From: Luminiphilus syltensis NOR5-1B
GTDB lineage: Bacteria; Pseudomonadota; Gammaproteobacteria; Pseudomonadales; Halieaceae
Assembly (NCBI RefSeq): GCF_000158175.1
Contig: NZ_DS999411.1
Span: 3,062,749-3,126,748 of the forward strand
DNA: 64,000 nt
Direction of reading: 5' to 3'
Positions 1-64,000 of this stretch are shown piece by piece. The translations under genes and the position numbers were made by a program. Positions within the stretch are counted from its first letter, which is position 1; each line of letters opens with the position of its first letter. The notes below the pieces were generated by a model. That model was given only the letters and a program-made list of their open reading frames with translations. It searched no databases and was not told the origin of the DNA.

Positions 1-2103
1 ACCTTTGCGGTTTTTGATGTTGAGCGTGTTGAGATACTGAAGGGCCCGCAAGGCACGCTATTTGGACGTAACGCCACCGGCGGTCTGGTTCATTTCATTT
101 CCAATGCGCCGAGTTTTGATGGCCCAGAGGGCTATCTGGACCTTGAAGTGGGTCAGTTCGACTCCGAAGCCAACGCCATGCGCTACGTCGCTGAAGGGGC
201 TTTTGGCGGCCCCCTAAGCGAGACCGTCGCTGCACGCGCTGCCTTCCGCTACAGCAAGCAGGATCCCTATCTGAAAAATCTCTACAGCAACGATGATCAG
301 CTTCCGTTCCTGGGCGATCCTGGCCCCGGTGCTGGTGCCGATCTTGGTGATGACGATACCATTGCCGCAAGACTGCGCTTTGCCTTTACCCCGAGCGACG
401 ATCTGCGCATGGATCTCAGCTTCAATTACTCGGATAGCGAGGTCAATACCGGACCCTACCAGAGCAAATCGACGCTGGGTATCGCCACCGAAGTGAACGG
501 CAATCTCGAGCTGATCAATGTGGTCAACACCCCGGCTGATGAAACCCGGCTGACTGCCGTCGTCGATGCCGATGGCAACGACACCGGCCTCGACGGTGGT
601 GCCGACATTGAAGATGGCGACAGCTTCCTACCGGGTGGTGGTGGCGGTCTGCCGGGCCGACTAGCACCGGGCGCCGATTTCTTCGGTTATCTCGACCCCG
701 ACGGCGATGACTTCACCTTTTCCGGCGATTTCGCATTCAGGGACCAGGGCAGCGTCGAAAATTCCGGCGTCAACTTTCGTCTGATTTATGATTTATCCGA
801 CACCACGACATTTACCTCGATTACGGACTACAAGGACTATGAGAAGCTCTTATTTATTGACGTCGATGCGGCGCCGGTCAATCAGCTCGCCAACTACGCC
901 GGTGTCGACGCATCGAGTTTCACTCAGGAGTTCCGTCTGAGTGGCGAGACCGAGCGCAGTCGATGGGTGGCAGGTCTCTATTACCTGAACATTGACTCAG
1001 AATCGGATAACGGCTTGAAGGGACCGCAAAACAGCTTCGCGGATGTCTTCGGCGGCTCGCCGATCGATGTGGGTACTGTGGCCAACCTGGAAACCGATTC
1101 CTACAGCATTTTCGGTCAGTATGAATACGATTTCAGCGACAAGCTCACGGTCATTGCCGGACTGCGCGCCATGCAGGAAGAAAAGGACTTTGGTCTCGTA
1201 CTTGGCGTTGCACCCTCTGACGGTTCTCGCGTCGTCAACAGCTCTCCCTGCTTCTCGGGTCAGCTCGACGCCTGTTTCCCCGGAACCGGCGTCAGTTATG
1301 AAGATGATTTCTCAGAGAATTTCTGGGCAGGAAAACTGCAGCTTACCTACGATGTCTCTGACGATCTGATGCTGTACGCGGGTGTGAATCGCGGGGTGAA
1401 AGCAGGGAGCTATAACGCACCCTTACTCGGCGCCTACTTTGGCTCTGGCGGTGATGCCGGCCTGCCCTACGACGAAGAAGTCCTCACCTCCTATGAGGGT
1501 GGCTTTAAGGCAACCCTCGGCGGTGGCACCACGCGAATCAATGCAACTGCTTTCTACTACGATTACAAGGATTATCAGGCCTTCCTGTTTGTGGGTGTAG
1601 GTGGCGTTGTGACCAACCAGGATGCCGACAACTACGGTGTAGAACTCGAGATTCAGACCACGCCGGTGGATGGTCTCGACCTGATTATCAGCGGTGCCTA
1701 CTTCGATGCCACGGTGAAGGACGTATCGCTACGAAATGGCTCGCCGCTGCCCCCAAGCGACGTGGACCCCACCTATGCGCCGGAACTGCAGGCGACCGCG
1801 CTGGCGCGATATTCCTTCGATGCCTTCGGCGGTCTGATGGCGATTCAGGGTGATATCAGCTACTCCGACGAGTACTACTACAACCTGCGCAACTTTGACG
1901 CCGACAAGTTCGACAGCTATGTCGTCGCCAATGCCCAGCTCAGTTATGCGGTGGATGATTGGCTTGCCACGCTGGCCGTCCGCAACCTGACCGACGAGCG
2001 GGTGGGTATCCAGGGCTTTGACCTTGCCACTCTCTGCGGTTGTAACGAGGTGGCCTACAAGGCGCCTCGCTACTTCTCGTTCGGACTGCGTAAAGATTTC
2101 TGA
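1..2103 (+). CDS. TonB-dependent receptor, 5'-truncated by window edge
   Basis: Outer-membrane TonB-gated receptor that imports a scarce or bulky substrate. Translation is open from base 1, inside the plug domain, with the segment VERVEILKGPQGTLFGRNATGG typical of this family. The signal peptide, TonB box and start of the plug lie outside the window. The remaining 700 residues are a beta-barrel rich in alternating aromatic strands and end in FGLRKDF, the terminal Phe expected for outer-membrane barrels. A Tat protein gene begins 19 bases after the stop and the catabolic genes follow on the same strand. I infer that the receptor imports the substrate, or a precursor, of the downstream aromatic pathway. 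The substrate itself cannot be read from the sequence. Confidence 0.93.
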   Translation, partial: TFAVFDVERVEILKGPQGTLFGRNATGGLVHFISNAPSFDGPEGYLDLEVGQFDSEANAMRYVAEGAFGGPLSETVAARAAFRYSKQDPYLKNLYSNDDQLPFLGDPGPGAGADLGDDDTIAARLRFAFTPSDDLRMDLSFNYSDSEVNTGPYQSKSTLGIATEVNGNLELINVVNTPADETRLTAVVDADGNDTGLDGGADIEDGDSFLPGGGGGLPGRLAPGADFFGYLDPDGDDFTFSGDFAFRDQGSVENSGVNFRLIYDLSDTTTFTSITDYKDYEKLLFIDVDAAPVNQLANYAGVDASSFTQEFRLSGETERSRWVAGLYYLNIDSESDNGLKGPQNSFADVFGGSPIDVGTVANLETDSYSIFGQYEYDFSDKLTVIAGLRAMQEEKDFGLVLGVAPSDGSRVVNSSPCFSGQLDACFPGTGVSYEDDFSENFWAGKLQLTYDVSDDLMLYAGVNRGVKAGSYNAPLLGAYFGSGGDAGLPYDEEVLTSYEGGFKATLGGGTTRINATAFYYDYKDYQAFLFVGVGGVVTNQDADNYGVELEIQTTPVDGLDLIISGAYFDATVKDVSLRNGSPLPPSDVDPTYAPELQATALARYSFDAFGGLMAIQGDISYSDEYYYNLRNFDADKFDSYVVANAQLSYAVDDWLATLAVRNLTDERVGIQGFDLATLCGCNEVAYKAPRYFSFGLRKDF

Positions 2104-2122
2104 TTGATAGTGAGGTAGCCCC

Positions 2123-2689
2123 GTGAGCGATACGTTTGCTGCAGGAAAGTCAGTTGACGCCGTTCAATGCGACCGACGGCAGTTCCTGCGAAGCGGTACC
2201 GCACTGGGGCTGTTTCTTGTCGCTGGAACCTGGGTCGCCTTAACACCGGCGCAGGCTCGAGAGAAGAAATTCACAGCACAGGTCCTGACCAGCAGCCAGA
2301 TCGGCGCTTGTGAACAACTGGGCGATGCACTGGTTCCCGGGGCTGCAGTGGCGGGAATCGCCGCCTATATCGACAGCCAGCTGGCGAAAGGAACCGACTC
2401 GCTTTTGATGGCGCGCTATCTGGGTGCACCACCCAATGTCCAGCCCGGCTTTTATGGCGCGGCGTTAGACAGTGCCGTATCAGCTTTGGACGCGGCAAAG
2501 GGTGACGTCGAGAGCGTGCTCGACGCTATGGGCAGCGATTCGATTGAAGGCTGGCAGGGACCACCGGCCAGCTTTTTTTCATTTCTGCTTCGCGCCGATG
2601 CACTCGATGTGGTCTACGGCACCGAGAAGGGCTTCGCCGAGCTGGCTATTCCCTATATGGCGCATATCCGGCCCGAGGAGCGCTGGTAA
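2123..2689 (+). CDS. Tat-targeted gluconate 2-dehydrogenase subunit 3-like protein
   Basis: Small non-catalytic subunit expected to escort a GMC flavoprotein to the periplasm. GTG start with a GAGG ribosome site about 8 bases upstream. A twin-arginine signal (R18-R19 followed by QFL, then a hydrophobic stretch ending in AQA near residue 45) is clear. The 188-residue length and alpha-helical composition fit the gluconate 2-dehydrogenase subunit 3 family (PF13618), though I judge this by pattern only. Its stop overlaps the start of the GMC oxidoreductase by one base (TAATG), so the two are probably translationally coupled. The GMC protein has no signal peptide of its own, which suits a hitch-hiker Tat export model. 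Confidence 0.75.
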   Translation: MSDTFAAGKSVDAVQCDRRQFLRSGTALGLFLVAGTWVALTPAQAREKKFTAQVLTSSQIGACEQLGDALVPGAAVAGIAAYIDSQLAKGTDSLLMARYLGAPPNVQPGFYGAALDSAVSALDAAKGDVESVLDAMGSDSIEGWQGPPASFFSFLLRADALDVVYGTEKGFAELAIPYMAHIRPEERW

Positions 2690-4239
2690 TGGATACCCAA
2701 TTCGATACGGTAATTGTCGGCGCCGGCGCTGCGGGTCTGTTGATGGCGACTCGCCTTGCCGAGGCCGGGCAGAACGTCGCTGTTCTCGAAGCGGGACCCG
2801 AACGCAAGCTCAATGATCTGGTGAGCTCCCAGATCTGGGCCCGAAAACTCAAATGGGCGGATACATCGGTTGCCGAAGCCGGTAATCATGCGATCGGTCA
2901 CGCCTTTAATTCCGGCAGCGGGACTGGGGGGTCTGCGGTACACCACTATGGAGTATGGCTGCGCCTCAGGGAGAACGATTTCAGTGTGGCCAGCGATCAC
3001 GGCGTCGGTCTCGACTGGCCCATCGATTACGACACCCTGAGACCCCACTATGATCGGGTCCAGCGTGAAATCGGAATCAGTGGCGATGCGGAAGCTGAGA
3101 TCGGACGCCCTCCGGGCGATCCCTACCCGCTCCCTCCCCTGCCCGTATTTTCCCAGGGTCGGGTATTGCAAAAAGGATTTGAGAAAGCCGGTCTTACAGC
3201 AATGCCGGTGCCGATGGCGATTAACAGCCAACCCTATCAGGGTCGACGCGCCTGCCTCTACGACGGCTGGTGTGACGCCGGCTGCCCCATTGGTGCCCTT
3301 GCCAACCCACTGGCTGTGTGGCTGCCACGTGCGCAAGCCGCGGGTATTACGCTCTTACACAACGCCAAAGTCGTGCGGGTACTCCGCAGCAGCACCAAGC
3401 AATCCCGTATCACCGGCGTCGATTATTTGTCAGGGGGTGAAACCCATACCATCAAGGCGCGCGATATTGTGATCGCAGCGTTCACCGTCCAAAGCACCCG
3501 AATTCTGCTCAACTCCAAAACCGACTCACTGCCAGCACCAGGTAATCGCGAGGATCAACTGGGCCGCTACCTCACCACGCACCCGGCGGCAACAGTCTTC
3601 GGTCTGTTCGAGGAAGAGACGCTGCCACATCAGGGTGTCACCGGCGGACAGCTGTTGTGCCACGATCACTACGCAGAGAAAGATCAGGGCGATGCCTTTG
3701 GGTCTTCCCAGTGGATCATCGCCAATGCGATCAAACCGAATGACCTTCTCGGTTACGGCACGAGTCGCCCCGATATACGCGGACCGGCGCTAAAGCCCTG
3801 GCTCGAGCGCGCGGCTCGACACCTCGGCAATATGACCCTGGTAACCGAGGATATTGCCCAGGCCGACAACCGAATTACCCTCTCAGAGAATCGTGACGCC
3901 GATGGCGTGCCGGGCGTGAGCACAATACATAACCTGCGGCCGGAGACCATCGCGCTGTGGGAGCGACGCGTTAAGGAGGGCAAAAAATTATTCGAGCTGG
4001 CGGGCGCTGATGAGGTCTGGAACGGACCACGCGCGCCCATGCACATCATGGGCGGTACGGTAATGGGCAATGACGAATCGGCCTCGGTCACAGACCATAT
4101 GGGCCGGGTGCACGACACCGATAATCTTTATGTCGCGGGGCCCAGCCTGTTCCCATCCACGGGCGCGGTAAACCCCACATTCACGCTATCGGCATTGGCG
4201 TCACGGCAGGCCGACCATTTAATCAGAAAGTACTCGTGA
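2689..4239 (+). CDS. GMC-family FAD dehydrogenase with a cysteine motif
   Basis: FAD-dependent alcohol or sugar dehydrogenase of the glucose-methanol-choline superfamily, 516 residues. The N-terminal FAD-binding GAGAAG sits at residues 11-16. The C-terminal catalytic region has HIMGG and then NPTFT, supplying the usual His/Asn pair. A C-x5-C-x3-C motif (C189, C195, C199) resembles the iron-sulfur cysteines of membrane-type fructose or FAD-glucose dehydrogenase large subunits, so electrons may leave through a cluster. It overlaps the Tat small subunit by one base and probably forms an exported complex with it. Likely role: oxidation of a primary alcohol of the imported compound before CoA activation. 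The substrate is unknown, and no cytochrome subunit is adjacent. Confidence 0.85.
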   Translation: MDTQFDTVIVGAGAAGLLMATRLAEAGQNVAVLEAGPERKLNDLVSSQIWARKLKWADTSVAEAGNHAIGHAFNSGSGTGGSAVHHYGVWLRLRENDFSVASDHGVGLDWPIDYDTLRPHYDRVQREIGISGDAEAEIGRPPGDPYPLPPLPVFSQGRVLQKGFEKAGLTAMPVPMAINSQPYQGRRACLYDGWCDAGCPIGALANPLAVWLPRAQAAGITLLHNAKVVRVLRSSTKQSRITGVDYLSGGETHTIKARDIVIAAFTVQSTRILLNSKTDSLPAPGNREDQLGRYLTTHPAATVFGLFEEETLPHQGVTGGQLLCHDHYAEKDQGDAFGSSQWIIANAIKPNDLLGYGTSRPDIRGPALKPWLERAARHLGNMTLVTEDIAQADNRITLSENRDADGVPGVSTIHNLRPETIALWERRVKEGKKLFELAGADEVWNGPRAPMHIMGGTVMGNDESASVTDHMGRVHDTDNLYVAGPSLFPSTGAVNPTFTLSALASRQADHLIRKYS

Positions 4240-4356
4240 GCCAAGAATAAACATGCAGGTTGCCGGAGCGAGTGGTAATCGTGTTCCAGAGCAGCTCCGA
4301 AACCAAGACGGCGAACCACCGCTGAAAACCCCTCCAACGATCAGGAACCCCTAGTA

Positions 4357-6447
4357 ATGTCTGTTGTGACTTACCACCTCAAAGATGCCATTGGTGTTAT
4401 CACCATCGATAACCCCCCTGTAAACGCCATGTCACATGCCGTGCGTTCGGGTCTGGTCGACGCCCTGGATACCGCTGCTGAAGATGATTCGCAGGCATTG
4501 CTGATTATTTGCAAAGGAAGAACGTTTATTGCCGGGGCGGATATTTCCGAGTTCGGCAAACCCCCGAAGTCACCCACACTACGCGATATGCTCGATATGC
4601 TTGACTCGCATCCGAAGCTTACCGTGGCTGCAATTCATGGCACCGCCCTCGGTGGCGGCTTCGAGACGGCACTGTGCTGTAATTATCGCTGTGCACTCGA
4701 CACAGCGAAGGTCGGTCTGCCTGAAGTGAAACTCGGGCTTTTACCGGGCGCCGGTGGCACCCAGCGAACCCCCCGACTCGCGGGCGCGGCCGATGCCATC
4801 ACGCTGATAACCCAGGGCAACCCGATGCCCGCAGAACAGGCATTGACCAGCGGCCTGATTGACCAGGTGGTTCAAGGTGATCTTCTGGCGGGCGCGGTCG
4901 ACTACGTGCATCGGCTCATAGCGGAGGACGCACCGCGACGACGGGCGCGCGACCTGCCCTTCTCACTCAGCGATGAAGACCGGGAGGCCATCGCCAGTGC
5001 GCGCAAGTCGCTGGCTAAAAAGACGCGCGGTGAGCACGCACCTCAACGCATTCTCGACTGCATCGAGGCCGCGGCTACCCTCGACTTCAATTCAGGGCTT
5101 GCCCGGGAACGAGAACTATTTGATGCCTGTATGACCGATCCCCAGTCTGCGGCGATGCGCCATATGTTTTTCGCCGAGCGCCAGGCAGCGAAAATTCAGG
5201 GAATGGACCCATCGGTTGCGCCGAGGGACATTGGCTCGGTGGGTATTATCGGTGCCGGCACCATGGGCGGAGGCATCGCCATGTGTTTCGCCCAGGCCGG
5301 GATTCCGGTGACCCTGCTCGATATGAATAGTGATGCCGTAACGGCCGGGCTCGACCGTATACGAAAAAACTACGCCATCAGCGTCAAGCGCGGGCGATTT
5401 TCAGAGGAACAGGTGAATGCCATAATGGCCAACATCGAGGGCTCTTCAGATTACGCGGATCTCGCCGAGACCGATCTTGTTATCGAGGCGGTATTCGAGA
5501 ACCTGGCAGTGAAACAGGACGTTTTTCGCTCCCTTGATTCGGTGTGTAAAGCGGACGCTATTCTGGCCAGCAATACGTCATACCAGAGTATTGATGACAT
5601 CGCCGCGGTGACCTCAAGGCCTCAATCTGTGTTGGGTACGCACTTTTTCAGTCCGGCGAACGTGATGAAACTCCTCGAAGTCGTTCGCGGGGCGCAGACG
5701 GACGATGAGATCATTGCCACGGCAATGGCGGTGGGTAAGAAAATCGGGAAAGTGCCCGTACTGGCCGGCATGTGTTACGGCTTTATCGGCAATCGCATGT
5801 TGCGCAGCTATGGACGCGAGGCACAACTCTGCCTTATCGAAGGTGCTACACCTGCGCAGATTGACGGTGCCATGGAGCGCTGGGGTATGGCCATGGGGCC
5901 TATCGCAGTGGGTGACCTCGCCGGGCTGGACATCGGCTATAAGGCGCGCGAGCAGCTCACCCCCGAGCAAAAAGGCAAACCAGCGAGCTACATCGTTGCT
6001 GACAGGCTCGTGGAAATGGGCCGACTGGGACAAAAATCCGGCGCCGGCTATTATCAATACGACCCTGAGACACGTGCACGGATCGAAGACCCCTCGGTGA
6101 TTGAGCTCGCAGCGCAGTGCGCGGCAGAGCTCGGCATAAAACAACGCTCAATCACCGACGAGGAGATTGTCGATCGATTAACCCTCGCTCTCGCCAATGA
6201 AGGTGCGCGTATTCTCGAGGAAGGTATCGCCCAACGCGCCAGTGATATCGATGTCGTTTATTGTTTTGGCTACGGTTTTCCCCGCCATCGAGGCGGGCCA
6301 ATGTGGACTATCGAAGCACGCGGCTTAGACAATGCGGTACAGCGAATGAAAGCCCTCGGCAATTCCCTCGACGCCGACAACTGGCAGGTGGCGCCACTAT
6401 TGCAACAGCTCGCCGAGTCCGGTGAAAGCCTCAAGGACTGGCAGTAG
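4357..6447 (+). CDS. bifunctional enoyl-CoA hydratase / 3-hydroxyacyl-CoA dehydrogenase
   Basis: Cytoplasmic FadB-type beta-oxidation enzyme, 696 residues. The N-terminal crotonase domain keeps both acid residues (in GGGFETAL and in PEVKLGLLPGAGG). The NAD-binding 3-hydroxyacyl-CoA dehydrogenase domain starts near residue 290 with IGAGTMGGGIA and has the HFFSP catalytic histidine motif. A C-terminal 3HCDH repeat ends the protein. It lies 117 bases after the GMC gene and 3 bases before the acyl-CoA ligase. This context suggests side-chain trimming of an aryl-CoA or alkyl-CoA rather than general fatty-acid oxidation, for which a second FadB-like protein is encoded at 29099-31246. Confidence 0.92.
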   Translation: MSVVTYHLKDAIGVITIDNPPVNAMSHAVRSGLVDALDTAAEDDSQALLIICKGRTFIAGADISEFGKPPKSPTLRDMLDMLDSHPKLTVAAIHGTALGGGFETALCCNYRCALDTAKVGLPEVKLGLLPGAGGTQRTPRLAGAADAITLITQGNPMPAEQALTSGLIDQVVQGDLLAGAVDYVHRLIAEDAPRRRARDLPFSLSDEDREAIASARKSLAKKTRGEHAPQRILDCIEAAATLDFNSGLARERELFDACMTDPQSAAMRHMFFAERQAAKIQGMDPSVAPRDIGSVGIIGAGTMGGGIAMCFAQAGIPVTLLDMNSDAVTAGLDRIRKNYAISVKRGRFSEEQVNAIMANIEGSSDYADLAETDLVIEAVFENLAVKQDVFRSLDSVCKADAILASNTSYQSIDDIAAVTSRPQSVLGTHFFSPANVMKLLEVVRGAQTDDEIIATAMAVGKKIGKVPVLAGMCYGFIGNRMLRSYGREAQLCLIEGATPAQIDGAMERWGMAMGPIAVGDLAGLDIGYKAREQLTPEQKGKPASYIVADRLVEMGRLGQKSGAGYYQYDPETRARIEDPSVIELAAQCAAELGIKQRSITDEEIVDRLTLALANEGARILEEGIAQRASDIDVVYCFGYGFPRHRGGPMWTIEARGLDNAVQRMKALGNSLDADNWQVAPLLQQLAESGESLKDWQ

Positions 6448-6450
6448 ACG

Positions 6451-8076
6451 ATGTCGACTGAACCCAACAGCCCCCGCGAGATACTGGCGACTACCGCAAA
6501 GCACTTTCCCGATCACGACGGCCTGCACATTCCGATGACCGCCTGCAGCCATTATGCGGATACCGCGATTACACTGGATTACCGGCAACTCGATCAGGCG
6601 GTCAGTACAGCGACGACGCAATGGGCGGCGAGCGGCATCAATGGTCGTGTCGCACTCATGCTCGAAAACCGACCGGACTTTTTTGTCCAGTGGCTGGCGC
6701 TCAATGCTCTCGGGGTGAGCGTCATTCCACTCAACCACGAAATGCCCGATGAAGAGATCCCCTACTACCTTGAGCACGGTGATGCGGTCGCGGTTTGCGC
6801 ACTGGCCGAGCATCGCGGCCGGCTTGAACGTATCTGTGCCCAACTGCCACAGTCTTTACCCGTGGTGACACCAGAAGCGGTGGCTACGTTGAACCTCGCC
6901 ACCGGCATCGATCCGCACTCCAGGCACAGTGGGCCGGATCAGGAATGCGCCCTGCTCTACACTTCTGGTAGTACCGGCAAACCCAAAGGCTGCATTCTCA
7001 GTAATGACTATTTTGTGGAGCAGGCCAAGTGGTACGCCAATCTCGATGGCCTGGTGCAGCTGCGTGAAGGTGTCGAGCGACTACTGACACCCCTTCCCCT
7101 GAGTCATATGAATGCCATGTCGGTCTCCGCGATGGCGATGTTCTACACCGCTGGATGCCTGATTCAGCTTGACCGTTTTCATCCGCGAAGCTGGTGGGAA
7201 AGTGTTCGTTCCTCCGGTGCGACAGCCTTGCATTATCTCGGCGTACTCCCGGCCATTTTGCTCGAACTTCCCGAGGCACCCGATGATGATGTGGGTGATC
7301 AGGTGCGGTTTGGCTTCGGCGCCGGAGTAAACCCCAAGCACCATGCGCGTTTTGAACAACGCTTCGGCTTCCCGCTGCTGGAGGCATGGGCAATGACCGA
7401 ATGCGGCGCCGGTGGGGCGATTATTGCCAATCACGAACCGCGACATGTGGGTGAATGCTGCTTTGGTCGACCTCCTGAAACACTGGATTGGCAACTGGTC
7501 GATGAACAGCGACAACCGGTGGAGCGTTCCCAGCCCGGTGAGCTCCGGGTGCGGGCGGCGGGCGCCAATCCTGAGAAAGGTTATTTCTCCGGTTACCTGA
7601 AAAATCCATCGGCAACCGCTGAAGCCTGGACCGATGGCTGGCTGAACACCGGCGATATCGCTGCAGAGTTGCCCGATGGCTCGCTGAAGTTTGTCGACCG
7701 ACGAAAGAATGTTATTCGCCGCTCCGGGGAAAATATCTCAGCGCTCGAGGTGGAAGCCGCACTGGTGGAGCATCCGTCAATCAGCGCCGTCATCGTCTGC
7801 CCGGTACCCGATGATTTGCGCGGCGACGAGGTCGCGGCCTGCATTACGCTGACGGAACAAGCAGAGCACACGCTTTCCCGGGCAGAGGACATCCAGCGCG
7901 TCGCATTGGAACGGCTGGTTTATTTCAAAGCGCCGGGTTGGATTGTGTTCTGTGACTCGTTGCCCATGACCGCGGCGAACAAACCCAAACGAGGCGACAT
8001 CAAGGTGCTTGCCCGCGAAGCGATCGACTCGGGCGCAGCGTTTGATCTTCGTTCGAACAAGAAACGGATCAAATAA
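6451..8076 (+). CDS. acyl-/aryl-CoA ligase (class I adenylate-forming enzyme)
   Basis: ATP-dependent CoA ligase of 541 residues that activates a carboxylic acid. The P-loop YTSGSTGKPKG lies near residues 169-179, the A8 hinge region reads GWLNTGDIA followed by DRRKNVI, and the A10 lysine is in AANKPKRGDIK. It begins 3 bases after the hydratase/dehydrogenase gene and its stop overlaps the next ATG (TAATG). By position it corresponds to the ligase IpfF of the Sphingomonas ibuprofen pathway, which primes arylacetic acids for ring dioxygenation. Orthology is inferred from gene context only. Substrate range, aromatic or aliphatic, cannot be read from the sequence by eye. Confidence 0.9.
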   Translation: MSTEPNSPREILATTAKHFPDHDGLHIPMTACSHYADTAITLDYRQLDQAVSTATTQWAASGINGRVALMLENRPDFFVQWLALNALGVSVIPLNHEMPDEEIPYYLEHGDAVAVCALAEHRGRLERICAQLPQSLPVVTPEAVATLNLATGIDPHSRHSGPDQECALLYTSGSTGKPKGCILSNDYFVEQAKWYANLDGLVQLREGVERLLTPLPLSHMNAMSVSAMAMFYTAGCLIQLDRFHPRSWWESVRSSGATALHYLGVLPAILLELPEAPDDDVGDQVRFGFGAGVNPKHHARFEQRFGFPLLEAWAMTECGAGGAIIANHEPRHVGECCFGRPPETLDWQLVDEQRQPVERSQPGELRVRAAGANPEKGYFSGYLKNPSATAEAWTDGWLNTGDIAAELPDGSLKFVDRRKNVIRRSGENISALEVEAALVEHPSISAVIVCPVPDDLRGDEVAACITLTEQAEHTLSRAEDIQRVALERLVYFKAPGWIVFCDSLPMTAANKPKRGDIKVLAREAIDSGAAFDLRSNKKRIK

Positions 8077-9260
8077 TGAGCAGTTATCAAGGTGTTGCCC
8101 TGGTATCGCCGATCAGCTTTGGCTACCAGAAGCAAAGCCCCCGAAGCGCTGCTTTTTTTATTGGTTCGGTATTACGAGAGCTGATAACGACCTCTGCTAT
8201 CGATAAGGCCGAGATTGATGGGCTTGCCGTTTCAAGTTTCTCCTTGGGCGTGGACTCCAGCATTGCGCTGGTGGAGCACTTTGGTCTCGAAGTTCGCTGG
8301 CTGGAACAGATCAACGTCGGCGGCGTGTCCGGACTACTCGCCCTGCGCCGGGCGGCGCGAGCCATTGAAGCCGGGGACGCCGGGATTATTGCCTGTATCG
8401 GTGGTGATACCGCACACCACCGCGGCTTTGAGGCAACCGCGGCCAACTTCTCCAGTTTCAGTATCGACGGGGCCTTCCCCTACGGCGCCGGCGGCCCCAA
8501 TGCGGCCTTCAGTCTGATCACCGCAAACTATATGAAGCGCTACGGCGCGACCCGAGAAGATTTCGCGAGAATCTGTCTCGACCAGCGCTACAACGCCAAT
8601 CATTACCCCATGGCCCTACTCGGCCACAAACCGCTAACGCTCGATGCCTATCTCGGTGCGCGGCCAATAGCAGGTCCGGTACATCTCTTTGACTGTGTCA
8701 TGCCCTGCGCGGGCGGTGAGGGCTTTCTGGTCATGAGTACCGAGCGTGCACGAGCGCTGCAATTGCCCTACGCCGAGCTGCGAGTGGCCGATGAATTGCA
8801 CAACGCCCATCGCAAGGATCCGGTGCAGGATCGCTCAGGCTGGACAACGTATATCGACGACCTATACCAGCAGAGCGGGTTTGGGCCCGAGGACATGCAG
8901 TTTCTACAAACCTATGACGATTACCCCATGATCAGCATGATGCAAATGGAAGACCTCGGTTTTTGCCGCAAAGGTGAGGGCCCGGCGTTTGTCCAGCGTA
9001 CCGATATGCGCTTCGATGGCAGTGGCAGCGCGCCGGGAAAACTACCCCATAACACCAGCGGAGGTCAGCTGTCCTGCGGGCAGGCGGGCTCCGCCGCCGG
9101 CTACCTCGGCCTTACCGAGAGCATTCGTCAACTCACCGACCGGGCGGGTAGCAACCAGATCCTGAATGTACACCGGGGGCTGGTAAGCGGTTACGGGATG
9201 GTCAATTACGACCGTGGTCTCTGCAGTGCCGCGGCCATTTTGAGTCGAGGTCAGTCATGA
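8076..9260 (+). CDS. SCPx/Ltp2-type thiolase-fold protein lacking thiolase catalytic residues
   Basis: Thiolase superfamily protein of 394 residues, of the sterol-carrier-protein-X or lipid-transfer (Ltp) type. The position of the acylated cysteine in true thiolases is glycine here (INVGGVSG, about residue 78). The GHP histidine motif is replaced by CGQAG (about residue 328), and the C-terminal catalytic cysteine region reads LVSGYGMVNY. A normal thiolytic mechanism is therefore unlikely. Ltp2 of steroid side-chain degradation is a retro-aldolase that needs a DUF35 partner, and IpfD of Sphingomonas Ibu-2 is an SCPx thiolase needed for aryl deacylation. A DUF35 gene follows with a 4-base overlap, so the same partnership is inferred. 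Confidence 0.88.
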   Translation: MSSYQGVALVSPISFGYQKQSPRSAAFFIGSVLRELITTSAIDKAEIDGLAVSSFSLGVDSSIALVEHFGLEVRWLEQINVGGVSGLLALRRAARAIEAGDAGIIACIGGDTAHHRGFEATAANFSSFSIDGAFPYGAGGPNAAFSLITANYMKRYGATREDFARICLDQRYNANHYPMALLGHKPLTLDAYLGARPIAGPVHLFDCVMPCAGGEGFLVMSTERARALQLPYAELRVADELHNAHRKDPVQDRSGWTTYIDDLYQQSGFGPEDMQFLQTYDDYPMISMMQMEDLGFCRKGEGPAFVQRTDMRFDGSGSAPGKLPHNTSGGQLSCGQAGSAAGYLGLTESIRQLTDRAGSNQILNVHRGLVSGYGMVNYDRGLCSAAAILSRGQS

Positions 9261-9802
9261 CTATTGCTGAGAAAATGCGGCAAAGGCTGCGGCTCAATCG
9301 GCCCTCACTGCGTGCGCGAGCCCGGCCACCCAAGCAGCGAACACCCCTGGGTCAGAACTTCAGCGCGGCCAACCTGCCTGTGGCACTGTCGATGCCGGTT
9401 TGTGATACCTGCGGCCATGTACAGTACCCGCCGACTGAGCTTTGCGGCGAATGTCTCGCGGACACCCTGGTATTCAGGGAAACCGATACCCAGGGCACAT
9501 TGCTCGCCAAGACCGAATTACACCATAGCGTGTGGGAATTCTTTAAACGCCGCATGTCGAAAGCGCCCTGGCCCATGGGGTCGGTGAAGCTCGATGCGGG
9601 CCCCGTGGTACTGGCCCATCTGGCCGACAACACATTGGCACCGGGGCAATCCGTGCAGGTGTTCAGTCATACCGACGCATCGCGATCCTCGGTATTGATT
9701 GCCTGCGACGTTTCACAGCCGGTGGGTCGGCGCGAAGTTCGGCGCGCACTGACTGAAGCCACGGGACTGACGCAAATCGCCGTTCGCGAAAAGGGAATCT
9801 GA
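9257..9802 (+). CDS. DUF35 zinc-ribbon/OB-fold partner protein
   Basis: Protein of 181 residues with a rubredoxin-like zinc ribbon (C49-x2-C52 and C63-x2-C66) followed by an OB-fold, the arrangement of DUF35 acyl-CoA-associated proteins. The first 40 residues are basic and look disordered. The ATGA overlap with the thiolase-fold gene points to a stoichiometric complex. Known parallels are the DUF35 domain of ChsH2 with the aldolase Ltp2, archaeal DUF35 with acetoacetyl-CoA thiolase/HMG-CoA synthase, and IpfE with IpfD. The likely function is to bind or present the CoA substrate to the thiolase-fold subunit. No catalytic activity of its own is expected. Confidence 0.85.
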   Translation: MTIAEKMRQRLRLNRPSLRARARPPKQRTPLGQNFSAANLPVALSMPVCDTCGHVQYPPTELCGECLADTLVFRETDTQGTLLAKTELHHSVWEFFKRRMSKAPWPMGSVKLDAGPVVLAHLADNTLAPGQSVQVFSHTDASRSSVLIACDVSQPVGRREVRRALTEATGLTQIAVREKGI

Positions 9803-9805
9803 ATC

Positions 9806-10537
9806 ATGGACAATCATCAGCACATTGTGGTTACCGGGGGCAGTACGGGAATTGGTGCTGCAATCTGCGCGCAGTTTCTGGAAAAAGGGGTCGGCGTTAT
9901 CAATCTGGCTCGACGGCCTTTGGAACTTAAACACCCTGCATTGACCAACATCACCATTGACCTCAGCGATCGCGAGGCGACCCGCAGGGTCGCTGCCAAA
10001 ATCGCCGACCGATTCGAAATTACAGGTCTTGTTCATAATGCAGGGCTTATCAGGGCCGATCTGGTCGAGGCGGTAGATCTGGCAGACCTCGACTACCTCA
10101 CCCAGGTGCATCTGGGCGCGGCAATTTCACTGACCCAGGCGGTGCTGCCGGGAATGAAGGCGCGTCATTTCGGGCGTATCATTCTGATTACCTCAAGAGC
10201 CGCGCTAGGCCTGCAAACCCGAACCAGCTATAGCGCTACCAAAGCAGGAATGATGGCCATGGCACGAACCTGGGCACTGGAGCTCGGCGGTGACGGGATC
10301 ACTGTGAATACTGTGGCACCGGGGCCCATTGCCGACACCGAGATGTTCACCTCGGTGACCCCCGTCGATAGCCCCAAGGCCGACGCGCTGGCTGCAAGCA
10401 TTCCCGTTAAGCGACTGGGTAGATCCAGCGATGTAGCGGCAGCCGTTACGTTTCTTGCGGGCGCTGACGCGGGCTTTATCACCGGACAGACCTTAATGGT
10501 GTGTGGCGGCGCCAGCCTCGGATCCTTGGCACTCTAA
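9806..10537 (+). CDS. short-chain dehydrogenase/reductase
   Basis: Classical SDR of 243 residues. The cofactor-binding TGGSTGIG spans residues 10-17, NAG is at 78-80, and the catalytic Ser130, Tyr142 and Lys146 are all present (TS at 129-130, YSATK at 142-146). It lies 3 bases after the DUF35 gene and 20 bases before the Rieske alpha subunit. In that position it could be the cis-dihydrodiol dehydrogenase that rearomatises a ring dioxygenation product, or a 3-hydroxyacyl-CoA/alcohol dehydrogenase for the side chain. The known ipf system is not described as needing such an enzyme, so its step is open. Confidence 0.88.
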   Translation: MDNHQHIVVTGGSTGIGAAICAQFLEKGVGVINLARRPLELKHPALTNITIDLSDREATRRVAAKIADRFEITGLVHNAGLIRADLVEAVDLADLDYLTQVHLGAAISLTQAVLPGMKARHFGRIILITSRAALGLQTRTSYSATKAGMMAMARTWALELGGDGITVNTVAPGPIADTEMFTSVTPVDSPKADALAASIPVKRLGRSSDVAAAVTFLAGADAGFITGQTLMVCGGASLGSLAL

Positions 10538-10557
10538 ACAAGGGAGTAAACCTGATA

Positions 10558-11889
10558 ATGACGATGATCCCCGACAGAAACTTCGACCACTTGGTGCAAC
10601 CGACACGCCTGCACCGAGATCTTTATATCGATCCTGAATTATTCGAACTCGAAATGTCCAGAATCTGGGGGCAGGCCTGGATATTTATTGGACATGAATC
10701 CCAGATTCCGGAGCCGGGCGACTACTTCACCACCAACATTGATCACAAAACGCCAGTGGTCATGATTCGCGATACCGACGGTTCGATTAAGGTGCTTCAC
10801 AATCGCTGCGGACACAAGGGTGCCCGTCTCGTGGTGGAGCGCCAGGGCAAGGTTCGCGGCGCTTTCAACTGCAGTTATCACGGCTGGCGCTTTCGCTTTG
10901 ACGGTAGCCTGCTCGCCGTACCCAACGAAAAAGGCTACGCCGATACGGGTTTTGACAGCTCGGACCCCTGTTATGGCATGCGGCCGCTGGCCCAGGTCGA
11001 TCACTATCGTGGGTTTGTCTTTGCCACGCTCTCCGAGAAGGCCCCCGCCCTGCTGGACTGGATGGGCGGCGCCAGGGACTGCTTTGACAACCTCTGCGAT
11101 CGGGCGCCGGAGGGCGAGGTAGAGGTTGCGGGGGGTGTGACCCGCTACGAGCATCAATGCAACTGGAAATTCATTCTCGAAAATCTCAACGACACGATGC
11201 ACCCCATGGTGGTTCATCAGTCGGTGGTGCAGGCGGCGAAGCAATTCATCAGCACACTGCCCGAAGATGCCGTGCAGCAACGCAGTGAAGCCGAGATTAT
11301 TCCTCCCTTCGGCGCCAGCTACGAGACCTTCGAGAACTCGGGAATAACGGGTTTCAATTACGGACACCATTACGATGGCGGGAAAACCAGTATCCACGCG
11401 GATTATTCGGTAATGCCCGAGTACCACGAGGCCATGGTCGCCGCCTACGGCGAGGAACGGACCCGGGAAATTTATGCCTTCAATACCCATAATGTGTGCT
11501 TTTATCCATCACTCACTATCAAGTGCGCCGTACAGAATATTCGTGTGATCCGGCCAATCGCGGTCGATCGTTTCATTGTTGAGACGTGGTCATTCCGGCT
11601 CAAGGGTGCACCTGACGCCATGCTGCAGCGCACCCTGCTCTATTCGCGACTCATTAACTCGGCGATGGGAATGGTGGGACCCGACGACCTAGAGGTCTAC
11701 CGCCGCGCCCAGGAGGGACACCAGTCGCCCGCGGGTGAATGGATAGAGTTTCATCGCGGTTATGGAACTGACCAGCAGCTTGATGATCGAATCGTCGGCG
11801 GGGGCACCTCCGATCTCGATATGCGCACCCAGTACCGCGCCTGGAAGGATTACATGCAAGGCGCCATTTTTGATGGGGTAGACCAATGA
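10558..11889 (+). CDS. Rieske non-heme iron aromatic ring-hydroxylating oxygenase, alpha subunit
   Basis: Catalytic large subunit of a ring-hydroxylating dioxygenase. I chose the ATG at 10558 because AGGGAG lies about 12 bases upstream; an upstream in-frame extension would overlap the SDR. The protein is then 443 residues. The Rieske [2Fe-2S] ligands are C84, H86, C105 and H108. The mononuclear iron ligands H215 and H220 sit in NDTMHPMVVH, with bridging D212, and the usual C-terminal acidic ligand is probably in PDDLEVY. The beta subunit follows with an ATGA overlap. No ferredoxin or reductase gene is found nearby, so electrons must come from proteins encoded elsewhere. Possible IpfA counterpart acting on an aryl-CoA. 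Confidence 0.93.
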   Translation: MTMIPDRNFDHLVQPTRLHRDLYIDPELFELEMSRIWGQAWIFIGHESQIPEPGDYFTTNIDHKTPVVMIRDTDGSIKVLHNRCGHKGARLVVERQGKVRGAFNCSYHGWRFRFDGSLLAVPNEKGYADTGFDSSDPCYGMRPLAQVDHYRGFVFATLSEKAPALLDWMGGARDCFDNLCDRAPEGEVEVAGGVTRYEHQCNWKFILENLNDTMHPMVVHQSVVQAAKQFISTLPEDAVQQRSEAEIIPPFGASYETFENSGITGFNYGHHYDGGKTSIHADYSVMPEYHEAMVAAYGEERTREIYAFNTHNVCFYPSLTIKCAVQNIRVIRPIAVDRFIVETWSFRLKGAPDAMLQRTLLYSRLINSAMGMVGPDDLEVYRRAQEGHQSPAGEWIEFHRGYGTDQQLDDRIVGGGTSDLDMRTQYRAWKDYMQGAIFDGVDQ

Positions 11890-12359
11890 CACAACGGCAA
11901 TCTATTGAAGATTTTCTCTATGATGAAGCCGCATTACTCGATCGGCCGGATCTTGATCGATGGATGACCCTGTTCACCGCCGACGGCTTCTATTGGATGC
12001 CCGCTGTCGAGGACCAGGTCGATCCACTCAACCATATCTCCCATGTCTATGACGACCGGGTGATGATGGAGATTCGCCGACGGAACTTTGTACACCCACG
12101 GGCGTCCTCCAAGGATCACAGGATCCGATGCAGCCACGTTATCGGAAACGTGCGTCTGATCCAGGAACACGACGATGGCAGCTTGGAGGTCGGATCCAAT
12201 CAGCATGTTGTGGTCGACTACCGTGATGAGCAACGGGTATATGCCTACCGGGGTATCCATTTACTACATCCGGATGGTGATACGTTTCTTATCAAGAGCA
12301 AGCGCGTAAATCTGATCAATCCCGAGGCTCCCCAGCGCTCTCTCATTGTCTACCTGTAG
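11886..12359 (+). CDS. aromatic ring-hydroxylating dioxygenase, beta subunit
   Basis: Small structural subunit of 157 residues with the NTF2-like cone fold of Rieske dioxygenase beta subunits. The N-terminus (IEDFLYDEAALLDRPDLDRW) and the C-terminal KSKRVNLI region are typical of the family. The gene overlaps the alpha subunit by 4 bases (ATGA), indicating co-translation into an alpha-beta oligomer. It ends the first block of the catabolic region. The next 110 bases contain a predicted promoter and operator before hpaE, so transcription may end or be re-initiated there. Confidence 0.9.
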   Translation: MTQRQSIEDFLYDEAALLDRPDLDRWMTLFTADGFYWMPAVEDQVDPLNHISHVYDDRVMMEIRRRNFVHPRASSKDHRIRCSHVIGNVRLIQEHDDGSLEVGSNQHVVVDYRDEQRVYAYRGIHLLHPDGDTFLIKSKRVNLINPEAPQRSLIVYL

Positions 12360-12387
12360 GTCGCGGTATCCGCTCGCAACGCACTGG

Positions 12388-12415
12388 TTGATGTTCTCGC
12401 CCATTTAGGTAACAT
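12388..12415 (+). promoter_or_regulatory. predicted sigma-70-like promoter for the hpa operon
   Basis: TTGATG at 12388-12393 and TAACAT at 12410-12415, separated by 16 bases, each match four of six consensus positions. They lie in the only sizeable gap (110 bases) between the dioxygenase genes and the hpa genes. The -10 element falls inside a perfect palindrome, the geometry of repressor-controlled promoters. Read by eye only. Confidence 0.45.
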
Positions 12416-12422
12416 GTTACCT
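12407..12422. promoter_or_regulatory. perfect 16-bp palindrome, candidate repressor operator
   Basis: AGGTAACATGTTACCT is identical to its own reverse complement over all 16 bases. It lies 48 bases before the hpaE start and covers the predicted -10 box. Palindromes of this size are typical sites of dimeric TetR-, MarR- or GntR-type regulators. In enterobacteria the hpa meta-cleavage operon is repressed by the MarR-type HpaR, but no regulator gene is present in this region, so the cognate protein is unknown. Confidence 0.6.
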
Positions 12423-12469
12423 TTCTTGCTCGGGGATGATTCCCGAGAGCCAACAGCGAGCGACCACCA

Positions 12470-13996
12470 ATGGCACAGCAGAGCGACTTCCACGACAATC
12501 AACAACGCGCCGGCGACTATCTCAAGCGTTTCGCAACGACGGTCACCGGCCATTACATCGGCGGATCGTGGGTACCAACCGACGGCGCGGCCAGCTTCGA
12601 CAACCTCAGCCCCGCAAACAACCAATCCCTGGGGGCCGTCGTCGCGGGTACCGAGGCCGACGTTGATGCGGCCTGCCAGGCCGCCGAGGACGCATTTGGT
12701 GAATGGGCTGCAATGCCCGGCCAGGCGCGCAAAAAGCTGCTCAACCATTTTGCGGACCTGATCGAAGCCCGAGCCGATGAAATCGCGCTGGTAGAATCCA
12801 GCGATTGCGGACAGGCGATTCGTTATATGAAGCAGGCTGCCATACGCGGCGCCGCTAACTTTCGCTTCTTTGCCGACAAAGCACCCGAAGCCCGTAACGG
12901 GCAATCGCTAATGCAGCCCGAGCACACCAATTTAACGATCCGCTCGCCCATTGGGCCGGTAGGCGTTATAACGCCCTGGAACACGCCGTTTATGCTGGCC
13001 ACGTGGAAGATTGCACCCGCATTGGCAGCGGGCTGTACGATCGTCCATAAACCTGCAGAACTGAGCCCCCTGTCAGCGACGCTGCTCGCCGAAATTAGCG
13101 AGGAGGCCGGGATTCCACCGGGCGTCTGGAATATGGTCCATGGCTTTGGTGAGACGGTGGGCAAGCGATTGAGCGAACATCCGGCGATCAAGGCGGTTTC
13201 TCTTGTTGGCGAAACCAGCACCGGCAGCCACATCATGCGCCAGGGTGCGGATACGCTAAAGCGCATTCATTTGGAGCTCGGTGGCAAAAACCCCATTATT
13301 GTTTTCGACGATGCCGACTTCGATCGCGCGCTTGATGCCGCAGTATTCATGCTCTACAGCCTTAATGGGCAGCGCTGCACATCAAGCTCCCGATTGCTGA
13401 TCCAGAGTGGTATCCGGGATAAGTTTCTCAGCGCACTCAAGGAGCGAGTGGCCAATCTGAAAGTGGGGCACCCACTCGATCCCGCCTCGGAGGTGGGTCC
13501 GTTGGTGCATAAGGAACACTTCGAGAAGGTCATGGGTTATATGGAGGCCGCGCGGGACGGTGGAGCGACCATCGCCGTTGGCGGTAACCGGATCACGTCG
13601 ATGGGTAATGGCAACTACGTTGAGCCCACGCTATTTGTCGATGCAGACAACACCATGCGTGTCGCCCGAGAAGAAATTTTTGGTCCTGTTTTGACCGCGA
13701 TCAGTTTTGATACCGAGGAACAGGCCATAGCGATAGCTAATGACACCGAGTATGGGTTGGCCGGTTATATCTGGACGGGCGATACCGGGAGAGCGATGCG
13801 CATGGCCCACGCGGTGGAAGCAGGAATGTTATGGATTAACAGCGAGAACAACCGCAACCTGCCCTCTCCTTTCGGCGGCTTCAAAATGAGCGGTATTGGT
13901 CGAGATGGCGGAGACTACAGTTTTGAATTTTACATGGAGACCAAAAATGTGTGTATCGCCCACGATACGCACAGCGTCCCCGTGATCGGTCGTTAG
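12470..13996 (+). CDS. hpaE: 5-carboxymethyl-2-hydroxymuconate semialdehyde dehydrogenase
   Basis: NAD-dependent aldehyde dehydrogenase of 508 residues that oxidises the ring-fission semialdehyde of the homoprotocatechuate pathway. The nucleophile is Cys303 in NGQRCTSSSR and the catalytic Glu region is LELGGKNP. The C-terminal part (GREGGEYSFE-like region, METKNVCI and a final histidine-rich tail) closely matches E. coli HpaE as I recall it, apart from a longer N-terminus of about 20 residues. The following hpaD begins 12 bases after the stop. Immediately upstream lies a palindromic operator candidate, so hpaE is probably the first gene of its own transcript. Confidence 0.9.
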   Translation: MAQQSDFHDNQQRAGDYLKRFATTVTGHYIGGSWVPTDGAASFDNLSPANNQSLGAVVAGTEADVDAACQAAEDAFGEWAAMPGQARKKLLNHFADLIEARADEIALVESSDCGQAIRYMKQAAIRGAANFRFFADKAPEARNGQSLMQPEHTNLTIRSPIGPVGVITPWNTPFMLATWKIAPALAAGCTIVHKPAELSPLSATLLAEISEEAGIPPGVWNMVHGFGETVGKRLSEHPAIKAVSLVGETSTGSHIMRQGADTLKRIHLELGGKNPIIVFDDADFDRALDAAVFMLYSLNGQRCTSSSRLLIQSGIRDKFLSALKERVANLKVGHPLDPASEVGPLVHKEHFEKVMGYMEAARDGGATIAVGGNRITSMGNGNYVEPTLFVDADNTMRVAREEIFGPVLTAISFDTEEQAIAIANDTEYGLAGYIWTGDTGRAMRMAHAVEAGMLWINSENNRNLPSPFGGFKMSGIGRDGGDYSFEFYMETKNVCIAHDTHSVPVIGR

Positions 13997-14008
13997 GAGG
14001 TAATCAAA

Positions 14009-14860
14009 ATGGGTGAAATTGCGCTGGCGGCAAAAATCACACACGTCCCGTCCATGTATTTGTCAGAGATGGACGGTCCCCACAAAGGCTGTCGCGATGC
14101 AGCTATCAATGGGCACAAGGAAATCTCAAGACGCTGTCGCGAATTGGACGTCGATACGATCGTGGTGTTCGATACGCACTGGTTGGTTAACTCGGGTTAC
14201 CACATTAACAATGCACCCCACTTCAAGGGTGTTTATACCAGCAACGAGTTACCGCACTTCATCAAGAACATGCCCTACGAATACGATGGCAACCCCGCGT
14301 TGGGCGCCTTAATCGCCGATGCGGCGACAGCGGCCGGGATACCGACCCGCGCCCACAGTGACACTTCGATGGGGCTAGAGTACGGCACACTGGTTCCCAT
14401 GCGCTATATGAACGCCGATCGCCACTTCAAAGTCGTGTCGGTGTCAGCGATGTGCCAGGTGCATGACCTGCAGGACAGTGGCCGTCTGGGCGCCGCTCTG
14501 CGCGAAGCGGTGGAAGCGGATTACGACGGCAAAATAGCGGTGTTTGCATCGGGTTCGCTATCCCACCGATTCGCACAAAATGGTGTTTCCGAAGAGTACC
14601 TCTTCAAGACGTGGTCACCCATGCTTGAACACATGGATCGCGAGGTCGTTCGTATGTGGGAGCGCGGTGAGTGGAAGGACTTTGTAGAGATGCTTCCCGA
14701 ATACGCCGAAAAATGTGATGGCGAGGGTTTCATGCACGACACCGCGATGCTGCTGGGCGTCATGGGATGGGACCAGTATCAGGGCAAGGTCGAGGTACTA
14801 ACGCCCTACTTTGGCAGCTCAGGTACCGGGCAGATCAACGCTATCTTCCCGCTGCAATAA
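14009..14860 (+). CDS. hpaD: 3,4-dihydroxyphenylacetate 2,3-dioxygenase
   Basis: Extradiol (type III, LigB-fold) iron dioxygenase that opens homoprotocatechuate to 5-carboxymethyl-2-hydroxymuconate semialdehyde. It is 283 residues, the length of E. coli HpaD. It shares long recognisable stretches with it, including AAKITHVPSMYLSE, VFDTHWLVNS, VYTSNELPHFI, EYGTLVPMRYMN and the end SSGTGQ-NA-FPL. A strong AGGAGGT ribosome site lies 7 bases before the ATG. The product identity fixes the ring-cleavage substrate of the cluster as homoprotocatechuate or a close analogue. hpaF starts 1 base after the stop. Confidence 0.95.
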   Translation: MGEIALAAKITHVPSMYLSEMDGPHKGCRDAAINGHKEISRRCRELDVDTIVVFDTHWLVNSGYHINNAPHFKGVYTSNELPHFIKNMPYEYDGNPALGALIADAATAAGIPTRAHSDTSMGLEYGTLVPMRYMNADRHFKVVSVSAMCQVHDLQDSGRLGAALREAVEADYDGKIAVFASGSLSHRFAQNGVSEEYLFKTWSPMLEHMDREVVRMWERGEWKDFVEMLPEYAEKCDGEGFMHDTAMLLGVMGWDQYQGKVEVLTPYFGSSGTGQINAIFPLQ

Positions 14861-14861
14861 T

Positions 14862-15227
14862 ATGCCACATCTCATTGTCGACTATTCGGCCAATCTGCCC
14901 GAGCCCGAGCTGCAACTCGATTCCTTGCTCGACAATCTGGTGCACACCGCTATTGGCACCGGATTGTTCCCCGAGTCAGGAATGCGGGCGCGGGCGATAC
15001 GCTGCGACCACTATCGGGTCGGCAACGGCGATCCGGACAACGGCTTTATCAATGTCAGTATGCGTGTCGGCGCCGGTCGTGATCTTGCTGACCTGCAGTC
15101 CGCAGGGGAGCAGATTTTTGAAACGCTGAAGCAACACACGGCCGCTCTGATGCAGCGTCAAAAAGTGGCGCTCTCCTGCGAAATGCGTGAGCTGGCACCG
15201 GTAAAATTCAATTTTAAAAATCTCTAA
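14862..15227 (+). CDS. hpaF: 5-carboxymethyl-2-hydroxymuconate delta-isomerase
   Basis: Small tautomerase-superfamily isomerase that converts 5-carboxymethyl-2-hydroxymuconate to 5-oxopent-3-ene-1,2,5-tricarboxylate. I chose the ATG at 14862, giving MPHLIVDYS and 121 residues. Pro1 after Met removal is the catalytic base of this family. Longer in-frame starts would run into hpaD and bury the proline. The gene sits 1 base after the hpaD stop and 42 bases before hpaH, consistent with one operon. Confidence 0.92.
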   Translation: MPHLIVDYSANLPEPELQLDSLLDNLVHTAIGTGLFPESGMRARAIRCDHYRVGNGDPDNGFINVSMRVGAGRDLADLQSAGEQIFETLKQHTAALMQRQKVALSCEMRELAPVKFNFKNL

Positions 15228-15269
15228 CCCATCGGTTGATAACCCACCCCTACCCCTGCAGAGGCAACC

Positions 15270-16076
15270 ATGCTTGACCAGCAACAGATAAAAGCAGCAG
15301 CTGACGCGCTGTATACCGCCGAGAAAACGCGCCAGCAGATTCAGCCCATCACCCTGACCTATCCCAACATGGATATGGACGATGCCTATGCGGTGCAACG
15401 GGCGTGGGTCGATAAAAAAATCAGCGATGACGGCGCTGCGATCACCGGCTACAAGATTGGCCTCACCTCCCGGGCCATGCAAATGGCAATGAACATCACC
15501 ACCCCCGACTTTGGGATTCTGCTCGATGACATGCACTTCCCCAACAACAGCGACATACCAGCCGCTGATTTTCTGGATCCCCGTATCGAAGTCGAGTTGG
15601 GTTTTGTGCTCAAAAAACCGCTGTTCGGCGAGTCGGTCACGGTTGATCAGGTCCTCGATGCAACGGATTACATTGTCCCTGCGCTGGAGCTAATCGCGGC
15701 GAGAAGTTTTCGGGTTGATCCGCAGTCGGGCTATACCAGAACCGTCTTCGATACTATTTCCGACAACGCCGCCAACGCCGGGTACATCGAGGGTGATGTC
15801 AGGGTGGCACCGGGCGACATCGATTTGCGCTGGGCCGGCGCCATCTGCTACCTCAATGGCGAGGTTGAGGAGACCGGGCTTGCCGCAGGGGTTTTGGACC
15901 ACCCGGCCAAGGGTATTTGCTGGGTCTGTAAACGCTTTGCACCCCATGGCATTGGTATTGAGCCCGGGCAGTTTATCCTCGCGGGCTCTTTCACCAGACC
16001 CATCGCGGTGAAACCGGGGGATAAAATCGTCTGCGATTATGGACCCCTTGGCGTCATCAACGCACAGTTCACTTAA
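15270..16076 (+). CDS. hpaH: 2-oxo-hept-4-ene-1,7-dioate hydratase
   Basis: Hydratase of the MhpD/HpaH branch of the fumarylacetoacetate hydrolase fold, 268 residues as in E. coli. It hydrates 2-oxohept-4-ene-1,7-dioate to 4-hydroxy-2-oxoheptane-1,7-dioate. Diagnostic stretches are GYKIGLTSRAMQ, DPRIEVELGFVL (metal-binding acids), ALELIAAR, VFDTISDNAANAG, AAGVLDHPA and GSFTRP. It follows hpaF directly and precedes hpaI by 12 bases. The decarboxylase/isomerase HpaG, which normally supplies its substrate, is not encoded beside it. Confidence 0.93.
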   Translation: MLDQQQIKAAADALYTAEKTRQQIQPITLTYPNMDMDDAYAVQRAWVDKKISDDGAAITGYKIGLTSRAMQMAMNITTPDFGILLDDMHFPNNSDIPAADFLDPRIEVELGFVLKKPLFGESVTVDQVLDATDYIVPALELIAARSFRVDPQSGYTRTVFDTISDNAANAGYIEGDVRVAPGDIDLRWAGAICYLNGEVEETGLAAGVLDHPAKGICWVCKRFAPHGIGIEPGQFILAGSFTRPIAVKPGDKIVCDYGPLGVINAQFT

Positions 16077-16088
16077 GGAACCGAGGCT

Positions 16089-16856
16089 ATGGAGCTGAAG
16101 CAAAACCAGGTTTTACGGGACAGCAGCCTCGATCGTGTCCTCTATGGCTGCTGGCTGGGTATTCCCGACAGCAATGTTGCAGAGATGGCGGCGTCAGCGG
16201 GCTTCGACTGGCTCCTGATCGATCACGAGCACGCCCCTTTCGAGCTTGCTGATGTGATGGCCCATTTACGGGCACTCGCACCCTACCCCGTGGCCCCTGT
16301 CGTGCGGCCCGTCAATAATGACCCGGCGCTGCTGAAGAAGTTTCTGGAAATGGGTGTGCACACCTTTGTCATACCGATGATTGATACCGCTGATCAAGCG
16401 GCCGCCTGCGTTCGCGCACTGAACTATCCGCCTAAGGGAGATCGCGGGGTCGGTAGCTCTCTGGCAAGGGCTGCCCACTGGGGTCAGGTGGACGGTTATC
16501 TCGAAAACGCCAATGACGAAATATGTCTTATTGTGCAGGCTGAAACCGTCACCGCCATTCGCAATCTCGACGCGATTCTTGAAGTCGATGGCGTCGATGG
16601 GGTCTTCCTCGGCCCCTCTGATCTGGCTGCCTCCATGGGCCATATCGGCCAGAACACCCATCCCGATGTTGTTGAATCCGTAGCTAATTCACTGGGCCGC
16701 ATTCGCGAGAAGGGTCGTATAGCGGGAGTACTCGCCACCGACGCCGATATGATTGCACGCTATCGCTCGGCGGGCGCCAATTTTGTCGGTGTATCGGCGG
16801 ATACCCTGCTGGTGGGTAAAGCGTTTCGTGACTGCGCCGGACAATTCAAGGACTAG
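16089..16856 (+). CDS. hpaI: 4-hydroxy-2-oxoheptane-1,7-dioate aldolase
   Basis: Class II metal-dependent pyruvate aldolase of the HpcH/HpaI family, 255 residues. It splits the final intermediate into pyruvate and succinate semialdehyde. Recognisable segments are GFDWLLIDHEHAP (catalytic His region), VVRPVNNDP, GDRGVGSSLARA (Arg region), LIVQAET and GVDGVFLGPSDLA (metal site). It is the last gene of the hpa operon. Its stop overlaps the stop of the convergent DUF2452-like gene by 4 bases (CTAG). I saw no terminator hairpin between the two. Confidence 0.93.
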   Translation: MELKQNQVLRDSSLDRVLYGCWLGIPDSNVAEMAASAGFDWLLIDHEHAPFELADVMAHLRALAPYPVAPVVRPVNNDPALLKKFLEMGVHTFVIPMIDTADQAAACVRALNYPPKGDRGVGSSLARAAHWGQVDGYLENANDEICLIVQAETVTAIRNLDAILEVDGVDGVFLGPSDLAASMGHIGQNTHPDVVESVANSLGRIREKGRIAGVLATDADMIARYRSAGANFVGVSADTLLVGKAFRDCAGQFKD

Positions 16857-17488
16857 GGCCTTAGCGTCAACCCGGGTACCGCCGCCTCGGCAGCCAACTG
16901 CTCCAGCCAGACGTGGCTACGCACGTTATCGAGCCCCGACAATTTCAACGAGTGGGTTAGCGAACTACTGAGCGCCGTGGCCAACATGCGCTGCCGATAC
17001 GGCAGGTTGGACTGATACAGCGGCAGCGAGTCCTCCAGAGCCTCTGCCGATGACAGGCTGTCGGTAAAGCCACCAAAAAACGCTGCCAGCGCCTCCCTCA
17101 ATGCCGTATCTTCGAGCGCCAGATCATCGAAGCGAAGCTCCCAGGTCATGTCACTGCGCAGTTGACAGTCGCAAAGATAGGGGCCGGGTAATCGAGCGCC
17201 CCATTCACTGGGGGAAATCAATGACAACTGCCAGTTATCGCGAACACGATACAGGTGATACCACCTACCAGGCAGCACCTTAAAGTCAAACCGCGCTGAT
17301 AACACCAGCAGCGACGACCAGTAATCCACAAGCACCTGCGCGGGCGCCTTCGGTCGCACCCCGCCCGGAGCGAGCGCGCCCCAATCCTGCAGCACGGGCA
17401 CTACCCCCTTGCCATCGGGATTGCCCTCGGGGGTCGGCGAATAGTAATCGGTTGATTCCATGGGGTGCTTACGCGGCGACGGGGGCAT
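16853..17488 (-). CDS. conserved hypothetical protein, possibly DUF2452
   Basis: Protein of 211 residues without signal peptide or membrane segment. The start reads NPDGKGVVPVLQDW and the middle contains SLLVLSARFDFKVLPGRWYHLYR, a pattern I associate with the bacterial DUF2452 family (related to human C1orf50), but I cannot confirm that. Function unknown. It is the last of three minus-strand genes (purU, thioesterase, this one) with an 18-base gap to the thioesterase, so the three may be cotranscribed. An internal ATG at 17461 is an alternative start. Confidence 0.7.
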   Translation of the reverse strand: MPPSPRKHPMESTDYYSPTPEGNPDGKGVVPVLQDWGALAPGGVRPKAPAQVLVDYWSSLLVLSARFDFKVLPGRWYHLYRVRDNWQLSLISPSEWGARLPGPYLCDCQLRSDMTWELRFDDLALEDTALREALAAFFGGFTDSLSSAEALEDSLPLYQSNLPYRQRMLATALSSSLTHSLKLSGLDNVRSHVWLEQLAAEAAVPGLTLRP

Positions 17489-17506
17489 CAGATGAGGCCC
17501 GTCTGC

Positions 17507-17929
17507 TCAGGCCGCCAATTCGGGCTGACGTTGCAGAATCCTGGCGCGGAGATCGGTTGGTATCGGGCAGCTCTTGCGCGTGCTCTTATCGACAAACACG
17601 TGGGTAAATGTCCCTTTGGCGGACAGTGCGCCAGTCCGGGTATTGAGCAGTTCATATTCGGTATCGGCGCTACTGTTTCCCAACCGCGAGAAGCGCACGC
17701 TCACCTCAATCAGATCATTGACCCGGCATTCGTCGAGCCAGTCAATATTCGCATTAACCGTAAACGTGTAACACGGCAGGTCATCGGCATCCTCAAAGGA
17801 GAACTCCAGTTCGCGCCAGTAATGACAGACCGCTTCATCGGCATACACCAGATAATTGGCAAAATAGAGGTGGCCCTGCAGATCGGCGTCGCGGTATCGA
17901 ACCGTAATGGGACTCATGTGCACGGACAT
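17507..17929 (-). CDS. 4-hydroxybenzoyl-CoA thioesterase/YbgC-family acyl-CoA thioesterase
   Basis: Hotdog-fold thioesterase of about 140 residues. The N-terminal YRDADLQGHLYFANYLVYADEA is the family signature; D and H lie where the catalytic Asp of the YbgC/FcbC family is found. I chose the ATG at 17929 because GGAGG lies 5 bases upstream; two in-frame GTG codons precede it. It starts 12 bases downstream of purU. The substrate may be an aryl-CoA or short acyl-CoA, which would suit the nearby CoA-dependent aromatic pathway, but this is only inference. Confidence 0.85.
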   Translation of the reverse strand: MSVHMSPITVRYRDADLQGHLYFANYLVYADEAVCHYWRELEFSFEDADDLPCYTFTVNANIDWLDECRVNDLIEVSVRFSRLGNSSADTEYELLNTRTGALSAKGTFTHVFVDKSTRKSCPIPTDLRARILQRQPELAA

Positions 17930-17941
17930 CACCACCTCCCT

Positions 17942-18790
17942 TTAAAGGATTACAGTTCGCTGGCCGTTCAACAGCACCCGCTGCTCACAATGCAGCCGCA
18001 CCGCCTGGGAAAGTGCGTTGGCCTCCACATCCTGACCGAGGTGAATCATGCGCTCGACCGTAGTCTCATGGTCAATCGGACGCACTTCCTGGGTAATAAT
18101 CGGCCCCTCATCGAGGTCTGCCGTGACGTAGTGCGCCGTGGCACCGATCACCTTAACGCCGCGCTCCCAGGCCCGATGGTAGGGTTTGGCGCCCTTGAAC
18201 CCCGGAAGAAAACTGTGGTGGATATTGATCGCTCGTCCCGCAAGCTCCTGGCACAGTCCGTCAGAGAGAATCTGCATATATCGAGCCAACACCAGCAATT
18301 CGCCATCAAGCTCGCTAAACACCGACAGTATTTCCTGCTCCTGCTGTGGCTTGGTCTCCTTGGTCACCGGCAGGTAGTAGAAGGGCAAGCCATGCCACTC
18401 GACCAGACCCCGCGACAGTTCGTGGTTGCTCACAACCCCGACGATTTCCGCCGGTAACGCACCTGCCCGCCACTTGGTCAGCAATGCGCTCAAACAATGA
18501 TCCTGCGCCGAAACAGCAAGCACGATACGTGGCAAATCGTCGCTGGCACGAAGTACCCACGTCGCATTCAGTTCGTCGGCAACCGCCTGCCAGCGCTGCG
18601 ACAGCGTATCCATCGTCACGTTCAGCGCACGATCGTCAAACACGCAGCGCAGGAAGAAGCGTTCGGTGACCGGGTCGGTATAGTTCGATACCTCGGTAAT
18701 AAAGGCGCCGGCGTCCGCCAGGAGGGACGAGTACCGCGCCACTACACCGAGGCGATCGGGACAGGAAAACGACAAAATATAACTACGCAC
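17942..18790 (-). CDS. purU: formyltetrahydrofolate deformylase
   Basis: Hydrolyses 10-formyltetrahydrofolate to formate and tetrahydrofolate, balancing the one-carbon pool. 282 residues: an N-terminal ACT domain (SYILSFSCPDRLGVVAR, residues 3-19) and a C-terminal formyltransferase-fold domain. The catalytic Asn-His-Asp triad is recognisable in NIHHSFLPGF and TADLDEGPII. GTG start with GAGGAA about 7 bases upstream. First gene of the minus-strand trio. A one-carbon role could link functionally, though not physically, to the GcvT-like protein at 60194. Confidence 0.95.
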   Translation of the reverse strand: MRSYILSFSCPDRLGVVARYSSLLADAGAFITEVSNYTDPVTERFFLRCVFDDRALNVTMDTLSQRWQAVADELNATWVLRASDDLPRIVLAVSAQDHCLSALLTKWRAGALPAEIVGVVSNHELSRGLVEWHGLPFYYLPVTKETKPQQEQEILSVFSELDGELLVLARYMQILSDGLCQELAGRAINIHHSFLPGFKGAKPYHRAWERGVKVIGATAHYVTADLDEGPIITQEVRPIDHETTVERMIHLGQDVEANALSQAVRLHCEQRVLLNGQRTVIL

Positions 18791-18984
18791 GGCTTATTCC
18801 TCAGGAGTGGGATGGGATAGCGTTGGTTCACACGCGGCGAAACCGTTATCGTACCAAGACAAACGCAGTCCGACGCAATAACGCCTTGCGGTAGGACCCA
18901 GGGTGAAGCATAAGCTGACGCCACACCGGCTTCCCAAGCCGGGTGGATCAGCGTAAGCCCGCCAACATCGCCATGAGAGGTAGC

Positions 18985-19506
18985 ATGACCGAACCACGCC
19001 CCGCATCGACACGTCGCATTGGCAACGTCATGGCGGCAGCAGCGTGGATTGTTCTACTGACCATGCTGACCTTCTATTTCTCCGACGTGCTCGATAGACG
19101 ACACAATCCCAATCGCGAACTCACCAGTCGAATCGATGAGCAGGGTCGCCCCGAGGTGGTCCTCGAGCGCAATCGCAAAGGCCACTATCTGACACCCGGC
19201 ACGATCAATGGTGCATCGGTGCTTTTTCTGCTCGATACCGGAGCCACCGGTGTTGCCCTGTCAGAGGCGGTCGCCGAACGCATCGGACTGAAGCGCGGCC
19301 GACCTATTCATACCCAGACAGCGAACGGAGTCGCCATCGCTTATTTGACACGACTTGACCGCGTTACCGTAGGGCCCATTGAACAGCGCGGGATTACCGC
19401 GACCATCTCTCCGGGGCTGGATACGGAGGAGGTCCTGCTCGGGATGTCGTTTCTCAAGCACCTCGAACTCACCCAACGCGGTAACACGCTGACTTTGCGC
19501 CAATAG
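18985..19506 (+). CDS. membrane-anchored retropepsin-like aspartic protease
   Basis: TIGR02281-type clan AA aspartic protease. From the ATG at 18985 (GAGAGG ribosome site 4 bases upstream) it is 173 residues with one transmembrane segment at about 16-33. The periplasmic protease domain carries the active-site motif LLDTGATG, with Asp84. One such motif per chain implies an active homodimer, as in retroviral proteases. Longer in-frame starts at 18943 and 18973 exist but have poorer ribosome sites. Substrate unknown. The gene stands alone between divergent purU and the cytochrome c gene. Confidence 0.85.
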   Translation: MTEPRPASTRRIGNVMAAAAWIVLLTMLTFYFSDVLDRRHNPNRELTSRIDEQGRPEVVLERNRKGHYLTPGTINGASVLFLLDTGATGVALSEAVAERIGLKRGRPIHTQTANGVAIAYLTRLDRVTVGPIEQRGITATISPGLDTEEVLLGMSFLKHLELTQRGNTLTLRQ

Positions 19507-19625
19507 TTGACGCTGCTGATTTCTCGGCCAGCGGGCACGAAAATACGCGCTTAGTGCCTTTTAACGCGGCCGTTTAAGCCTTATCATTGCCGCGCGCCAA
19601 CATTCACGCACTGGGGAGCCAAAAC

Positions 19626-20063
19626 ATGAACACCAATCTCTTCGCCGCGGTATTTACCGTTGTCATCGGAAGCGTCATCTGGGTCGGCATGAACCAGAAT
19701 GACCCGTCCTGGAGCGGCAACATGAATACCTGCACCGGCGAGTGTTATGAACAGTGGAAAGAAGCCCACGGTGGTGGAATAGCCGCCCTCGAGACGGCCA
19801 AGCAGGCGGCACTGGCAGCCGCTTCCCCTGAAGCGCTGGGTGAAAACTACTACACGGGTTGCGTGGCCTGTCACGGCGCCAACGGCGCCGGCGGAATTGG
19901 TCCCCAGCTGGAAGGGCAGCCGGGTGATGATATCGTCGCCAAACTCACTGCCTACCGTGCCGGCGAGACCCGAGGCGGCCAATCCGCCATGATGTGGCCG
20001 GTCGCCAAACCGATGACCGACGACGACATCCAGAATCTGGCGGCGTACATTACGACGTTGTAA
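19626..20063 (+). CDS. membrane-anchored c-type cytochrome
   Basis: Mono-heme class I cytochrome c of 145 residues. The hydrophobic residues 5-21 form an uncleaved anchor or signal peptide, the heme-binding CVACH is at 79-83, and MM (122-123) in SAMMWPVAKPM is the likely axial methionine. The closing helix DDDIQNLAAYI is typical of the cytochrome c5/cbb3-CcoP-like group. I chose the ATG at 19626 because GGGGAG lies 8 bases upstream. An extra cysteine pair at positions 36 and 40 is not a heme site. A strong terminator follows 20 bases after the stop. Confidence 0.9.
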   Translation: MNTNLFAAVFTVVIGSVIWVGMNQNDPSWSGNMNTCTGECYEQWKEAHGGGIAALETAKQAALAAASPEALGENYYTGCVACHGANGAGGIGPQLEGQPGDDIVAKLTAYRAGETRGGQSAMMWPVAKPMTDDDIQNLAAYITTL

Positions 20064-20082
20064 GCACATGATTGTGGCTACC

Positions 20083-20110
20083 AAAAACCCGCCAACTGGC
20101 GGGTTTTTTG
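20083..20110 (+). terminator. rho-independent terminator
   Basis: Inverted repeat CCCGCC/GGCGGG with a short AACT loop, flanked upstream by A5 and downstream by T6, just after the cytochrome c stop. The A-tract lets it work on the other strand too, where it could end the sterol desaturase-family gene that stops at 20252. Confidence 0.85.
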
Positions 20111-20251
20111 ATGGTTTATCGCCGGGTAGCCGGATCAAAGCCTGCGCGGTACCTCAGTCATTGCTCTGGAAGCCATTCGCCAACGACTACCCCTTCTGTC
20201 TTGAAGTCGGCGATGAACGTTTTTATGTCCGTATCAATCCCAATACACCCC

Positions 20252-21463
20252 TCAAGCCGAGGTGGAATGCTGCTGGCTCATGACGAGTAGCAGGAGCACG
20301 CCAACACCTGACACGAGAGCAATAGCGAAGCCCCAGGCGATCCCGGTAAACGCCTGCGCCGCGGCAGCGAGAAGGGCCAGCCGGGCCAGGTCGACAATCC
20401 GAAGCCAGTGCTCTGCCCTGTCCTCCAGCCACCACGCCGTCGTCACCCCAGTGAGCAGTAGAAATGCCCACACACCCCACCCCAGCGCGATACCCACCGG
20501 ATTTAACTGCGTGAAAATCAGCAGGATCGTGGCCAAAAGTAGCTGAGAGCCCGCGTAATAGCGCACCCACTGCGTGGTAGGCGGATCGAAGCGCTCGAAA
20601 TGCCTTAGATCCGACTTTGGACGCGGATCGATGCGAGCCGCCTCAGCAGGTTGCCAGCCAGGGCGGGCGAACAACACCTTGAGGCGTGCCTGCCAGGATG
20701 CGCTATGGCGCATATCCCGCCACATATCCCGGTAAACGTGCGTCAGGGCCACCACGGGGTTCCAGCTACGGATCGGCCCGCGAATACCGTAAATACAGGG
20801 GACCGATTCCAGTTCACGCTGGTAGGTACCGAAAAGACGATCCCAGAAGATAAAGACACCCCCGTAATTTCGATCAAGATAACAGTCGTTTTGCGCGTGA
20901 TGAACGCGATGATTCGACGGCGTCACCAATACCCATTCCAGCGGGCCCAATTCGGGGATGTGTTGCGTATGGACCCAAAACTGGTAAATCAGATTCAATG
21001 CGCCCACGGTCACCACGACTTCGGCAGGCACACCCAGCACAAAGAGTGGAAGGTAGAAAACCCAACCCAGCAAAAACCCAGTGCTCGTCTGCCGGAGCGC
21101 CGTGCTGAGATTGTAATCCTCGCTCTGGTGATGGGCTACGTGTGCTGCCCACAACAACTGCCACTCGTGACCCATCCGATGTAGCCAGTAATAACAGAAG
21201 TCATAGACGACAAATGCAATGACCCAGGTCATGAGGTCGTCGCTCGCCAACAGTGATAGTGATGCCGTCTCGGTCACCCAGTAGTAGACGGCGCCACCCA
21301 CACCCAGTGTGATGAGCTTTCTTGCCTGGCTAAGAATGCCGAGCATCAAGCTACTGAAGGCATCATTAAGCCGATAGGTATTGCGCTTTTGCTTGATACC
21401 CCAGACTAACTCGGCGGCAATCGCCAGCAGAAAGAAAGGCGTCGCAACGGCAATCAAATCCAT
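20252..21463 (-). CDS. sterol desaturase/fatty acid hydroxylase superfamily membrane protein
   Basis: Integral membrane diiron hydroxylase. The histidine boxes HRMGH, HVAHH and HRVHH are all present in the N-terminal two thirds. The C-terminal part adds several membrane helices, an architecture like alkylglycerol monooxygenase/TMEM195-type proteins. I chose the ATG at 21463 (403 residues); an in-frame TTG at 21502 is weaker. It lies 45 bases downstream of a FadL porin gene on the same strand, so uptake of a hydrophobic molecule and its hydroxylation or desaturation may be linked. The substrate is unknown. Confidence 0.88.
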   Translation of the reverse strand: MDLIAVATPFFLLAIAAELVWGIKQKRNTYRLNDAFSSLMLGILSQARKLITLGVGGAVYYWVTETASLSLLASDDLMTWVIAFVVYDFCYYWLHRMGHEWQLLWAAHVAHHQSEDYNLSTALRQTSTGFLLGWVFYLPLFVLGVPAEVVVTVGALNLIYQFWVHTQHIPELGPLEWVLVTPSNHRVHHAQNDCYLDRNYGGVFIFWDRLFGTYQRELESVPCIYGIRGPIRSWNPVVALTHVYRDMWRDMRHSASWQARLKVLFARPGWQPAEAARIDPRPKSDLRHFERFDPPTTQWVRYYAGSQLLLATILLIFTQLNPVGIALGWGVWAFLLLTGVTTAWWLEDRAEHWLRIVDLARLALLAAAAQAFTGIAWGFAIALVSGVGVLLLLVMSQQHSTSA

Positions 21464-21508
21464 GCGCGCCCCCCGGGACATCGAGCCAAGGGGGCAACCC
21501 AAGGAGGG

Positions 21509-22894
21509 TTAGTTGAAGGTATAGGACACTTCAATTTCAAACTGCTTCATCGATAGCTCCACTTGTTGGGTGGGATCAAAAAAGTTGGCACCGGAGACCG
21601 ATTTTTTCGGGGCGTACATGATGGCAGCCGATAGCATATCGCCACTGTCGAGCATCAACCGGAATCCACCGGTAAAGTGCTGCTCAACCACTCCCGGCGC
21701 CAGAATATTAATCACCGCATCGCTGTCATCAATCGGCTGTTCGCCGTAATTATATCCCGCCAACCAGGTCAGGTTTGGCAGCGCCGAGGGCTGCCACTCA
21801 ATACCGGCCTGATAAACAGTGACATCGTCCCAACCAAAACCAAAGCCCTCTTTGCCACCGAGACAGTTCTCGATCTCAGTACCACCGAGGCCCGCCGAGG
21901 GACAGCCAATAACGGAGCTCAACGGATTACCCACAGAACCGACATCACCGTACTGGGTATGCTCAATATCAAAGTGCAACATGACGCGTGGCGCTACTGC
22001 GTAGCTGATACCCAAGCGTGTTGAAGCAGGAATATCAAAGTCACCGCTTTCCGCGAACAAATCACTGTAGTCATCAAAGGCGTCCATTTTGGTTTCACTT
22101 TGGTAAGCCAAAGACAGCGCCAATGCCTCGCTCGCCTGCCAGATCGCACCAAGCTTAACGCCGTACCCAAAACTGGAATCGCTACCACGGTCGGTTAAAT
22201 TCTCGGGGGACTGCGTGCCTCCGCTCGCAGCAAAGGTTCGGGTGAAGGGAGCGAAGCTAGCCAAACCTGTAGCCTCAAACATCTGATAGGCAATAACCGG
22301 CGCTATACCGAGAGACCAGTCGGCGCGTTGCATGCTGTAGGCGATCTCGAGAAACGCCTGGCTCAGATTCACCCCCGCGTCACCGGCGCCAAAGGTACCG
22401 CGAAACGTACCCACGGGTGCGGGACCCGGGCCATCCGGATCAAAACTGGCCGCGCCACCGCGATAATCCGTATTCATACCGCCGCGTCCGTAAGTCGACA
22501 GCGTCACTGCGCTGTTATCATCGAGTCGCCAATTCTTCGCCAGATAAGGAATCACAAAGTAATCACGGTCGCTTTTTACCGTTCCCTCGGCCAGGGAAAA
22601 GGCACCGAACTGACCGTTCAATTGGCTCTCCGATACGGAGTATTCCCGACGCGGTGAAAAAATCGCCAGGCCCAGATCCAACGAACGCGGCAATTTCACA
22701 CCCGAAGCGGGGTTGTTGGCCGCGTCAATCGCCATCCTCGGCGTCGCATCGCCAGACCCGGCTAATGCTTTGTTGTGCGTGCCAATACCGTGGGTCAAGT
22801 AGCCATTGGTCGCAAAAGCAGGTGTCGCCAGAAACCCACAAAACAGGGCGGCCCCAATAATCTGATGGGAGCATCTTTTCACGGGGCTAAACAT
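21509..22894 (-). CDS. FadL/TodX-family outer membrane transport protein
   Basis: Outer-membrane beta-barrel of 461 residues for passive uptake of hydrophobic compounds such as fatty acids or aromatics. A signal peptide ends with TPAFA near residue 28. The mature start NGYLTHGIGTHNKALAGSG is the FadL-family plug signature (N-G-x-x-x-x-G), and the barrel ends SYTFN. AAGGAT lies about 6 bases before the ATG. It probably forms an operon with the downstream hydroxylase. It is divergent from the RND efflux genes, with a 353-base gap between. Confidence 0.92.
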   Translation of the reverse strand: MFSPVKRCSHQIIGAALFCGFLATPAFATNGYLTHGIGTHNKALAGSGDATPRMAIDAANNPASGVKLPRSLDLGLAIFSPRREYSVSESQLNGQFGAFSLAEGTVKSDRDYFVIPYLAKNWRLDDNSAVTLSTYGRGGMNTDYRGGAASFDPDGPGPAPVGTFRGTFGAGDAGVNLSQAFLEIAYSMQRADWSLGIAPVIAYQMFEATGLASFAPFTRTFAASGGTQSPENLTDRGSDSSFGYGVKLGAIWQASEALALSLAYQSETKMDAFDDYSDLFAESGDFDIPASTRLGISYAVAPRVMLHFDIEHTQYGDVGSVGNPLSSVIGCPSAGLGGTEIENCLGGKEGFGFGWDDVTVYQAGIEWQPSALPNLTWLAGYNYGEQPIDDSDAVINILAPGVVEQHFTGGFRLMLDSGDMLSAAIMYAPKKSVSGANFFDPTQQVELSMKQFEIEVSYTFN

Positions 22895-23247
22895 AGTAAT
22901 CCTTGCGGCAAGCCAATGGATGGGGGGAGCGAGGGCGTTCAGGGAGGCGGTAGTCTACTGATCCCGGACCAAGCTGCAAGTGCCAATAACCGGCCAGCGC
23001 GCGCCACCGACGGGACTGCTGCGCGATTATGCTAGAGTCCCCGATTACTATGACTATTCTCCGGACGCGTTAGTGCGTTGTTCCAAGAGTCAGGCGCACA
23101 TGCCCAATAGAGATTCATCAAATCCGTGGCGGCGGCCGCAATGAAACGTCGTGTGATGATCTGCCCTTTAAGGGCACCGCGTAGTATCGGCGCCGCTCTG
23201 TCTGGTGTCTTCAAGGCAGTGCCGCTAATGCAGGGACCCTACTGACA
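22895..23247. other. 353-base divergent intergenic region
   Basis: Lies between the divergent FadL and RND adaptor starts and should carry promoters for both. I see no convincing gene: the short open frames have no ribosome site or recognisable product. The only clear structure is the 15-base palindrome described separately. Confidence 0.6.
23162..23176. promoter_or_regulatory. 15-bp inverted repeat upstream of RND efflux genes
   Basis: TGCCCTT-T-AAGGGCA is a perfect inverted repeat with 7-base arms and a single central base, ending 71 bases before the RND adaptor start. It may be an operator for a dimeric repressor of the efflux operon; no regulator gene is adjacent. Confidence 0.35.
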
Positions 23248-24381
23248 ATGCCCACCACACACCACTATGTTGCCAGCGCGCTACTTACCGCCGTGGTTTT
23301 GTGCGTTTTTATGGGTTGCGAACATAAATCTGCGGTGAGCACTAACGGTACCAATTCGGGTGGTGTCGATAAAAAGGTCGCTGTGGTCGGCACACCGATT
23401 CAATGGCAGGAGTGGCGGCAGGCCGTCCGCGCCATTGGTACCGCCCGATCACTGGATAGCGCCGTCATTTATCCCGAATCCGATGGTTTGGTAACCGCCG
23501 TGCATTTCGACGCGGACGACCGTGTAAAGCGCGGTGACTTGCTCGTGCAGCTCGATGATCGTGACGAGGTACTCGCCGTGGAATTGGCTGAAGTACGCGT
23601 CGCCGATGCGCAGCGGCTTGTGGACCGCTATCGAACAATCAATGAAGACAGCAAAAACGTGCCCCAAAGCACGGTCGATGAGGCGCGACTGGCACTGGAG
23701 TCCGCTGAAATCGCGCTCCGAACTGCTGAACTGGCGCTGCAGCGACGCCAGGTGATCGCCCCCTTTGAGGGACATGTGGGGCTCACCGAGATCGATGCCG
23801 GTGACCGGGTTGAAACGTCGACGCCGATTACCAATATTGACAACCGGTCAAGCCTGCTGATCGCCTTTGACATCCCCGGGATGCTAATGGATGAAATCAG
23901 GAAAGGTACCCCGGTCCAGGCACGGCGCTGGGAATCCCAAGCGCCCCCGATTAGCGGTGAAATCATCGCGGTGAATTCACAGGTCGATCCTGGCTCCCGT
24001 GCAGTCACGGTACGCGCAGTCATCGCCAACGCTCAGGACCAACTGCGGCCCGGCATGGCGTTTGAAATGCTACTCACCCTGTCGAGGGGCAGGTACCTTG
24101 CCGTACCCGATGTATCGGTGCAGTGGGGAGCCGATGGACCCTACCTGTGGACGGTCGTCAATGGACAAGCCCTGAGAACGTCCGTCACGCTGGTGCAACG
24201 AATCGATGGCAATCTATTAATCGAGGCTGATATTCCTGTGGGTACTCCTGTGGTCTCCGAAGGCGTTCAGGCCATGCGGGAGGGACTCTCGGTCCGCCTA
24301 CTCGATGAACAGCAGCTGGACACCCAGGCGCGTAGCGTACTCGCCGCGTCCTCTGCCGAGGCGGATGGTACCGATGGCTGA
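23248..24381 (+). CDS. RND efflux pump periplasmic adaptor (membrane fusion) protein
   Basis: HlyD/AcrA-type adaptor of 377 residues. The N-terminal hydrophobic stretch ends CVFMGC at residues 21-26, a plausible lipobox, so it may be a lipoprotein. A barrel-sandwich hybrid half (VTAVHFDADDRVKRGDLLVQLD), a short alpha-hairpin (about 110-165) and the second half (RRQVIAPFEGHVGL) are followed by a beta-barrel domain. It links the inner-membrane pump to an outer-membrane channel. The stop overlaps the pump start by 8 bases. No outer-membrane factor gene is adjacent. Confidence 0.93.
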   Translation: MPTTHHYVASALLTAVVLCVFMGCEHKSAVSTNGTNSGGVDKKVAVVGTPIQWQEWRQAVRAIGTARSLDSAVIYPESDGLVTAVHFDADDRVKRGDLLVQLDDRDEVLAVELAEVRVADAQRLVDRYRTINEDSKNVPQSTVDEARLALESAEIALRTAELALQRRQVIAPFEGHVGLTEIDAGDRVETSTPITNIDNRSSLLIAFDIPGMLMDEIRKGTPVQARRWESQAPPISGEIIAVNSQVDPGSRAVTVRAVIANAQDQLRPGMAFEMLLTLSRGRYLAVPDVSVQWGADGPYLWTVVNGQALRTSVTLVQRIDGNLLIEADIPVGTPVVSEGVQAMREGLSVRLLDEQQLDTQARSVLAASSAEADGTDG

Positions 24382-27300
24382 CCACCTGGGGAAGCGCCTG
24401 GTGGGTGGCCTGCCCGAGCTGGGGGTAAGGCGTCCCTGGCTGACTGCCGTCATGAATCTACTGATTGCAGTCGCCGGGATTGCGGCTCTGCTCGCGATCG
24501 AAGTGCGTGAATTACCTGATGTAGACCGCCCGATAGTCAATGTGCGCACCACCCTTCCCGGCGCCTCGCCCGAGACCATGGATGCAGAGGTGACACGCAT
24601 CCTGGAGGGCGCTGTCGCCCGGGTCTCCGGTGCAACCGAGATCAGCTCTTCCAGCGAAGAAAACAATTCCCGGGTGCGCGTCGAGTTTGGACCGGGTTCA
24701 GATGTGGATCGCGCTGCCGCCGATGTACGTGAAGCGGTCAGCCGGGTGGCTCAGGACTTACCCGAAAACGTAGAGCAGATCAGTGTTTTCAAAGCCGATG
24801 AAGACGCCGAGGAAATAGTCCGCATCGCCATTCGCAGCGACATCTATGGCGAAGAGAAGTTGGCGCGTATCGTTGATAAGGACATTGTTCCTGCCTTCAT
24901 TTCTCTACCCGGAGTGGCTGACGTACCCACCTTTGGTGCCCGAGACCGCATCTTGCGTATCATTCTCGATCCACTGCGTATGACCAGCTATGGCCTGACG
25001 GTGGCGGATCTGGCCGAGGTTTTACGCCGGGCACCGCTGGATGTACCCGCAGGCAGCTTCCGCTCGGGTGACCAGCAGTTACTCGTTCGTGCCAATGCCA
25101 AAGTGACCTCGGAGGAGGACATCGCCGCGCTGCAGATACGCGATGAAGTTCGCGTTGGCGATATCGCCCGGGTCGCCTTCACACCAGCAGACCCGGAAAA
25201 CATCGTTCGCTTCAACGGTGAGCGCGTTGTCGGTATCGGCGTAGTGCGGCAAGCCGGCTCCAATACCATTGAAATATCCGATGGTGTTAACCGGGCCATC
25301 GCCGCGTTGAATCAGCGCCTTGAGGGCGTGGAACTGATAAAAATTTCCGATGACGCGTTGTTCATACGCGGCGCTGTAGCGGAAGTGATAAAAACATTGG
25401 CGGTGTCGATTCTGGTGGTTATCGCGACGATCCGACTCTTCACGGGATCGATGTTACTGACGCTCATACCGGCACTGGCCATACCGGTCTCGTTGCTGGG
25501 CACATTGGCCATTAGCTGGATTCTGGGATTTTCCATCAACATACTCACCCTGCTGGCATTGGTATTGGCCACCGGGCTGATTGTCGACGACGCCATCGTC
25601 GTGCTTGAAAGTATTCAGCGGCGCCGGGCCGAGGGCTCGGGCTCGAGCGCTGCCGCCGTGGTCGGCACCCACCAGGTCTTTTTTGCGGTGATAGCCACCA
25701 CTGCAGTGCTGGTGGCCGTGTTCATTCCCATTGCGTTTCTACCGGGTACAGCGGGCCGACTGTTTCGCGAGTTTGGCCTCGTCCTCTCGGCAGCGGTAGC
25801 GATTTCCTCTTTTGTAGCGCTCTCGCTGGTTCCCGCAGCGATGTCCCGATTAGCTTTCCAGACGCCAAGGAAAAGGCGACTCGGCGCGGTGGGCAATAAA
25901 TTGACGAGCTTTTACCGGCGTTCATTGCAACGGATACTCAATCGCCCGGCAATAACATTGCTCGCCTGCATCGCCGCTGCCGGCGGCTCCGGCGCCCTAT
26001 ATCAGCAGCTTGACCAGGAGCTGCTACCCCCGGAGGACCGCGGATTTATCGGTATTTGGGGACGGGGCCCCAATGGCGTTGGTCTCAGCTACGTAGAGCG
26101 CCAGAGCGATCGGATCGAAAATATCCTTGTGCCATTAATCGAAAACGGGGAAATCGAATCGCTTTACACCGTGGTTGGGCGATGGGATCCCAACATCATC
26201 TATATGAATGCACAGCTCGCTCCCTGGAACCAACGGGATCGGAGTCAGCAGGCCATCGCTGCCGAACTCAACCCCTTGCTGTCGGGATTACCCGGAATGA
26301 ATATGGGGGTTTTCGGTGGCAACAGCCTCAATCTTCGCGGCGCATCCGGTGGCGGGGTGAGTCTTGCCCTACTCGGGTCGGATTACGGAGAGATGTTTGC
26401 CGCCGCCCGCGACTTCACCGAAAAGATCCGGGAGAACAGCGAAACCGTAACCCGGCCGCGAATCTCTTATCAGCCCTCCCAGCCCCAACTCTCGGTGAAC
26501 ATTGATCGACAGCGCGCGGCTGATCTTGATATTGCTCTTGACGATCTCGCCCAAACCCTGCGTGTCATGGTCGATGGGCTTCGCATAGTGGACTTGAACG
26601 CGGATGATCAAGCGATCTCAGTTTTTCTGGAAGCCGGTAGCAATGCCATCAAGGGTCCTGATGATCTCATCAACCTCTATGTTCGCAGCAATAATGGGGC
26701 ACTGATTCCGCTGTCGAGTATCGTCACGCTTGAGGAGCGCGGCGTCGCCGATCAGCTCGATCGCCGACTACAGCGTCGGACGATAGAGATCGATGCATCG
26801 GTCATTCCGGGGGTTGCCCTTCAAAGTGCGATTGATGAACTATTCGCTATAGCGGAGGGCGTACTTCCCGGTGACATTACCATGGTGACACTTGGGGAAG
26901 CGGCTGAACTGGATCGCACCAACCGGGATACATTAATCACCTTTTGCTTTGCGCTGTTCATTGTTTTCCTGGTGCTGGTGGCTCAGTTTGAAAGCCTGAC
27001 TTCTGCGCTGGTGATCATGCTCATTGTTCCTTTTGGCATCGCCGCCGCTGTGGTCGCACTGTTTATCACCGACACTTCATTGAATATTTATTCCCAGGTA
27101 GGGCTGGTTATGCTTATCGGCCTGATTGCCAAAAATGGTATCCTGCTGGTTGAGTTTGCCGATCAGGAGCGGGACGCCGGAGCATCGGTCAAGGCGGCCA
27201 TTATCGAAGCCGCGACCTTGCGCAGCCGCCCTATTGTCATGACCATGATCTCTACGGTGCTCGGCGCCCTGCCACTGGTGCTGGCATCCGGGCCGGGTTC

Positions 27301-27517
27301 TGAAGCGCGAATGGCGGTCGGTTGGGTGGTGTTCGGCGGCCTGGGGCTGGCAACCGTGTTCACCCTCTACCTCACACCCGTGATTTATTTGTGGATCGCG
27401 CCGTTGTCAAAACCTCGGGCAACATCGGGACGAGCCCTCGATGAGGAGCTGGCGGCTTTTGCGAAGACTCCCTTAACGTCATCACAGCGTGATGCGCTGG
27501 ACACTCAGCAGCTATAG
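24374..27517 (+). CDS. RND-family multidrug efflux permease
   Basis: Proton-driven inner-membrane pump of the HAE1 (AcrB-like) family. From the ATG at 24374, which overlaps the adaptor stop, it has 1047 residues, the normal size. The first transmembrane segment starts near residue 18. The TM4 proton-relay aspartates are in GLIVDDAIVVLES (about residues 404-405), and TM10 carries the GLIAKNGILLVEF motif. Two large periplasmic loops are present. An in-frame start at 24365 is also possible. The gene ends in a 6-base tail-to-tail overlap with ppk2. Its substrate could be hydrophobic aromatics or toxic intermediates; this is not determined. Confidence 0.95.
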   Translation: MADHLGKRLVGGLPELGVRRPWLTAVMNLLIAVAGIAALLAIEVRELPDVDRPIVNVRTTLPGASPETMDAEVTRILEGAVARVSGATEISSSSEENNSRVRVEFGPGSDVDRAAADVREAVSRVAQDLPENVEQISVFKADEDAEEIVRIAIRSDIYGEEKLARIVDKDIVPAFISLPGVADVPTFGARDRILRIILDPLRMTSYGLTVADLAEVLRRAPLDVPAGSFRSGDQQLLVRANAKVTSEEDIAALQIRDEVRVGDIARVAFTPADPENIVRFNGERVVGIGVVRQAGSNTIEISDGVNRAIAALNQRLEGVELIKISDDALFIRGAVAEVIKTLAVSILVVIATIRLFTGSMLLTLIPALAIPVSLLGTLAISWILGFSINILTLLALVLATGLIVDDAIVVLESIQRRRAEGSGSSAAAVVGTHQVFFAVIATTAVLVAVFIPIAFLPGTAGRLFREFGLVLSAAVAISSFVALSLVPAAMSRLAFQTPRKRRLGAVGNKLTSFYRRSLQRILNRPAITLLACIAAAGGSGALYQQLDQELLPPEDRGFIGIWGRGPNGVGLSYVERQSDRIENILVPLIENGEIESLYTVVGRWDPNIIYMNAQLAPWNQRDRSQQAIAAELNPLLSGLPGMNMGVFGGNSLNLRGASGGGVSLALLGSDYGEMFAAARDFTEKIRENSETVTRPRISYQPSQPQLSVNIDRQRAADLDIALDDLAQTLRVMVDGLRIVDLNADDQAISVFLEAGSNAIKGPDDLINLYVRSNNGALIPLSSIVTLEERGVADQLDRRLQRRTIEIDASVIPGVALQSAIDELFAIAEGVLPGDITMVTLGEAAELDRTNRDTLITFCFALFIVFLVLVAQFESLTSALVIMLIVPFGIAAAVVALFITDTSLNIYSQVGLVMLIGLIAKNGILLVEFADQERDAGASVKAAIIEAATLRSRPIVMTMISTVLGALPLVLASGPGSEARMAVGWVVFGGLGLATVFTLYLTPVIYLWIAPLSKPRATSGRALDEELAAFAKTPLTSSQRDALDTQQL

Positions 27518-28342
27518 GTCTTCAGTGGAGTCCAATCCCAGCTCTTTCTGCGCCGCCAACAGCGCCGCCGGATCGGTTTGCACGGGCTCAAGATTAACGC
27601 CCCGCTCCAATGCACAGACCACGGTTCGCAGTACCTCCACCCTCGCCGTCCATTTGCGTCGCCCACTGATCAGGTGCCAGGGAGCGTTATCGGTATGGGT
27701 GCGCTTGAACATCTCGTTCGTGGCCGCTTCATAGTCATCCCATTGCTGTCGGTTGCGAATATCCTCTTCCGTCAACTTCCATCGTTTCTCGGGGGTTTTC
27801 AGCCGCAGGAGAAAACGCCTGGCCTGCTCGTCCTTGTCGATGTGCAAGAAGATTTTTACGACGCGCACACCGTCATCAGTGAGCCAGCGTTCAAATTCAC
27901 GAATCTCACGATAAGCCCTCTGCCACTCGGGTGGTGTGGCAAAACCCTCGACCCGCTCAACCAGTAAACGGCCATACCAGCTGCGATCGAAAATCGCCAG
28001 GGCACCGGGTATCGGCAGGCGGTGAAAAAATCGATACAGGTAGTGTCGGCCGTGCTCCAACGCGGTGGGCGGGCCTATCGAATGCACGGTAAAGCCACGG
28101 GGATCCAGCAGCGCCGTCAGACGGCGGATGGCGCCGCCCTTCCCTGCGGCGTCGACACCTTCAAACACCAGAACCACACGCTGTCCCTGGGAAAAATAGG
28201 TTTGCTGAACACGCAGCATCCGCTTCTTCCAGTCAGCCACGTCCCGGCGATAGTCTTTTTTGCGCTCGTAACGATCCGGAAGATCAGGGATCGCGCTCAG
28301 CGACGGCGCCGTATCCAGCGGCTCAAAATCATCGGGCGTCAT
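27512..28342 (-). CDS. ppk2: polyphosphate kinase 2 family protein
   Basis: PPK2-type kinase of 276 residues that transfers phosphate between inorganic polyphosphate and nucleotides. Walker A is FEGVDAAGKGG (residues 60-70) and Walker B IFDRSWYGR starts at 118. The lid region RFLLRLKTPEKRWKLTEED follows. The single-domain length points to a class I enzyme (NDP phosphorylating); class is inferred from size only. It lies downstream of the SRAP gene with a 36-base gap and is convergent with the RND pump. Confidence 0.92.
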   Translation of the reverse strand: MTPDDFEPLDTAPSLSAIPDLPDRYERKKDYRRDVADWKKRMLRVQQTYFSQGQRVVLVFEGVDAAGKGGAIRRLTALLDPRGFTVHSIGPPTALEHGRHYLYRFFHRLPIPGALAIFDRSWYGRLLVERVEGFATPPEWQRAYREIREFERWLTDDGVRVVKIFLHIDKDEQARRFLLRLKTPEKRWKLTEEDIRNRQQWDDYEAATNEMFKRTHTDNAPWHLISGRRKWTARVEVLRTVVCALERGVNLEPVQTDPAALLAAQKELGLDSTEDL

Positions 28343-28378
28343 GGGACCACCTGCAGGTCTGCAATCATAGTGAACACA

Positions 28379-29011
28379 TCAATCAAAAAGATCTCCGGAT
28401 TCGCCTAAAGCGGGCGTTGGGCTGGACGTAGGCTGGTACTGACGCGGGTCGATCAATGAGGGGCCATCATTGCCCGGCGAATTAACGGCCTGACTCACAG
28501 GATAACATTCCACCTGATGGGAAATGGCACTGGCGAAGAGGTCGTGACCCTCAAGCCAGTGCGGCACGGCGCGTGATTCCAAAAGCACTGGCTGTCGGTG
28601 GTGCACAAACTGCAGGTTATCGTGGGCTTCGCGGGTAACAATCGCACAGCCGGAGGTTTCGTTATAAATACCCGCAAAGTAGAGCAGCTCCTGACCCAGA
28701 TGGTGGTAATAAGGGGTCTTGCCGCGATGGTCCCGATGCCACTCGTACCAGCCATCGGCAAGAAATACACAGCGTTTTGCACCACGAAAGGCGGGCTTTT
28801 GCCGAAGCGTCTCGCTGCGGGCGTTGATCAGATGCATGGCAGGGTCAGCCCAGGAAGGGCTGTAATCCCATGGCTTTAGTACCGGCGTTTCGGTTTCATC
28901 CAACACCAGCACTTCGGTTTGAGGCGCTATGTTGAAGCGATCGCGGACTTCAATCCCGAGCGTCTTCAACTCGGGACGATTATTCACGGTCAGTACGTAG
29001 CGGCCACACAT
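28379..29011 (-). CDS. SOS response-associated peptidase (SRAP/HMCES-YedK family)
   Basis: Protein that forms a DNA-protein crosslink at abasic sites in single-stranded DNA. The start at 29011 gives MCGRY, exposing the essential Cys2 after Met removal. The longer in-frame start at 29047 would bury it and is rejected. INARSETL supplies the conserved Asn/Glu region, and WYEWHR and a C-terminal histidine segment also fit. 210 residues, typical. It sits between the beta-oxidation pair and ppk2 on the same strand, 87 bases after the FadJ-like gene. Confidence 0.92.
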   Translation of the reverse strand: MCGRYVLTVNNRPELKTLGIEVRDRFNIAPQTEVLVLDETETPVLKPWDYSPSWADPAMHLINARSETLRQKPAFRGAKRCVFLADGWYEWHRDHRGKTPYYHHLGQELLYFAGIYNETSGCAIVTREAHDNLQFVHHRQPVLLESRAVPHWLEGHDLFASAISHQVECYPVSQAVNSPGNDGPSLIDPRQYQPTSSPTPALGESGDLFD

Positions 29012-29098
29012 CGGACGAGTCTGCAGCACTTTGCTCGCCATTGGCAAGCACGGCGCCGTGGGAAAGCGCGGACCCTGAGAGACCGCGCGTTGGCGGTA

Positions 29099-31246
29099 TT
29101 AGGAGAAGTTCTCTCCGGCGGCGAGCTTCTCGGCCACAATCGCCGGCGGATCAAAGCGATCGCCATACGCCGCAGACAGTTCCTCGCAACGGGCGATGAA
29201 CTTGTCCAACCCATAGGTATTCACAAACTGAATAAAGCCACCCGTCCATACGGGCGCACCAATACCCATAATCGAACCCACGTTACCGTCCGCCACCGTG
29301 CGAAGAACACCAGACTCCAGACATTTCAGTGCCTCAATCACCTGTCTGAAGAGCAATCGATCCTTGACATCCTCATCGGCGAGGGACACCTCAGGTTTGT
29401 AATATTTATCGACGACCACCGGCCACAGGGTCTTGCTGCCATCCGCGTGGTAGTCGTAGTAACCACCGCCGTGGTGGCGACCGCCGCGATCGTTTTCCAA
29501 CACCATCCAGTCGATAAAGTCGCGATACTGGCTCTGGTCACCGAAACGATCGGCGTAACCCAGTTCGACCCAGGTCGCTTGCGCCTTTCTCGACAGTTCC
29601 TGGCTCACCTCATCCTGTATTGTGAGGGGCCCGACGGGCATTCCAATCGCTTTACCCAGATTGTCGATCTTGATGGGATGCAGCCCTTCCATCACCAGGC
29701 GCGCGCCCTCTTCAAGGTAGGTTGCAAACGTACGTGACGTGAAGAAGCCCAGTGAGTCATTGACCACAATCGGCGTCTTGCGAATCTGGCGCGCGAAATC
29801 AAACGCCTTTGCAAGCGCCACATCACCGGTCTGCTCACCGCAGATAATTTCCACCAGCGGCATCTTGTCGACCGGCGAGAAAAAGTGGATCCCGATAAAA
29901 TTCTCGGGATTGATACTGGCTTCGGCCAGCTCAGTGATCGGTAGCGTGGACGTATTCGACCCCCACACACCCCCTTCGGCGAGACAGGGTTCGGTCTCCT
30001 TGGTGATCTTGTGCTTGAGCGTCATATTTTCGAAGACGGCCTCAATAATGAGATCGCAACCCTCAAGGTCGGCATTGTCGGCCGACGGCGTGATCAGGGC
30101 GAGAACCTCCTGCATTTTTTCCGCGGTCATCCGGCCTTTATCAACACGCTTCTGCAGGAGCTTCTCCGAGTAGCCTTTGCCCTTTATGGCCGCGTCTTTA
30201 TCGATGTCCTTTAAAACAACCTCGATACCGGCCATAGCTGAGACATAAGCAATGCCCTGCCCCATCATTCCAGCGCCCAGTACGCCTACCTTTTTAGTGG
30301 CCTGCGGCTCTACGTCACTGGGCCGCGAGGCACCGCCATTGACCTTGTTCAGCTGGAAGAAGAAGGTATTAATCATGTTCTTCGCTACAGCGGTCTGGAC
30401 AAGATACGTCAGCCCCCGGCTTTCAATCCGCAAGGCCGTATCGAAGTCCACACGCAGCGCACTCACCGCGACATCAAGAATCTTTTCAGGTGCTGGCAGC
30501 AGTCCGCGCGTCTTCTTGATCAGCATAGGCGCCGCTGCGGGAATCATCTGTGCCAGACTGGGGGTATTGGCATTACCGCCGGGAATTTTGTGCCCCTTGC
30601 GATCCCAGGGTTGCACCGCGGCGTCTTCATTGTCTTTGTTGGCAAGAATCCAGGCTTTTGCCAAACCCACCAGCTCGTCCCTGGACGCCACCACCTCATG
30701 GATAATTCCCGCCTCTTTGGCTCGTGCGGGATCAACCTGCTTACCTTCCAGCAGAAACTCGTTGGAGGCCATCAAACCCAGCAGATGGATCATACGTACG
30801 ATGCCGCCGCCACCTGGAAGCAGGCCCAGGGTGACTTCCGGCAGCCCCAGCTTTACCGATTTGTCATCCCAGGCAACGCGATAATTGCAGGCAAGACAGA
30901 TTTCCAGACCGCCACCGAGGGCGGCACCGTTAATAGCCGCAGCCACGGGCACAGGCAGGCGCTCGAGGCGTCGCAGATCCGCTTTTACCGCCTCGCAACC
31001 TTCAAAGAATTCCCCGGCGGTTTCAGACGTTACCTGCGCCAGCATTTTGAGGTCACCGCCAGCAAAAAATGTTTTCTTTGCTGAGGCAATCACAACACCG
31101 GTAAGATCCGACTCGGCCTCAAGGCGATCCACTGTGGCTTTCATCATGGGGCCATACTCGGCACTCATCGAGTTGACCGGGCCATCCATATCCATGGTGA
31201 TTGTGACGATGCCGTCACCATCTTTCTCGTAGTTAAATCCGCTCAT
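29099..31246 (-). CDS. 3-hydroxyacyl-CoA dehydrogenase/enoyl-CoA hydratase (FadB/FadJ-like)
   Basis: Bifunctional beta-oxidation enzyme of 715 residues. Crotonase domain with AALGGGLEICLACNYRVA and LPEVTLGLLPGGGG, both with their catalytic acids. NAD-binding domain with VGVLGAGMMGQGIAYVS near residue 330, the catalytic HFFSPVDKMPLVEII, and a C-terminal 3HCDH domain. It starts 31 bases after the thiolase gene, so the pair likely forms the fatty-acid beta-oxidation complex. It differs clearly from the FadB-like protein at 4357-6447, supporting separate substrates for the two. Confidence 0.93.
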   Translation of the reverse strand: MSGFNYEKDGDGIVTITMDMDGPVNSMSAEYGPMMKATVDRLEAESDLTGVVIASAKKTFFAGGDLKMLAQVTSETAGEFFEGCEAVKADLRRLERLPVPVAAAINGAALGGGLEICLACNYRVAWDDKSVKLGLPEVTLGLLPGGGGIVRMIHLLGLMASNEFLLEGKQVDPARAKEAGIIHEVVASRDELVGLAKAWILANKDNEDAAVQPWDRKGHKIPGGNANTPSLAQMIPAAAPMLIKKTRGLLPAPEKILDVAVSALRVDFDTALRIESRGLTYLVQTAVAKNMINTFFFQLNKVNGGASRPSDVEPQATKKVGVLGAGMMGQGIAYVSAMAGIEVVLKDIDKDAAIKGKGYSEKLLQKRVDKGRMTAEKMQEVLALITPSADNADLEGCDLIIEAVFENMTLKHKITKETEPCLAEGGVWGSNTSTLPITELAEASINPENFIGIHFFSPVDKMPLVEIICGEQTGDVALAKAFDFARQIRKTPIVVNDSLGFFTSRTFATYLEEGARLVMEGLHPIKIDNLGKAIGMPVGPLTIQDEVSQELSRKAQATWVELGYADRFGDQSQYRDFIDWMVLENDRGGRHHGGGYYDYHADGSKTLWPVVVDKYYKPEVSLADEDVKDRLLFRQVIEALKCLESGVLRTVADGNVGSIMGIGAPVWTGGFIQFVNTYGLDKFIARCEELSAAYGDRFDPPAIVAEKLAAGENFS

Positions 31247-31277
31247 TTGTAAAATCCCAATTCCTTTGGCTCAGCGC

Positions 31278-32486
31278 TCAGACGCGTTCGATGATCGTAG
31301 AGATGCCCATCCCGCCCGCAACACACAGCGACAACATGGCGCGTTTTTTTCCGCGTCGCTCAAGTTCATCCAGCATCGTGCTGACCAGGCAGCCTCCGGT
31401 CGCACCCAGCGGGTGGCCCATGGCAATGGCTCCGCCGACCACATTCGTGATGTCGTGGCTGATACCCAGGTCCTTCATGTAACGCAGCGCAACAGAAGCG
31501 AACGCCTCGTTGATTTCCCAGAGGTCAATGTCATCAACACCCAGGCCCGCCTTTTCCAGACATTTTTTCGCTGAAGGCCCCGGCCCGGCCAACATGATCG
31601 TCGGGTCGGTGGCCAGACACGCGGTGGCCACCACACGCCCGCGAGCTGTGAGATTCAGATCTTTACCCGCTTGCTCGTTACCGACAAGCACTGCCGAGGA
31701 TCCGTCAACGATTCCCGATGAGTTGCCCGGCGTGTGAACGTGGTTTACCGCATCGTAATCGTTGTATTTTTCGAGAATAATGTCGTCGAAACCCAAATCG
31801 CCGTGCATCGCAAAGGAGGCCTTCAGGCCGCCGAGTATCTCCAGGGTCGTGTTCGGCTTGATAAAATCATCGCGCTCGAGAATGGTTAGGCCACTTTCAT
31901 CGTAAACCGGTACCACCGAACGATCGAACCAGCCGCTATCGCGGGCGTGGGCCGCCCGGCGCTGGGATTCGACGGCAAAGCTGTCTACATCTTCTCGGCT
32001 GTAGCCGTCGATGGTGGCAATCATATCGGCACCGACACCCTGGGGAACAAAACCCGTACGCAATGAGAACCCGGGATCGTTACCCATTGGTCCGCCACTG
32101 GAACCCATGGGCACCCGTGACATACATTCGACGCCGCCCGCGACAATCAGGTCATCCCAGCCCGACGCTATCTTCGCCGCTGCGGTATTCACCGCCTCGA
32201 GTCCCGAGGCACAAAAGCGGTCGAGCTGCACGCCGGCAACTGACTCGTCCCACTCCGCGTTCTGAGCAATCATCTTGGCGATGTCGGCACCCTGCTCACC
32301 AATCGGTGAAACACAGCCGAAGATCACATCGTCGACGTAACTGGTATCGAGATCGTGGCGCGACTGAATAGCGCGGAGCAATCCGGCACCCAGATCCACG
32401 GGCTTGACTTCGTGCAGACTGCCGTCTTTTTTCCCCTTGCTTCTCGGGGTTCGGACCGCTTCAAAAATATAGGCGTTATGCGTCAT
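31278..32486 (-). CDS. acetyl-CoA C-acyltransferase (thiolase)
   Basis: Degradative thiolase of 402 residues that cleaves 3-oxoacyl-CoA with CoA. All catalytic residues are present: Cys92 in RFCASG, His in AMGHPLGATG and the second Cys in LCVAGGMG near the end. A GGAGGAG ribosome site precedes the ATG. First gene of a two-gene beta-oxidation operon with the FadJ-like protein. It is a useful contrast with the thiolase-fold protein at 8076-9260, in which these same positions are substituted. Confidence 0.94.
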   Translation of the reverse strand: MTHNAYIFEAVRTPRSKGKKDGSLHEVKPVDLGAGLLRAIQSRHDLDTSYVDDVIFGCVSPIGEQGADIAKMIAQNAEWDESVAGVQLDRFCASGLEAVNTAAAKIASGWDDLIVAGGVECMSRVPMGSSGGPMGNDPGFSLRTGFVPQGVGADMIATIDGYSREDVDSFAVESQRRAAHARDSGWFDRSVVPVYDESGLTILERDDFIKPNTTLEILGGLKASFAMHGDLGFDDIILEKYNDYDAVNHVHTPGNSSGIVDGSSAVLVGNEQAGKDLNLTARGRVVATACLATDPTIMLAGPGPSAKKCLEKAGLGVDDIDLWEINEAFASVALRYMKDLGISHDITNVVGGAIAMGHPLGATGGCLVSTMLDELERRGKKRAMLSLCVAGGMGISTIIERV

Positions 32487-32681
32487 CGCTCCTCCAACGG
32501 TGGGTTTCCCGCTACCGCTAAGTAATTGGCTGGCTTAAGAATTACCGACTCGCAGCTATCGCTGGCTTGCAGGTCGGCAAACATACTCCAAGTTCAAAAA
32601 TATTTCCAGTGATACCCTGTGCACAAATCCGCGTATACCCCGCCACCGACGTAACCGTCCGCCTGCGACCGGAACTGAATA

Positions 32682-33038
32682 ATGGCCATTGCACGATCAA
32701 TAGCACTCCTTCTACTGTGCCAGTTGGCGGGCTCCGCGCTGGTTTTTGCCACCGGGCTACCGCTGCCCGGGGCCGTCATCGGCATTGTACTTTTGTTGCT
32801 GACACTGGCGACGCTTGGGCACGCCAGTGCTGCGCTCAATCGTGTCGCGGGGCTTTTGCTTTCGCATATGTCGCTTTTGTTTATCCCCGCAGGCACCGGC
32901 GTAATCATGTTACTGGGTCTGATCGAACGGGAATGGCTGCCCATCACCGTGGCCATGGTGGTCAGCACCCTGCTCGGAATGATGACCACAGCCCTGATCG
33001 TACACACCTATGCATCGGACGACCTGTCCGATGATTGA
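32682..33038 (+). CDS. CidA/LrgA family membrane protein
   Basis: Small holin-like inner-membrane protein, 118 residues with four predicted hydrophobic segments. LLLCQLAGSALVFATGLPLPGAVIG near the start is the family signature. In several bacteria LrgAB-type pairs influence murein hydrolase activity or act as carriers for small metabolites such as pyruvate or glycolate. The gene overlaps the LrgB-like gene by 8 bases and is followed by an MFS gene, forming a three-gene operon. Confidence 0.9.
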   Translation: MAIARSIALLLLCQLAGSALVFATGLPLPGAVIGIVLLLLTLATLGHASAALNRVAGLLLSHMSLLFIPAGTGVIMLLGLIEREWLPITVAMVVSTLLGMMTTALIVHTYASDDLSDD

Positions 33039-33747
33039 ATCACTGGAAGCCCTTTTAACGCCGCTTCCCGGTGCTTTGCTGGCAATCACCGTTACCGTAT
33101 TCAGTTATCTGGCTGCGCTCAGCATTTACCGGGTGACTCGCCGCTCGCCCCTCGCCAATCCTGTGCTCATCGGTATGGTCTTCGTCGCCTTATTCCTGCA
33201 CCTGACTGATAGGGACTACACCGCGTATTTTGCCGGCGCACAAGCCCTGCACTTTTTACTCGGTACCGCCACGGTAGCCCTCGCAGTACCCCTGTTTCTT
33301 CAGCTGAACCGAGTGCGGAAGAATATGGGGCTGATACTCGTCGCCGTGAGCGCCGGTTCTCTGGTCGCGGCCTGCAGTGCCATGGGTCTCGCCGCCTGGC
33401 TGGGAGCGAGCGAGGAGACCATTATTTCGCTGGCACCGAAATCGGTCACCACGCCAGTGGCCATGGCGATTACTGAACGCCTGGGTGGACTGCCCGCACT
33501 GTCGGCCGTGGTCGTTATTTTGACGGGTATTCTGGGGGCGATTATCGGACCGCATCTGTTACCGCGCCTGGGTGTGCGCAACAAACTTGCGGTTGGACTG
33601 GCCATTGGCACCGCGTCACACGGCGTGGGAACCGCGCGTTTGCTGCAGCTTGATCGGGAATCCGGCGCCTGGTCCGGGCTGGCCATGGGATTGAACGCGC
33701 TGATCACCGCCATCATCGTACCCTTACTGGTTGGCCTGCTTCGATGA
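33031..33747 (+). CDS. LrgB/CidB family membrane protein
   Basis: Partner membrane protein of the LrgA-like protein, 238 residues from the ATG at 33031, which overlaps the upstream stop by 8 bases. About seven hydrophobic segments. Family signature in SLAPKSVTTPVAMAITE, followed by GIASHGVGT-like text (GTASHGVGTARLL). The in-frame start at 33010 is farther inside the lrgA-like gene and less likely. It overlaps the MFS gene by 4 bases (ATGA). Confidence 0.92.
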   Translation: MIESLEALLTPLPGALLAITVTVFSYLAALSIYRVTRRSPLANPVLIGMVFVALFLHLTDRDYTAYFAGAQALHFLLGTATVALAVPLFLQLNRVRKNMGLILVAVSAGSLVAACSAMGLAAWLGASEETIISLAPKSVTTPVAMAITERLGGLPALSAVVVILTGILGAIIGPHLLPRLGVRNKLAVGLAIGTASHGVGTARLLQLDRESGAWSGLAMGLNALITAIIVPLLVGLLR

Positions 33748-34988
33748 GTGATGCTGCTGAAGGTAAGCTCGATCCGGTCGCCCAACGCAACTACAGCATT
33801 CATCTGCTCTCGCTGTCGCTGACCAAGCTCGGCGACGCTCTGACCAGTAGCCGCCTGGTGCTCGCCTGGATGCTGTCTAGCCTTGGCGCACCGCCCCTCA
33901 CCCTTTCCTTGCTGGTTCCCGTCCGCGAGTCCCTCGCACTCCTTCCCCAGTTGCTGGTTGCACGCGGTCTGGAGCGGCACACGGTTCGGAAATGGTTTTG
34001 GGTTTTTGGAAGCCTCGGACAAGCCTGTGCGTTGCTCGCAATGGCATTGGCGCTTGTCATTCTCCCCACGAGCGCGGCCGCCTGGGCTGTCATTGGCGCC
34101 CTCGCGGTGTTCAGCCTCAGTCGCGGCGTCTGTTCCATTGCCATCAAGGACGTCATGGGTCGGGTGATTCCCAAAAGCCATCGCGGCCGCCTATCGGGCA
34201 CCGCCGCCTCGGTGGCGGGGGTCATCACCATCGGCGTGGCATTGTTTCTCTGGCTTGCGCCACAGGGGCTGCGCAGCGAGGCATCGACCTTCGTTATTAT
34301 CCTCGTTGGCGCCGCATTGCTGTGGGTGGCTGCTGCCCTCGTTTACGGCCAGGTCAGCGAGGAGCCAGCCACCCTCAAGCAGCAGGCTGATGACAACACT
34401 GGCCTGTTTTCGGATCTGGCGATCATTATTGAGCAACGGCCATTCCGACAGTTTTTGATCGCTCGCATGTTGTTGGTAGCGACCGCCTTCGCGATTCCCT
34501 ACATCGTCATCCTCGTACAGGCAGCGGGGGCAAACGTCGTTATCGGCCTGGCGGTCCTCCTCGCCGCGGAGGGTCTATCCGCACTGCTGTCCGGTCGGGT
34601 TTGGGGCATTTGGTCAGACTCGGCGGCGCACCGCGTCATGGCCGCTGGAGCCCTGCTCTGCGTCGCCACGCTGGGCGCGACACTCTATCTCAGTCACTAT
34701 CCCCTCCTGCTTTCCCAACCGGCGATCAGTGCACTCGTCATCTTTACCGCGGCGACTGCGCATCACGGGGTACGCATCGGTCGCAGCACCTATCTGATCG
34801 ACCTCGCAGACGACAGCAACCGTGCTCGCTACACTGCGGTGGGGAATACGGTAATGGGGCTATTTCTATTGAGCGGTGCCGCGCTGGGAGCGGTGGATGG
34901 TATGTTGGGCACCCAATCGGTCATTCTACTTTTGATGGGGCTTGGCGTGATCGCCGCGATAGCGTCTTTGCGCTTGCAACCGGTTTAG
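33744..34988 (+). CDS. major facilitator superfamily transporter
   Basis: Inner-membrane MFS protein of 414 residues with about 12 hydrophobic segments in two halves. The loop after TM2 contains ARGLERHTVRKWFWVFG and the 6-7 loop contains EEPATLKQQADDN. The ATGA overlap with the LrgB-like gene implies translational coupling, which is unusual for lrgAB. The substrate is unknown; a short organic acid or drug is possible. Confidence 0.85.
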   Translation: MSDAAEGKLDPVAQRNYSIHLLSLSLTKLGDALTSSRLVLAWMLSSLGAPPLTLSLLVPVRESLALLPQLLVARGLERHTVRKWFWVFGSLGQACALLAMALALVILPTSAAAWAVIGALAVFSLSRGVCSIAIKDVMGRVIPKSHRGRLSGTAASVAGVITIGVALFLWLAPQGLRSEASTFVIILVGAALLWVAAALVYGQVSEEPATLKQQADDNTGLFSDLAIIIEQRPFRQFLIARMLLVATAFAIPYIVILVQAAGANVVIGLAVLLAAEGLSALLSGRVWGIWSDSAAHRVMAAGALLCVATLGATLYLSHYPLLLSQPAISALVIFTAATAHHGVRIGRSTYLIDLADDSNRARYTAVGNTVMGLFLLSGAALGAVDGMLGTQSVILLLMGLGVIAAIASLRLQPV

Positions 34989-35085
34989 CGCTGGTAATAT
35001 CCTCTCGAAGACCGCAAACCCGCGTTATCGACCGCGTCGGGATACAGGTGGGCACTGAGCGAAGTGCTCAACGCCGATAACCACG

Positions 35086-35334
35086 CTACTTCGACGACGA
35101 TCCGCCGTCTGATTGATCGGATACCCCGCCGCTATCGCACTGGCAACTCTTTAATCCTAGCCAACGCCATAGGTAGCAGCGACCACTGATACCATTGAGT
35201 ATCAGTAGCACGCCGACGAAAGCGCTCAACCCCTCAATGAGCCCAAACGTCTCCTGAATAGCGCTGTAAGTAATGAATAGAATTCCGGCGCTCAGACGCA
35301 CTCCGCGTTCGAAAGTACCCAGATTTTGCTGCAT
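35086..35334 (-). CDS. small DUF2892 (YgaP-like) membrane protein
   Basis: Small protein of 82 residues starting MQQNLGTFERGVRL, the usual opening of the DUF2892 family, with two short hydrophobic segments (about 14-30 and 33-48) and a CYLWRWLG motif. I chose the start at 35334; a longer in-frame start at 35418 adds 28 residues without family resemblance. The C-terminal tail is rich in Ser, Gly and Asp. Function unknown. Convergent with the MFS gene. Confidence 0.75.
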   Translation of the reverse strand: MQQNLGTFERGVRLSAGILFITYSAIQETFGLIEGLSAFVGVLLILNGISGRCYLWRWLGLKSCQCDSGGVSDQSDGGSSSK

Positions 35335-35513
35335 GATGGAGCCTGTCACTTGGCGCGCGGTACCATAACCGCGCGCAGATAACGGTAGCGTGTCCGCAAC
35401 CTCTGGCCAGTTAGCCATCGCTGTCGTCCACGGTTTGCACGGGTTTTCGGCATTGTGTGCCGCGACCCGGTGCCATCGTTAGGGTTAATACGCGTAACTG
35501 ACCAGGAGGATTC

Positions 35514-36452
35514 ATGACTGAACCGCTTTTTATTCTGCACCACTACGAGGCATCGCCCTACGCAGAGAAAATACGTCTGTTGCTGGGTGCCGCCGGCTTG
35601 AGCTGGAGGTCGGTATTATCCCCGCCACAGCCGCCGAGACCGAATATCGACCCCCTTGCTGGGGGCTATCGGCGTATACCTGTGGCACAAATCGGGGCGG
35701 ACGTTTTTTGCGACACCGCACTGATTGCCGAAGAGGTTCTCGCGCTGTCGAACAACACTGACCTCAACAGCCCGGCGACCGATCCTGAAGTCGACGAGTT
35801 GGTCGAACGCGCCGAAGGTGATGTCTTTTTCGCGGCGATCACCAGTGTGCCGCCGCTGCGGGTGCTATCGACGCTACTGCGATCATTCGGCCCCCTGGGC
35901 GCGCTGCGATTTATAAAAGACCGTGGCGCAATGATGAAAACGGCCAAGGTCAGACCACCCAAAGCGTCAGAGGCGAAAGCCCTGCTCGATGCCCACCAGG
36001 CCCAGCTCAACGCAGTGCTGTCGCGACGCGACTATCTGAATGGCGATGGCGGGCAGGCGGGGTTGGCGGACTTCAGTGTTTACCATGCACTATGGCTTGC
36101 AAAAACCGTGGGGCAGCAGCCCCTGCCGGCCGGTATGGAGGCGCTGTCAGACTGGTTTGAGCGAATCGACGCGATCGGGCAGGGGAACCGAACAGAAGTG
36201 GCGCCCAGTGCCGCTTTTGAACAGGCCCGAAACCACGAACCCCGGGCGATCACAGAGCCGGGGCAGGACCAGCGTTTAGGCAGTAGGGTCGCGGTGGCGC
36301 CGAACGACTACGGTCTTGATCCCGTCGGAGGAACATTGGTCTGCGCCAATGACAGCCGCATTATTGTTGGCAGGGACACACCCGATATGGGGACCGTACA
36401 CGTGCATTTTCCCCTGCAGGGCTTCGAGATCCGATCAGTCGATGCCGCCTGA
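35514..36452 (+). CDS. glutathione S-transferase family protein with C-terminal extension
   Basis: GST-fold protein of 312 residues. The thioredoxin-like N-terminal domain begins FILHHYEASPYAEKIRLLLG, and RRIPVAQIGADVFCDT supplies the cis-Pro and glutathione-binding region. An all-alpha domain spans about 90-215. The final 90 or so residues form an additional beta-rich domain absent from ordinary GSTs. A clear AGGAGG ribosome site precedes the ATG. Substrate unknown; detoxification of electrophiles is the general role. Confidence 0.85.
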   Translation: MTEPLFILHHYEASPYAEKIRLLLGAAGLSWRSVLSPPQPPRPNIDPLAGGYRRIPVAQIGADVFCDTALIAEEVLALSNNTDLNSPATDPEVDELVERAEGDVFFAAITSVPPLRVLSTLLRSFGPLGALRFIKDRGAMMKTAKVRPPKASEAKALLDAHQAQLNAVLSRRDYLNGDGGQAGLADFSVYHALWLAKTVGQQPLPAGMEALSDWFERIDAIGQGNRTEVAPSAAFEQARNHEPRAITEPGQDQRLGSRVAVAPNDYGLDPVGGTLVCANDSRIIVGRDTPDMGTVHVHFPLQGFEIRSVDAA

Positions 36453-36581
36453 CCGTACAAACCCGGGTGCGAGCCCCTTTCGCTGAATTTGAATAAGCCC
36501 TCAATGACAAGCCCTGCGGCCCTCGCGACGACCCGAACAATGCAACGCCCGGCTGGGCGCTCTCGCCCGATAAACGTGGTT

Positions 36582-36953
36582 TTAGTGCAGTGAGTGGATG
36601 GCGATCGACTTGGCGATGGCGTCGATCGGAACCGCTCCTTTGAATTCAAATTTAACGTTACCCAACGAGGAATAGCTGAGCTCGAGCTCGCAATCGAGGT
36701 CGAGAGTGCCCGCGGTCTCCACTGCAAACGCCACAATGGTGCGGTAGGGCAACGAGGTAAACGCTTTCTTGCGACCGGTAATCCCCTGAACGTTGACAGC
36801 GATGAGTCGCTTGTTGGTAAACACAATACCGTCGCGCATGCTTTTATAGGCACCGAGCACTTCCTCATCGTCGAGAAGTAGCCCCTGAACCTTCTCCGCA
36901 TAATCATCATCGGGCTTAAGCTTGAAGACTTCACCATTGTCAAAATCGATCAC
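36582..36953 (-). CDS. bacterial PH-domain protein
   Basis: Protein of 123 residues resembling the bPH_1 (PF08000, YokE-type) pleckstrin-homology-like fold: SMRDGIVFTNKRLIAVNVQG with the following K-x-SLPY is the core signature. GTG start with GAGGAA about 6 bases upstream. No signal or membrane segment. Function unknown. It follows the cyclophilin gene on the same strand by 9 bases. Confidence 0.8.
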   Translation of the reverse strand: MIDFDNGEVFKLKPDDDYAEKVQGLLLDDEEVLGAYKSMRDGIVFTNKRLIAVNVQGITGRKKAFTSLPYRTIVAFAVETAGTLDLDCELELSYSSLGNVKFEFKGAVPIDAIAKSIAIHSLH

Positions 36954-36962
36954 AGTATTTCC

Positions 36963-37610
36963 TCACTGTTTAATAATGGGTGTCACCGTGACGGACTCAA
37001 TCAACACGGGTTCGCGCAGCAACTGATTGGCCACATAGGGGTCATCAGCGGCGGAGTCGGTAGCGCGACCATGGATATCCCGCACCACCGCCATGCCCTC
37101 CACGACGCGACCAAACGCTGCGAACCCCTGCTTGTCGGGATTCCTGACTGCGCCAAAATCGAGTCCTGGCTGATCGCCGATACAGATGAAGAATTCGGCG
37201 TCGGCGCTACCCACCTCGTAGCGTCCCATCGAGATCACGCCGTCCCGATGAAGAATGCCGGTGTCCTCGGTGCTCTCGTGCGCAATCGGCGCCATTCGCG
37301 GGGCGTCTTCCCGGGCACCCCCCTGAATAACACTGATGGGCGGCGAACCATTGTCGTTCTCCGGTGACACGGTCCGATAGAAGCTTCCGCCCTCGAACGC
37401 GCCTGCATCGATGTAGGACAGAAAGTTGGCCACGGTCACAGGTGCCACATCAGCATCCAGCGCCAGCTCGATGGTCCCGGCCTCCGTCACCATCGACACA
37501 CGGTGGGTATCCGCCCAGGTAGAAACGGGCGCACCAAGCAGGGTTAGGAGCGCCAGAAGGCGCAGCGGCCGTAAAAAGGCGTGCGGTTCGTTGGGCCGAT
37601 GAGTGATCAT
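36963..37610 (-). CDS. periplasmic cyclophilin-type peptidylprolyl isomerase
   Basis: PPIase of 215 residues that assists protein folding in the periplasm. A signal peptide (LRLLALLTLLGAPVSTWA) is cleaved near residue 33. The cyclophilin fold is seen in IELALDADVAPVTVANFLSYIDAG, GSFYRTV, SVIQGGA and FFICIG. I chose the ATG at 37610; the much longer in-frame opening up to 38024 is antisense to the YghU-like gene and is rejected. Divergent from yghU with 49 bases between. Confidence 0.9.
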   Translation of the reverse strand: MITHRPNEPHAFLRPLRLLALLTLLGAPVSTWADTHRVSMVTEAGTIELALDADVAPVTVANFLSYIDAGAFEGGSFYRTVSPENDNGSPPISVIQGGAREDAPRMAPIAHESTEDTGILHRDGVISMGRYEVGSADAEFFICIGDQPGLDFGAVRNPDKQGFAAFGRVVEGMAVVRDIHGRATDSAADDPYVANQLLREPVLIESVTVTPIIKQ

Positions 37611-37659
37611 CTGCGTAGCATAACCAGATTTCAGCAGAAACGGAGCAGGTGTCGACAAA

Positions 37660-38514
37660 ATGAGTGAAGCCGACGAGTACCAACCGCCGCGAGTATGGAC
37701 GTGGGACACTGACAGCGGCGGACGGTTTGCCAGTATCAACCGGCCCATCGCCGGTGCCACTTCGGATGCCGAACTGCCTGTCGGTGAGCATCCGCTGCAG
37801 CTGTATTCGCTGGGCACGCCCAACGGACAGAAGGTCACTATTTTGCTCGAGGAACTCCTCGCCCTCGGCGAATCAGGTGCCGAGTACAACGCGCATCTGA
37901 TCAAGATCATGGATGGCGAGCAATTTTCCTCGGGATTTGTCGCTGCCAATCCAAATTCCAAAATTCCGGCCCTGGTGGATCGCTCGGAAACGGAGCCGAC
38001 TCGGGTCTTTGAATCCGGTGCCATTCTGGTTTATCTCGCAGAAAAGTTCGGGCATTTCCTCCCCACGACCCGCGAGCAGCGAACCGAGGTGCTGAACTGG
38101 CTGTTCTGGCTGCAGGGGTCGGCTCCCCTATTGGGCGGTGGCTTCGGCCATTTTTACGCCTATGCCCCCAGCAAAATGGAATACCCCATCAATCGCTATG
38201 CGATGGAGGTCAAACGGCATATGGATCTGCTGGACCAGCGCCTCGCAGCCGTGCCCTTCATCGCCGGAGATGAGTACTCCATCGCCGATATGGCCATCTG
38301 GCCCTGGTATGGCGGTCTCTCCATAGACAACCATTACGAAGCCAGTGAGTTTCTCGACGTTGCGTCCTATAAGAACCTGACCGCGTGGGCGTCAAAGCTT
38401 GGCGAGCGCGAGGCCGTGCGACGGGGTCGTCTGGTGAATCGAACCTGGGGTGATGAAGCGTCGCAGTTGCCCGAACGACACAGCGCTGCGGATTTCGACA
38501 CGATCAACTGGTAA
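37660..38514 (+). CDS. yghU: glutathione-dependent disulfide-bond oxidoreductase, GST family
   Basis: Nu-class GST-like protein of 284 residues, close in length to E. coli YghU (288). Characteristic segments are the long N-terminal arm with PPRVWTWD and FASINRPIAGAT, then LYSLGTPNGQKVTILLEELL, SSGFVAANPNSKIPALVD, FESGAILVYLAEKFG and IWPWYGG. Family members bind two glutathiones and reduce disulfides of small thiols. It stands alone, divergent from the cyclophilin gene. Confidence 0.92.
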   Translation: MSEADEYQPPRVWTWDTDSGGRFASINRPIAGATSDAELPVGEHPLQLYSLGTPNGQKVTILLEELLALGESGAEYNAHLIKIMDGEQFSSGFVAANPNSKIPALVDRSETEPTRVFESGAILVYLAEKFGHFLPTTREQRTEVLNWLFWLQGSAPLLGGGFGHFYAYAPSKMEYPINRYAMEVKRHMDLLDQRLAAVPFIAGDEYSIADMAIWPWYGGLSIDNHYEASEFLDVASYKNLTAWASKLGEREAVRRGRLVNRTWGDEASQLPERHSAADFDTINW

Positions 38515-38532
38515 CTACCGGCTGGCTTCCTA

Positions 38533-39159
38533 TCACTTGATAAAGCCGATAATGGCGACGAAGTGCGCCATCGAGCCGAACAGCACGAAGAGGTGCCAGA
38601 TTCCGTGGGCATGGTTGAGTTGCTTGAGCTTGTCGAGCACGTAAAAGATCACGCCCACGGAATAGGCAATACCACCACCGAGCACAAAGCCGAATCCGAC
38701 GCTTCCTAGCCGGCTGGCCAGACCCTCCATAAAAAGCGATGGAACCCACCCCATCAGCAGGTAGATCGTAAGCTGCAACGCATGGATCCGCCGCTCGATA
38801 AACAGATCAAGCCACAACCCAATAAACGCGAGTATCCAAAGGCCGACGAGAATCTGTGGACCGCGGCTATCCCAGTACAGCACCATCAGGAAAGGGGTGT
38901 AGGTACCTGCGATCAGAAGATAGATAGCCGCGTGGTCGAGCTGCTGGAACAGACGCTTTACCGACGCCATGGGAAAGCTGTGATAAAGCGTAGACATGGT
39001 GTAGAGCAGGACCAGTGTGGTACCAAAGACCGAGAAGCCAACAACTGCCTGCCAGCTGCCCATCTCGATACCCTGCGTAATCAGGGCGCCAAGACCGACC
39101 AGCGCCAGTGCCGCGCCCACCACATGAGAGATGCTGTTGAATCGTTCACCGTAATACAT
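38533..39159 (-). CDS. trhA: hemolysin III / PAQR family membrane protein TrhA
   Basis: Integral membrane protein of 208 residues with seven predicted transmembrane segments. The signatures RFNSISHVVGA, STLYHSFP, LDHAAIYLLIAGTYTPF and HGIWHLFVLFGSMAHF contain the conserved Ser, His and Asp metal-site residues of the PAQR superfamily. Proposed roles are membrane homeostasis or ceramidase-like lipid hydrolysis; haemolysis is mostly historical naming. Convergent with yghU, 18 bases apart. Confidence 0.92.
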   Translation of the reverse strand: MYYGERFNSISHVVGAALALVGLGALITQGIEMGSWQAVVGFSVFGTTLVLLYTMSTLYHSFPMASVKRLFQQLDHAAIYLLIAGTYTPFLMVLYWDSRGPQILVGLWILAFIGLWLDLFIERRIHALQLTIYLLMGWVPSLFMEGLASRLGSVGFGFVLGGGIAYSVGVIFYVLDKLKQLNHAHGIWHLFVLFGSMAHFVAIIGFIK

Positions 39160-39334
39160 ACACTAGCTTCTCACCATCGCGAAGGCGACGGACTTGGCTC
39201 CTAGACTGGGGGCCTGATTGTAATACCGTGTTCCCGCAGAATGAAGTAACGCCGTGAGCGAGAGGTCAACGCCGCATTGCTCAATGGCGGTATACCGCGA
39301 CCAGGGCCAGACGTATCCCCAGGAGACTATGACA

Positions 39335-41266
39335 ATGAAAAAGCCATCGCCCCAGCGGGGTATTACCGCGAAAAGTGCAGCCGCCAGCGGTATCCGGCGA
39401 CGGGATTTTCTTGGTGGCACACTGCTCTCTGCAGGGGCGTGTGCCTTATCGCCACTGGAACTCCTGGCCAGTGACTCTAAAAGCGCCGCTGGCTACAAAA
39501 GCACCGCTGGCTACCCACCGGCATTGACCGGTCTCCGGGGCAGTCACCCCGGCTCTTTCGACGTCGCGCACGCCCTGGCGTGGCGCGGTGAAACATTCCC
39601 CGCACCCTCCTCCATTGACGATCAGGACTACGATCTTATTGTCGTCGGGGGTGGTATCTCTGGGCTCGCAGCCGCCTACTTCTGGCGCCAGGAGCATGGC
39701 CCCGATGCCCGCATTCTTATCCTCGATAATCACGATGATTTCGGCGGTCACGCGCGGCGCAATGAGTTTACCGTTGATGGCAGGTTGATGCTGGGCTACG
39801 GCGGCAGTCAGAGTATCGATACCCCGGGCAGCTACTCCCCCGCGGCGGCACAGCTATTGCGTGATCTGGGCATTTTCACCGATCGTTTCTATGACTATTA
39901 CGACCAACAATTCTGGAACAAGCAGAAACTCAGCCGCGGCTTCTGGTTTAGCGAGGAAGTCTATGGCCGCAACGTTACTGCCAAAGGTATCCAGACCTGG
40001 AGTCGCGCAACGGAGAAGTTGACGCAGGGGGATATAGCCGCCTACCCGATTCCCGAGGAGGCCAGGCGCGGATTTTTTCAGCTGCTTAACAGCGATACGA
40101 ATTTTCTTGCGGATATAGCCCCCGAAAAACGTCGTGAATGGCTGATCACCCATAGCTACAAAGAGTTTCTGCTGTCAAAGGCCAAGATGCCAGAAGATGT
40201 GTATTTCCTGCTGAGAGATGGCATGCGAGGGTACGGCGGTGTCGGCCAAGACGCCATGCCTGCCCTCTGGGCACAGGAGCAAGAACTCCCAGGCACCCTC
40301 TACCTCGATTTACCACCGCTGCCCGAATCGTCAGCCGAGGAGATCGATGAGCCCTACATCTTTCACTTCCCCGACGGTAATGCCAGCGTCGCCCGGGCAC
40401 TGGTGCGTGATCTGATCCCCGGCGTCCTGCCCCCCTCCACAATGGAGCAGCTGGTGCTGGCCAAAGCCGATTACAGCGCACTGGATCGGGCCGACAATGC
40501 CTGCCGGTTACGCTTAAAAAGCACCGCTATTAAGGTGGAACACAGCGCCGGTGAACGCGAGGTCGAGGTCACCTATGTGCGCAAGGGCACCCCAACCATG
40601 GCAAGGGGAAAACACGTGGTCATGGCCTGCTATAACGCCATGATTCCCTACCTGTGTCCCGAGCTGCCCAAAGCCCAGCGGGAAGCTATTACCTATGCTG
40701 AAAAAACGCCGCTCGTGTACGTGTCGGCGGCGTTCAAAAACTGGGAGGCCTTCGCCAACCTCGGGATGCGAGATATCAAGATTCCCCAGCCTGACATGAT
40801 GCATTCTTTTAGCATGGATTTTCCCGTGAGCATGAGTGATATTGAATACCCAACAGATCCGTCGCAGCCCGTGTTCGTGCACGGCAGCTATATCCCCTGT
40901 GTTCCCGACTCCGGCCTCGACAACAAAGAGCAGTATCGACGTGGACGACGTGAGCTTTACCAGCTCAGCTATGACGACTTCGAACGTCGGCTGCTGCGCC
41001 AGTTCGATGGCGCACTAAGCCCCGGAGGCTTCGATATCGAGCGCGATCTGGCGGGGCTCACCATCAACCGCTGGCCCCACGGTTACGCCTACGAATACAA
41101 CCCGCTGTTCGATGACCCGTCATTCGGCGTCGACAAAGGTCCCCATATCGCCGGTCGGGCGCCGATCGGACGGATTTCCATCGCCAATTCGGATTCCTCG
41201 GCCTACGCCTATGTCAACGGCGCCATCGATGCTGCGCGACGCGCGGTTTCCGAGCAGGCAGGGTAG
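39335..41266 (+). CDS. Tat-exported FAD oxidoreductase, spermidine dehydrogenase-like (copy 1)
   Basis: Flavoprotein of about 643 residues. Twin-arginine signal IRRRDFLGGTLLSAGACALS, then PPALTGLRGSHPGSFDVAHAL, the FAD-binding DLIVVGGGISGLAAAYFWRQ and DNHDDFGGHARRNEF. The overall pattern matches, as I recall it, Pseudomonas SpdH, a periplasmic spermidine dehydrogenase. I chose the ATG at 39335 because AGGAGA is about 8 bases upstream and the paralogue also begins MKK; ATG 39329 is an alternative. A second, clearly similar copy follows after 269 bases. The true substrate may be another amine. Confidence 0.82.
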   Translation: MKKPSPQRGITAKSAAASGIRRRDFLGGTLLSAGACALSPLELLASDSKSAAGYKSTAGYPPALTGLRGSHPGSFDVAHALAWRGETFPAPSSIDDQDYDLIVVGGGISGLAAAYFWRQEHGPDARILILDNHDDFGGHARRNEFTVDGRLMLGYGGSQSIDTPGSYSPAAAQLLRDLGIFTDRFYDYYDQQFWNKQKLSRGFWFSEEVYGRNVTAKGIQTWSRATEKLTQGDIAAYPIPEEARRGFFQLLNSDTNFLADIAPEKRREWLITHSYKEFLLSKAKMPEDVYFLLRDGMRGYGGVGQDAMPALWAQEQELPGTLYLDLPPLPESSAEEIDEPYIFHFPDGNASVARALVRDLIPGVLPPSTMEQLVLAKADYSALDRADNACRLRLKSTAIKVEHSAGEREVEVTYVRKGTPTMARGKHVVMACYNAMIPYLCPELPKAQREAITYAEKTPLVYVSAAFKNWEAFANLGMRDIKIPQPDMMHSFSMDFPVSMSDIEYPTDPSQPVFVHGSYIPCVPDSGLDNKEQYRRGRRELYQLSYDDFERRLLRQFDGALSPGGFDIERDLAGLTINRWPHGYAYEYNPLFDDPSFGVDKGPHIAGRAPIGRISIANSDSSAYAYVNGAIDAARRAVSEQAG

Positions 41267-41535
41267 CAAGCGCCCTGCCCGCCGGGTTCCGAATCCCGAG
41301 CATACGCAGCCTCGAGTGCACCGCACCCCGGGAACGCCCATCGGGTACCGACGACACGGGAACGACAAGGGGCGGGCGTCGAAAGTCACGCCTACTCCCC
41401 GACTGGCGTCGGTAATACGGTCCCCTTAATTCTGATAATCTCAGCCGGCATAGTGGCGCACCGAACCTGACCAAAGGCGGTCACGGGCACCCCTGGGTAG
41501 AAGAGTCATATTCAATTTCAGCACAGGAACAGCGG

Positions 41536-43443
41536 ATGAAAAAACGATCGCGGATAACGCAATCGAGGATGCAGCGGGGACAAACCGCCGGCCTTACGCG
41601 CAGGGATTTCCTCAATGGCACGCTACTCACCGCCGGCGCCTGCGCCCTGACGCCGCTGGAATTGATGGCGGCGGCACCGAAGACGCCCTACCCACCGGCT
41701 CTCACCGGGCTTCGAGGCAGCCAACCGGGTTCCTTTGACGTTGCCCATGCCCTCGCCTGGCGGGGCGAGTCCTTCTCCCGCCCAACGTCGACCAGCGAGG
41801 GTGAGTACGACCTTGTTGTGGTCGGCGGCGGCATTTCCGGCCTGGCGGCCGCCTACTTCTGGCGCCAGGAAAAAGGGCCCGATGCCCGGGTTCTGATCCT
41901 CGACAACCATGACGATTTCGGCGGCCATGCACGGCGCAACGAGTTGTCGGTCGATGGCAAACTCCACGTCGGCTATGGCGGAAGTCAGTCGATCGCCAAT
42001 CCAAGCGGTTATTCATCCGTCTCAAAAAACTTGCTGCGAGACCTGGGTATCTTCACCGAGCGTTTTTACGACTACTTCGATCAGGATTTCTTCAGCAGTC
42101 GCGGCCTCAAGGACGGCATCTGGTTCAGCGAATCGGTGTATGGACGCAACGTCACCGAAGAGGGTCTGAATGTGTGGAGCGAACCGGGCAAGGTTCTGGC
42201 CGCCGAGACGGTAGCGCGTTATCCGATCAGCGAACAGGGAAAGCAGGATTTGCTGCGTTTGCTCAGCAGCGAGCAGAACTATCTCGCCGACATCCCCCCG
42301 GCTGATCGTCGCGAGTGGCTGGGAAACCACAGCTACCGGGATCTGCTGCTCGACAAGGCCCGGGTGCATGAGGACGTGTACCTGATGCTGCGGGACACCA
42401 TGCGCGGCGAGGGAGGCGTCGGCTGGGAGGCCATGCCGGCGTCGCTGGCACACCGTTTCAGCCTTCCGGGCACGCGGCATCTCGGAGTAGAAGCAACACC
42501 CCACGGAACCGAGGAGGAAGAGGAGGAGCCGTATATATTCCACTTCCCCGATGGCAATGCCAGCGTCGCCCGCTCGCTGGTGCGCGCGTTAATACCGGGG
42601 GTGCTTCCCGGATCGACCATGGAAGACCTCGTTCTCGCCCGAGCGGATTACAGTGCCCTCGATAGCAGTGATAACCCCTGCAGGCTACGACTCAACAGCA
42701 CCGCAATCGAAGTCCGCCATAACCCCGACCAACGCGGCGTCGATGTGACCTACGTGCGCAACGGGACCAGCGAGCGAGTGCGGGGAAAGCACGTGGTCAT
42801 GGCCTGTTACAACGCCATGGTGCCCTACCTGTGCCCCGAGTTACCGGAGATCCAGCGCGAAGCCATCGAATACGCCGAGAAAGTCCCCCTGGTCTATATC
42901 ACAGCGGCCTTACGCAATTGGGAGGCATTCGCCAATCTGGGTTTCAAGCAAATCATGGTGCCGCAGCCGGAGCTGATGCACACCATTGAGATGGACTTTC
43001 CGGTCAGCATGGGCGGCGTGGAGTACCCGCAGGACCCATCGATGCCGACACTGATTCATGGCAGCTTCATTCCCTGCGCCCCCGATTCCGGACTGACCAA
43101 CAAGGAACAGTTCCGGGTTGGCAGACAGACGCTATACCAAATGAGCTACGACGACTTCGAAGCCGGGATCTTCAAACAGCTCGATGGTGCGCTTGCCCCA
43201 GGCGGCTTTGATGTGGAGCGCGACGTGGCCGCGGTGACAGTCAATCGCTGGCCCCATGGCTATGCCTACGAGTACAACGAACTGTTCGATCCTGCCCATT
43301 ACGGCCCGGACCTCGGTCCGCATCTGGCGGGTGCAGCCCAACTGGGCAGAATATCGATTGCCAATTCCGACTCAACCGCGTGGGCGTTTGTAAGCGGCGC
43401 CATCGACGCGGCGAGACGTGCCGTCTCCGAGCAGACAGGGTAG
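41536..43443 (+). CDS. Tat-exported FAD oxidoreductase, spermidine dehydrogenase-like (copy 2)
   Basis: Paralogue of the preceding protein, 635 residues, aligning over its whole length. Tat signal LTRRDFLNGTLLTAGACALT, FAD-binding DLVVVGGGISGLAAAYFWRQ, DNHDDFGGHARRNEL, and the shared segment HVVMACYNAM-PYLCPELP. The copies differ throughout in both protein and DNA, so the duplication is old and both appear intact. The most variable zone is about residues 310-335, where this copy has a run of five glutamates. The cupin gene follows in the same direction after 88 bases. Confidence 0.82.
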   Translation: MKKRSRITQSRMQRGQTAGLTRRDFLNGTLLTAGACALTPLELMAAAPKTPYPPALTGLRGSQPGSFDVAHALAWRGESFSRPTSTSEGEYDLVVVGGGISGLAAAYFWRQEKGPDARVLILDNHDDFGGHARRNELSVDGKLHVGYGGSQSIANPSGYSSVSKNLLRDLGIFTERFYDYFDQDFFSSRGLKDGIWFSESVYGRNVTEEGLNVWSEPGKVLAAETVARYPISEQGKQDLLRLLSSEQNYLADIPPADRREWLGNHSYRDLLLDKARVHEDVYLMLRDTMRGEGGVGWEAMPASLAHRFSLPGTRHLGVEATPHGTEEEEEEPYIFHFPDGNASVARSLVRALIPGVLPGSTMEDLVLARADYSALDSSDNPCRLRLNSTAIEVRHNPDQRGVDVTYVRNGTSERVRGKHVVMACYNAMVPYLCPELPEIQREAIEYAEKVPLVYITAALRNWEAFANLGFKQIMVPQPELMHTIEMDFPVSMGGVEYPQDPSMPTLIHGSFIPCAPDSGLTNKEQFRVGRQTLYQMSYDDFEAGIFKQLDGALAPGGFDVERDVAAVTVNRWPHGYAYEYNELFDPAHYGPDLGPHLAGAAQLGRISIANSDSTAWAFVSGAIDAARRAVSEQTG

Positions 43444-43531
43444 GAATCCCTGATCGCTGGCTTCTGGTACATAATAGGGGCGCAGGCATTGATCCCGCGC
43501 CGTCATTCTGAACCCCCTCGAGGAGAACATC

Positions 43532-43978
43532 ATGCAAGGACACATCAAACGGGCCGCACTGTTCACCGCTGCCGTCGCGCTATCAACCACGGCGCTGGCT
43601 GAGACACCGCAACCGGCAGAGCTCACCCCCGAAGACCAGGCCGGCGCGATTTTTGATTCGCCGGAAACCAGCGTGACCGTCAACGAAAACGGCACTGTCA
43701 AAGACATCACTTCACTGCTGTCATCCGACGGCAAATTTGCCTCAGGCATGTACAGCGCACCGGCTTCGCGCTGGGAAATTACCGAACCCTACGGCGTCGA
43801 TGAGTTCATGTACTTTCTGGAAGGCGGCGTAACGCTGACCTCGAGTGATGGCACCGTCACCGAAATCACCGCGGGCGACGCCGTGACCATCCCCAAGGAG
43901 TGGACCGGTATCTGGGAGACCGAGGGCTATCGCAAGATCTGGGTTATTTACTCCGCCGATGGATCTGGGCTCCAGTAA
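43532..43978 (+). CDS. secreted cupin-domain protein
   Basis: Protein of 148 residues with a cleavable signal peptide (FTAAVALSTTALA, cut near residue 23) and a single cupin barrel. GVDEFMYFLEGGVTLTSSDG and AGDAVTIPKEWTGIWE are the two cupin motifs, most like the Cupin_3/DUF861 group. The first motif lacks the usual paired histidines, so metal binding is doubtful. GGAG lies 8 bases before the ATG. It may act with the upstream amine-oxidising flavoproteins. A strong bidirectional terminator follows. Confidence 0.8.
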   Translation: MQGHIKRAALFTAAVALSTTALAETPQPAELTPEDQAGAIFDSPETSVTVNENGTVKDITSLLSSDGKFASGMYSAPASRWEITEPYGVDEFMYFLEGGVTLTSSDGTVTEITAGDAVTIPKEWTGIWETEGYRKIWVIYSADGSGLQ

Positions 43979-44021
43979 CAGGCAAATCAAAAGCGAATCT
44001 TTCGCGTCGAATTGTTCATAA

Positions 44022-44057
44022 AAAAACCCCGGCACTGCACAGTGCCGGGGTTTTTTT
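44022..44057. terminator. bidirectional rho-independent terminator
   Basis: CCCCGGCACT / AGTGCCGGGG, a perfect 10-bp stem with a GCAC loop, flanked by A-rich and T7 tracts. It lies between the convergent cupin gene and TonB receptor gene and can end transcription in both directions. Confidence 0.93.
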
Positions 44058-44080
44058 ATTGAAAACCGAGCGAGCTTTTT

Positions 44081-46531
44081 TTAAAAGTTGATGCTCGCTC
44101 GCAGTCCAGCAGTGCGAGGACGCGACGGGCCAAAGATAAACTGCGCGTAAGGTGTTCCATCGAAGGACTCACCGAACGTACCGTCAACCCAGTTATTATC
44201 GAAAACGTTCTCAACATAGCCACTAATGGACCAGTCTTCTTCCTGATAACCGACAACAATATCGGTCTGGTCAAGGAAGCGAATCGTCTGCTTCGACAGG
44301 TCTTCGGGGATCCAATCCCCTTTGGAGTCGTCTTCCCAGCTGTAGGCCAGGTTGGCAAACAATTCGCCGCCTCGATCTCCAACCGGGAAGGAGCCGTTCA
44401 ACACCGCGAAGAAGGTAAACTCAGGCGCCAGCGGCAGCGGTTCTCCTTCACAGGCGTCTTCCGACGCACCGAGGTCGACGGCTGCGCCACAGAAGGGCTG
44501 AACGTCATTTGCTTCGGAGTCCAGCCACGAACCACCCAGCCGCAGGGTGACATTGTCCGTGAGTGCAGCATTAACCTCAATTTCGCTGCCCCAACCGTCG
44601 AGAACGCCCACGTTGTCCCCTACGGTTCGGGTACCCGGGCCGTCAGGGTTCTGCTCGGAAAAGAACGCCTGAAGGTCCTTGTACTCGTACAGGAATGCGG
44701 TCACTGACAGTTGGACCCGACCGTCCATCAGGCGACCCTTGTAGCCCAGCTCGTAAGCTGTAATCGTTTCCTCGTCGAAATCCGCTGGACGGTCGCGCCC
44801 CGGCAGCGCCGGACCCGCAACTGCCGTACCGGTAGCGTTGTTCTCGAAGCCATAGACATCGTAACCGCCCGGTTTGTAGCCTGTGGCGACGGAGCCGAAC
44901 AGCAACGTGGTGTCGTTGGGCCGCCAGTTGGCAGCTACCCGATAGGTGATGGCATCCCAGTCTGCCGAGTCAGACACCGGGCCTTCTGGCGTTTCGGACA
45001 TCCCGGAAATACCACCGCCAAATTGAGAACCCCCGATATCTGGCAGTTTTTCATTCGAGTAATCCCGCTCATCGTAGGAATAACGAATACCCGCGGTCAT
45101 ATCGAAGCTCTGGCTGAATTCGTAACCGACTTCGAAATACATTGAGTAGCCTTCGTAGGTACCCAGTGTTTCGTTGTAGTCGTTAATCAAACCATTGGTC
45201 GATGCCGTGAAATCGTAATAGCCGCCCAGGTAATCTTCATAGAAGCCGGTGCAGCCACGCTGATCCGGGGCATAATAGTAGTTCAGATACAGGTCGCAAT
45301 AGATATCTTCTTCCTGAATCGCGCCGAATAAAGTGTCGATATCTTCTTTATAGACCGATGCACCGGCATACCAGCTTAAGGGCCCGTCGCTCTGAGAGGT
45401 CAGGCGGAGCTCCTGCTCGATGTAATCGCCCGACTGGAACTGCTCATATTCGTAAAGCGTAATCGGCAGGCCGTCGTAGTCCTCGCCATACTCGTAGTCG
45501 TGGTCTTTGTAGCCGGTCAGCGAGCTCAGGGTTGCCCAGCCAAGGTCGTATTCCAGAACCAGCCCAAGGGAGAAAACCTCAGCTTCATCGCGTTGACCCA
45601 CGCGATCATTGCTGTTGGTCTGCGTGCCGCGCGCCACTTCAAAGGGCTCGCCGCCGTTAAGGAACAGCAGCGACGGACCGTTGAAATTGGGGCCCTCACC
45701 CGTAACCTGATAGATGGAGCCGTCCCGATTACGATCGTCGTATTGGAAGATCAGATCCCCGGTGAGCTTTTCGGTTTCGTAACGGAAGCTGACGCGCAAG
45801 GAGTCGCTGTCATGGCCGATCAGATCAGGGCCACCAGCGAGGTTCTTGACGTACCCGTCTTCCTCGGTGTGAAAGCCCGCAATACGCATGGCGAGATTGT
45901 CGGTTAGCGGGACGTTGACCGCACCCTCGAATACCAGCACTCCGCGCTCGCCCACATCGAGTTCGCCATACCCCGATAAGCCGTCTTCAACGCTCGCTTT
46001 TTGCGTCATTACATTGAACGCGCCCGTCACGGCACCGCGGGGAAACAGGAATCCCTGGGGACCGCGCAGTACTTCGCTGCGCTCAATGTCGTACAAGCTG
46101 CTCACCGCAGAACCCGTGCGGCCCTGATACAAACCGTTGACGTAGAAACCAATCGAAGGTTCCGCGCCGTTACCAAACAGGTTGGTCCGAATACCACGGA
46201 CCGACACCGTGTCGAGAAACGAGTCCTTTGAGTTACCGGTGATGCCGGGTGTAAAAGAAATCAAATCCTTGATGTCGTTCAGGTTGAGCAGCCGAGTTTC
46301 GGCACCCGAAATGGCGGTGATCGACAGCGGCACGTCCATTAGCGATTCAGAACGTTTAGTCGCCGTCACCACGACCTCTTCGAGCTTTTGCGCACTCAGG
46401 GGTGCAGAGGCTGCGCCCGTAAGGACGGCAAGTGACACCGCCTGCGCTATTTTGGATCGCCCATTACCGGGTCGTAACGCCCGCTGTGCAGTGTCTGCTG
46501 ACCGATTTAGGGAACGTAAATGCCTGGTCAT
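44081..46531 (-). CDS. TonB-dependent receptor
   Basis: Complete outer-membrane receptor of 816 residues. I chose the ATG at 46531 because GGAGAG lies 6 bases upstream; an in-frame start at 46564 is less likely. A long signal region ends SAPLSA, then the TonB-box-like LEEVVVTATKRSESL, plug motif ERSEVLRGPQGFLFPRGAVTGAFNV, and a barrel ending LRASINF with terminal Phe. Substrate unknown. Downstream of a TPR-sulfotransferase gene on the same strand, with a 180-base gap that carries a motif shared with the second receptor's upstream region. Confidence 0.94.
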   Translation of the reverse strand: MTRHLRSLNRSADTAQRALRPGNGRSKIAQAVSLAVLTGAASAPLSAQKLEEVVVTATKRSESLMDVPLSITAISGAETRLLNLNDIKDLISFTPGITGNSKDSFLDTVSVRGIRTNLFGNGAEPSIGFYVNGLYQGRTGSAVSSLYDIERSEVLRGPQGFLFPRGAVTGAFNVMTQKASVEDGLSGYGELDVGERGVLVFEGAVNVPLTDNLAMRIAGFHTEEDGYVKNLAGGPDLIGHDSDSLRVSFRYETEKLTGDLIFQYDDRNRDGSIYQVTGEGPNFNGPSLLFLNGGEPFEVARGTQTNSNDRVGQRDEAEVFSLGLVLEYDLGWATLSSLTGYKDHDYEYGEDYDGLPITLYEYEQFQSGDYIEQELRLTSQSDGPLSWYAGASVYKEDIDTLFGAIQEEDIYCDLYLNYYYAPDQRGCTGFYEDYLGGYYDFTASTNGLINDYNETLGTYEGYSMYFEVGYEFSQSFDMTAGIRYSYDERDYSNEKLPDIGGSQFGGGISGMSETPEGPVSDSADWDAITYRVAANWRPNDTTLLFGSVATGYKPGGYDVYGFENNATGTAVAGPALPGRDRPADFDEETITAYELGYKGRLMDGRVQLSVTAFLYEYKDLQAFFSEQNPDGPGTRTVGDNVGVLDGWGSEIEVNAALTDNVTLRLGGSWLDSEANDVQPFCGAAVDLGASEDACEGEPLPLAPEFTFFAVLNGSFPVGDRGGELFANLAYSWEDDSKGDWIPEDLSKQTIRFLDQTDIVVGYQEEDWSISGYVENVFDNNWVDGTFGESFDGTPYAQFIFGPSRPRTAGLRASINF

Positions 46532-46638
46532 ATGTCTCTCCGGGTATGGCTGAAATGTGTGCAACTGCGCATCGCGGGTTTGCTACAACCAGCGATATTA
46601 CTCTTTTTTTATTGAAACCGGGCATCGGGCGCATCCTG

Positions 46639-46650
46639 TCCTATACGCTC
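46639..46650 (-). promoter_or_regulatory. shared upstream motif GAGCGTATAGGA (receptor 1)
   Basis: Twelve bases identical to a site upstream of the second minus-strand TonB receptor (51062-51073). It lies 108 bases upstream of this receptor's start codon in the same orientation. The match continues with A or near-identical bases on the 3' side. It may be a common promoter or regulator site; I cannot assign it to a known sigma factor. Confidence 0.45.
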
Positions 46651-46711
46651 AACCGAAACGGATTTATTTGAGGCGCCCTACACTGCTGTCGCACCGATAT
46701 AGTGCAAACAA

Positions 46712-48313
46712 TCACAGAGTCAACGGCACAGCTTCTGCCTCCAACGCCTTGCGCATTGGGCCGAGCTCGCTCTCATAATGCCGCCATCGGCCCACCGAAC
46801 GGGTGTGCGCCGGCTGTCTCACCTGCACCGAACTGGCTGTCGTCACGGCACCCGATTGCTGATGAAATTCGAGACAGGCGTCTTCCCAGGGCAAACCGAG
46901 GAACTCGATAAGCCGGCGCGCGTTGGGCTCGGTATCAGCCGCAGTATCCTCGTAAGAAATATCGAGAAATCGATCGCCGAATCGTTGCCGCCAGGTCTCC
47001 ATAAGTCGGAAATAACGCGCGTGATGACGCGCCATTTCCGCTTGCTCATAGGAATGCGGATAGGCGTCCGCAAACAACTGCTTGAAGCTTGCGAAGCAGG
47101 CATCCATTGGCCCGCGGCGAAGGTGAACGATCTTGGCATTGGGTAAGGCTTTGAGAATCAGCGGTATGAACAGGTAGTTGGGGGGCAACTTATCCACAAA
47201 CCGGGGCAAACCACCCTGCAATGCCGTTGTGGTCTGCAGATAGGCTGCACCCAGCTTCGACGGATCCACCGCCGCACCCAACTGCGCCAGCTTCGGTGAG
47301 TGGGGTGTCGGCTCGCGATAATCCGATAACCGACGCAGGCAGTGCCCAAATTGGCGAAGCTCTCCCGCCGAATGCACCTGCGAGTGGGCCACAATAATGC
47401 GTTCTATCAACGTCGTCCCGGTGCGCGGCTGGCCGACCACAAAAATCGGTGACGGATCCGGATCACCCTCGGGCCCATTGTCCAGCCATTCCCGCGTGTA
47501 GGTATCGGCAAAAGCCCTGAAAAATTCAATTTCATTGGATTCATCAAAATCAATCGTGGTACGCCGCGCAGCAGCACCGCTGGCAAAGGCCTTGAAAGCC
47601 CCCTGCCAATCTTCGAGATCCTCCAGCTCTTTACCCATGCCGTAGTACAGAAAAGCCAGGGCGCGGGGGTTTTTGCTGCACTGCACCAGCTCCTCCATCA
47701 TCGCTACGTGACGACGATCTTTGGCCTTGCGCAAACCCGACATCAGCCAGTGGGCGTTGGGATGCGAAGGGGCCTGTGCCAGCACTTTTTTCAACAATGT
47801 CTCCGCCGCATCGAGCTCACCGAGGAACGTATGGTTATTCGCGCGATTGATCTGGTGAATCAAACTGTCGGGGTCTCTCTCAAGCGCCCGAGCAAACCAT
47901 TTACCCGCCTCGTCCTGAGCGCCGAGCTGTCCATGTACCGAACCAATCAGATCCAGAACAATCGGGTTGTCATCGGCGTGCTCCACCGCTTTCGCCAGTG
48001 CGGAGTCGGCGCGCCCCGACTGCCCAGCGCGGACAAACAGATTCGCGAGATTGGCCCAGGCAGCGCCGTGGGTCGGATCAAGCTGTGTCACCGACCCAAA
48101 GGCACGGATGGCGTTATTGGTCTGCTTTATTTCCAGCGCAATAAGCCCTACCAGAAAATGGGCTTCGACGAGGTTGCCATCGGCGCTTAACAATCGCTGG
48201 CAGCAGGCGGATGCCTCGTTGATACGCCCGGCATTCAAATGATCGAAACCCTGACGAATCAGGGTTCGCATCCAGTGTGCTGGCGGATTCTTTGCTGCCT
48301 TGGATTGCTGCAT
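46712..48313 (-). CDS. TPR-repeat sulfotransferase family protein
   Basis: Protein of 533 residues. Residues 1-230 are tetratricopeptide repeats (for example HGAAWANLANLFVRAGQSGRA). A sulfotransferase domain starts near 290 with the PAPS-binding IFVVGQPRTGTTLIERII and has the 3'-phosphate motif KIVHLRRGPMDACFASFKQLF. No signal peptide, so cytoplasmic. Donor PAPS is inferred from family; the acceptor (peptide, sugar, lipid or metabolite) is unknown. It lies between two TonB receptor genes and resembles the protein at 51102-53093, forming a duplicated arrangement. GAGGA lies about 5 bases before the ATG. Confidence 0.88.
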   Translation of the reverse strand: MQQSKAAKNPPAHWMRTLIRQGFDHLNAGRINEASACCQRLLSADGNLVEAHFLVGLIALEIKQTNNAIRAFGSVTQLDPTHGAAWANLANLFVRAGQSGRADSALAKAVEHADDNPIVLDLIGSVHGQLGAQDEAGKWFARALERDPDSLIHQINRANNHTFLGELDAAETLLKKVLAQAPSHPNAHWLMSGLRKAKDRRHVAMMEELVQCSKNPRALAFLYYGMGKELEDLEDWQGAFKAFASGAAARRTTIDFDESNEIEFFRAFADTYTREWLDNGPEGDPDPSPIFVVGQPRTGTTLIERIIVAHSQVHSAGELRQFGHCLRRLSDYREPTPHSPKLAQLGAAVDPSKLGAAYLQTTTALQGGLPRFVDKLPPNYLFIPLILKALPNAKIVHLRRGPMDACFASFKQLFADAYPHSYEQAEMARHHARYFRLMETWRQRFGDRFLDISYEDTAADTEPNARRLIEFLGLPWEDACLEFHQQSGAVTTASSVQVRQPAHTRSVGRWRHYESELGPMRKALEAEAVPLTL

Positions 48314-48353
48314 GTGTCCTCACAATGGCCCCAACAACAGGCAAGCGTACCAA

Positions 48354-48381
48354 AAAAAAGGCCGCTAATTGCGGCCTTTTC
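48354..48381 (-). terminator. rho-independent terminator after TonB receptor 2
   Basis: AAGGCCGC / GCGGCCTT stem of eight to ten base pairs with a TAATT loop, flanked by A8 on one side and T4 on the other. It lies 25 bases after the stop of the receptor gene that ends at 48406, and upstream of the sulfotransferase start at 48313. It therefore separates those two transcripts. Confidence 0.85.
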
Positions 48382-48405
48382 TTCATCTGTCGAAATGGAG
48401 ACGTA

Positions 48406-50937
48406 TCAACCGCCACCCCAGCGTTTCACCACCCGGACGCCAAATTCCCGCGGCCGGTTGGTATAATACGGCGCAACGTGGTCGCGTCCGTCCTCAGCGT
48501 TGTACTGTGACCACCCTCCCAAGTTGCGATGCCCCAGATTGGCGCGCTCGTCGGTGATGTTGTTGACGAAAATAGACGCTTCCCAACTGCTACCCTCCAG
48601 CCCGACGCTGAGGTCGCCAATGTCGTAGGCCGGCATGGTGAATTGGGGAAACGAGTTGGTGATATCTTCGATGGGCGATTCGGCGATCTGACTGAGTCGT
48701 TCATCGCTATAGGACCACTGGAGGTGGACAAAACCTTCGGCCTTCAACCGGTTCACAGGGAAACGATAGGTCGCCCAGGCGGAGCCGCTGACGTCGGCCG
48801 CGTTGGGGAGTTTCGCGCCTTTCGGAATGTCGACCTCCCCGTCGTCCTCAAAGTCGACAGCGGTGTCGGTTTCGGCCTCAATCCAGGTGCCGTTGAGTCC
48901 GAGTGTCAGGTTGTCGGTAACGCCCCAGTCAAAGTGAAGCGTTATGCCAGTAATGCTGGCGTCACCGGCGTTGGACACGTTGAATTGGTAAGGCTGCCCG
49001 CATACACCCGGAATCGAGCCGCCATCGGGGCAGGGACCCACAGCAGGGTCAACCGCCGAAAACTGATACCCCTCCCAGTCCATCAGGAAGGCGGCCGCCT
49101 GGACATTCAGATTGCCGCCAATGGTGCCCTTGTAGCCCACCTCCCAATTGATCATTTCGTCGGGGTCGTAGGTCTCGCCAAACGCAGGAACGCCGCGGAA
49201 ACGGTTGACGCCACCGGGCCGAAAGCCCACCGACCTCAGACCATAAATCATACTGGTGTCGGTAAGGTCATAACTGAGCCCAATCTTCGGTGCGAACTCC
49301 TGGTCACTCTGCGTCTCGCCCACCAGTGGCGCCGAATCGGGCACCCCCTCGGCCAACGCCTCCTCGTTATAGTTGAAGGTACTTTCGCGATCGAAGTAGC
49401 GCCCGCCGACGGTCACATCGAGTTTGTCGGTGATATTGTAGGTCAGCTCGCCGAACACGGCCCACTGCTCAAAATCCACCACCTGCTTGGCGTAAAACGG
49501 TACGGTCGAATCAGGTAATGGGCCTGTAAAAAATTCGGCATAGGCCAGAGAGATTGAGTCCTGATATAAATCTTCAGTGACGCCTCGACCATTTTCATTA
49601 CCGGTCACGCCGCCGAAAAACTCCTCGTAGAAAGCCGAACTCTCTTCATAGAAACCACCAACAATCCACTCCAGACGATCGCTGTCTCCCGATAGACGCA
49701 ATTCCTGCACAAATCGATCTGCACCATTAAACTGCTTTCCCGCGTTGAAAAAATCGCCTTCAACGGTGGGCGCACCACAATAGCCACCAAAGTAGACCGC
49801 CTCGCCGTTAGGCGCGGTAAAATACACGTAGCTCGGATCCGCCTCGAAACAATAGTAGGCCGCATAAGCGCGCACGTAGGTGGTCTGGTCCTGAAAGAAC
49901 TCGCCCGACTGGTCATAGTAACCGGTTGCCGATACCAACTGCGCGAAGCCGAGATCGCCTTCAATGACAAGAGAGGCGACGTCGTACTCGATATCAAAAA
50001 ACTCCTCGTTGTAAAGCACTGTTGCCAGATCACCGGCGTAGTCATCGGTAAAGTTGTAAGAGCCCGCGTCGGAGCTCTGGTTCATGTACATGCCGGTGGC
50101 GGTCCAGTTCTCGTTCACATCCCAGCGGAGCGCGGCACGGAAACCGTCGACACGGAAATCGTTAATGTCGTCCTCGACCACATCCGCGTTGTCCAGGGTG
50201 CCCCAGCCGGAGGGGCTGCGGCCGTAGATAGCCTCTGCTTTGCGATCGAGGGTGGTTCGTCCGAACACGTTGTCGACAAAGCCCCCGTCTTTGGAGGTAT
50301 AACCGACCACCCGAAGTGTCAGCGTGTCTTCGATCAGCGGCAGGTTGACCACCACGGAGCCGTCGTAGCTCTCTTCACCCTCGGATCCGTCGCGTAACAT
50401 ACCGTCAACAATGACTTCGAAGCCGCTCGGATCCGGCGCATTGGTAATCATGCGCAGCGTGCCCGCCTGGGAGTCTGCCCCGTACAGCGTGCCCTGAGGA
50501 CCCGCCAATGCTTCGGCCCGCGCCATGTCCACCGCATACACATAGGGCTGCTCGCCCTGGGTCGTCAGCGACACTTCGTCGAGGTACAACGACGTGGTGG
50601 ACTGGGTGGTGTAGCTAAAGCCCGTCGAAGCGCCACGAAAGATGATGTCTGTCTGCCCGGCGCCAATGTCCCGGGTGGTCAACTCGGGCACAAATCGCGC
50701 GATCTCCGCAACGTTGCGCAGCCGGAAGTCTTTCAACATCTCCCCGCCGAGTGCCTGCACCGAAATGGGGATATCAAGGGCGGACTCGCTGCGCTTTCGC
50801 GCGGTCACGACGACTTCTTCGAGCCGTGCCTTTTGTTCTGTCTGGGCGACTGCGCCTGATGTTGCAAGGGTGCTGCCGAGGGCCGCGGTTAATGCCGAGG
50901 CAATGGGGACTTTCGCGAATCGAAAACTGGACGGCAT
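48406..50937 (-). CDS. TonB-dependent receptor
   Basis: Complete outer-membrane receptor of 843 residues from the ATG at 50937, which has AAGGAG 7 bases upstream; the longer frame to 51033 is not needed. A signal peptide ends SGAVAQ, followed by LEEVVVTARKRSESALDIP and a plug with ARAEALAGPQGTLYGADSQAGTLRM. The barrel ends VRVVKRWGGG, lacking the usual terminal Phe, which is unusual. Plug and barrel differ strongly from the receptor at 44081, so the two likely take different ligands despite the shared upstream motif. Confidence 0.94.
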   Translation of the reverse strand: MPSSFRFAKVPIASALTAALGSTLATSGAVAQTEQKARLEEVVVTARKRSESALDIPISVQALGGEMLKDFRLRNVAEIARFVPELTTRDIGAGQTDIIFRGASTGFSYTTQSTTSLYLDEVSLTTQGEQPYVYAVDMARAEALAGPQGTLYGADSQAGTLRMITNAPDPSGFEVIVDGMLRDGSEGEESYDGSVVVNLPLIEDTLTLRVVGYTSKDGGFVDNVFGRTTLDRKAEAIYGRSPSGWGTLDNADVVEDDINDFRVDGFRAALRWDVNENWTATGMYMNQSSDAGSYNFTDDYAGDLATVLYNEEFFDIEYDVASLVIEGDLGFAQLVSATGYYDQSGEFFQDQTTYVRAYAAYYCFEADPSYVYFTAPNGEAVYFGGYCGAPTVEGDFFNAGKQFNGADRFVQELRLSGDSDRLEWIVGGFYEESSAFYEEFFGGVTGNENGRGVTEDLYQDSISLAYAEFFTGPLPDSTVPFYAKQVVDFEQWAVFGELTYNITDKLDVTVGGRYFDRESTFNYNEEALAEGVPDSAPLVGETQSDQEFAPKIGLSYDLTDTSMIYGLRSVGFRPGGVNRFRGVPAFGETYDPDEMINWEVGYKGTIGGNLNVQAAAFLMDWEGYQFSAVDPAVGPCPDGGSIPGVCGQPYQFNVSNAGDASITGITLHFDWGVTDNLTLGLNGTWIEAETDTAVDFEDDGEVDIPKGAKLPNAADVSGSAWATYRFPVNRLKAEGFVHLQWSYSDERLSQIAESPIEDITNSFPQFTMPAYDIGDLSVGLEGSSWEASIFVNNITDERANLGHRNLGGWSQYNAEDGRDHVAPYYTNRPREFGVRVVKRWGGG

Positions 50938-51061
50938 GTTAGGACTCCTTGTTGACGTGGGAAATACGCAATTTACTAGGCCCGACTGACCCATCGCACT
51001 GTTGCGACACTGGTCGCCAATCGCATTTAGCATCCAAAGTGCGCTGGAACACCGCTACTTA

Positions 51062-51073
51062 TCCTATACGCTC
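51062..51073 (-). promoter_or_regulatory. shared upstream motif GAGCGTATAGGA (receptor 2)
   Basis: Twelve bases identical to 46639-46650 in the same orientation, 125 bases upstream of this receptor's start. A shorter version, GCGTATAGG, also occurs at 56952-56960, upstream of the flavoprotein gene at 57024. Possible common regulatory site. Confidence 0.45.
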
Positions 51074-51101
51074 GGAATAAAAAAGAAAATCCTAATTATT
51101 G

Positions 51102-53093
51102 TCATTCGGCGGCCAAGAGCGGCTCCAGAGTGGATTTAAGCCCCTCAAGATGCGTCGCGTAATTCTTCCAGAGATTGACCGAACTGGAATAAATCGGCTG
51201 TCGGACCTGCTCCGAACTCGCGGTGCGAACCGCTCGCTGGGTATTATGAAACTCGAGACACGCCTCCTCAAAGGGCAACTCGCAGTAGTCGAGCAGGCGA
51301 CGCACCTGCTGCTCGAGGTCGGCCACCACCGCCTCGTACTGCATGGTCAGCACGGCGCCGGGCATGGCCTCGTCCCAATGATCCATCAGCTCTCGATACA
51401 GTAGATAGTATTCACCGACGTCGAGGAGGTCGTAACTGAATGACTGGCCACTGGCGAACAATTGCTTAAAGGCGCCAAAGCAACTGTCCATGGGGTGGCG
51501 GCGGGCATCGATCACTTTTGCGTTCGGCAGCGCCATGCGCAGTAAACCCGCGTACATGAAATTATTCGGGTTTTTATCAATAAAAATCGGCGTATCACTG
51601 CGATATTTTTGCGTCGACGCGATATAGCGCTCACCGATGCTGCGCCATTGCTCCGGCGACCAGTTTCGCGCCACCAGGGGAAAACTCGCGTCGCGCTGCC
51701 GCCCACGATTCATCTCATGGATAATCCGACCAAGATCCGGCAGCTCATGGGTTCCCTCCACCTGGCTGTGACTGGCGAGAATCTGCTCGAGCAGCGTAGA
51801 GCCCGATCGGGGCAGGCCAACAATAAAAATGGGGGACCTGTCGTCGAGTCCTATGTCTTTGCCTGCTGCCAGCACTTGCGGAGTGAAGACCTCGATCATG
51901 TCCTGCACCTGCAATTCAGTGGCAACCGGGTCGTAGCGCTCCTGACTGCGACGCGCCTCGTTACACGCCTGAAAGTGGTGAAAGGCCCGGTCATAGTCCT
52001 TGCGGCCTTCGTATTCGAGTCCCAGGGCATTGTGAATCTGGGCCTCAGGCTCCGGATCGTCAAACCCCTGGGCAATCAACTGTTCCATCGCCGTGACTTC
52101 CTCATCCTCAAAGCGGAATGTCTTGAGGTTCGCGAGATTCCAGTAGGCTTCGGCATTTTTGGGATTGGCCGCAATGGCCCGACGATGCGTGGCAATAGCC
52201 TCGTCCTGTCGACCCAGCGTTTTTAGCTGGTGTGCCAACCCGGAAAAGGCACCGTCATGGTGCGGTGCGATATCGAGTGCGTTGCTGTAGGAGTTTATCG
52301 CCTCCTCATGCAGGTTCGCCTGGGACTGGGAGTTCGCCAGCACCACGTGGGCGTCCGCGGCCTCCGGATACAACGCCACGACCCGCTCTGAGCTCTCAAG
52401 CGCGGCGTTGTAGTCCCCCAGGTCGAGATAAGCTCGGGCAAGATCTAACCACCCCCTCGCAAAGCGCGGCGATGCCTCGACAGCGCGGGTCAGCAAAGCC
52501 GCCGCGTCCGCATATTGAAAATGCTCTGACGCCATCGTCGCGAGTTGTCGCAGCGCCTCGGCGTTGTCAGGATTCCGACGCACCAGACGACGAAGAATGG
52601 CTTCCGCTTCCCCGCCGGCCCCTCGGGCCTTGAGCCGCTCCGCCTCAGCCAGATCGTCGCTGTCTCCCTCGGGCATCAGCGCGCCCCCGGTGGCCTCTTG
52701 CTGCTGGTCGAGGTACGCCTGCTTTTTGCTGAGCTGCTCGGCCGCCGCTGTGGCGTCCGCGGGCAGCAGATCGCGGGCCCGGTTGTAACTGGCCCGAGCC
52801 GATTCGAAATCACCGGTCACGGTTTCGAGATCACCGCGCAATTCCTGTGCCCGATAAAGGTCGGGGTGCATCGATAACAGGTCACGTGTCAGGGCGTCCG
52901 CGCGCTGGAGCTTTTTTTGGCCAATAAGGCAGCGACCCAGCAGCCAGGTGAGGCCCGGATCACCCGAAAAGGTTTGCAGACCCACCTCGCAGACCGCCTG
53001 TGCATTGCGCCAGTCGCCGTTACGCAGATACGTCTCGGCGCTCTGGAATCGCTCCTTAAGTGTGGAACCTGCGGGACTTGAAACGCGCGCCAT
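51102..53093 (-). CDS. TPR-repeat sulfotransferase family protein
   Basis: Protein of 663 residues. Residues 10-400 contain many tetratricopeptide repeats, with a Gln/Lys-rich linker around 125-145. The sulfotransferase domain starts near 425 with IFIVGLPRSGSTLLEQILASHS, followed by KVIDARRHPMDSCFGAFKQLF and the C-terminal EACLEFH...VRTASSEQVRQPIY segment shared with the protein at 46712. Cytoplasmic; acceptor unknown. It is followed by the TonB receptor that starts at 50937 and preceded by the hydroxylase-like gene that ends at 53146, all on the minus strand. Confidence 0.88.
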   Translation of the reverse strand: MARVSSPAGSTLKERFQSAETYLRNGDWRNAQAVCEVGLQTFSGDPGLTWLLGRCLIGQKKLQRADALTRDLLSMHPDLYRAQELRGDLETVTGDFESARASYNRARDLLPADATAAAEQLSKKQAYLDQQQEATGGALMPEGDSDDLAEAERLKARGAGGEAEAILRRLVRRNPDNAEALRQLATMASEHFQYADAAALLTRAVEASPRFARGWLDLARAYLDLGDYNAALESSERVVALYPEAADAHVVLANSQSQANLHEEAINSYSNALDIAPHHDGAFSGLAHQLKTLGRQDEAIATHRRAIAANPKNAEAYWNLANLKTFRFEDEEVTAMEQLIAQGFDDPEPEAQIHNALGLEYEGRKDYDRAFHHFQACNEARRSQERYDPVATELQVQDMIEVFTPQVLAAGKDIGLDDRSPIFIVGLPRSGSTLLEQILASHSQVEGTHELPDLGRIIHEMNRGRQRDASFPLVARNWSPEQWRSIGERYIASTQKYRSDTPIFIDKNPNNFMYAGLLRMALPNAKVIDARRHPMDSCFGAFKQLFASGQSFSYDLLDVGEYYLLYRELMDHWDEAMPGAVLTMQYEAVVADLEQQVRRLLDYCELPFEEACLEFHNTQRAVRTASSEQVRQPIYSSSVNLWKNYATHLEGLKSTLEPLLAAE

Positions 53094-53145
53094 AGATATT
53101 TATCCGGAAACCAAAACGGGGGTAGTAGTCTACTTCTCTGGGAGC

Positions 53146-53706
53146 TCAGATGGATTCAGTACGCTCTTTTGGAACGTAATCAAAAATGAAATTCACCCGG
53201 GGCTCCGCACCTTTGTTCATCACGCTGTGGGCCTTCTGATTATTAATCTCAAACGCCTCTCCGACCCTCATGGGCATGGGTCTGCCATCTACCGTAAATC
53301 GCACTCTCGGATTGGTGATCAGCGGCACGTGTATGCGATGACCGTGATGAAAAGAAGGGTGGCTATCCCGATGAGGAGTGATCACCTCCCCCGGCAACAG
53401 TTTCGCTGCCATAGCCCTGATTATGGTGCCTCCCGGCGGATAATGCTCGCGGATAATGCTCTCCATCAACGGCAGCGCGACATCGCCGAGGTGGTCCCAA
53501 CCGCCCTCTCGTGACACAGTGATATCCGGCCAGCCCTCGCCATCGGTAAACAGCAGCACAATCGACTCCGTCCGCCGATGAACGTCATAATCATTCTGGC
53601 GCTGCTCATTCTCCAACCAGGCCTCTGCGGGCAGCGCCAGTACGGCGTCGAGTAGCGGCTGCATCGGCACGGGGCCGAGCTCCCGGTAGGGATCTCCGAT
53701 ATCCAT
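53146..53706 (-). CDS. aspartyl/asparaginyl beta-hydroxylase domain protein
   Basis: 2-oxoglutarate/Fe(II)-type hydroxylase of 186 residues, PF05118-like. ITPHRDSHPSFHHGHRIHVPL gives the first iron-binding His and the 2-oxoglutarate region. The second metal His is in INNQKAHSVMN. Family enzymes hydroxylate Asp/Asn side chains in peptides, or free or lipid-linked substrates. It is first in a minus-strand group with the TPR-sulfotransferase, 52 bases apart. I infer a shared modification role, but the target is unknown. Confidence 0.88.
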   Translation of the reverse strand: MDIGDPYRELGPVPMQPLLDAVLALPAEAWLENEQRQNDYDVHRRTESIVLLFTDGEGWPDITVSREGGWDHLGDVALPLMESIIREHYPPGGTIIRAMAAKLLPGEVITPHRDSHPSFHHGHRIHVPLITNPRVRFTVDGRPMPMRVGEAFEINNQKAHSVMNKGAEPRVNFIFDYVPKERTESI

Positions 53707-53840
53707 TGCTATAACTCCGTTGACCCGACTTGGGTATTAGGCACTAAACTATACGTCGAATCCCGGGGACGTCCAGACTGTAAGGCAGCTTGGTTGTCAG
53801 GTAGCCCGCAACATGGGCCATAACAATCGGAGCACTCACC

Positions 53841-54779
53841 ATTAAATTACCCACATTCATAGCAACGTCGGTGGTCCGTGGCAGTCAGAAAGGCGACTCC
53901 CACGGCGGTATATTCCTGCTCGACTTTGAAAACCAGAAGCTCGATCAAGTGGTCGACTGGAACAGCGGCGCAATCGACTTCTCGGGGCGTGGTGCAGACC
54001 GTGGCCTGCGGGGCATCGCTTTTGATGACGAGCGCATATTCGTCGCCGCGTCCGATGAACTGTTCTGTTATGACCCCGACTTCAACGTCGTTGGCTCCTG
54101 GCGCAACCGTTACCTCAAACACGCCCACGAAATATGCCGCGCCGGCCGCAAGCTGTTTATCACGTCGACCGGATTCGATGCGGTGCTGGTTTTTGACCTT
54201 GATAGCGAAAAATTCGAGTGGGGCTTCCACCTGATGGGTAATCCGGAGCAATGGCAGGGTTTTGCCTTTGATCCCCAGGACGACCAGGGGCCGCGGCCGA
54301 GCAACGATCAGCATATCAACATGGTGCACGTCGACCGCAAAGGCCTGTTTCTCAGCGGATTGCATACTCGAGCCATCGTCCGCGTGGATAACGCCAACCG
54401 CGCACAGACCCTATGCAGCCTGCCCGAGGGGGCCCACAACGCACGCCCTTTCGGCGACGGTATCGTTTTTAACGACACCCAGGCAGATCGGGTGCGCTAC
54501 GTACCCCGGCGGGGAGAACAGCTGGCCTTTATCGTTCCCAGCTATGACCCCGATACCCTCGAATACAAAGGGGTTGATGATTCCAGTATCGCCCGACAGG
54601 CTTTCGGGCGCGGCCTGTGCCTGTTGGACGAGCGCTTCATTGCAGCGGGTTCTTCCCCATCCACGGTGAGCCTCTATGACATCCGATCGCGAGATCGTGT
54701 CGCATCGGTGTGCATGACCATGGACATCCGCAATGCCATCCACGGCCTCGAAGTCTGGCCCTTCGAAACAGCGCACTAA
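53841..54779 (+). CDS. DUF4915/TIGR03032-like beta-propeller protein, possible ATT start
   Basis: Protein of about 312 residues with repeating beta-strand blades (for example GIAFDDERIFVAASDELFCYDPD and GIVFNDTQADRVRY), and NDQHINMVHVD and GAHNARPF motifs that suggest the TIGR03032/DUF4915 group. No ATG is in frame near the start. A GTG at 53871 is the only ordinary start, but it has no ribosome site and cuts the sequence FIATSVVRGSQKG. An ATT at 53841 has GGAG 8 bases upstream and restores the strand, so I prefer it. Function unknown; divergent from the hydroxylase-sulfotransferase group. Confidence 0.72.
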   Translation: MKLPTFIATSVVRGSQKGDSHGGIFLLDFENQKLDQVVDWNSGAIDFSGRGADRGLRGIAFDDERIFVAASDELFCYDPDFNVVGSWRNRYLKHAHEICRAGRKLFITSTGFDAVLVFDLDSEKFEWGFHLMGNPEQWQGFAFDPQDDQGPRPSNDQHINMVHVDRKGLFLSGLHTRAIVRVDNANRAQTLCSLPEGAHNARPFGDGIVFNDTQADRVRYVPRRGEQLAFIVPSYDPDTLEYKGVDDSSIARQAFGRGLCLLDERFIAAGSSPSTVSLYDIRSRDRVASVCMTMDIRNAIHGLEVWPFETAH

Positions 54780-54906
54780 TTAACAGCGCGGACGTAAAAG
54801 CACGTTACTGGCCCGATCGAAGCGGCGATCCGGGCCATTGTGAGTTCTGCGAAGGTATCTGCTAATCTCTGGCGATCATTGCTTCCCCCCAGACGGATGG
54901 TGACCC

Positions 54907-56916
54907 ATGAATGCCAAAGAGACCCTCCCCGCAGTCTGCCCACTCGATTGTGCCGACACCTGTAGCCTGCAGGTGTCGGTTCAGGACGGCGTCATCGCTG
55001 CCGTTCGCGGCAGTGATACCAACCCCTACACCCGGGGCAAGATCTGCGGCAAGGTGGCGCGCGCCATGGCCACCCAGACCCATCCCTCCGAACGTTTATT
55101 AACTCCATTGATTCGTGTCGGTAACGACGGTGCCGATGAGTTCCAACCGATTAGCTGGGCAGCCGCTCTTGATAAAATTGTCGACGAAAGCCAGCGCATC
55201 ATCGATCGCTGGGGTGCGGAGGCCATAGCGCCGCTGCGGTACGGCGGTGTGATGGGAAAATTGGCAATAGGCTCAATGGATCGGCGCTTTTTTCACCGTC
55301 TTGGCGCCACCCGCGTCGACTCGTCGCCGCTGTGTGCCGGCACCCTCGGCGCCGCCTGGGAGGCACTGTTTGGAGACGCCGGTGGCATTGACTTTGCCGA
55401 GCTCGCCCACTCCAATCTCATCGTGGTGTGGGGCAACAACATCACCACCTGCAACCTGCATGTCACTACTCTCATACGCCAGCGCCAGAAAGAAGGCGCC
55501 AAACTGGTGGTAATCGATCCTAAACGAACCCGAATCGCCAAGGACGCCGACCTGCACATTCCGCTGCTTCCAGGTACCGATGTGGTCCTCGCCTATGCCA
55601 TTGCCCATCAGCTGGCAGCGCATGGCGGACTCGATCACGATTTCATCGCCGAGCACACCGAGGGGGCTCAGGCGTTCCTCGACGCGGCCGCACACTATCC
55701 ACTGGAACGCGCAGCGGAGATGTGCGGGATCGACAGTGCGCTCATCAGTACATTTGCCCAGCTTTGGCGCGATTGTCGCCCCGCCGGTATGACCATCGGC
55801 GTTGCCCCCGAGCGCAACCGCAACGGCGGTGCCGGCCTCCGTGCGGCCATGTCGCTACTTGCGCTGACCGGCAACATTGGCCCAAAGGGCGCAGGGCCCT
55901 GCGATGTCGGCGGCTTTTACCCCGTCACCAGCGATGCACTGACCCGCCCGGAGCTCGGACCGCCGGTGCGTGAAATCAACGTTATGGACATCCCGCGACT
56001 GGTGCTGGAGCCCGGTGACGAAACACCGCTGCGCGGACTGTTCATCTACAACCACAACCCAGTGGCGGTACATCCCGAACAGGACCGCATGGTCGAAGCG
56101 TTACGCAGCAGCGACGTGTTCGTCGTTGGTAGCGATCTGAGCATGACCGATTCAATGGCCTGCGCCGACCTGATTCTGCCGGCCGCGTCCCATTTTGAAT
56201 ACGGCGATGTGTATACCGCCTACGGACACCGTTATTTGCAACGCTCGAAAGCGGTAACCGAGCCCGCGGGCGAATCCAAAAGCAATATGGATTTGTTCCG
56301 CGCATTGGCAGCGCGTTTTGGTTTTGAAGAGGAGTGCTTCAAAGACTCGGACGAAAAGCTGGCGCAGGACTGCTTTGTTGATCACGACGGCGAACCCGCA
56401 GAGAAAGCACTGAATACCGCCCTCGACATGACCCCTTATGCCGAGCCCGGCCTTCTCCGGGGAACACCAACGGGGACACCCAGTGGCAAAATTGAACTGT
56501 ATTCGACCGCGCTTGAAGAACGCTCGGGTGAGGGTGTGCCCACCTTTAAACCACTTCCCGATCAACGCGAATTCATTGTCGTGTCACCCGCTTCCGAGCA
56601 GCGGGTCAATTCGACCTACGGCGGATTACCCGAGCAGGCGACCGATGTACGTTGCGAGATCCACCCCGAGGATGCTGATCGATTTGATATCAGTCACGAT
56701 GATCCCGTAATGATGACCAACGCACTGGGTTCCATCACCTTGCCCGCCTCCATTAACCCCGACGTTCGCCGTGGCACCCTCTTTGTACCCAAAGGCGCCT
56801 GGATGCCGGAAGTCGGTAAAGGCAAGACCATCAATGCACTGATTCCCGGGCACAAAGACTCCCTGGTGGGTGGCGCCTGCTATTACGACTGCAGTGTTGA
56901 TATCCGACGAGGCTGA
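54907..56916 (+). CDS. cytoplasmic molybdopterin-dependent oxidoreductase with [4Fe-4S] cluster
   Basis: DMSO reductase-family enzyme of 669 residues. The N-terminal cluster ligands are C11, C15, C19 and C47. C143 in SSPLCAGT is a likely molybdenum ligand by analogy with formate dehydrogenases. Further domains show NLIVVWGNNITTCNLH, VVIDPKRTRIAKDADLHIPLLPGTD and a C-terminal pterin-binding barrel (VNSTYGGLPEQ, HPEDADRFDI). No Tat signal, so cytoplasmic. Substrate unknown. The next gene starts 107 bases downstream on the same strand. Confidence 0.9.
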   Translation: MNAKETLPAVCPLDCADTCSLQVSVQDGVIAAVRGSDTNPYTRGKICGKVARAMATQTHPSERLLTPLIRVGNDGADEFQPISWAAALDKIVDESQRIIDRWGAEAIAPLRYGGVMGKLAIGSMDRRFFHRLGATRVDSSPLCAGTLGAAWEALFGDAGGIDFAELAHSNLIVVWGNNITTCNLHVTTLIRQRQKEGAKLVVIDPKRTRIAKDADLHIPLLPGTDVVLAYAIAHQLAAHGGLDHDFIAEHTEGAQAFLDAAAHYPLERAAEMCGIDSALISTFAQLWRDCRPAGMTIGVAPERNRNGGAGLRAAMSLLALTGNIGPKGAGPCDVGGFYPVTSDALTRPELGPPVREINVMDIPRLVLEPGDETPLRGLFIYNHNPVAVHPEQDRMVEALRSSDVFVVGSDLSMTDSMACADLILPAASHFEYGDVYTAYGHRYLQRSKAVTEPAGESKSNMDLFRALAARFGFEEECFKDSDEKLAQDCFVDHDGEPAEKALNTALDMTPYAEPGLLRGTPTGTPSGKIELYSTALEERSGEGVPTFKPLPDQREFIVVSPASEQRVNSTYGGLPEQATDVRCEIHPEDADRFDISHDDPVMMTNALGSITLPASINPDVRRGTLFVPKGAWMPEVGKGKTINALIPGHKDSLVGGACYYDCSVDIRRG

Positions 56917-57023
56917 TCCACGGGTTACCCAACAGCTTCCAACAAGTTTCCGCGTATAGGCGCGGTAGTGCCCGGAAACACCGCTGCCTACATTAGCGGC
57001 TTCACATTGCGGTTGAGGTTGCT

Positions 57024-58568
57024 TTGAAACATTACGACACCCTCGTTATTGGCGCCGGCCACAACGGTCTGGTTTGCGCGAGCTATCTTGCCAAGGCCGG
57101 GCAATCGGTGCTGGTCCTGGAGGCCAATGAAACGGTGGGAGGCCTCGCCGCTACTCGCGAGTTTCACCCCGGTTTCTCCGCTCCCATTGCCCACACGCTT
57201 GTCGGCCTGGCAGATACCATCGTCAAGGACCTCGACCTTGAATCCCATGGGTTCAAGGCGGCAGCGCAAGCGCTGCCTTTGACCGCGGTTCACCCGAGCG
57301 ACGCGCCCATCCAGATCGACGGCAGCAGCGTCACCGGTGTCGGCGCCGACGACAGCGCGACCTACCAGGCGCTGCAAGCACAGCTCAGGCGTTTTGCCGA
57401 TGCCCTCGCCCCCTTCTGGGAAAGCACCATGCCCCGAATTGGCAGCACATCAGTGGCGGATCTGTTCACCTTCGGCAAGCTCGGCCTCAAGCTGCGTATG
57501 CTCGGTCGTGACGACATGTTGGAGTTCATGCGCGTAGCAACCCTGCCCATGCGCGACCTCGCCGATGAGTCCTTTGACAACGAGCGCCTCAAGGCCGCGC
57601 TGTGCTGGGATGGGCTACTGGGATCCAAGCTGGCCCCCCGCTCGCCGAATCAGGCGGTGCTGACCGTCCTCAACCGGATGGCCGGAAAACACGGTGGCCA
57701 GCACAGTATTCCACCCAACGGCATCAACGGCCTTATGAATGCGCTCCGCACCGCCGCCGAAGCCAACGGTGCCGAGGTCCGAACAAGCACGCCCGTGCAG
57801 AAAATCACGGTCGAGGGCGACGAAAACGGGCAGCGCATCAGCGGCGTGCAACTCGCCAACGGCGAAGAGATCAAGGCCGACAAAGTGGTATCCAGCGCCG
57901 ATCCGAAGACGACGCTATTGGGCCTGCTCGGCGCTCCACAGCTGGAGATCGACTTCAGCAACCGAATTCGCCGCCTGCGTACCGACGGTTATGTGGCGAA
58001 ACTGCATCTGGCGCTATCCGGTAAACCCGCATTCCAGGGTGTGGCCAATCCCGAAGGCCGTTTACTGATCGCACCCACCATGGATACCATCGAATTTGCC
58101 TACGACAACGCGAAGTACGGTGAAGTACCGGAAGAGGCCGTGATGGAGGTGGTCATACCCACCCTCTCGCAAAACGACCTCGCCCCCACGGGCAGTCACG
58201 TTCTCTCCGCCCACGTGATGTACGTTCCCGGGAAGATCAAGGGCGGCTGGACCGATGCGGCAAAGCAGTCCCTGACCGACCAACTTATTGCGCAGCTCGA
58301 GGCCCACGCACCCGGCATTGGTGAGCTGGTGGAGGCCAGTGAATTGCTCACCCCTGAGGATCTGGAGCGCGATTATCACGTCAGCGGCGGTCACTGGCAC
58401 CACGCTGAGCCCGCGATGGATCAACTCCTCATGATGCGGCCAACTTACGAGGCCGCCCAGTACAACACCCCCATTCCCGGCTTGTATCTGTGCGGTGCCG
58501 GAAGCCATCCAGGCGGCGACATCAATGGTAATCCGGGGCGCAACGCGGCCAAGGAGATGTTGTCGTGA
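57024..58568 (+). CDS. PYROXD2/phytoene desaturase-like FAD oxidoreductase (first of pair)
   Basis: NAD(P)/FAD-dependent oxidoreductase of 514 residues. FAD-binding VIGAGHNGLVCASYLAKAG at residues 8-26 and LEANETVGGLAATRE follow. The C-terminal flavin segment reads LYLCGAGSHPGGDINGNPGRNAA. TTG start with GAGG 5 bases upstream. It overlaps the next flavoprotein by 4 bases. A hairpin-prone stretch and the motif GCGTATAGG lie in the 107 bases upstream. The physiological substrate is unknown; carotenoid synthesis is unlikely in this context. Confidence 0.87.
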   Translation: MKHYDTLVIGAGHNGLVCASYLAKAGQSVLVLEANETVGGLAATREFHPGFSAPIAHTLVGLADTIVKDLDLESHGFKAAAQALPLTAVHPSDAPIQIDGSSVTGVGADDSATYQALQAQLRRFADALAPFWESTMPRIGSTSVADLFTFGKLGLKLRMLGRDDMLEFMRVATLPMRDLADESFDNERLKAALCWDGLLGSKLAPRSPNQAVLTVLNRMAGKHGGQHSIPPNGINGLMNALRTAAEANGAEVRTSTPVQKITVEGDENGQRISGVQLANGEEIKADKVVSSADPKTTLLGLLGAPQLEIDFSNRIRRLRTDGYVAKLHLALSGKPAFQGVANPEGRLLIAPTMDTIEFAYDNAKYGEVPEEAVMEVVIPTLSQNDLAPTGSHVLSAHVMYVPGKIKGGWTDAAKQSLTDQLIAQLEAHAPGIGELVEASELLTPEDLERDYHVSGGHWHHAEPAMDQLLMMRPTYEAAQYNTPIPGLYLCGAGSHPGGDINGNPGRNAAKEMLS

Positions 58569-60187
58569 AGAAATATGATGCAGTCATCATCGGTGCCGGG
58601 CACAACGGCCTCACCAACGCGGCCTATCTGGCCAAAGCGGGTCTCAACGTGGTCGTGGTCGAAAAGAACGACTATATCGGCGGCGCCGCAGTAACCCGTG
58701 AAATGCACGAGGGCTGGTTTTACTCCAGCTGTTCCTACGTGTGCAGCATGATGCGCCAATCGATTCACCGGGACCTTGATCTCACCCGTCACGGCCTGCT
58801 GCTGGTGCCCTATATGGGGACCGTGGCTTTCAGCGACGATGGCTCGAAAGCATTTATCGACTACCCCAATGAAGAAGCGGCCTACAATGAACTGCGGCGG
58901 CACTCGGTAAAAGACGCCGATGCCATGGCGCGACTTCAGGCCGACCTCGGTCGCTATGCCCAGCTCATTCGCAAAACCTTGCTGCGCACCCCGCCCGACC
59001 CCTCATCGTTCAAGCCGCGAGACATCAAAGAGCTGCTCTGGCTGGGTAAACAGTTTTGGGGTCTCGGCGAGCGCGAGCTGTACGAGTACATCCGCTTCTT
59101 CACCATGAGCGCGGCGGACTTCCTCGACGACTATTTCGAGAATGATCTCATCAAGGCGGCAATGGCGGCACCCGGCATTATTGGGACGGCACTAGGCGTC
59201 CAGTCACCCGGCTCCGCCTACATTCTTCTGCACCATGTGATGGGTGATGTCGATGGTAACGTCGGTGCCTGGGGACTGGCACGCGGCGGGATGGGCGCCA
59301 TCTCCAACGCTTTGGCCAGTGCCCTTAAGGCCCACGATGGCGAGATTCGCACGGGTTCCGGCGTAGAACAAATTCTTGTCAAGGACGGCACGGCCGTAGG
59401 TGTCGCCCTGGAAAGTGGCGAGGAAATCTATGCGGACATCGTGGTATCCAACCTCGATGCCAAGCGCACCTTCACCAAGATCATTGACAAAAAGGATCTA
59501 CCGCCGAAAATTTACGACCGGGCGAGTAACTTCAAGATCCGCGGATCCTCGGGCAAGGTCAACATTGCGCTCTCGGGCATGCCCAAATTCACCAACATCC
59601 CCGATAACCGCTACATCAACCGCGGTGGTCAGAACTACACCGGGTCGCTGGAGACCATGGAGCGCGCCTACGACTGCTGGAAACGGGGCCGCTGGTCGGA
59701 CGATCCCTTTATCGAGGCCATTATTCCGTCGGCCTGGGATCCCACAGTAGCACCCCCGGGCAAGCACTGGATGTCAACCTTTATCCAGTACTGTCCACCC
59801 AAGCTTGCCGATGGCCCCTGGACTCCCGAAAAGCGCGATGCGTTTGGGCAAACCGTCATCAACAAGATTGAGCGCTATGCACCGGGCTTCAAGGATCTCG
59901 TGGTGCATGCGGAAGTGCGCACACCCCACGAAATCGAAAACGAAATCGGTCTGACCGAGGGCAATATCTTTCAGGGCGAGCTGACCATCGACCAGCTGCT
60001 GTTCAACCGGCCCTTCCCGGGGTACGGTCAGTATCGAATGCCGCTGCAGAATATGTACATGTGTGGCTCTTCGACCCACCCGGGTGGCGGTGTGTCATCG
60101 GCCTGTGGTGCCAATGCGGCGCGGGAGATCTTAATGGACCTCAAACGGCCGAATACGGTCCCCGAAGACGACTTTTATGATGAGTAG
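58565..60187 (+). CDS. PYROXD2/phytoene desaturase-like FAD oxidoreductase (second of pair)
   Basis: Related flavoprotein of 540 residues, with GTG start inside the previous stop (GTGA overlap). FAD-binding VIIGAGHNGLTNAAYLAKAG, EKNDYIGGAAVTREMHEGW and the C-terminal MCGSSTHPGGGVSSACGANAA. The translational coupling suggests a heterodimer or sequential reactions with the first copy. Six bases separate it from the GcvT-like gene, so the three form one operon. Confidence 0.87.
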   Translation: MKKYDAVIIGAGHNGLTNAAYLAKAGLNVVVVEKNDYIGGAAVTREMHEGWFYSSCSYVCSMMRQSIHRDLDLTRHGLLLVPYMGTVAFSDDGSKAFIDYPNEEAAYNELRRHSVKDADAMARLQADLGRYAQLIRKTLLRTPPDPSSFKPRDIKELLWLGKQFWGLGERELYEYIRFFTMSAADFLDDYFENDLIKAAMAAPGIIGTALGVQSPGSAYILLHHVMGDVDGNVGAWGLARGGMGAISNALASALKAHDGEIRTGSGVEQILVKDGTAVGVALESGEEIYADIVVSNLDAKRTFTKIIDKKDLPPKIYDRASNFKIRGSSGKVNIALSGMPKFTNIPDNRYINRGGQNYTGSLETMERAYDCWKRGRWSDDPFIEAIIPSAWDPTVAPPGKHWMSTFIQYCPPKLADGPWTPEKRDAFGQTVINKIERYAPGFKDLVVHAEVRTPHEIENEIGLTEGNIFQGELTIDQLLFNRPFPGYGQYRMPLQNMYMCGSSTHPGGGVSSACGANAAREILMDLKRPNTVPEDDFYDE

Positions 60188-60193
60188 TGAGCC

Positions 60194-61423
60194 ATGAATA
60201 TTGTAGCCCCTGCAGATCCCGAACTGTCTTCCGACGATCGCTTTGCCGGAGAGCGGCTGAAGCTGTCTCCTTTTCACCCCAGACAGGCGGAGCTTAATAT
60301 CCGCGATGCGTGGTCGGCCTGGAACGGTTATAAGTTCGCCGATTACTACTACGAAGCCACCTACGAGTATTTCTGCATTCGCAACACCTGCGGCACGTAC
60401 GATATCTGCCCAATGCAGAAGTTCCTGGTCGAAGGTGAAGACGCCCTCGCCATGCTCGACCGGATGGTGACCCGCGACCTGACCAAGTTGCGCGTCAACC
60501 GAATTACTTACTGCTGCTGGTGCGACGATACTGGCCGAATGATCGATGACGGAACGATTTTCCGGCTCGATGACAACCGCTACATGCTGACTTGCGGGAG
60601 CCCCTGTCTTGCGTGGCTGGCCAAAAGCGCGCTGGGCTTCGATAAGGTCACGATTACCGAACACACCGAGCAATTGGCCGGTCTGTCGCTGCAGGGTCCC
60701 ACCAGCTTCTCGACCCTCAAAAATATGGGCGTCGGCGATGCCGTCGCCGAACTCAAGCCCTTCGGCTTCACGCGGGTTCCCTTCGTCGGTACCGAACTGA
60801 TGATCTCCCGCACGGGCTTTACCGGTGATCTTGGCTACGAACTCTGGATCGACGCCGAATACGCCCTGCCCTTGTGGGACGCGCTGTACGAGGCGGGTGA
60901 GGATTATGGTATTCAGCCCTACGGGGAAGCGGCTACCAATATGGCCCGCCTCGAGGCAGGATTCATCATGCCCTATATGGAATTCAACGAGGCACCGAAA
61001 ACCATTAATTTCGAGCACGACCAAACCCCGCTCGAGCTGAACCTGGGCTGGCTGGTGGATTTCAAAAAGCCCCATTTCAATGGCCGCCGCGCCCTGCTTG
61101 AGCAAAAGCAAAAAGGCACCAAACAGCTGTTGGTCAAGCTGGATATCGAAGGTAATAAACCCGCCGAAGAAGCTATTCTTTACGACAGCAAAGGCTGCCG
61201 CAACCAGATTGGTTATGTGACCAGCGCCATGTGGTCCCCATCGGTGAAAGCCAATATCGCGCTGGCGATGATTGATACCAAAGCCCTGACCGGTGAAATC
61301 TGGGCCGAGATTTATCATTACAAGGAGTTGCGACCCTATCGCAAGGTTGCGAAGTGTAAGGTGCAGGACAAGCCCTTCTGGATGCCGCCCCGTGCACGCC
61401 AAACACCACCCGGAGAGTTTTGA
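60194..61423 (+). CDS. GcvT-like aminomethyltransferase/tetrahydrofolate-dependent demethylase
   Basis: Protein of 409 residues in the glycine-cleavage T family. Recognisable text includes FLVEGEDALAMLDRMVTRD, LSLQGPTSFSTL and SRTGFTGDLGYELWIDAEYALPLWDAL, the folate-binding region, followed by GEAATNMARLEAGF. Family relatives move methyl groups from amines, sulfonium compounds or aryl ethers to tetrahydrofolate (GcvT, dimethylglycine oxidase C-domain, DmdA, LigM). With two coupled flavoproteins upstream, I infer oxidative or folate-linked demethylation of an unknown methylated amine or ether. Confidence 0.88.
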   Translation: MNIVAPADPELSSDDRFAGERLKLSPFHPRQAELNIRDAWSAWNGYKFADYYYEATYEYFCIRNTCGTYDICPMQKFLVEGEDALAMLDRMVTRDLTKLRVNRITYCCWCDDTGRMIDDGTIFRLDDNRYMLTCGSPCLAWLAKSALGFDKVTITEHTEQLAGLSLQGPTSFSTLKNMGVGDAVAELKPFGFTRVPFVGTELMISRTGFTGDLGYELWIDAEYALPLWDALYEAGEDYGIQPYGEAATNMARLEAGFIMPYMEFNEAPKTINFEHDQTPLELNLGWLVDFKKPHFNGRRALLEQKQKGTKQLLVKLDIEGNKPAEEAILYDSKGCRNQIGYVTSAMWSPSVKANIALAMIDTKALTGEIWAEIYHYKELRPYRKVAKCKVQDKPFWMPPRARQTPPGEF

Positions 61424-61763
61424 TCCGGCTCCTTTGAAGCGCTCCGCCTTCGGGTCGCTGTGAACCACGTCCAAATAAGTTTCATCGCGGGCTAGAAGCA
61501 TCAAGGCCCGCACAGTCTTTCAATCATTGCTCTGCAAGGCACTCGCTGACAACGACAATTGCTTCTGTCATGGAGTGGGTGAGGTAGGCTGGACTACCTG
61601 TTGGCGCATAAAAACCTAACCCTTTCTGGGTAATTAGCCCTGCCGAAATCGCTTTTTTCTCCCGAAATGTAGCGCGCTGATCCACCGTGCGTGTAGGTTC
61701 GTAATTTCTGTATCCATCGAGCTTTCCGCTGGCCGCCGTTGGGCGCCTGCCCAGGAGTGGTTT
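61424..61763. other. 340-base intergenic region
   Basis: Between the GcvT-like operon and the AraC-type regulator gene. It holds an antisense open frame of 84 codons (61524-61778, minus) with no ribosome site or recognisable product, which I do not accept. A 5-bp hairpin (TGGGC-GCCT-GCCCA, 61740-61753) touches the AGGAG ribosome site of the regulator and could affect its translation. No clear terminator seen. Confidence 0.5.
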
Positions 61764-62516
61764 ATGAGTACGCCGCACGATTTCGTAAAGAGCTACCTTT
61801 CAGCTTGGAACCATCGCGACCCGGAGGGCGTAGCCAGTCATTTCTGCCGAGATGGTCACTATGTTGATATACCCAATCAGCAGGATTTGACGGGTGACGC
61901 GCTGGTGGCGCACCTGGTCGAGTATTTCAAAAAGGACAATTATCGCTACGAATTGCAAGGCGACGTGCTTATCAACGATGGGACGTTGGCCTTTCAGTAC
62001 CGTGTCACCTCGCCGGATGATGATGAAGCCCAGCCCAGCTGGGGCGGCGCGGAGTTTATCGAGCTGGGTGACCGCGGTGCACGCAGCATCAGCGATTACT
62101 ATCGATTACCCAGCGAACCCGGGAAACGCAGCACAAAAACCGATCGATACGCCAAATCCGGACTCAGCGAGTCGGCTATGGAGCAGGTGCTTACCACGCT
62201 CGATCAGCTGATGGGCAAAAACAAGCTGTTTCTCGACCCTGAATTGACGCTTCCGCGACTCGCCGAACGGGTCGGCTGCTCAGTGAACCACCTCTCTCAG
62301 GCCATCAACGCCGGTCACGAAATGAGCTTTTTTGATTACATCAACCGTTACCGCGTTGATGAAGCACAGCAAATCCTCGTGCAACCCGATAACCGCTTCC
62401 CCGCGATTCTTGATGTCGCGCTTTCAGTGGGCTTCAACTCCACCTCTACGTTTTACACCGCCTTCAAGAAAGCAACCGGGCAGACACCCGCAAGTTTCCG
62501 CCGCAGCCACAACTGA
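61764..62516 (+). CDS. NTF2/SnoaL-like domain fused to AraC-type DNA-binding domain
   Basis: Putative transcription regulator of 250 residues. Residues 1-120 look like an NTF2/SnoaL-type cone fold (FVKSYLSAWNHRDPEGVASHFCRDGHYVD), probably the effector pocket. Residues 145-248 form an AraC double helix-turn-helix (LTLPRLAERVGCSVNHLSQAIN and DVALSVGFNSTSTFYTAFKKATGQTPASFRR). AraC proteins usually carry cupin or DJ-1/PfpI sensor domains, so this pairing is unusual. It likely controls the neighbouring flavoprotein/GcvT operon or the convergent glutamine synthetase-like gene. AGGAG lies 7 bases before the ATG. Confidence 0.88.
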   Translation: MSTPHDFVKSYLSAWNHRDPEGVASHFCRDGHYVDIPNQQDLTGDALVAHLVEYFKKDNYRYELQGDVLINDGTLAFQYRVTSPDDDEAQPSWGGAEFIELGDRGARSISDYYRLPSEPGKRSTKTDRYAKSGLSESAMEQVLTTLDQLMGKNKLFLDPELTLPRLAERVGCSVNHLSQAINAGHEMSFFDYINRYRVDEAQQILVQPDNRFPAILDVALSVGFNSTSTFYTAFKKATGQTPASFRRSHN

Positions 62517-62607
62517 TTGAGCTCACGATTGTGGGCCCTGCCAGTCTTCAGTAACGATCCTGAACACCGCTGCAACTGAGATCAGGGTGTGGCATCGGAG
62601 TGTGAGG

Positions 62608-63987
62608 TCAGAGTGCCCGCAGGTACCACTGGTAATCCAGATCGGGAATCTGGCTGTGATAATCGTCGCATTCGCCCTGGCGCAGGGTAGCGAACGCCTG
62701 ACAATACTGCTCCCCCAGGTACGCCGGTAGAATTTTTCCGTTACGAAACATCTCAAGAGCAGCATCGAGGCGCTGGGGCAGGGTTACCGGTTGTTGGGTG
62801 AAGTCAGTACTGCGCTCTGCCGGCGGCCCGGGATCGGCGTTGGTGGTAATGCCGTGATGGATCCCAGCAAGCACCGCAGCGACCACCAGGTAGGGATTGG
62901 TGTCGGCGCCGGAGATGCGGTGTTCAATGCGACGACTCTTGTCATCGGAGGCCGGTATTCGCAGGGCGACCTCGCGATGATCGTAGCCCCAGCTCGGGCG
63001 CGATGGTGCGAATTCGCCGCGGGTAAATCGGCGATAAGAGTTGACGTTGGGTGCGAAAATCGCCATCGATTCGTTAACCGCTTCAGCCAGGCCGCCCACC
63101 GCGGCGCGCAGCGTAGGGCTATCGATCGGCGCCTGCCCGGGCTCGATGTCGGCGAAAATGTTATCCCCTGAAGCGTTATAAACACTCGCGTGAATATGCA
63201 TGCCGCTACCGGCAATGTCGGCAAAAGGCTTGGCCATAAAGGTAGCCGCGTAGCCATGCTGCCGAGCAACGCACTTGACAATTCGTCGCAACAACGGCGC
63301 GTGGCTGGCAGCCAAAATAGCGTCTTTCTGGTGATGCGTGTTGATCTCCCACTGCCCCGGCGAAAACTCGCTGTGTATTGCGGTCAGCGGCACGTCGTGT
63401 AGCTGGCAGGCTTTGCGAACGCCCTCAAGAAACGGCTCGCAGTCGATCAGGTCATCAGGCATGCAGTACTGAATACCCTGCTGGCTCAGGCCGGTACCCG
63501 TAATCCTTCCAGTTAGTGGTTTCGGCCGCGGCCCATCGCCATTTTCGAGCAGGTAAAACTCCAATTCGGTAGCCACCACCGGCGATAGGCCCCCAGCCTT
63601 GTAGCGCTTGAGTACTGAGAGCAAGGGTGACCGGGGATCCATCCAGGCCAAGCTGCCATCGTCATTGGCAAATCCGGTCACCACCTGCGCCGTCGGTGAA
63701 TCGAGCCAGGGCACCCGGGCCAGTGTTCCTGAAATCGGCCGCAGTAACTGATCGGGGTCACCGCCGATGATGTTGAGGTCTAAACCGTCGTACAGATCAC
63801 CGCGAATACCCAGCAGCGGAATCGTAATCGGAACCGTAAACTTACCTTCGAAAAGTCCGGCAAATTCGCTGCGCTGGATACGCTTGCAGCGGAGCAAGCC
63901 GTGCATGTCCGGCATCAACAGCTCCAGGAGCTCAATATCAGGGTTCTCGCCAATAAACGCTTCGAGCTCTTCAGGCTGTGCAAACAC
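62608..63987 (-). CDS. glutamine synthetase family protein (gamma-glutamylamine synthetase-like)
   Basis: ATP-dependent ligase of 459 residues. Metal- and substrate-binding signatures are ATELEFYLL, IHSEFSPGQWEINTHH, HGYAATFMAKPFADIAGSGMHIHAS and RIEHRISGADTNPYLV. Length and the MAKPF.D..GSGMH pattern fit the PuuA-type gamma-glutamyl-polyamine synthetase group rather than housekeeping GlnA. GTG start with GGAGGAG 6 bases upstream, so the gene is complete within the window. Likely role: gamma-glutamylation of an amine as the first step of its degradation. Convergent with the NTF2/AraC regulator, 91 bases apart. Confidence 0.9.
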   Translation of the reverse strand: MFAQPEELEAFIGENPDIELLELLMPDMHGLLRCKRIQRSEFAGLFEGKFTVPITIPLLGIRGDLYDGLDLNIIGGDPDQLLRPISGTLARVPWLDSPTAQVVTGFANDDGSLAWMDPRSPLLSVLKRYKAGGLSPVVATELEFYLLENGDGPRPKPLTGRITGTGLSQQGIQYCMPDDLIDCEPFLEGVRKACQLHDVPLTAIHSEFSPGQWEINTHHQKDAILAASHAPLLRRIVKCVARQHGYAATFMAKPFADIAGSGMHIHASVYNASGDNIFADIEPGQAPIDSPTLRAAVGGLAEAVNESMAIFAPNVNSYRRFTRGEFAPSRPSWGYDHREVALRIPASDDKSRRIEHRISGADTNPYLVVAAVLAGIHHGITTNADPGPPAERSTDFTQQPVTLPQRLDAALEMFRNGKILPAYLGEQYCQAFATLRQGECDDYHSQIPDLDYQWYLRAL

Positions 63988-64000
63988 CGCTTTCTCCTCC

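Follow-up and report, generated by a model that had tools for sequence, protein, structure and literature searches.

Our analysis suggests that the six genes at 6451-12359 of the window (the whole 64,000-nucleotide stretch of Luminiphilus syltensis DNA) are very probably an iad-type set for degrading indole-3-acetic acid (IAA), the plant hormone auxin, and that the hpa genes behind them form a separate unit. The locus would comprise two adjacent, separately controlled aromatic-acid units, an iad core (6451-12359) and an hpa meta-cleavage operon (12470-16856), and the six-gene product is likely isatin plus acetyl-CoA, not homoprotocatechuate as the initial annotation had it. The sequence-based part of this explanation draws on family membership, pocket residues, linkage and a palindrome. 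All eleven genes at 6451-16856 were found on the + strand and in the order first given, and the strand block extends left of 6451 to a TonB receptor, g2, a GMC oxidoreductase and FadJ (148-6447), as follows:

148..2103, + strand, TonB-dependent receptor (PF00593)
2123..2689, + strand, small protein g2 (0 Pfam families)
2689..4239, + strand, GMC-type FAD oxidoreductase (PF05199, PF00732)
4357..6447, + strand, FadJ/FadB-like enoyl-CoA hydratase and 3-hydroxyacyl-CoA dehydrogenase (FadJ/FadB equivalog cut-offs not reached)
6451..8076, + strand, IadF-like acyl-CoA ligase, AMP-binding (48% to the Sulfitobacter iad-type ligase)
8076..9260, + strand, IadG-like thiolase-fold protein (sole Pfam match Thiolase_C_1)
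9257..9802, + strand, DUF35/ChsH2-like protein, IadH N-terminal half (PF12172; PF01796 just below cut-off)
9806..10537, + strand, IadJ-like SDR dehydrogenase (50% identical to the final SDR in the Sulfitobacter cluster)
ORF 10501..11889, + strand, IadD-like Rieske oxygenase alpha (PDB 9o71 match)
11886..12359, + strand, IadE-like Rieske beta (PF00866; 34% to Sulfitobacter IadE)
12407..12422, no strand, perfect 16-base palindrome AGGTAACATGTTACCT, putative hpa operator, within the 110-base gap before hpaE
12470..13996, + strand, hpaE, 5-carboxymethyl-2-hydroxymuconate semialdehyde dehydrogenase (TIGR02299, 796.6 bits, cut-off 638.35)
14009..14860, + strand, hpaD, homoprotocatechuate 2,3-dioxygenase (TIGR02298, 468.7 bits, cut-off 315.95)
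ORF 14811..15227, + strand, hpaF, isomerase (PF02962 (CHMI), Pfam scan; relatives 121 aa)
15270..16076, + strand, hpaH, hydratase (TIGR02312, 393.4 bits, cut-off 351.5)
16089..16856, + strand, hpaI, aldolase (TIGR02311 best family, 309 bits, under cut-off 368.8)

The TonB gene must start before the window, because a relative's alignment extends from window base 1. The TonB/g2/GMC/FadJ group, in which a 117-base gap precedes FadJ, accompanies the ligase in Luminiphilus loci L044, L046, L049 and L052 but not in L043; where g2 is present in Luminiphilus loci, it adjoins the GMC gene. For the FadJ/FadB-like protein we infer a role in the lower pathway. The tight spacing described in the initial annotation stands in so far as the distance between consecutive listed ORFs runs from -50 to +42 bases, with the exception of 110 bases before hpaE, but two of the overlaps are probably artefacts of early starts. 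Judging by the lengths and alignments of relatives, the true starts of Rieske alpha and HpaF probably lie near 10558 and 14862, later than in the mechanical ORFs, and the two apparent overlaps therefore vanish.

The six genes had been read as an ipf-like set. They do resemble ipfABDEF of Sphingomonas Ibu-2 and Rhizorhabdus wittichii MPO218 in protein classes and in removal of the acid side chain as acyl-CoA. In a direct comparison they are 34-54% identical to the proteins of an iad-type cluster on a Sulfitobacter plasmid versus 26-31% to the MPO218 ipf-plasmid proteins (those of pIBU218, with ipf letters assigned here by gene class and order). Five of the six proteins match the ipf plasmid at all, each being closer to Sulfitobacter iad, and the sixth, the SDR, has no match there; the search against the ipf plasmid proteins also gave no match to IpfE, and several other ipf matches were part-length. 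The ligase, for example, is 48% identical over 529 aa to the Sulfitobacter iad-type enzyme versus 28% over 376 aa to the ipf ligase. In addition, no cyclase-type gene is annotated in the 50 kb examined around ipf, and PMC9195938 gives CoA activation as the first step of the ipf pathway. Low identity, pocket differences and the thiolase-fold and Rieske trees (see below) together speak clearly against ipf membership, which we reject; the clustering test set by the initial annotation went against ipf, and the family is one of auxin degradation, not of steroid enzymes.

The altered active site noticed earlier in the thiolase-fold protein was confirmed: V84 occupies the position of the nucleophilic Cys in the IadG-like protein (8076..9260), and this Cys is replaced by A, V or S in all 83 aligned rows of the IadG family (83/83). 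The protein is 54% identical to Sulfitobacter IadG versus 30% to IpfD over 226 aa. In the thiolase-fold tree, 34 iad-type rows including that of the window form one clade with 99/99 support, and IpfD and eight outgroup thiolase-fold genes fall outside it, IpfD and several outgroup rows being long branches. Other thiolase families were considered as well; beyond the iad-type matches listed, the relatives' other thiolase-fold genes are at most 38% identical to the window's. The adjacent DUF35 protein corresponds to the N-terminal half of IadH, being 35% identical to the DUF35 portion of the Sulfitobacter fusion protein, and stands alone, without the SDR half; among 78 loci scored, 41 have the long form of IadH and 37 the short DUF35 form.

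Sequence comparison places 9myr and 6ok1 among the PDB kin of the IadG-like protein, the latter an Ltp2-ChsH2 complex. Ltp2-ChsH2 enzymes are steroid side-chain retro-aldolases. In them a thiolase-fold subunit that has lost its nucleophilic Cys is paired with a DUF35 protein; both features are present here, while identity to them is low and the substrate proposed here is indolyl-acetyl-CoA. Judged from these sequence features, IadG and the DUF35 protein are fairly likely to form a retro-aldolase pair carrying out a retro-aldol step.

The Rieske oxygenase points in the same direction. Among solved structures, the closest to the alpha subunit is Variovorax IadD (PDB 9o71, E 4.5e-134), with 7yls/8h2t at E 2.3e-132 and the next structure at 3.2e-50, some 80 orders of magnitude weaker. 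The window protein shares every one of the nine residues reported for the IAA pocket (9/9), as well as the four cluster ligands and Asp377; IpfA deviates at 6/9 of the pocket positions in what is a distant alignment. The beta subunit is 34% identical to Sulfitobacter IadE over 152 aa versus 26% to IpfB over 105 aa. The Rieske tree separates the window protein, Variovorax IadD and 27 others from IpfA with 94/92 support, which is below the usual mark, IpfA and several outgroup rows again being long branches. Rieske genes elsewhere in the genome gave ten further matches at 28-34%. An iadC-type reductase was not found in the genome with the Sulfitobacter protein as query (best match E 7e-5), and another reductase may serve IadDE.

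The scheme published for Variovorax begins with IadCDE acting on IAA; IadJ then yields C10H9NO4, and IadF to IadI follow. In the window, IadDE would oxygenate the indole ring of IAA and the SDR IadJ would oxidise the hydrated product to dioxindole-3-acetate, which IadF would convert to its CoA ester; this ester would then undergo retro-aldol cleavage into isatin and acetyl-CoA by IadG together with the DUF35 protein. Two parts of the initial annotation carry over into this scheme, namely that a natural aryl-acetic acid is the likely substrate and that the side chain would be released as an acyl-CoA. Isatin would be hydrolysed by IadI to isatinate, to be turned into anthranilate or 2-aminobenzoyl-CoA, with the 2-aminobenzoyl-CoA-monooxygenase-type and beta-oxidation genes upstream perhaps completing the breakdown in an order we infer for the lower pathway. 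A more specific version, in which the IadG/DUF35 pair splits dioxindole-3-acetyl-CoA directly, the Halieaceae form lacking the SDR half is the minimal one and IorAB converts isatinate to 2-aminobenzoyl-CoA, seems to us slightly less than an even bet. If true, marine bacteria would have a complete aerobic, CoA-linked pathway leading from auxin into central metabolism, with a retro-aldolase pair replacing the published assignment of a ketothiolase and an alcohol dehydrogenase.

Candidate genes for the later steps lie upstream of the window. An IadI homologue is found at genome 3056048-3056821, 5.9 kb upstream of the window start, with 78% identity to a relative's IadI; the solved structures closest to it are those of isatin hydrolases (E 3e-99 to 5e-84), and it carries the GLAS motif and the HTGTHFD metal motif, both tied to isatin hydrolase in PMC6117287. 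Also encoded upstream are IorA, IorB, an enoyl-CoA hydratase, an acyl-CoA dehydrogenase and a protein of the 2-aminobenzoyl-CoA-monooxygenase type. The 2-aminobenzoyl-CoA pathway itself is already known. The monooxygenase-type gene is split over two frames in the assembly, which may mean either an interrupted lower pathway in this organism or an error in the record. Of the 11 genus genomes that have IadG, 10 also have IadI; another 8 have IadI without IadG, and it is therefore not exclusive to the IAA pathway.

These assignments correct a tempting but wrong ipf identification and place a largely complete auxin-degradation set in Luminiphilus and other Halieaceae. Among the literature matches listed, IAA degradation in Luminiphilus was not found, nor did the literature search find Luminiphilus together with homoprotocatechuate. 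PMC9613470 counts auxin loci in 221 genera, of which Luminiphilus may be one. Mildly new here are a marine Halieaceae iad locus, one in which iadC was not found, and a stand-alone DUF35 IadH. There is also a hint, again mildly new, of IadG/IadH as a retro-aldolase pair; the auxin side-chain removal step in iad is assigned by annotation in a 2025 Variovorax preprint (PMC12633357), and the idea bears on how the iad pathway removes that side chain. Halieaceae are reported to respond to phytoplankton blooms (PMC10100682), and algal auxin is a signal between alga and bacterium (PMC10805672).

The identification of the second unit as hpa holds: HpaE, HpaD and HpaH exceed the NCBIfam equivalog cut-offs, HpaF is recognised by Pfam, and HpaI falls below its cut-off. 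As in known hpa meta-cleavage operons, HpaE, HpaD, HpaF, HpaH and HpaI come in identical order; what differs is that an HpaB match is absent, an HpaG-like gene lies elsewhere and the operon has its own palindrome. HpaG catalyses a step of the homoprotocatechuate route. The genome has no PF03241 match for HpaB, and the HpaG-like gene, at about genome 3043246-3043974, is interrupted by 20 N, with a relative's copy scoring below the HpaG cut-off. A VanA-like Rieske gene precedes hpaE in several relatives; a homovanillate route was considered and set aside, as the VanA-like matches in the genome itself are weak (best 26%, E 1e-9).

The palindrome at 12407-12422, judged by its sequence and position, is a candidate hpa operator. 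It lies upstream of hpaE in all ten Luminiphilus hpa operons inspected (10/10), with its 12-base core exact in 8 and changed at one base in 2. The core has three sites in the genome, none preceding an iad gene (one for a control pattern), and the palindrome was not found in the relatives' fetched iad stretches; neither search revealed a joint iad/hpa operator. Directly before the window our genome has N, so the TonB gene might have a copy in front of it there, although relatives lack the palindrome at the corresponding position. The region also encodes PaaX-like and MarR-like regulators.

The two halves had been taken as one pathway, which the separate hpa palindrome and the rarity of their adjacency do not support. 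Of the 11 genus genomes that have IadG, 2 show direct adjacency (G000 and G010, in two different arrangements and with IadG and hpaD about 6 kb apart), while G016 and G003 have the two about 37 kb from each other and six other genus genomes have them on separate contigs; no adjacency was seen outside the genus among the genomes examined. At the same time, IadG and HpaD co-occur in the genus (10/11; 10/12; Fisher p 1.6e-8, uncorrected for kinship), which keeps a functional link possible and makes a shared niche plausible. Separate iad and hpa pathways might accordingly be held close by one niche, that of algal aromatic acids, which is compatible with the iad-type explanation and which the 6-kb and 37-kb spacings favour; given the split contigs, the lack of adjacency outside the genus and the chance that kinship and genome size account for the co-occurrence, we regard it as possible but doubtful.

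It is improbable that the Halieaceae set, although iad-derived, has moved to another indolic or aryl acid with its chemistry retained. Like the iad loci of Variovorax paradoxus CL14, Bradyrhizobium japonicum, Alcaligenes and Achromobacter, the window has IadD, IadE, IadF, IadG and IadJ orthologues in one strand block, the DUF35 half of IadH, IadI, IorA and IorB nearby, and an identical IAA pocket. It differs from them in gene order, in the position of IadI (upstream, on the opposite strand) and in three respects that would fit a shifted substrate: no iadC was found, IadH lacks its SDR half, and a TonB receptor, GMC oxidoreductase and FadJ sit inside the block. Against such a shift, all nine pocket residues are retained and IadI accompanies IadG in 10/11 genus genomes; moreover, the short DUF35 form also occurs in the three Alcaligenes loci, from a genus listed as iad-bearing in PMC9613470.

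Least probable of all, and very unlikely in our view, is the original proposal, in which an Ipf-like set takes the acid side chain off a para-substituted arylacetic acid and the resulting catechol is broken down by HpaD to HpaI, a route which to reach homoprotocatechuate itself would need benzene-1,4-diacetate as substrate and which could call on the 110-base separation, the genus-wide co-occurrence, the two adjacent arrangements and the missing HpaB, which calls for another homoprotocatechuate source, but which has against it the low identity to Ipf proteins, a conserved IAA pocket from which IpfA's differs, an isatin hydrolase in the neighbourhood and a palindrome that iad does not share. 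The wider distribution of the two units speaks against this proposal as well: outside the genus, 7 of 11 genomes that have IadG lack HpaD at E 1e-60, and of 80 named loci with IadG a single one has hpaD.

All eleven genes that the initial annotation had listed at 6451-16856 were found there on the + strand, tightly spaced except for 110 bases upstream of hpaE (the genome is a single contig of 3,261,541 bases, of which the window is 3062749-3126748). While this gene observation was sound, the accompanying family label, an Ipf-like remover of aryl side chains, does not hold for the six-gene set at 6451-12359: identities to iad (indole-3-acetate, IAA, degradation) proteins exceed those to ipf ones, and trees and the substrate pocket place the set with iad. 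Judged by sequence, the set is iad, not ipf, and what is new is an iad-kind locus in marine Halieaceae adjoining a separate hpa operon.

For the comparison of identities, ipf proteins came from plasmid pIBU218 of Rhizorhabdus wittichii MPO218 (accession from an excerpt of PMC9195938; ipf letters assigned by us), and the iad reference was a Sulfitobacter plasmid cluster judged iad by gene content. That cluster runs MarR, reductase, Rieske alpha, beta, ligase, thiolase, an SDR-annotated protein whose front half is DUF35, cyclase and SDR, matching the order D-E-F-G-H-I-J. Identity to iad and to ipf, respectively, was 48% and 28% for the window ligase, 44% and 29% for Rieske alpha, and 34% and 26% (105 aa) for Rieske beta. 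The thiolase-fold protein was 54% identical to iad, compared with 30% for IpfD (226 aa) and 28% for another pIBU218 thiolase. The DUF35 protein showed 35% identity to iad and 31% to another OB-fold protein encoded on pIBU218, with no match to IpfE among the pIBU218 proteins compared, and the SDR showed 50% to iad with no match among the ipf-plasmid proteins.

Among solved structures, 9o71 (E 4.5e-134) and 7yls/8h2t (2.3e-132) come closest to the window Rieske alpha, with the following entry at 3.2e-50. The 7yls/8h2t chain carries, under identical numbering, all 14 residues listed for Variovorax IadD in an excerpt of PMC10374108 and groups with three Variovorax loci at 100/100 in the Rieske tree, suggesting that these entries, which do not bear the IadD name, are Variovorax IadD. 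The window protein shares all nine IAA-pocket residues given in that excerpt (Asn210, Leu211, His216, His221, Phe251, His311, Lys322, Arg329, Tyr362) and also keeps the four cluster ligands and Asp377. In a distant alignment, IpfA has Asp, a gap, Pro, Gly, Ile and Asn at 211, 251, 311, 322, 329 and 362. The pocket alignment held 68 rows including the window (71 sequences matched, and those matching over no more than 300 residues were excluded beforehand). In the 65 rows ungapped at pocket columns (three were gapped) only two positions varied: 311, with His in 63 rows and Gln in 2, and 211, with Gln in 34, Leu in 29 and Ile in 2. In the Rieske tree (37 rows, one of 38 having been removed as too short), the window protein, Variovorax IadD and 27 others separated from IpfA at 94/92, below the usual mark. 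Nested within this group are the plasmid Rieske proteins of loci L041 and L042, with no thiolase or ligase match adjoining either Rieske gene. At L041:9009-14539, on plasmid pCAR1.3, the IadD-like Rieske pair (45% identity) has as neighbours a reductase, an isochorismatase-type hydrolase, an SDR and a dienelactone hydrolase.

The main value of the locus, in our view, lies in reading IadG (thiolase-fold) and IadH (DUF35) as a retro-aldolase. The best named-locus matches of the thiolase-like gene are from Luminiphilus and other Halieaceae, and in a 44-row tree all iad-type rows, 34 in number, fall into one clade (99/99), with IpfD and the outgroup rows outside; IpfD and three other rows are long branches of unsure placement. 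At the position of the thiolase nucleophile, 83 rows have Ala (73), Val (9) or Ser (1), as against Cys in two outgroup rows; further outgroup rows including IpfD also do without Cys, so its loss is not special to iad. IadH, recognised from its place in the gene order, has a long form (DUF35 with an extension) in 41 of 78 scored loci and a short form in the other 37, among them all scored Halieaceae loci and the three Alcaligenes loci; lengths were unreliable in two of the 37. PDB entry 6ok1 is a sequence relative of the thiolase-fold protein. Steroid retro-aldolases pair a Cys-less thiolase fold with DUF35, a make-up that IadG and IadH have in common with them. According to excerpts of PMC12633357, where deletions, overexpression and isotope tracing established the order of the Variovorax pathway, IadCDE acts first on IAA, IadJ next to give C10H9NO4, and IadF, IadG, IadH and IadI after IadJ; there IadG is labelled a ketothiolase, and IadH is given as an alcohol dehydrogenase, both from annotation. 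The Cys-less nucleophile position and the short IadH in 37 of 78 loci point to another mechanism. Since dioxindole-3-acetyl-CoA is a beta-hydroxyacyl-CoA, a retro-aldol cut would yield isatin and acetyl-CoA, and we infer that IadG and IadH act by such chemistry.

A candidate isatin hydrolase (IadI) lies upstream of the window:

Genome 3056048-3056821, minus strand: IadI-like cyclase, from isatin-hydrolase structures and motifs

Among solved structures its strongest matches are isatin hydrolases (5nmp, 5nnb, 5nna and 4j0n, E 3e-99 to 5e-84), against 2e-28 for an unnamed cyclase and 2e-7 for kynurenine formamidase. It carries the GLAS motif together with HTGTHFD, which shows the metal-site spacing given in an excerpt of PMC6117287. 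Around it are IorA and IorB types (auxin loci contain iorA and iorB homologues, according to an excerpt of PMC9613470). Also nearby are a MaoC-like protein, a RidA type, an acyl-CoA dehydrogenase, an enoyl-CoA hydratase and an SDR. Another neighbour belongs, as assigned on a relative's copy, to the NCBIfam bifunctional salicylyl-CoA 5-hydroxylase/oxidoreductase family, and we take it to be a 2-aminobenzoyl-CoA monooxygenase/reductase. This gene (L160:1458-3778, genome about 3046207-3048527) lies in two frames joining near L160:2255, either a real lesion or a record error; in two relatives it is a single frame of about 780-807 codons. An N run occupies L160:13266-17999, its final N immediately preceding the window. 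In several Luminiphilus genomes the iad core is preceded by the block at 148-6447 (TonB receptor, g2, GMC oxidoreductase, FadJ), which is absent before it in locus L043; in several genomes of the genus, an acyl-CoA dehydrogenase gene (L163:7675-8874) follows Rieske beta, at the place of hpaE in the window.

Among 57 genus genomes, IadG (E <1e-150) was found in 11, HpaD (E <1e-160) in 12 and both in 10 (Fisher p 1.6e-8, ignoring kinship and genome size); G039 has IadG and no HpaD at that threshold, and IadI also occurs in 8 genomes without IadG. The distance between IadG and HpaD varies: about 6 kb in G000 and G010, in differing arrangements, about 37 kb in G016 and G003, and separate contigs in G002, G005, G007, G034, G050 and G052, where contig ends could conceal neighbours (the hpa regions of G034 and G052 lay outside the analysis). 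Outside the genus, IadG (E <1e-147) occurs in 11 of 89 genomes, four of which carry HpaD (E <1e-60), three on separate contigs and one about 94 kb away; G071, counted beyond those four, has HpaD and an IadG fragment. Under identity thresholds, 80 named loci (only 50 of them at least 20 kb long) contained all six core genes in 52 cases, an IadI-like gene in 50 and hpaD in one.

The hpa operon is a unit separate from the iad set. HpaE, HpaD and HpaH score above cut-offs, HpaF matches CHMI and HpaI falls below its cut-off. A palindrome core, GTAACATGTTAC, ends 49 bases upstream of hpaE, and in 10 Luminiphilus hpa operons the core GTAACRTGTTAC was intact in 8 and changed by one base in 2, regardless of the gene further upstream. 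Twelve genus genomes have a strong HpaD, and these operons represent 10 of them, two of the ten being near-identical in sequence. Genome-wide, GTAACRYGTTAC gave three sites against one for a reversed control pattern (bases just before the window being N): upstream of hpaE, of an HpaG-like gene and of a TonB receptor gene adjoining the latter. The relatives' iad stretches examined, including those covering the region before their own TonB gene, showed no hpa palindrome. In G009 it occurs twice (L174:6509 and 9353), before hpaE and near a short unassigned ORF. HpaB (PF03241) had no match in this genome, though hpaEDFHI is full, and scored above cut-off in 35 of the 57 genus genomes. The HpaG-like gene (L179:18247-19060), with the palindrome immediately upstream, is interrupted by 20 N. 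In several Luminiphilus genomes a VanA-like Rieske oxygenase gene (L161:3522-4613, minus strand) adjoins an HpaG-like gene, divergent from hpaE; its product could be a homovanillate demethylase supplying hpa.
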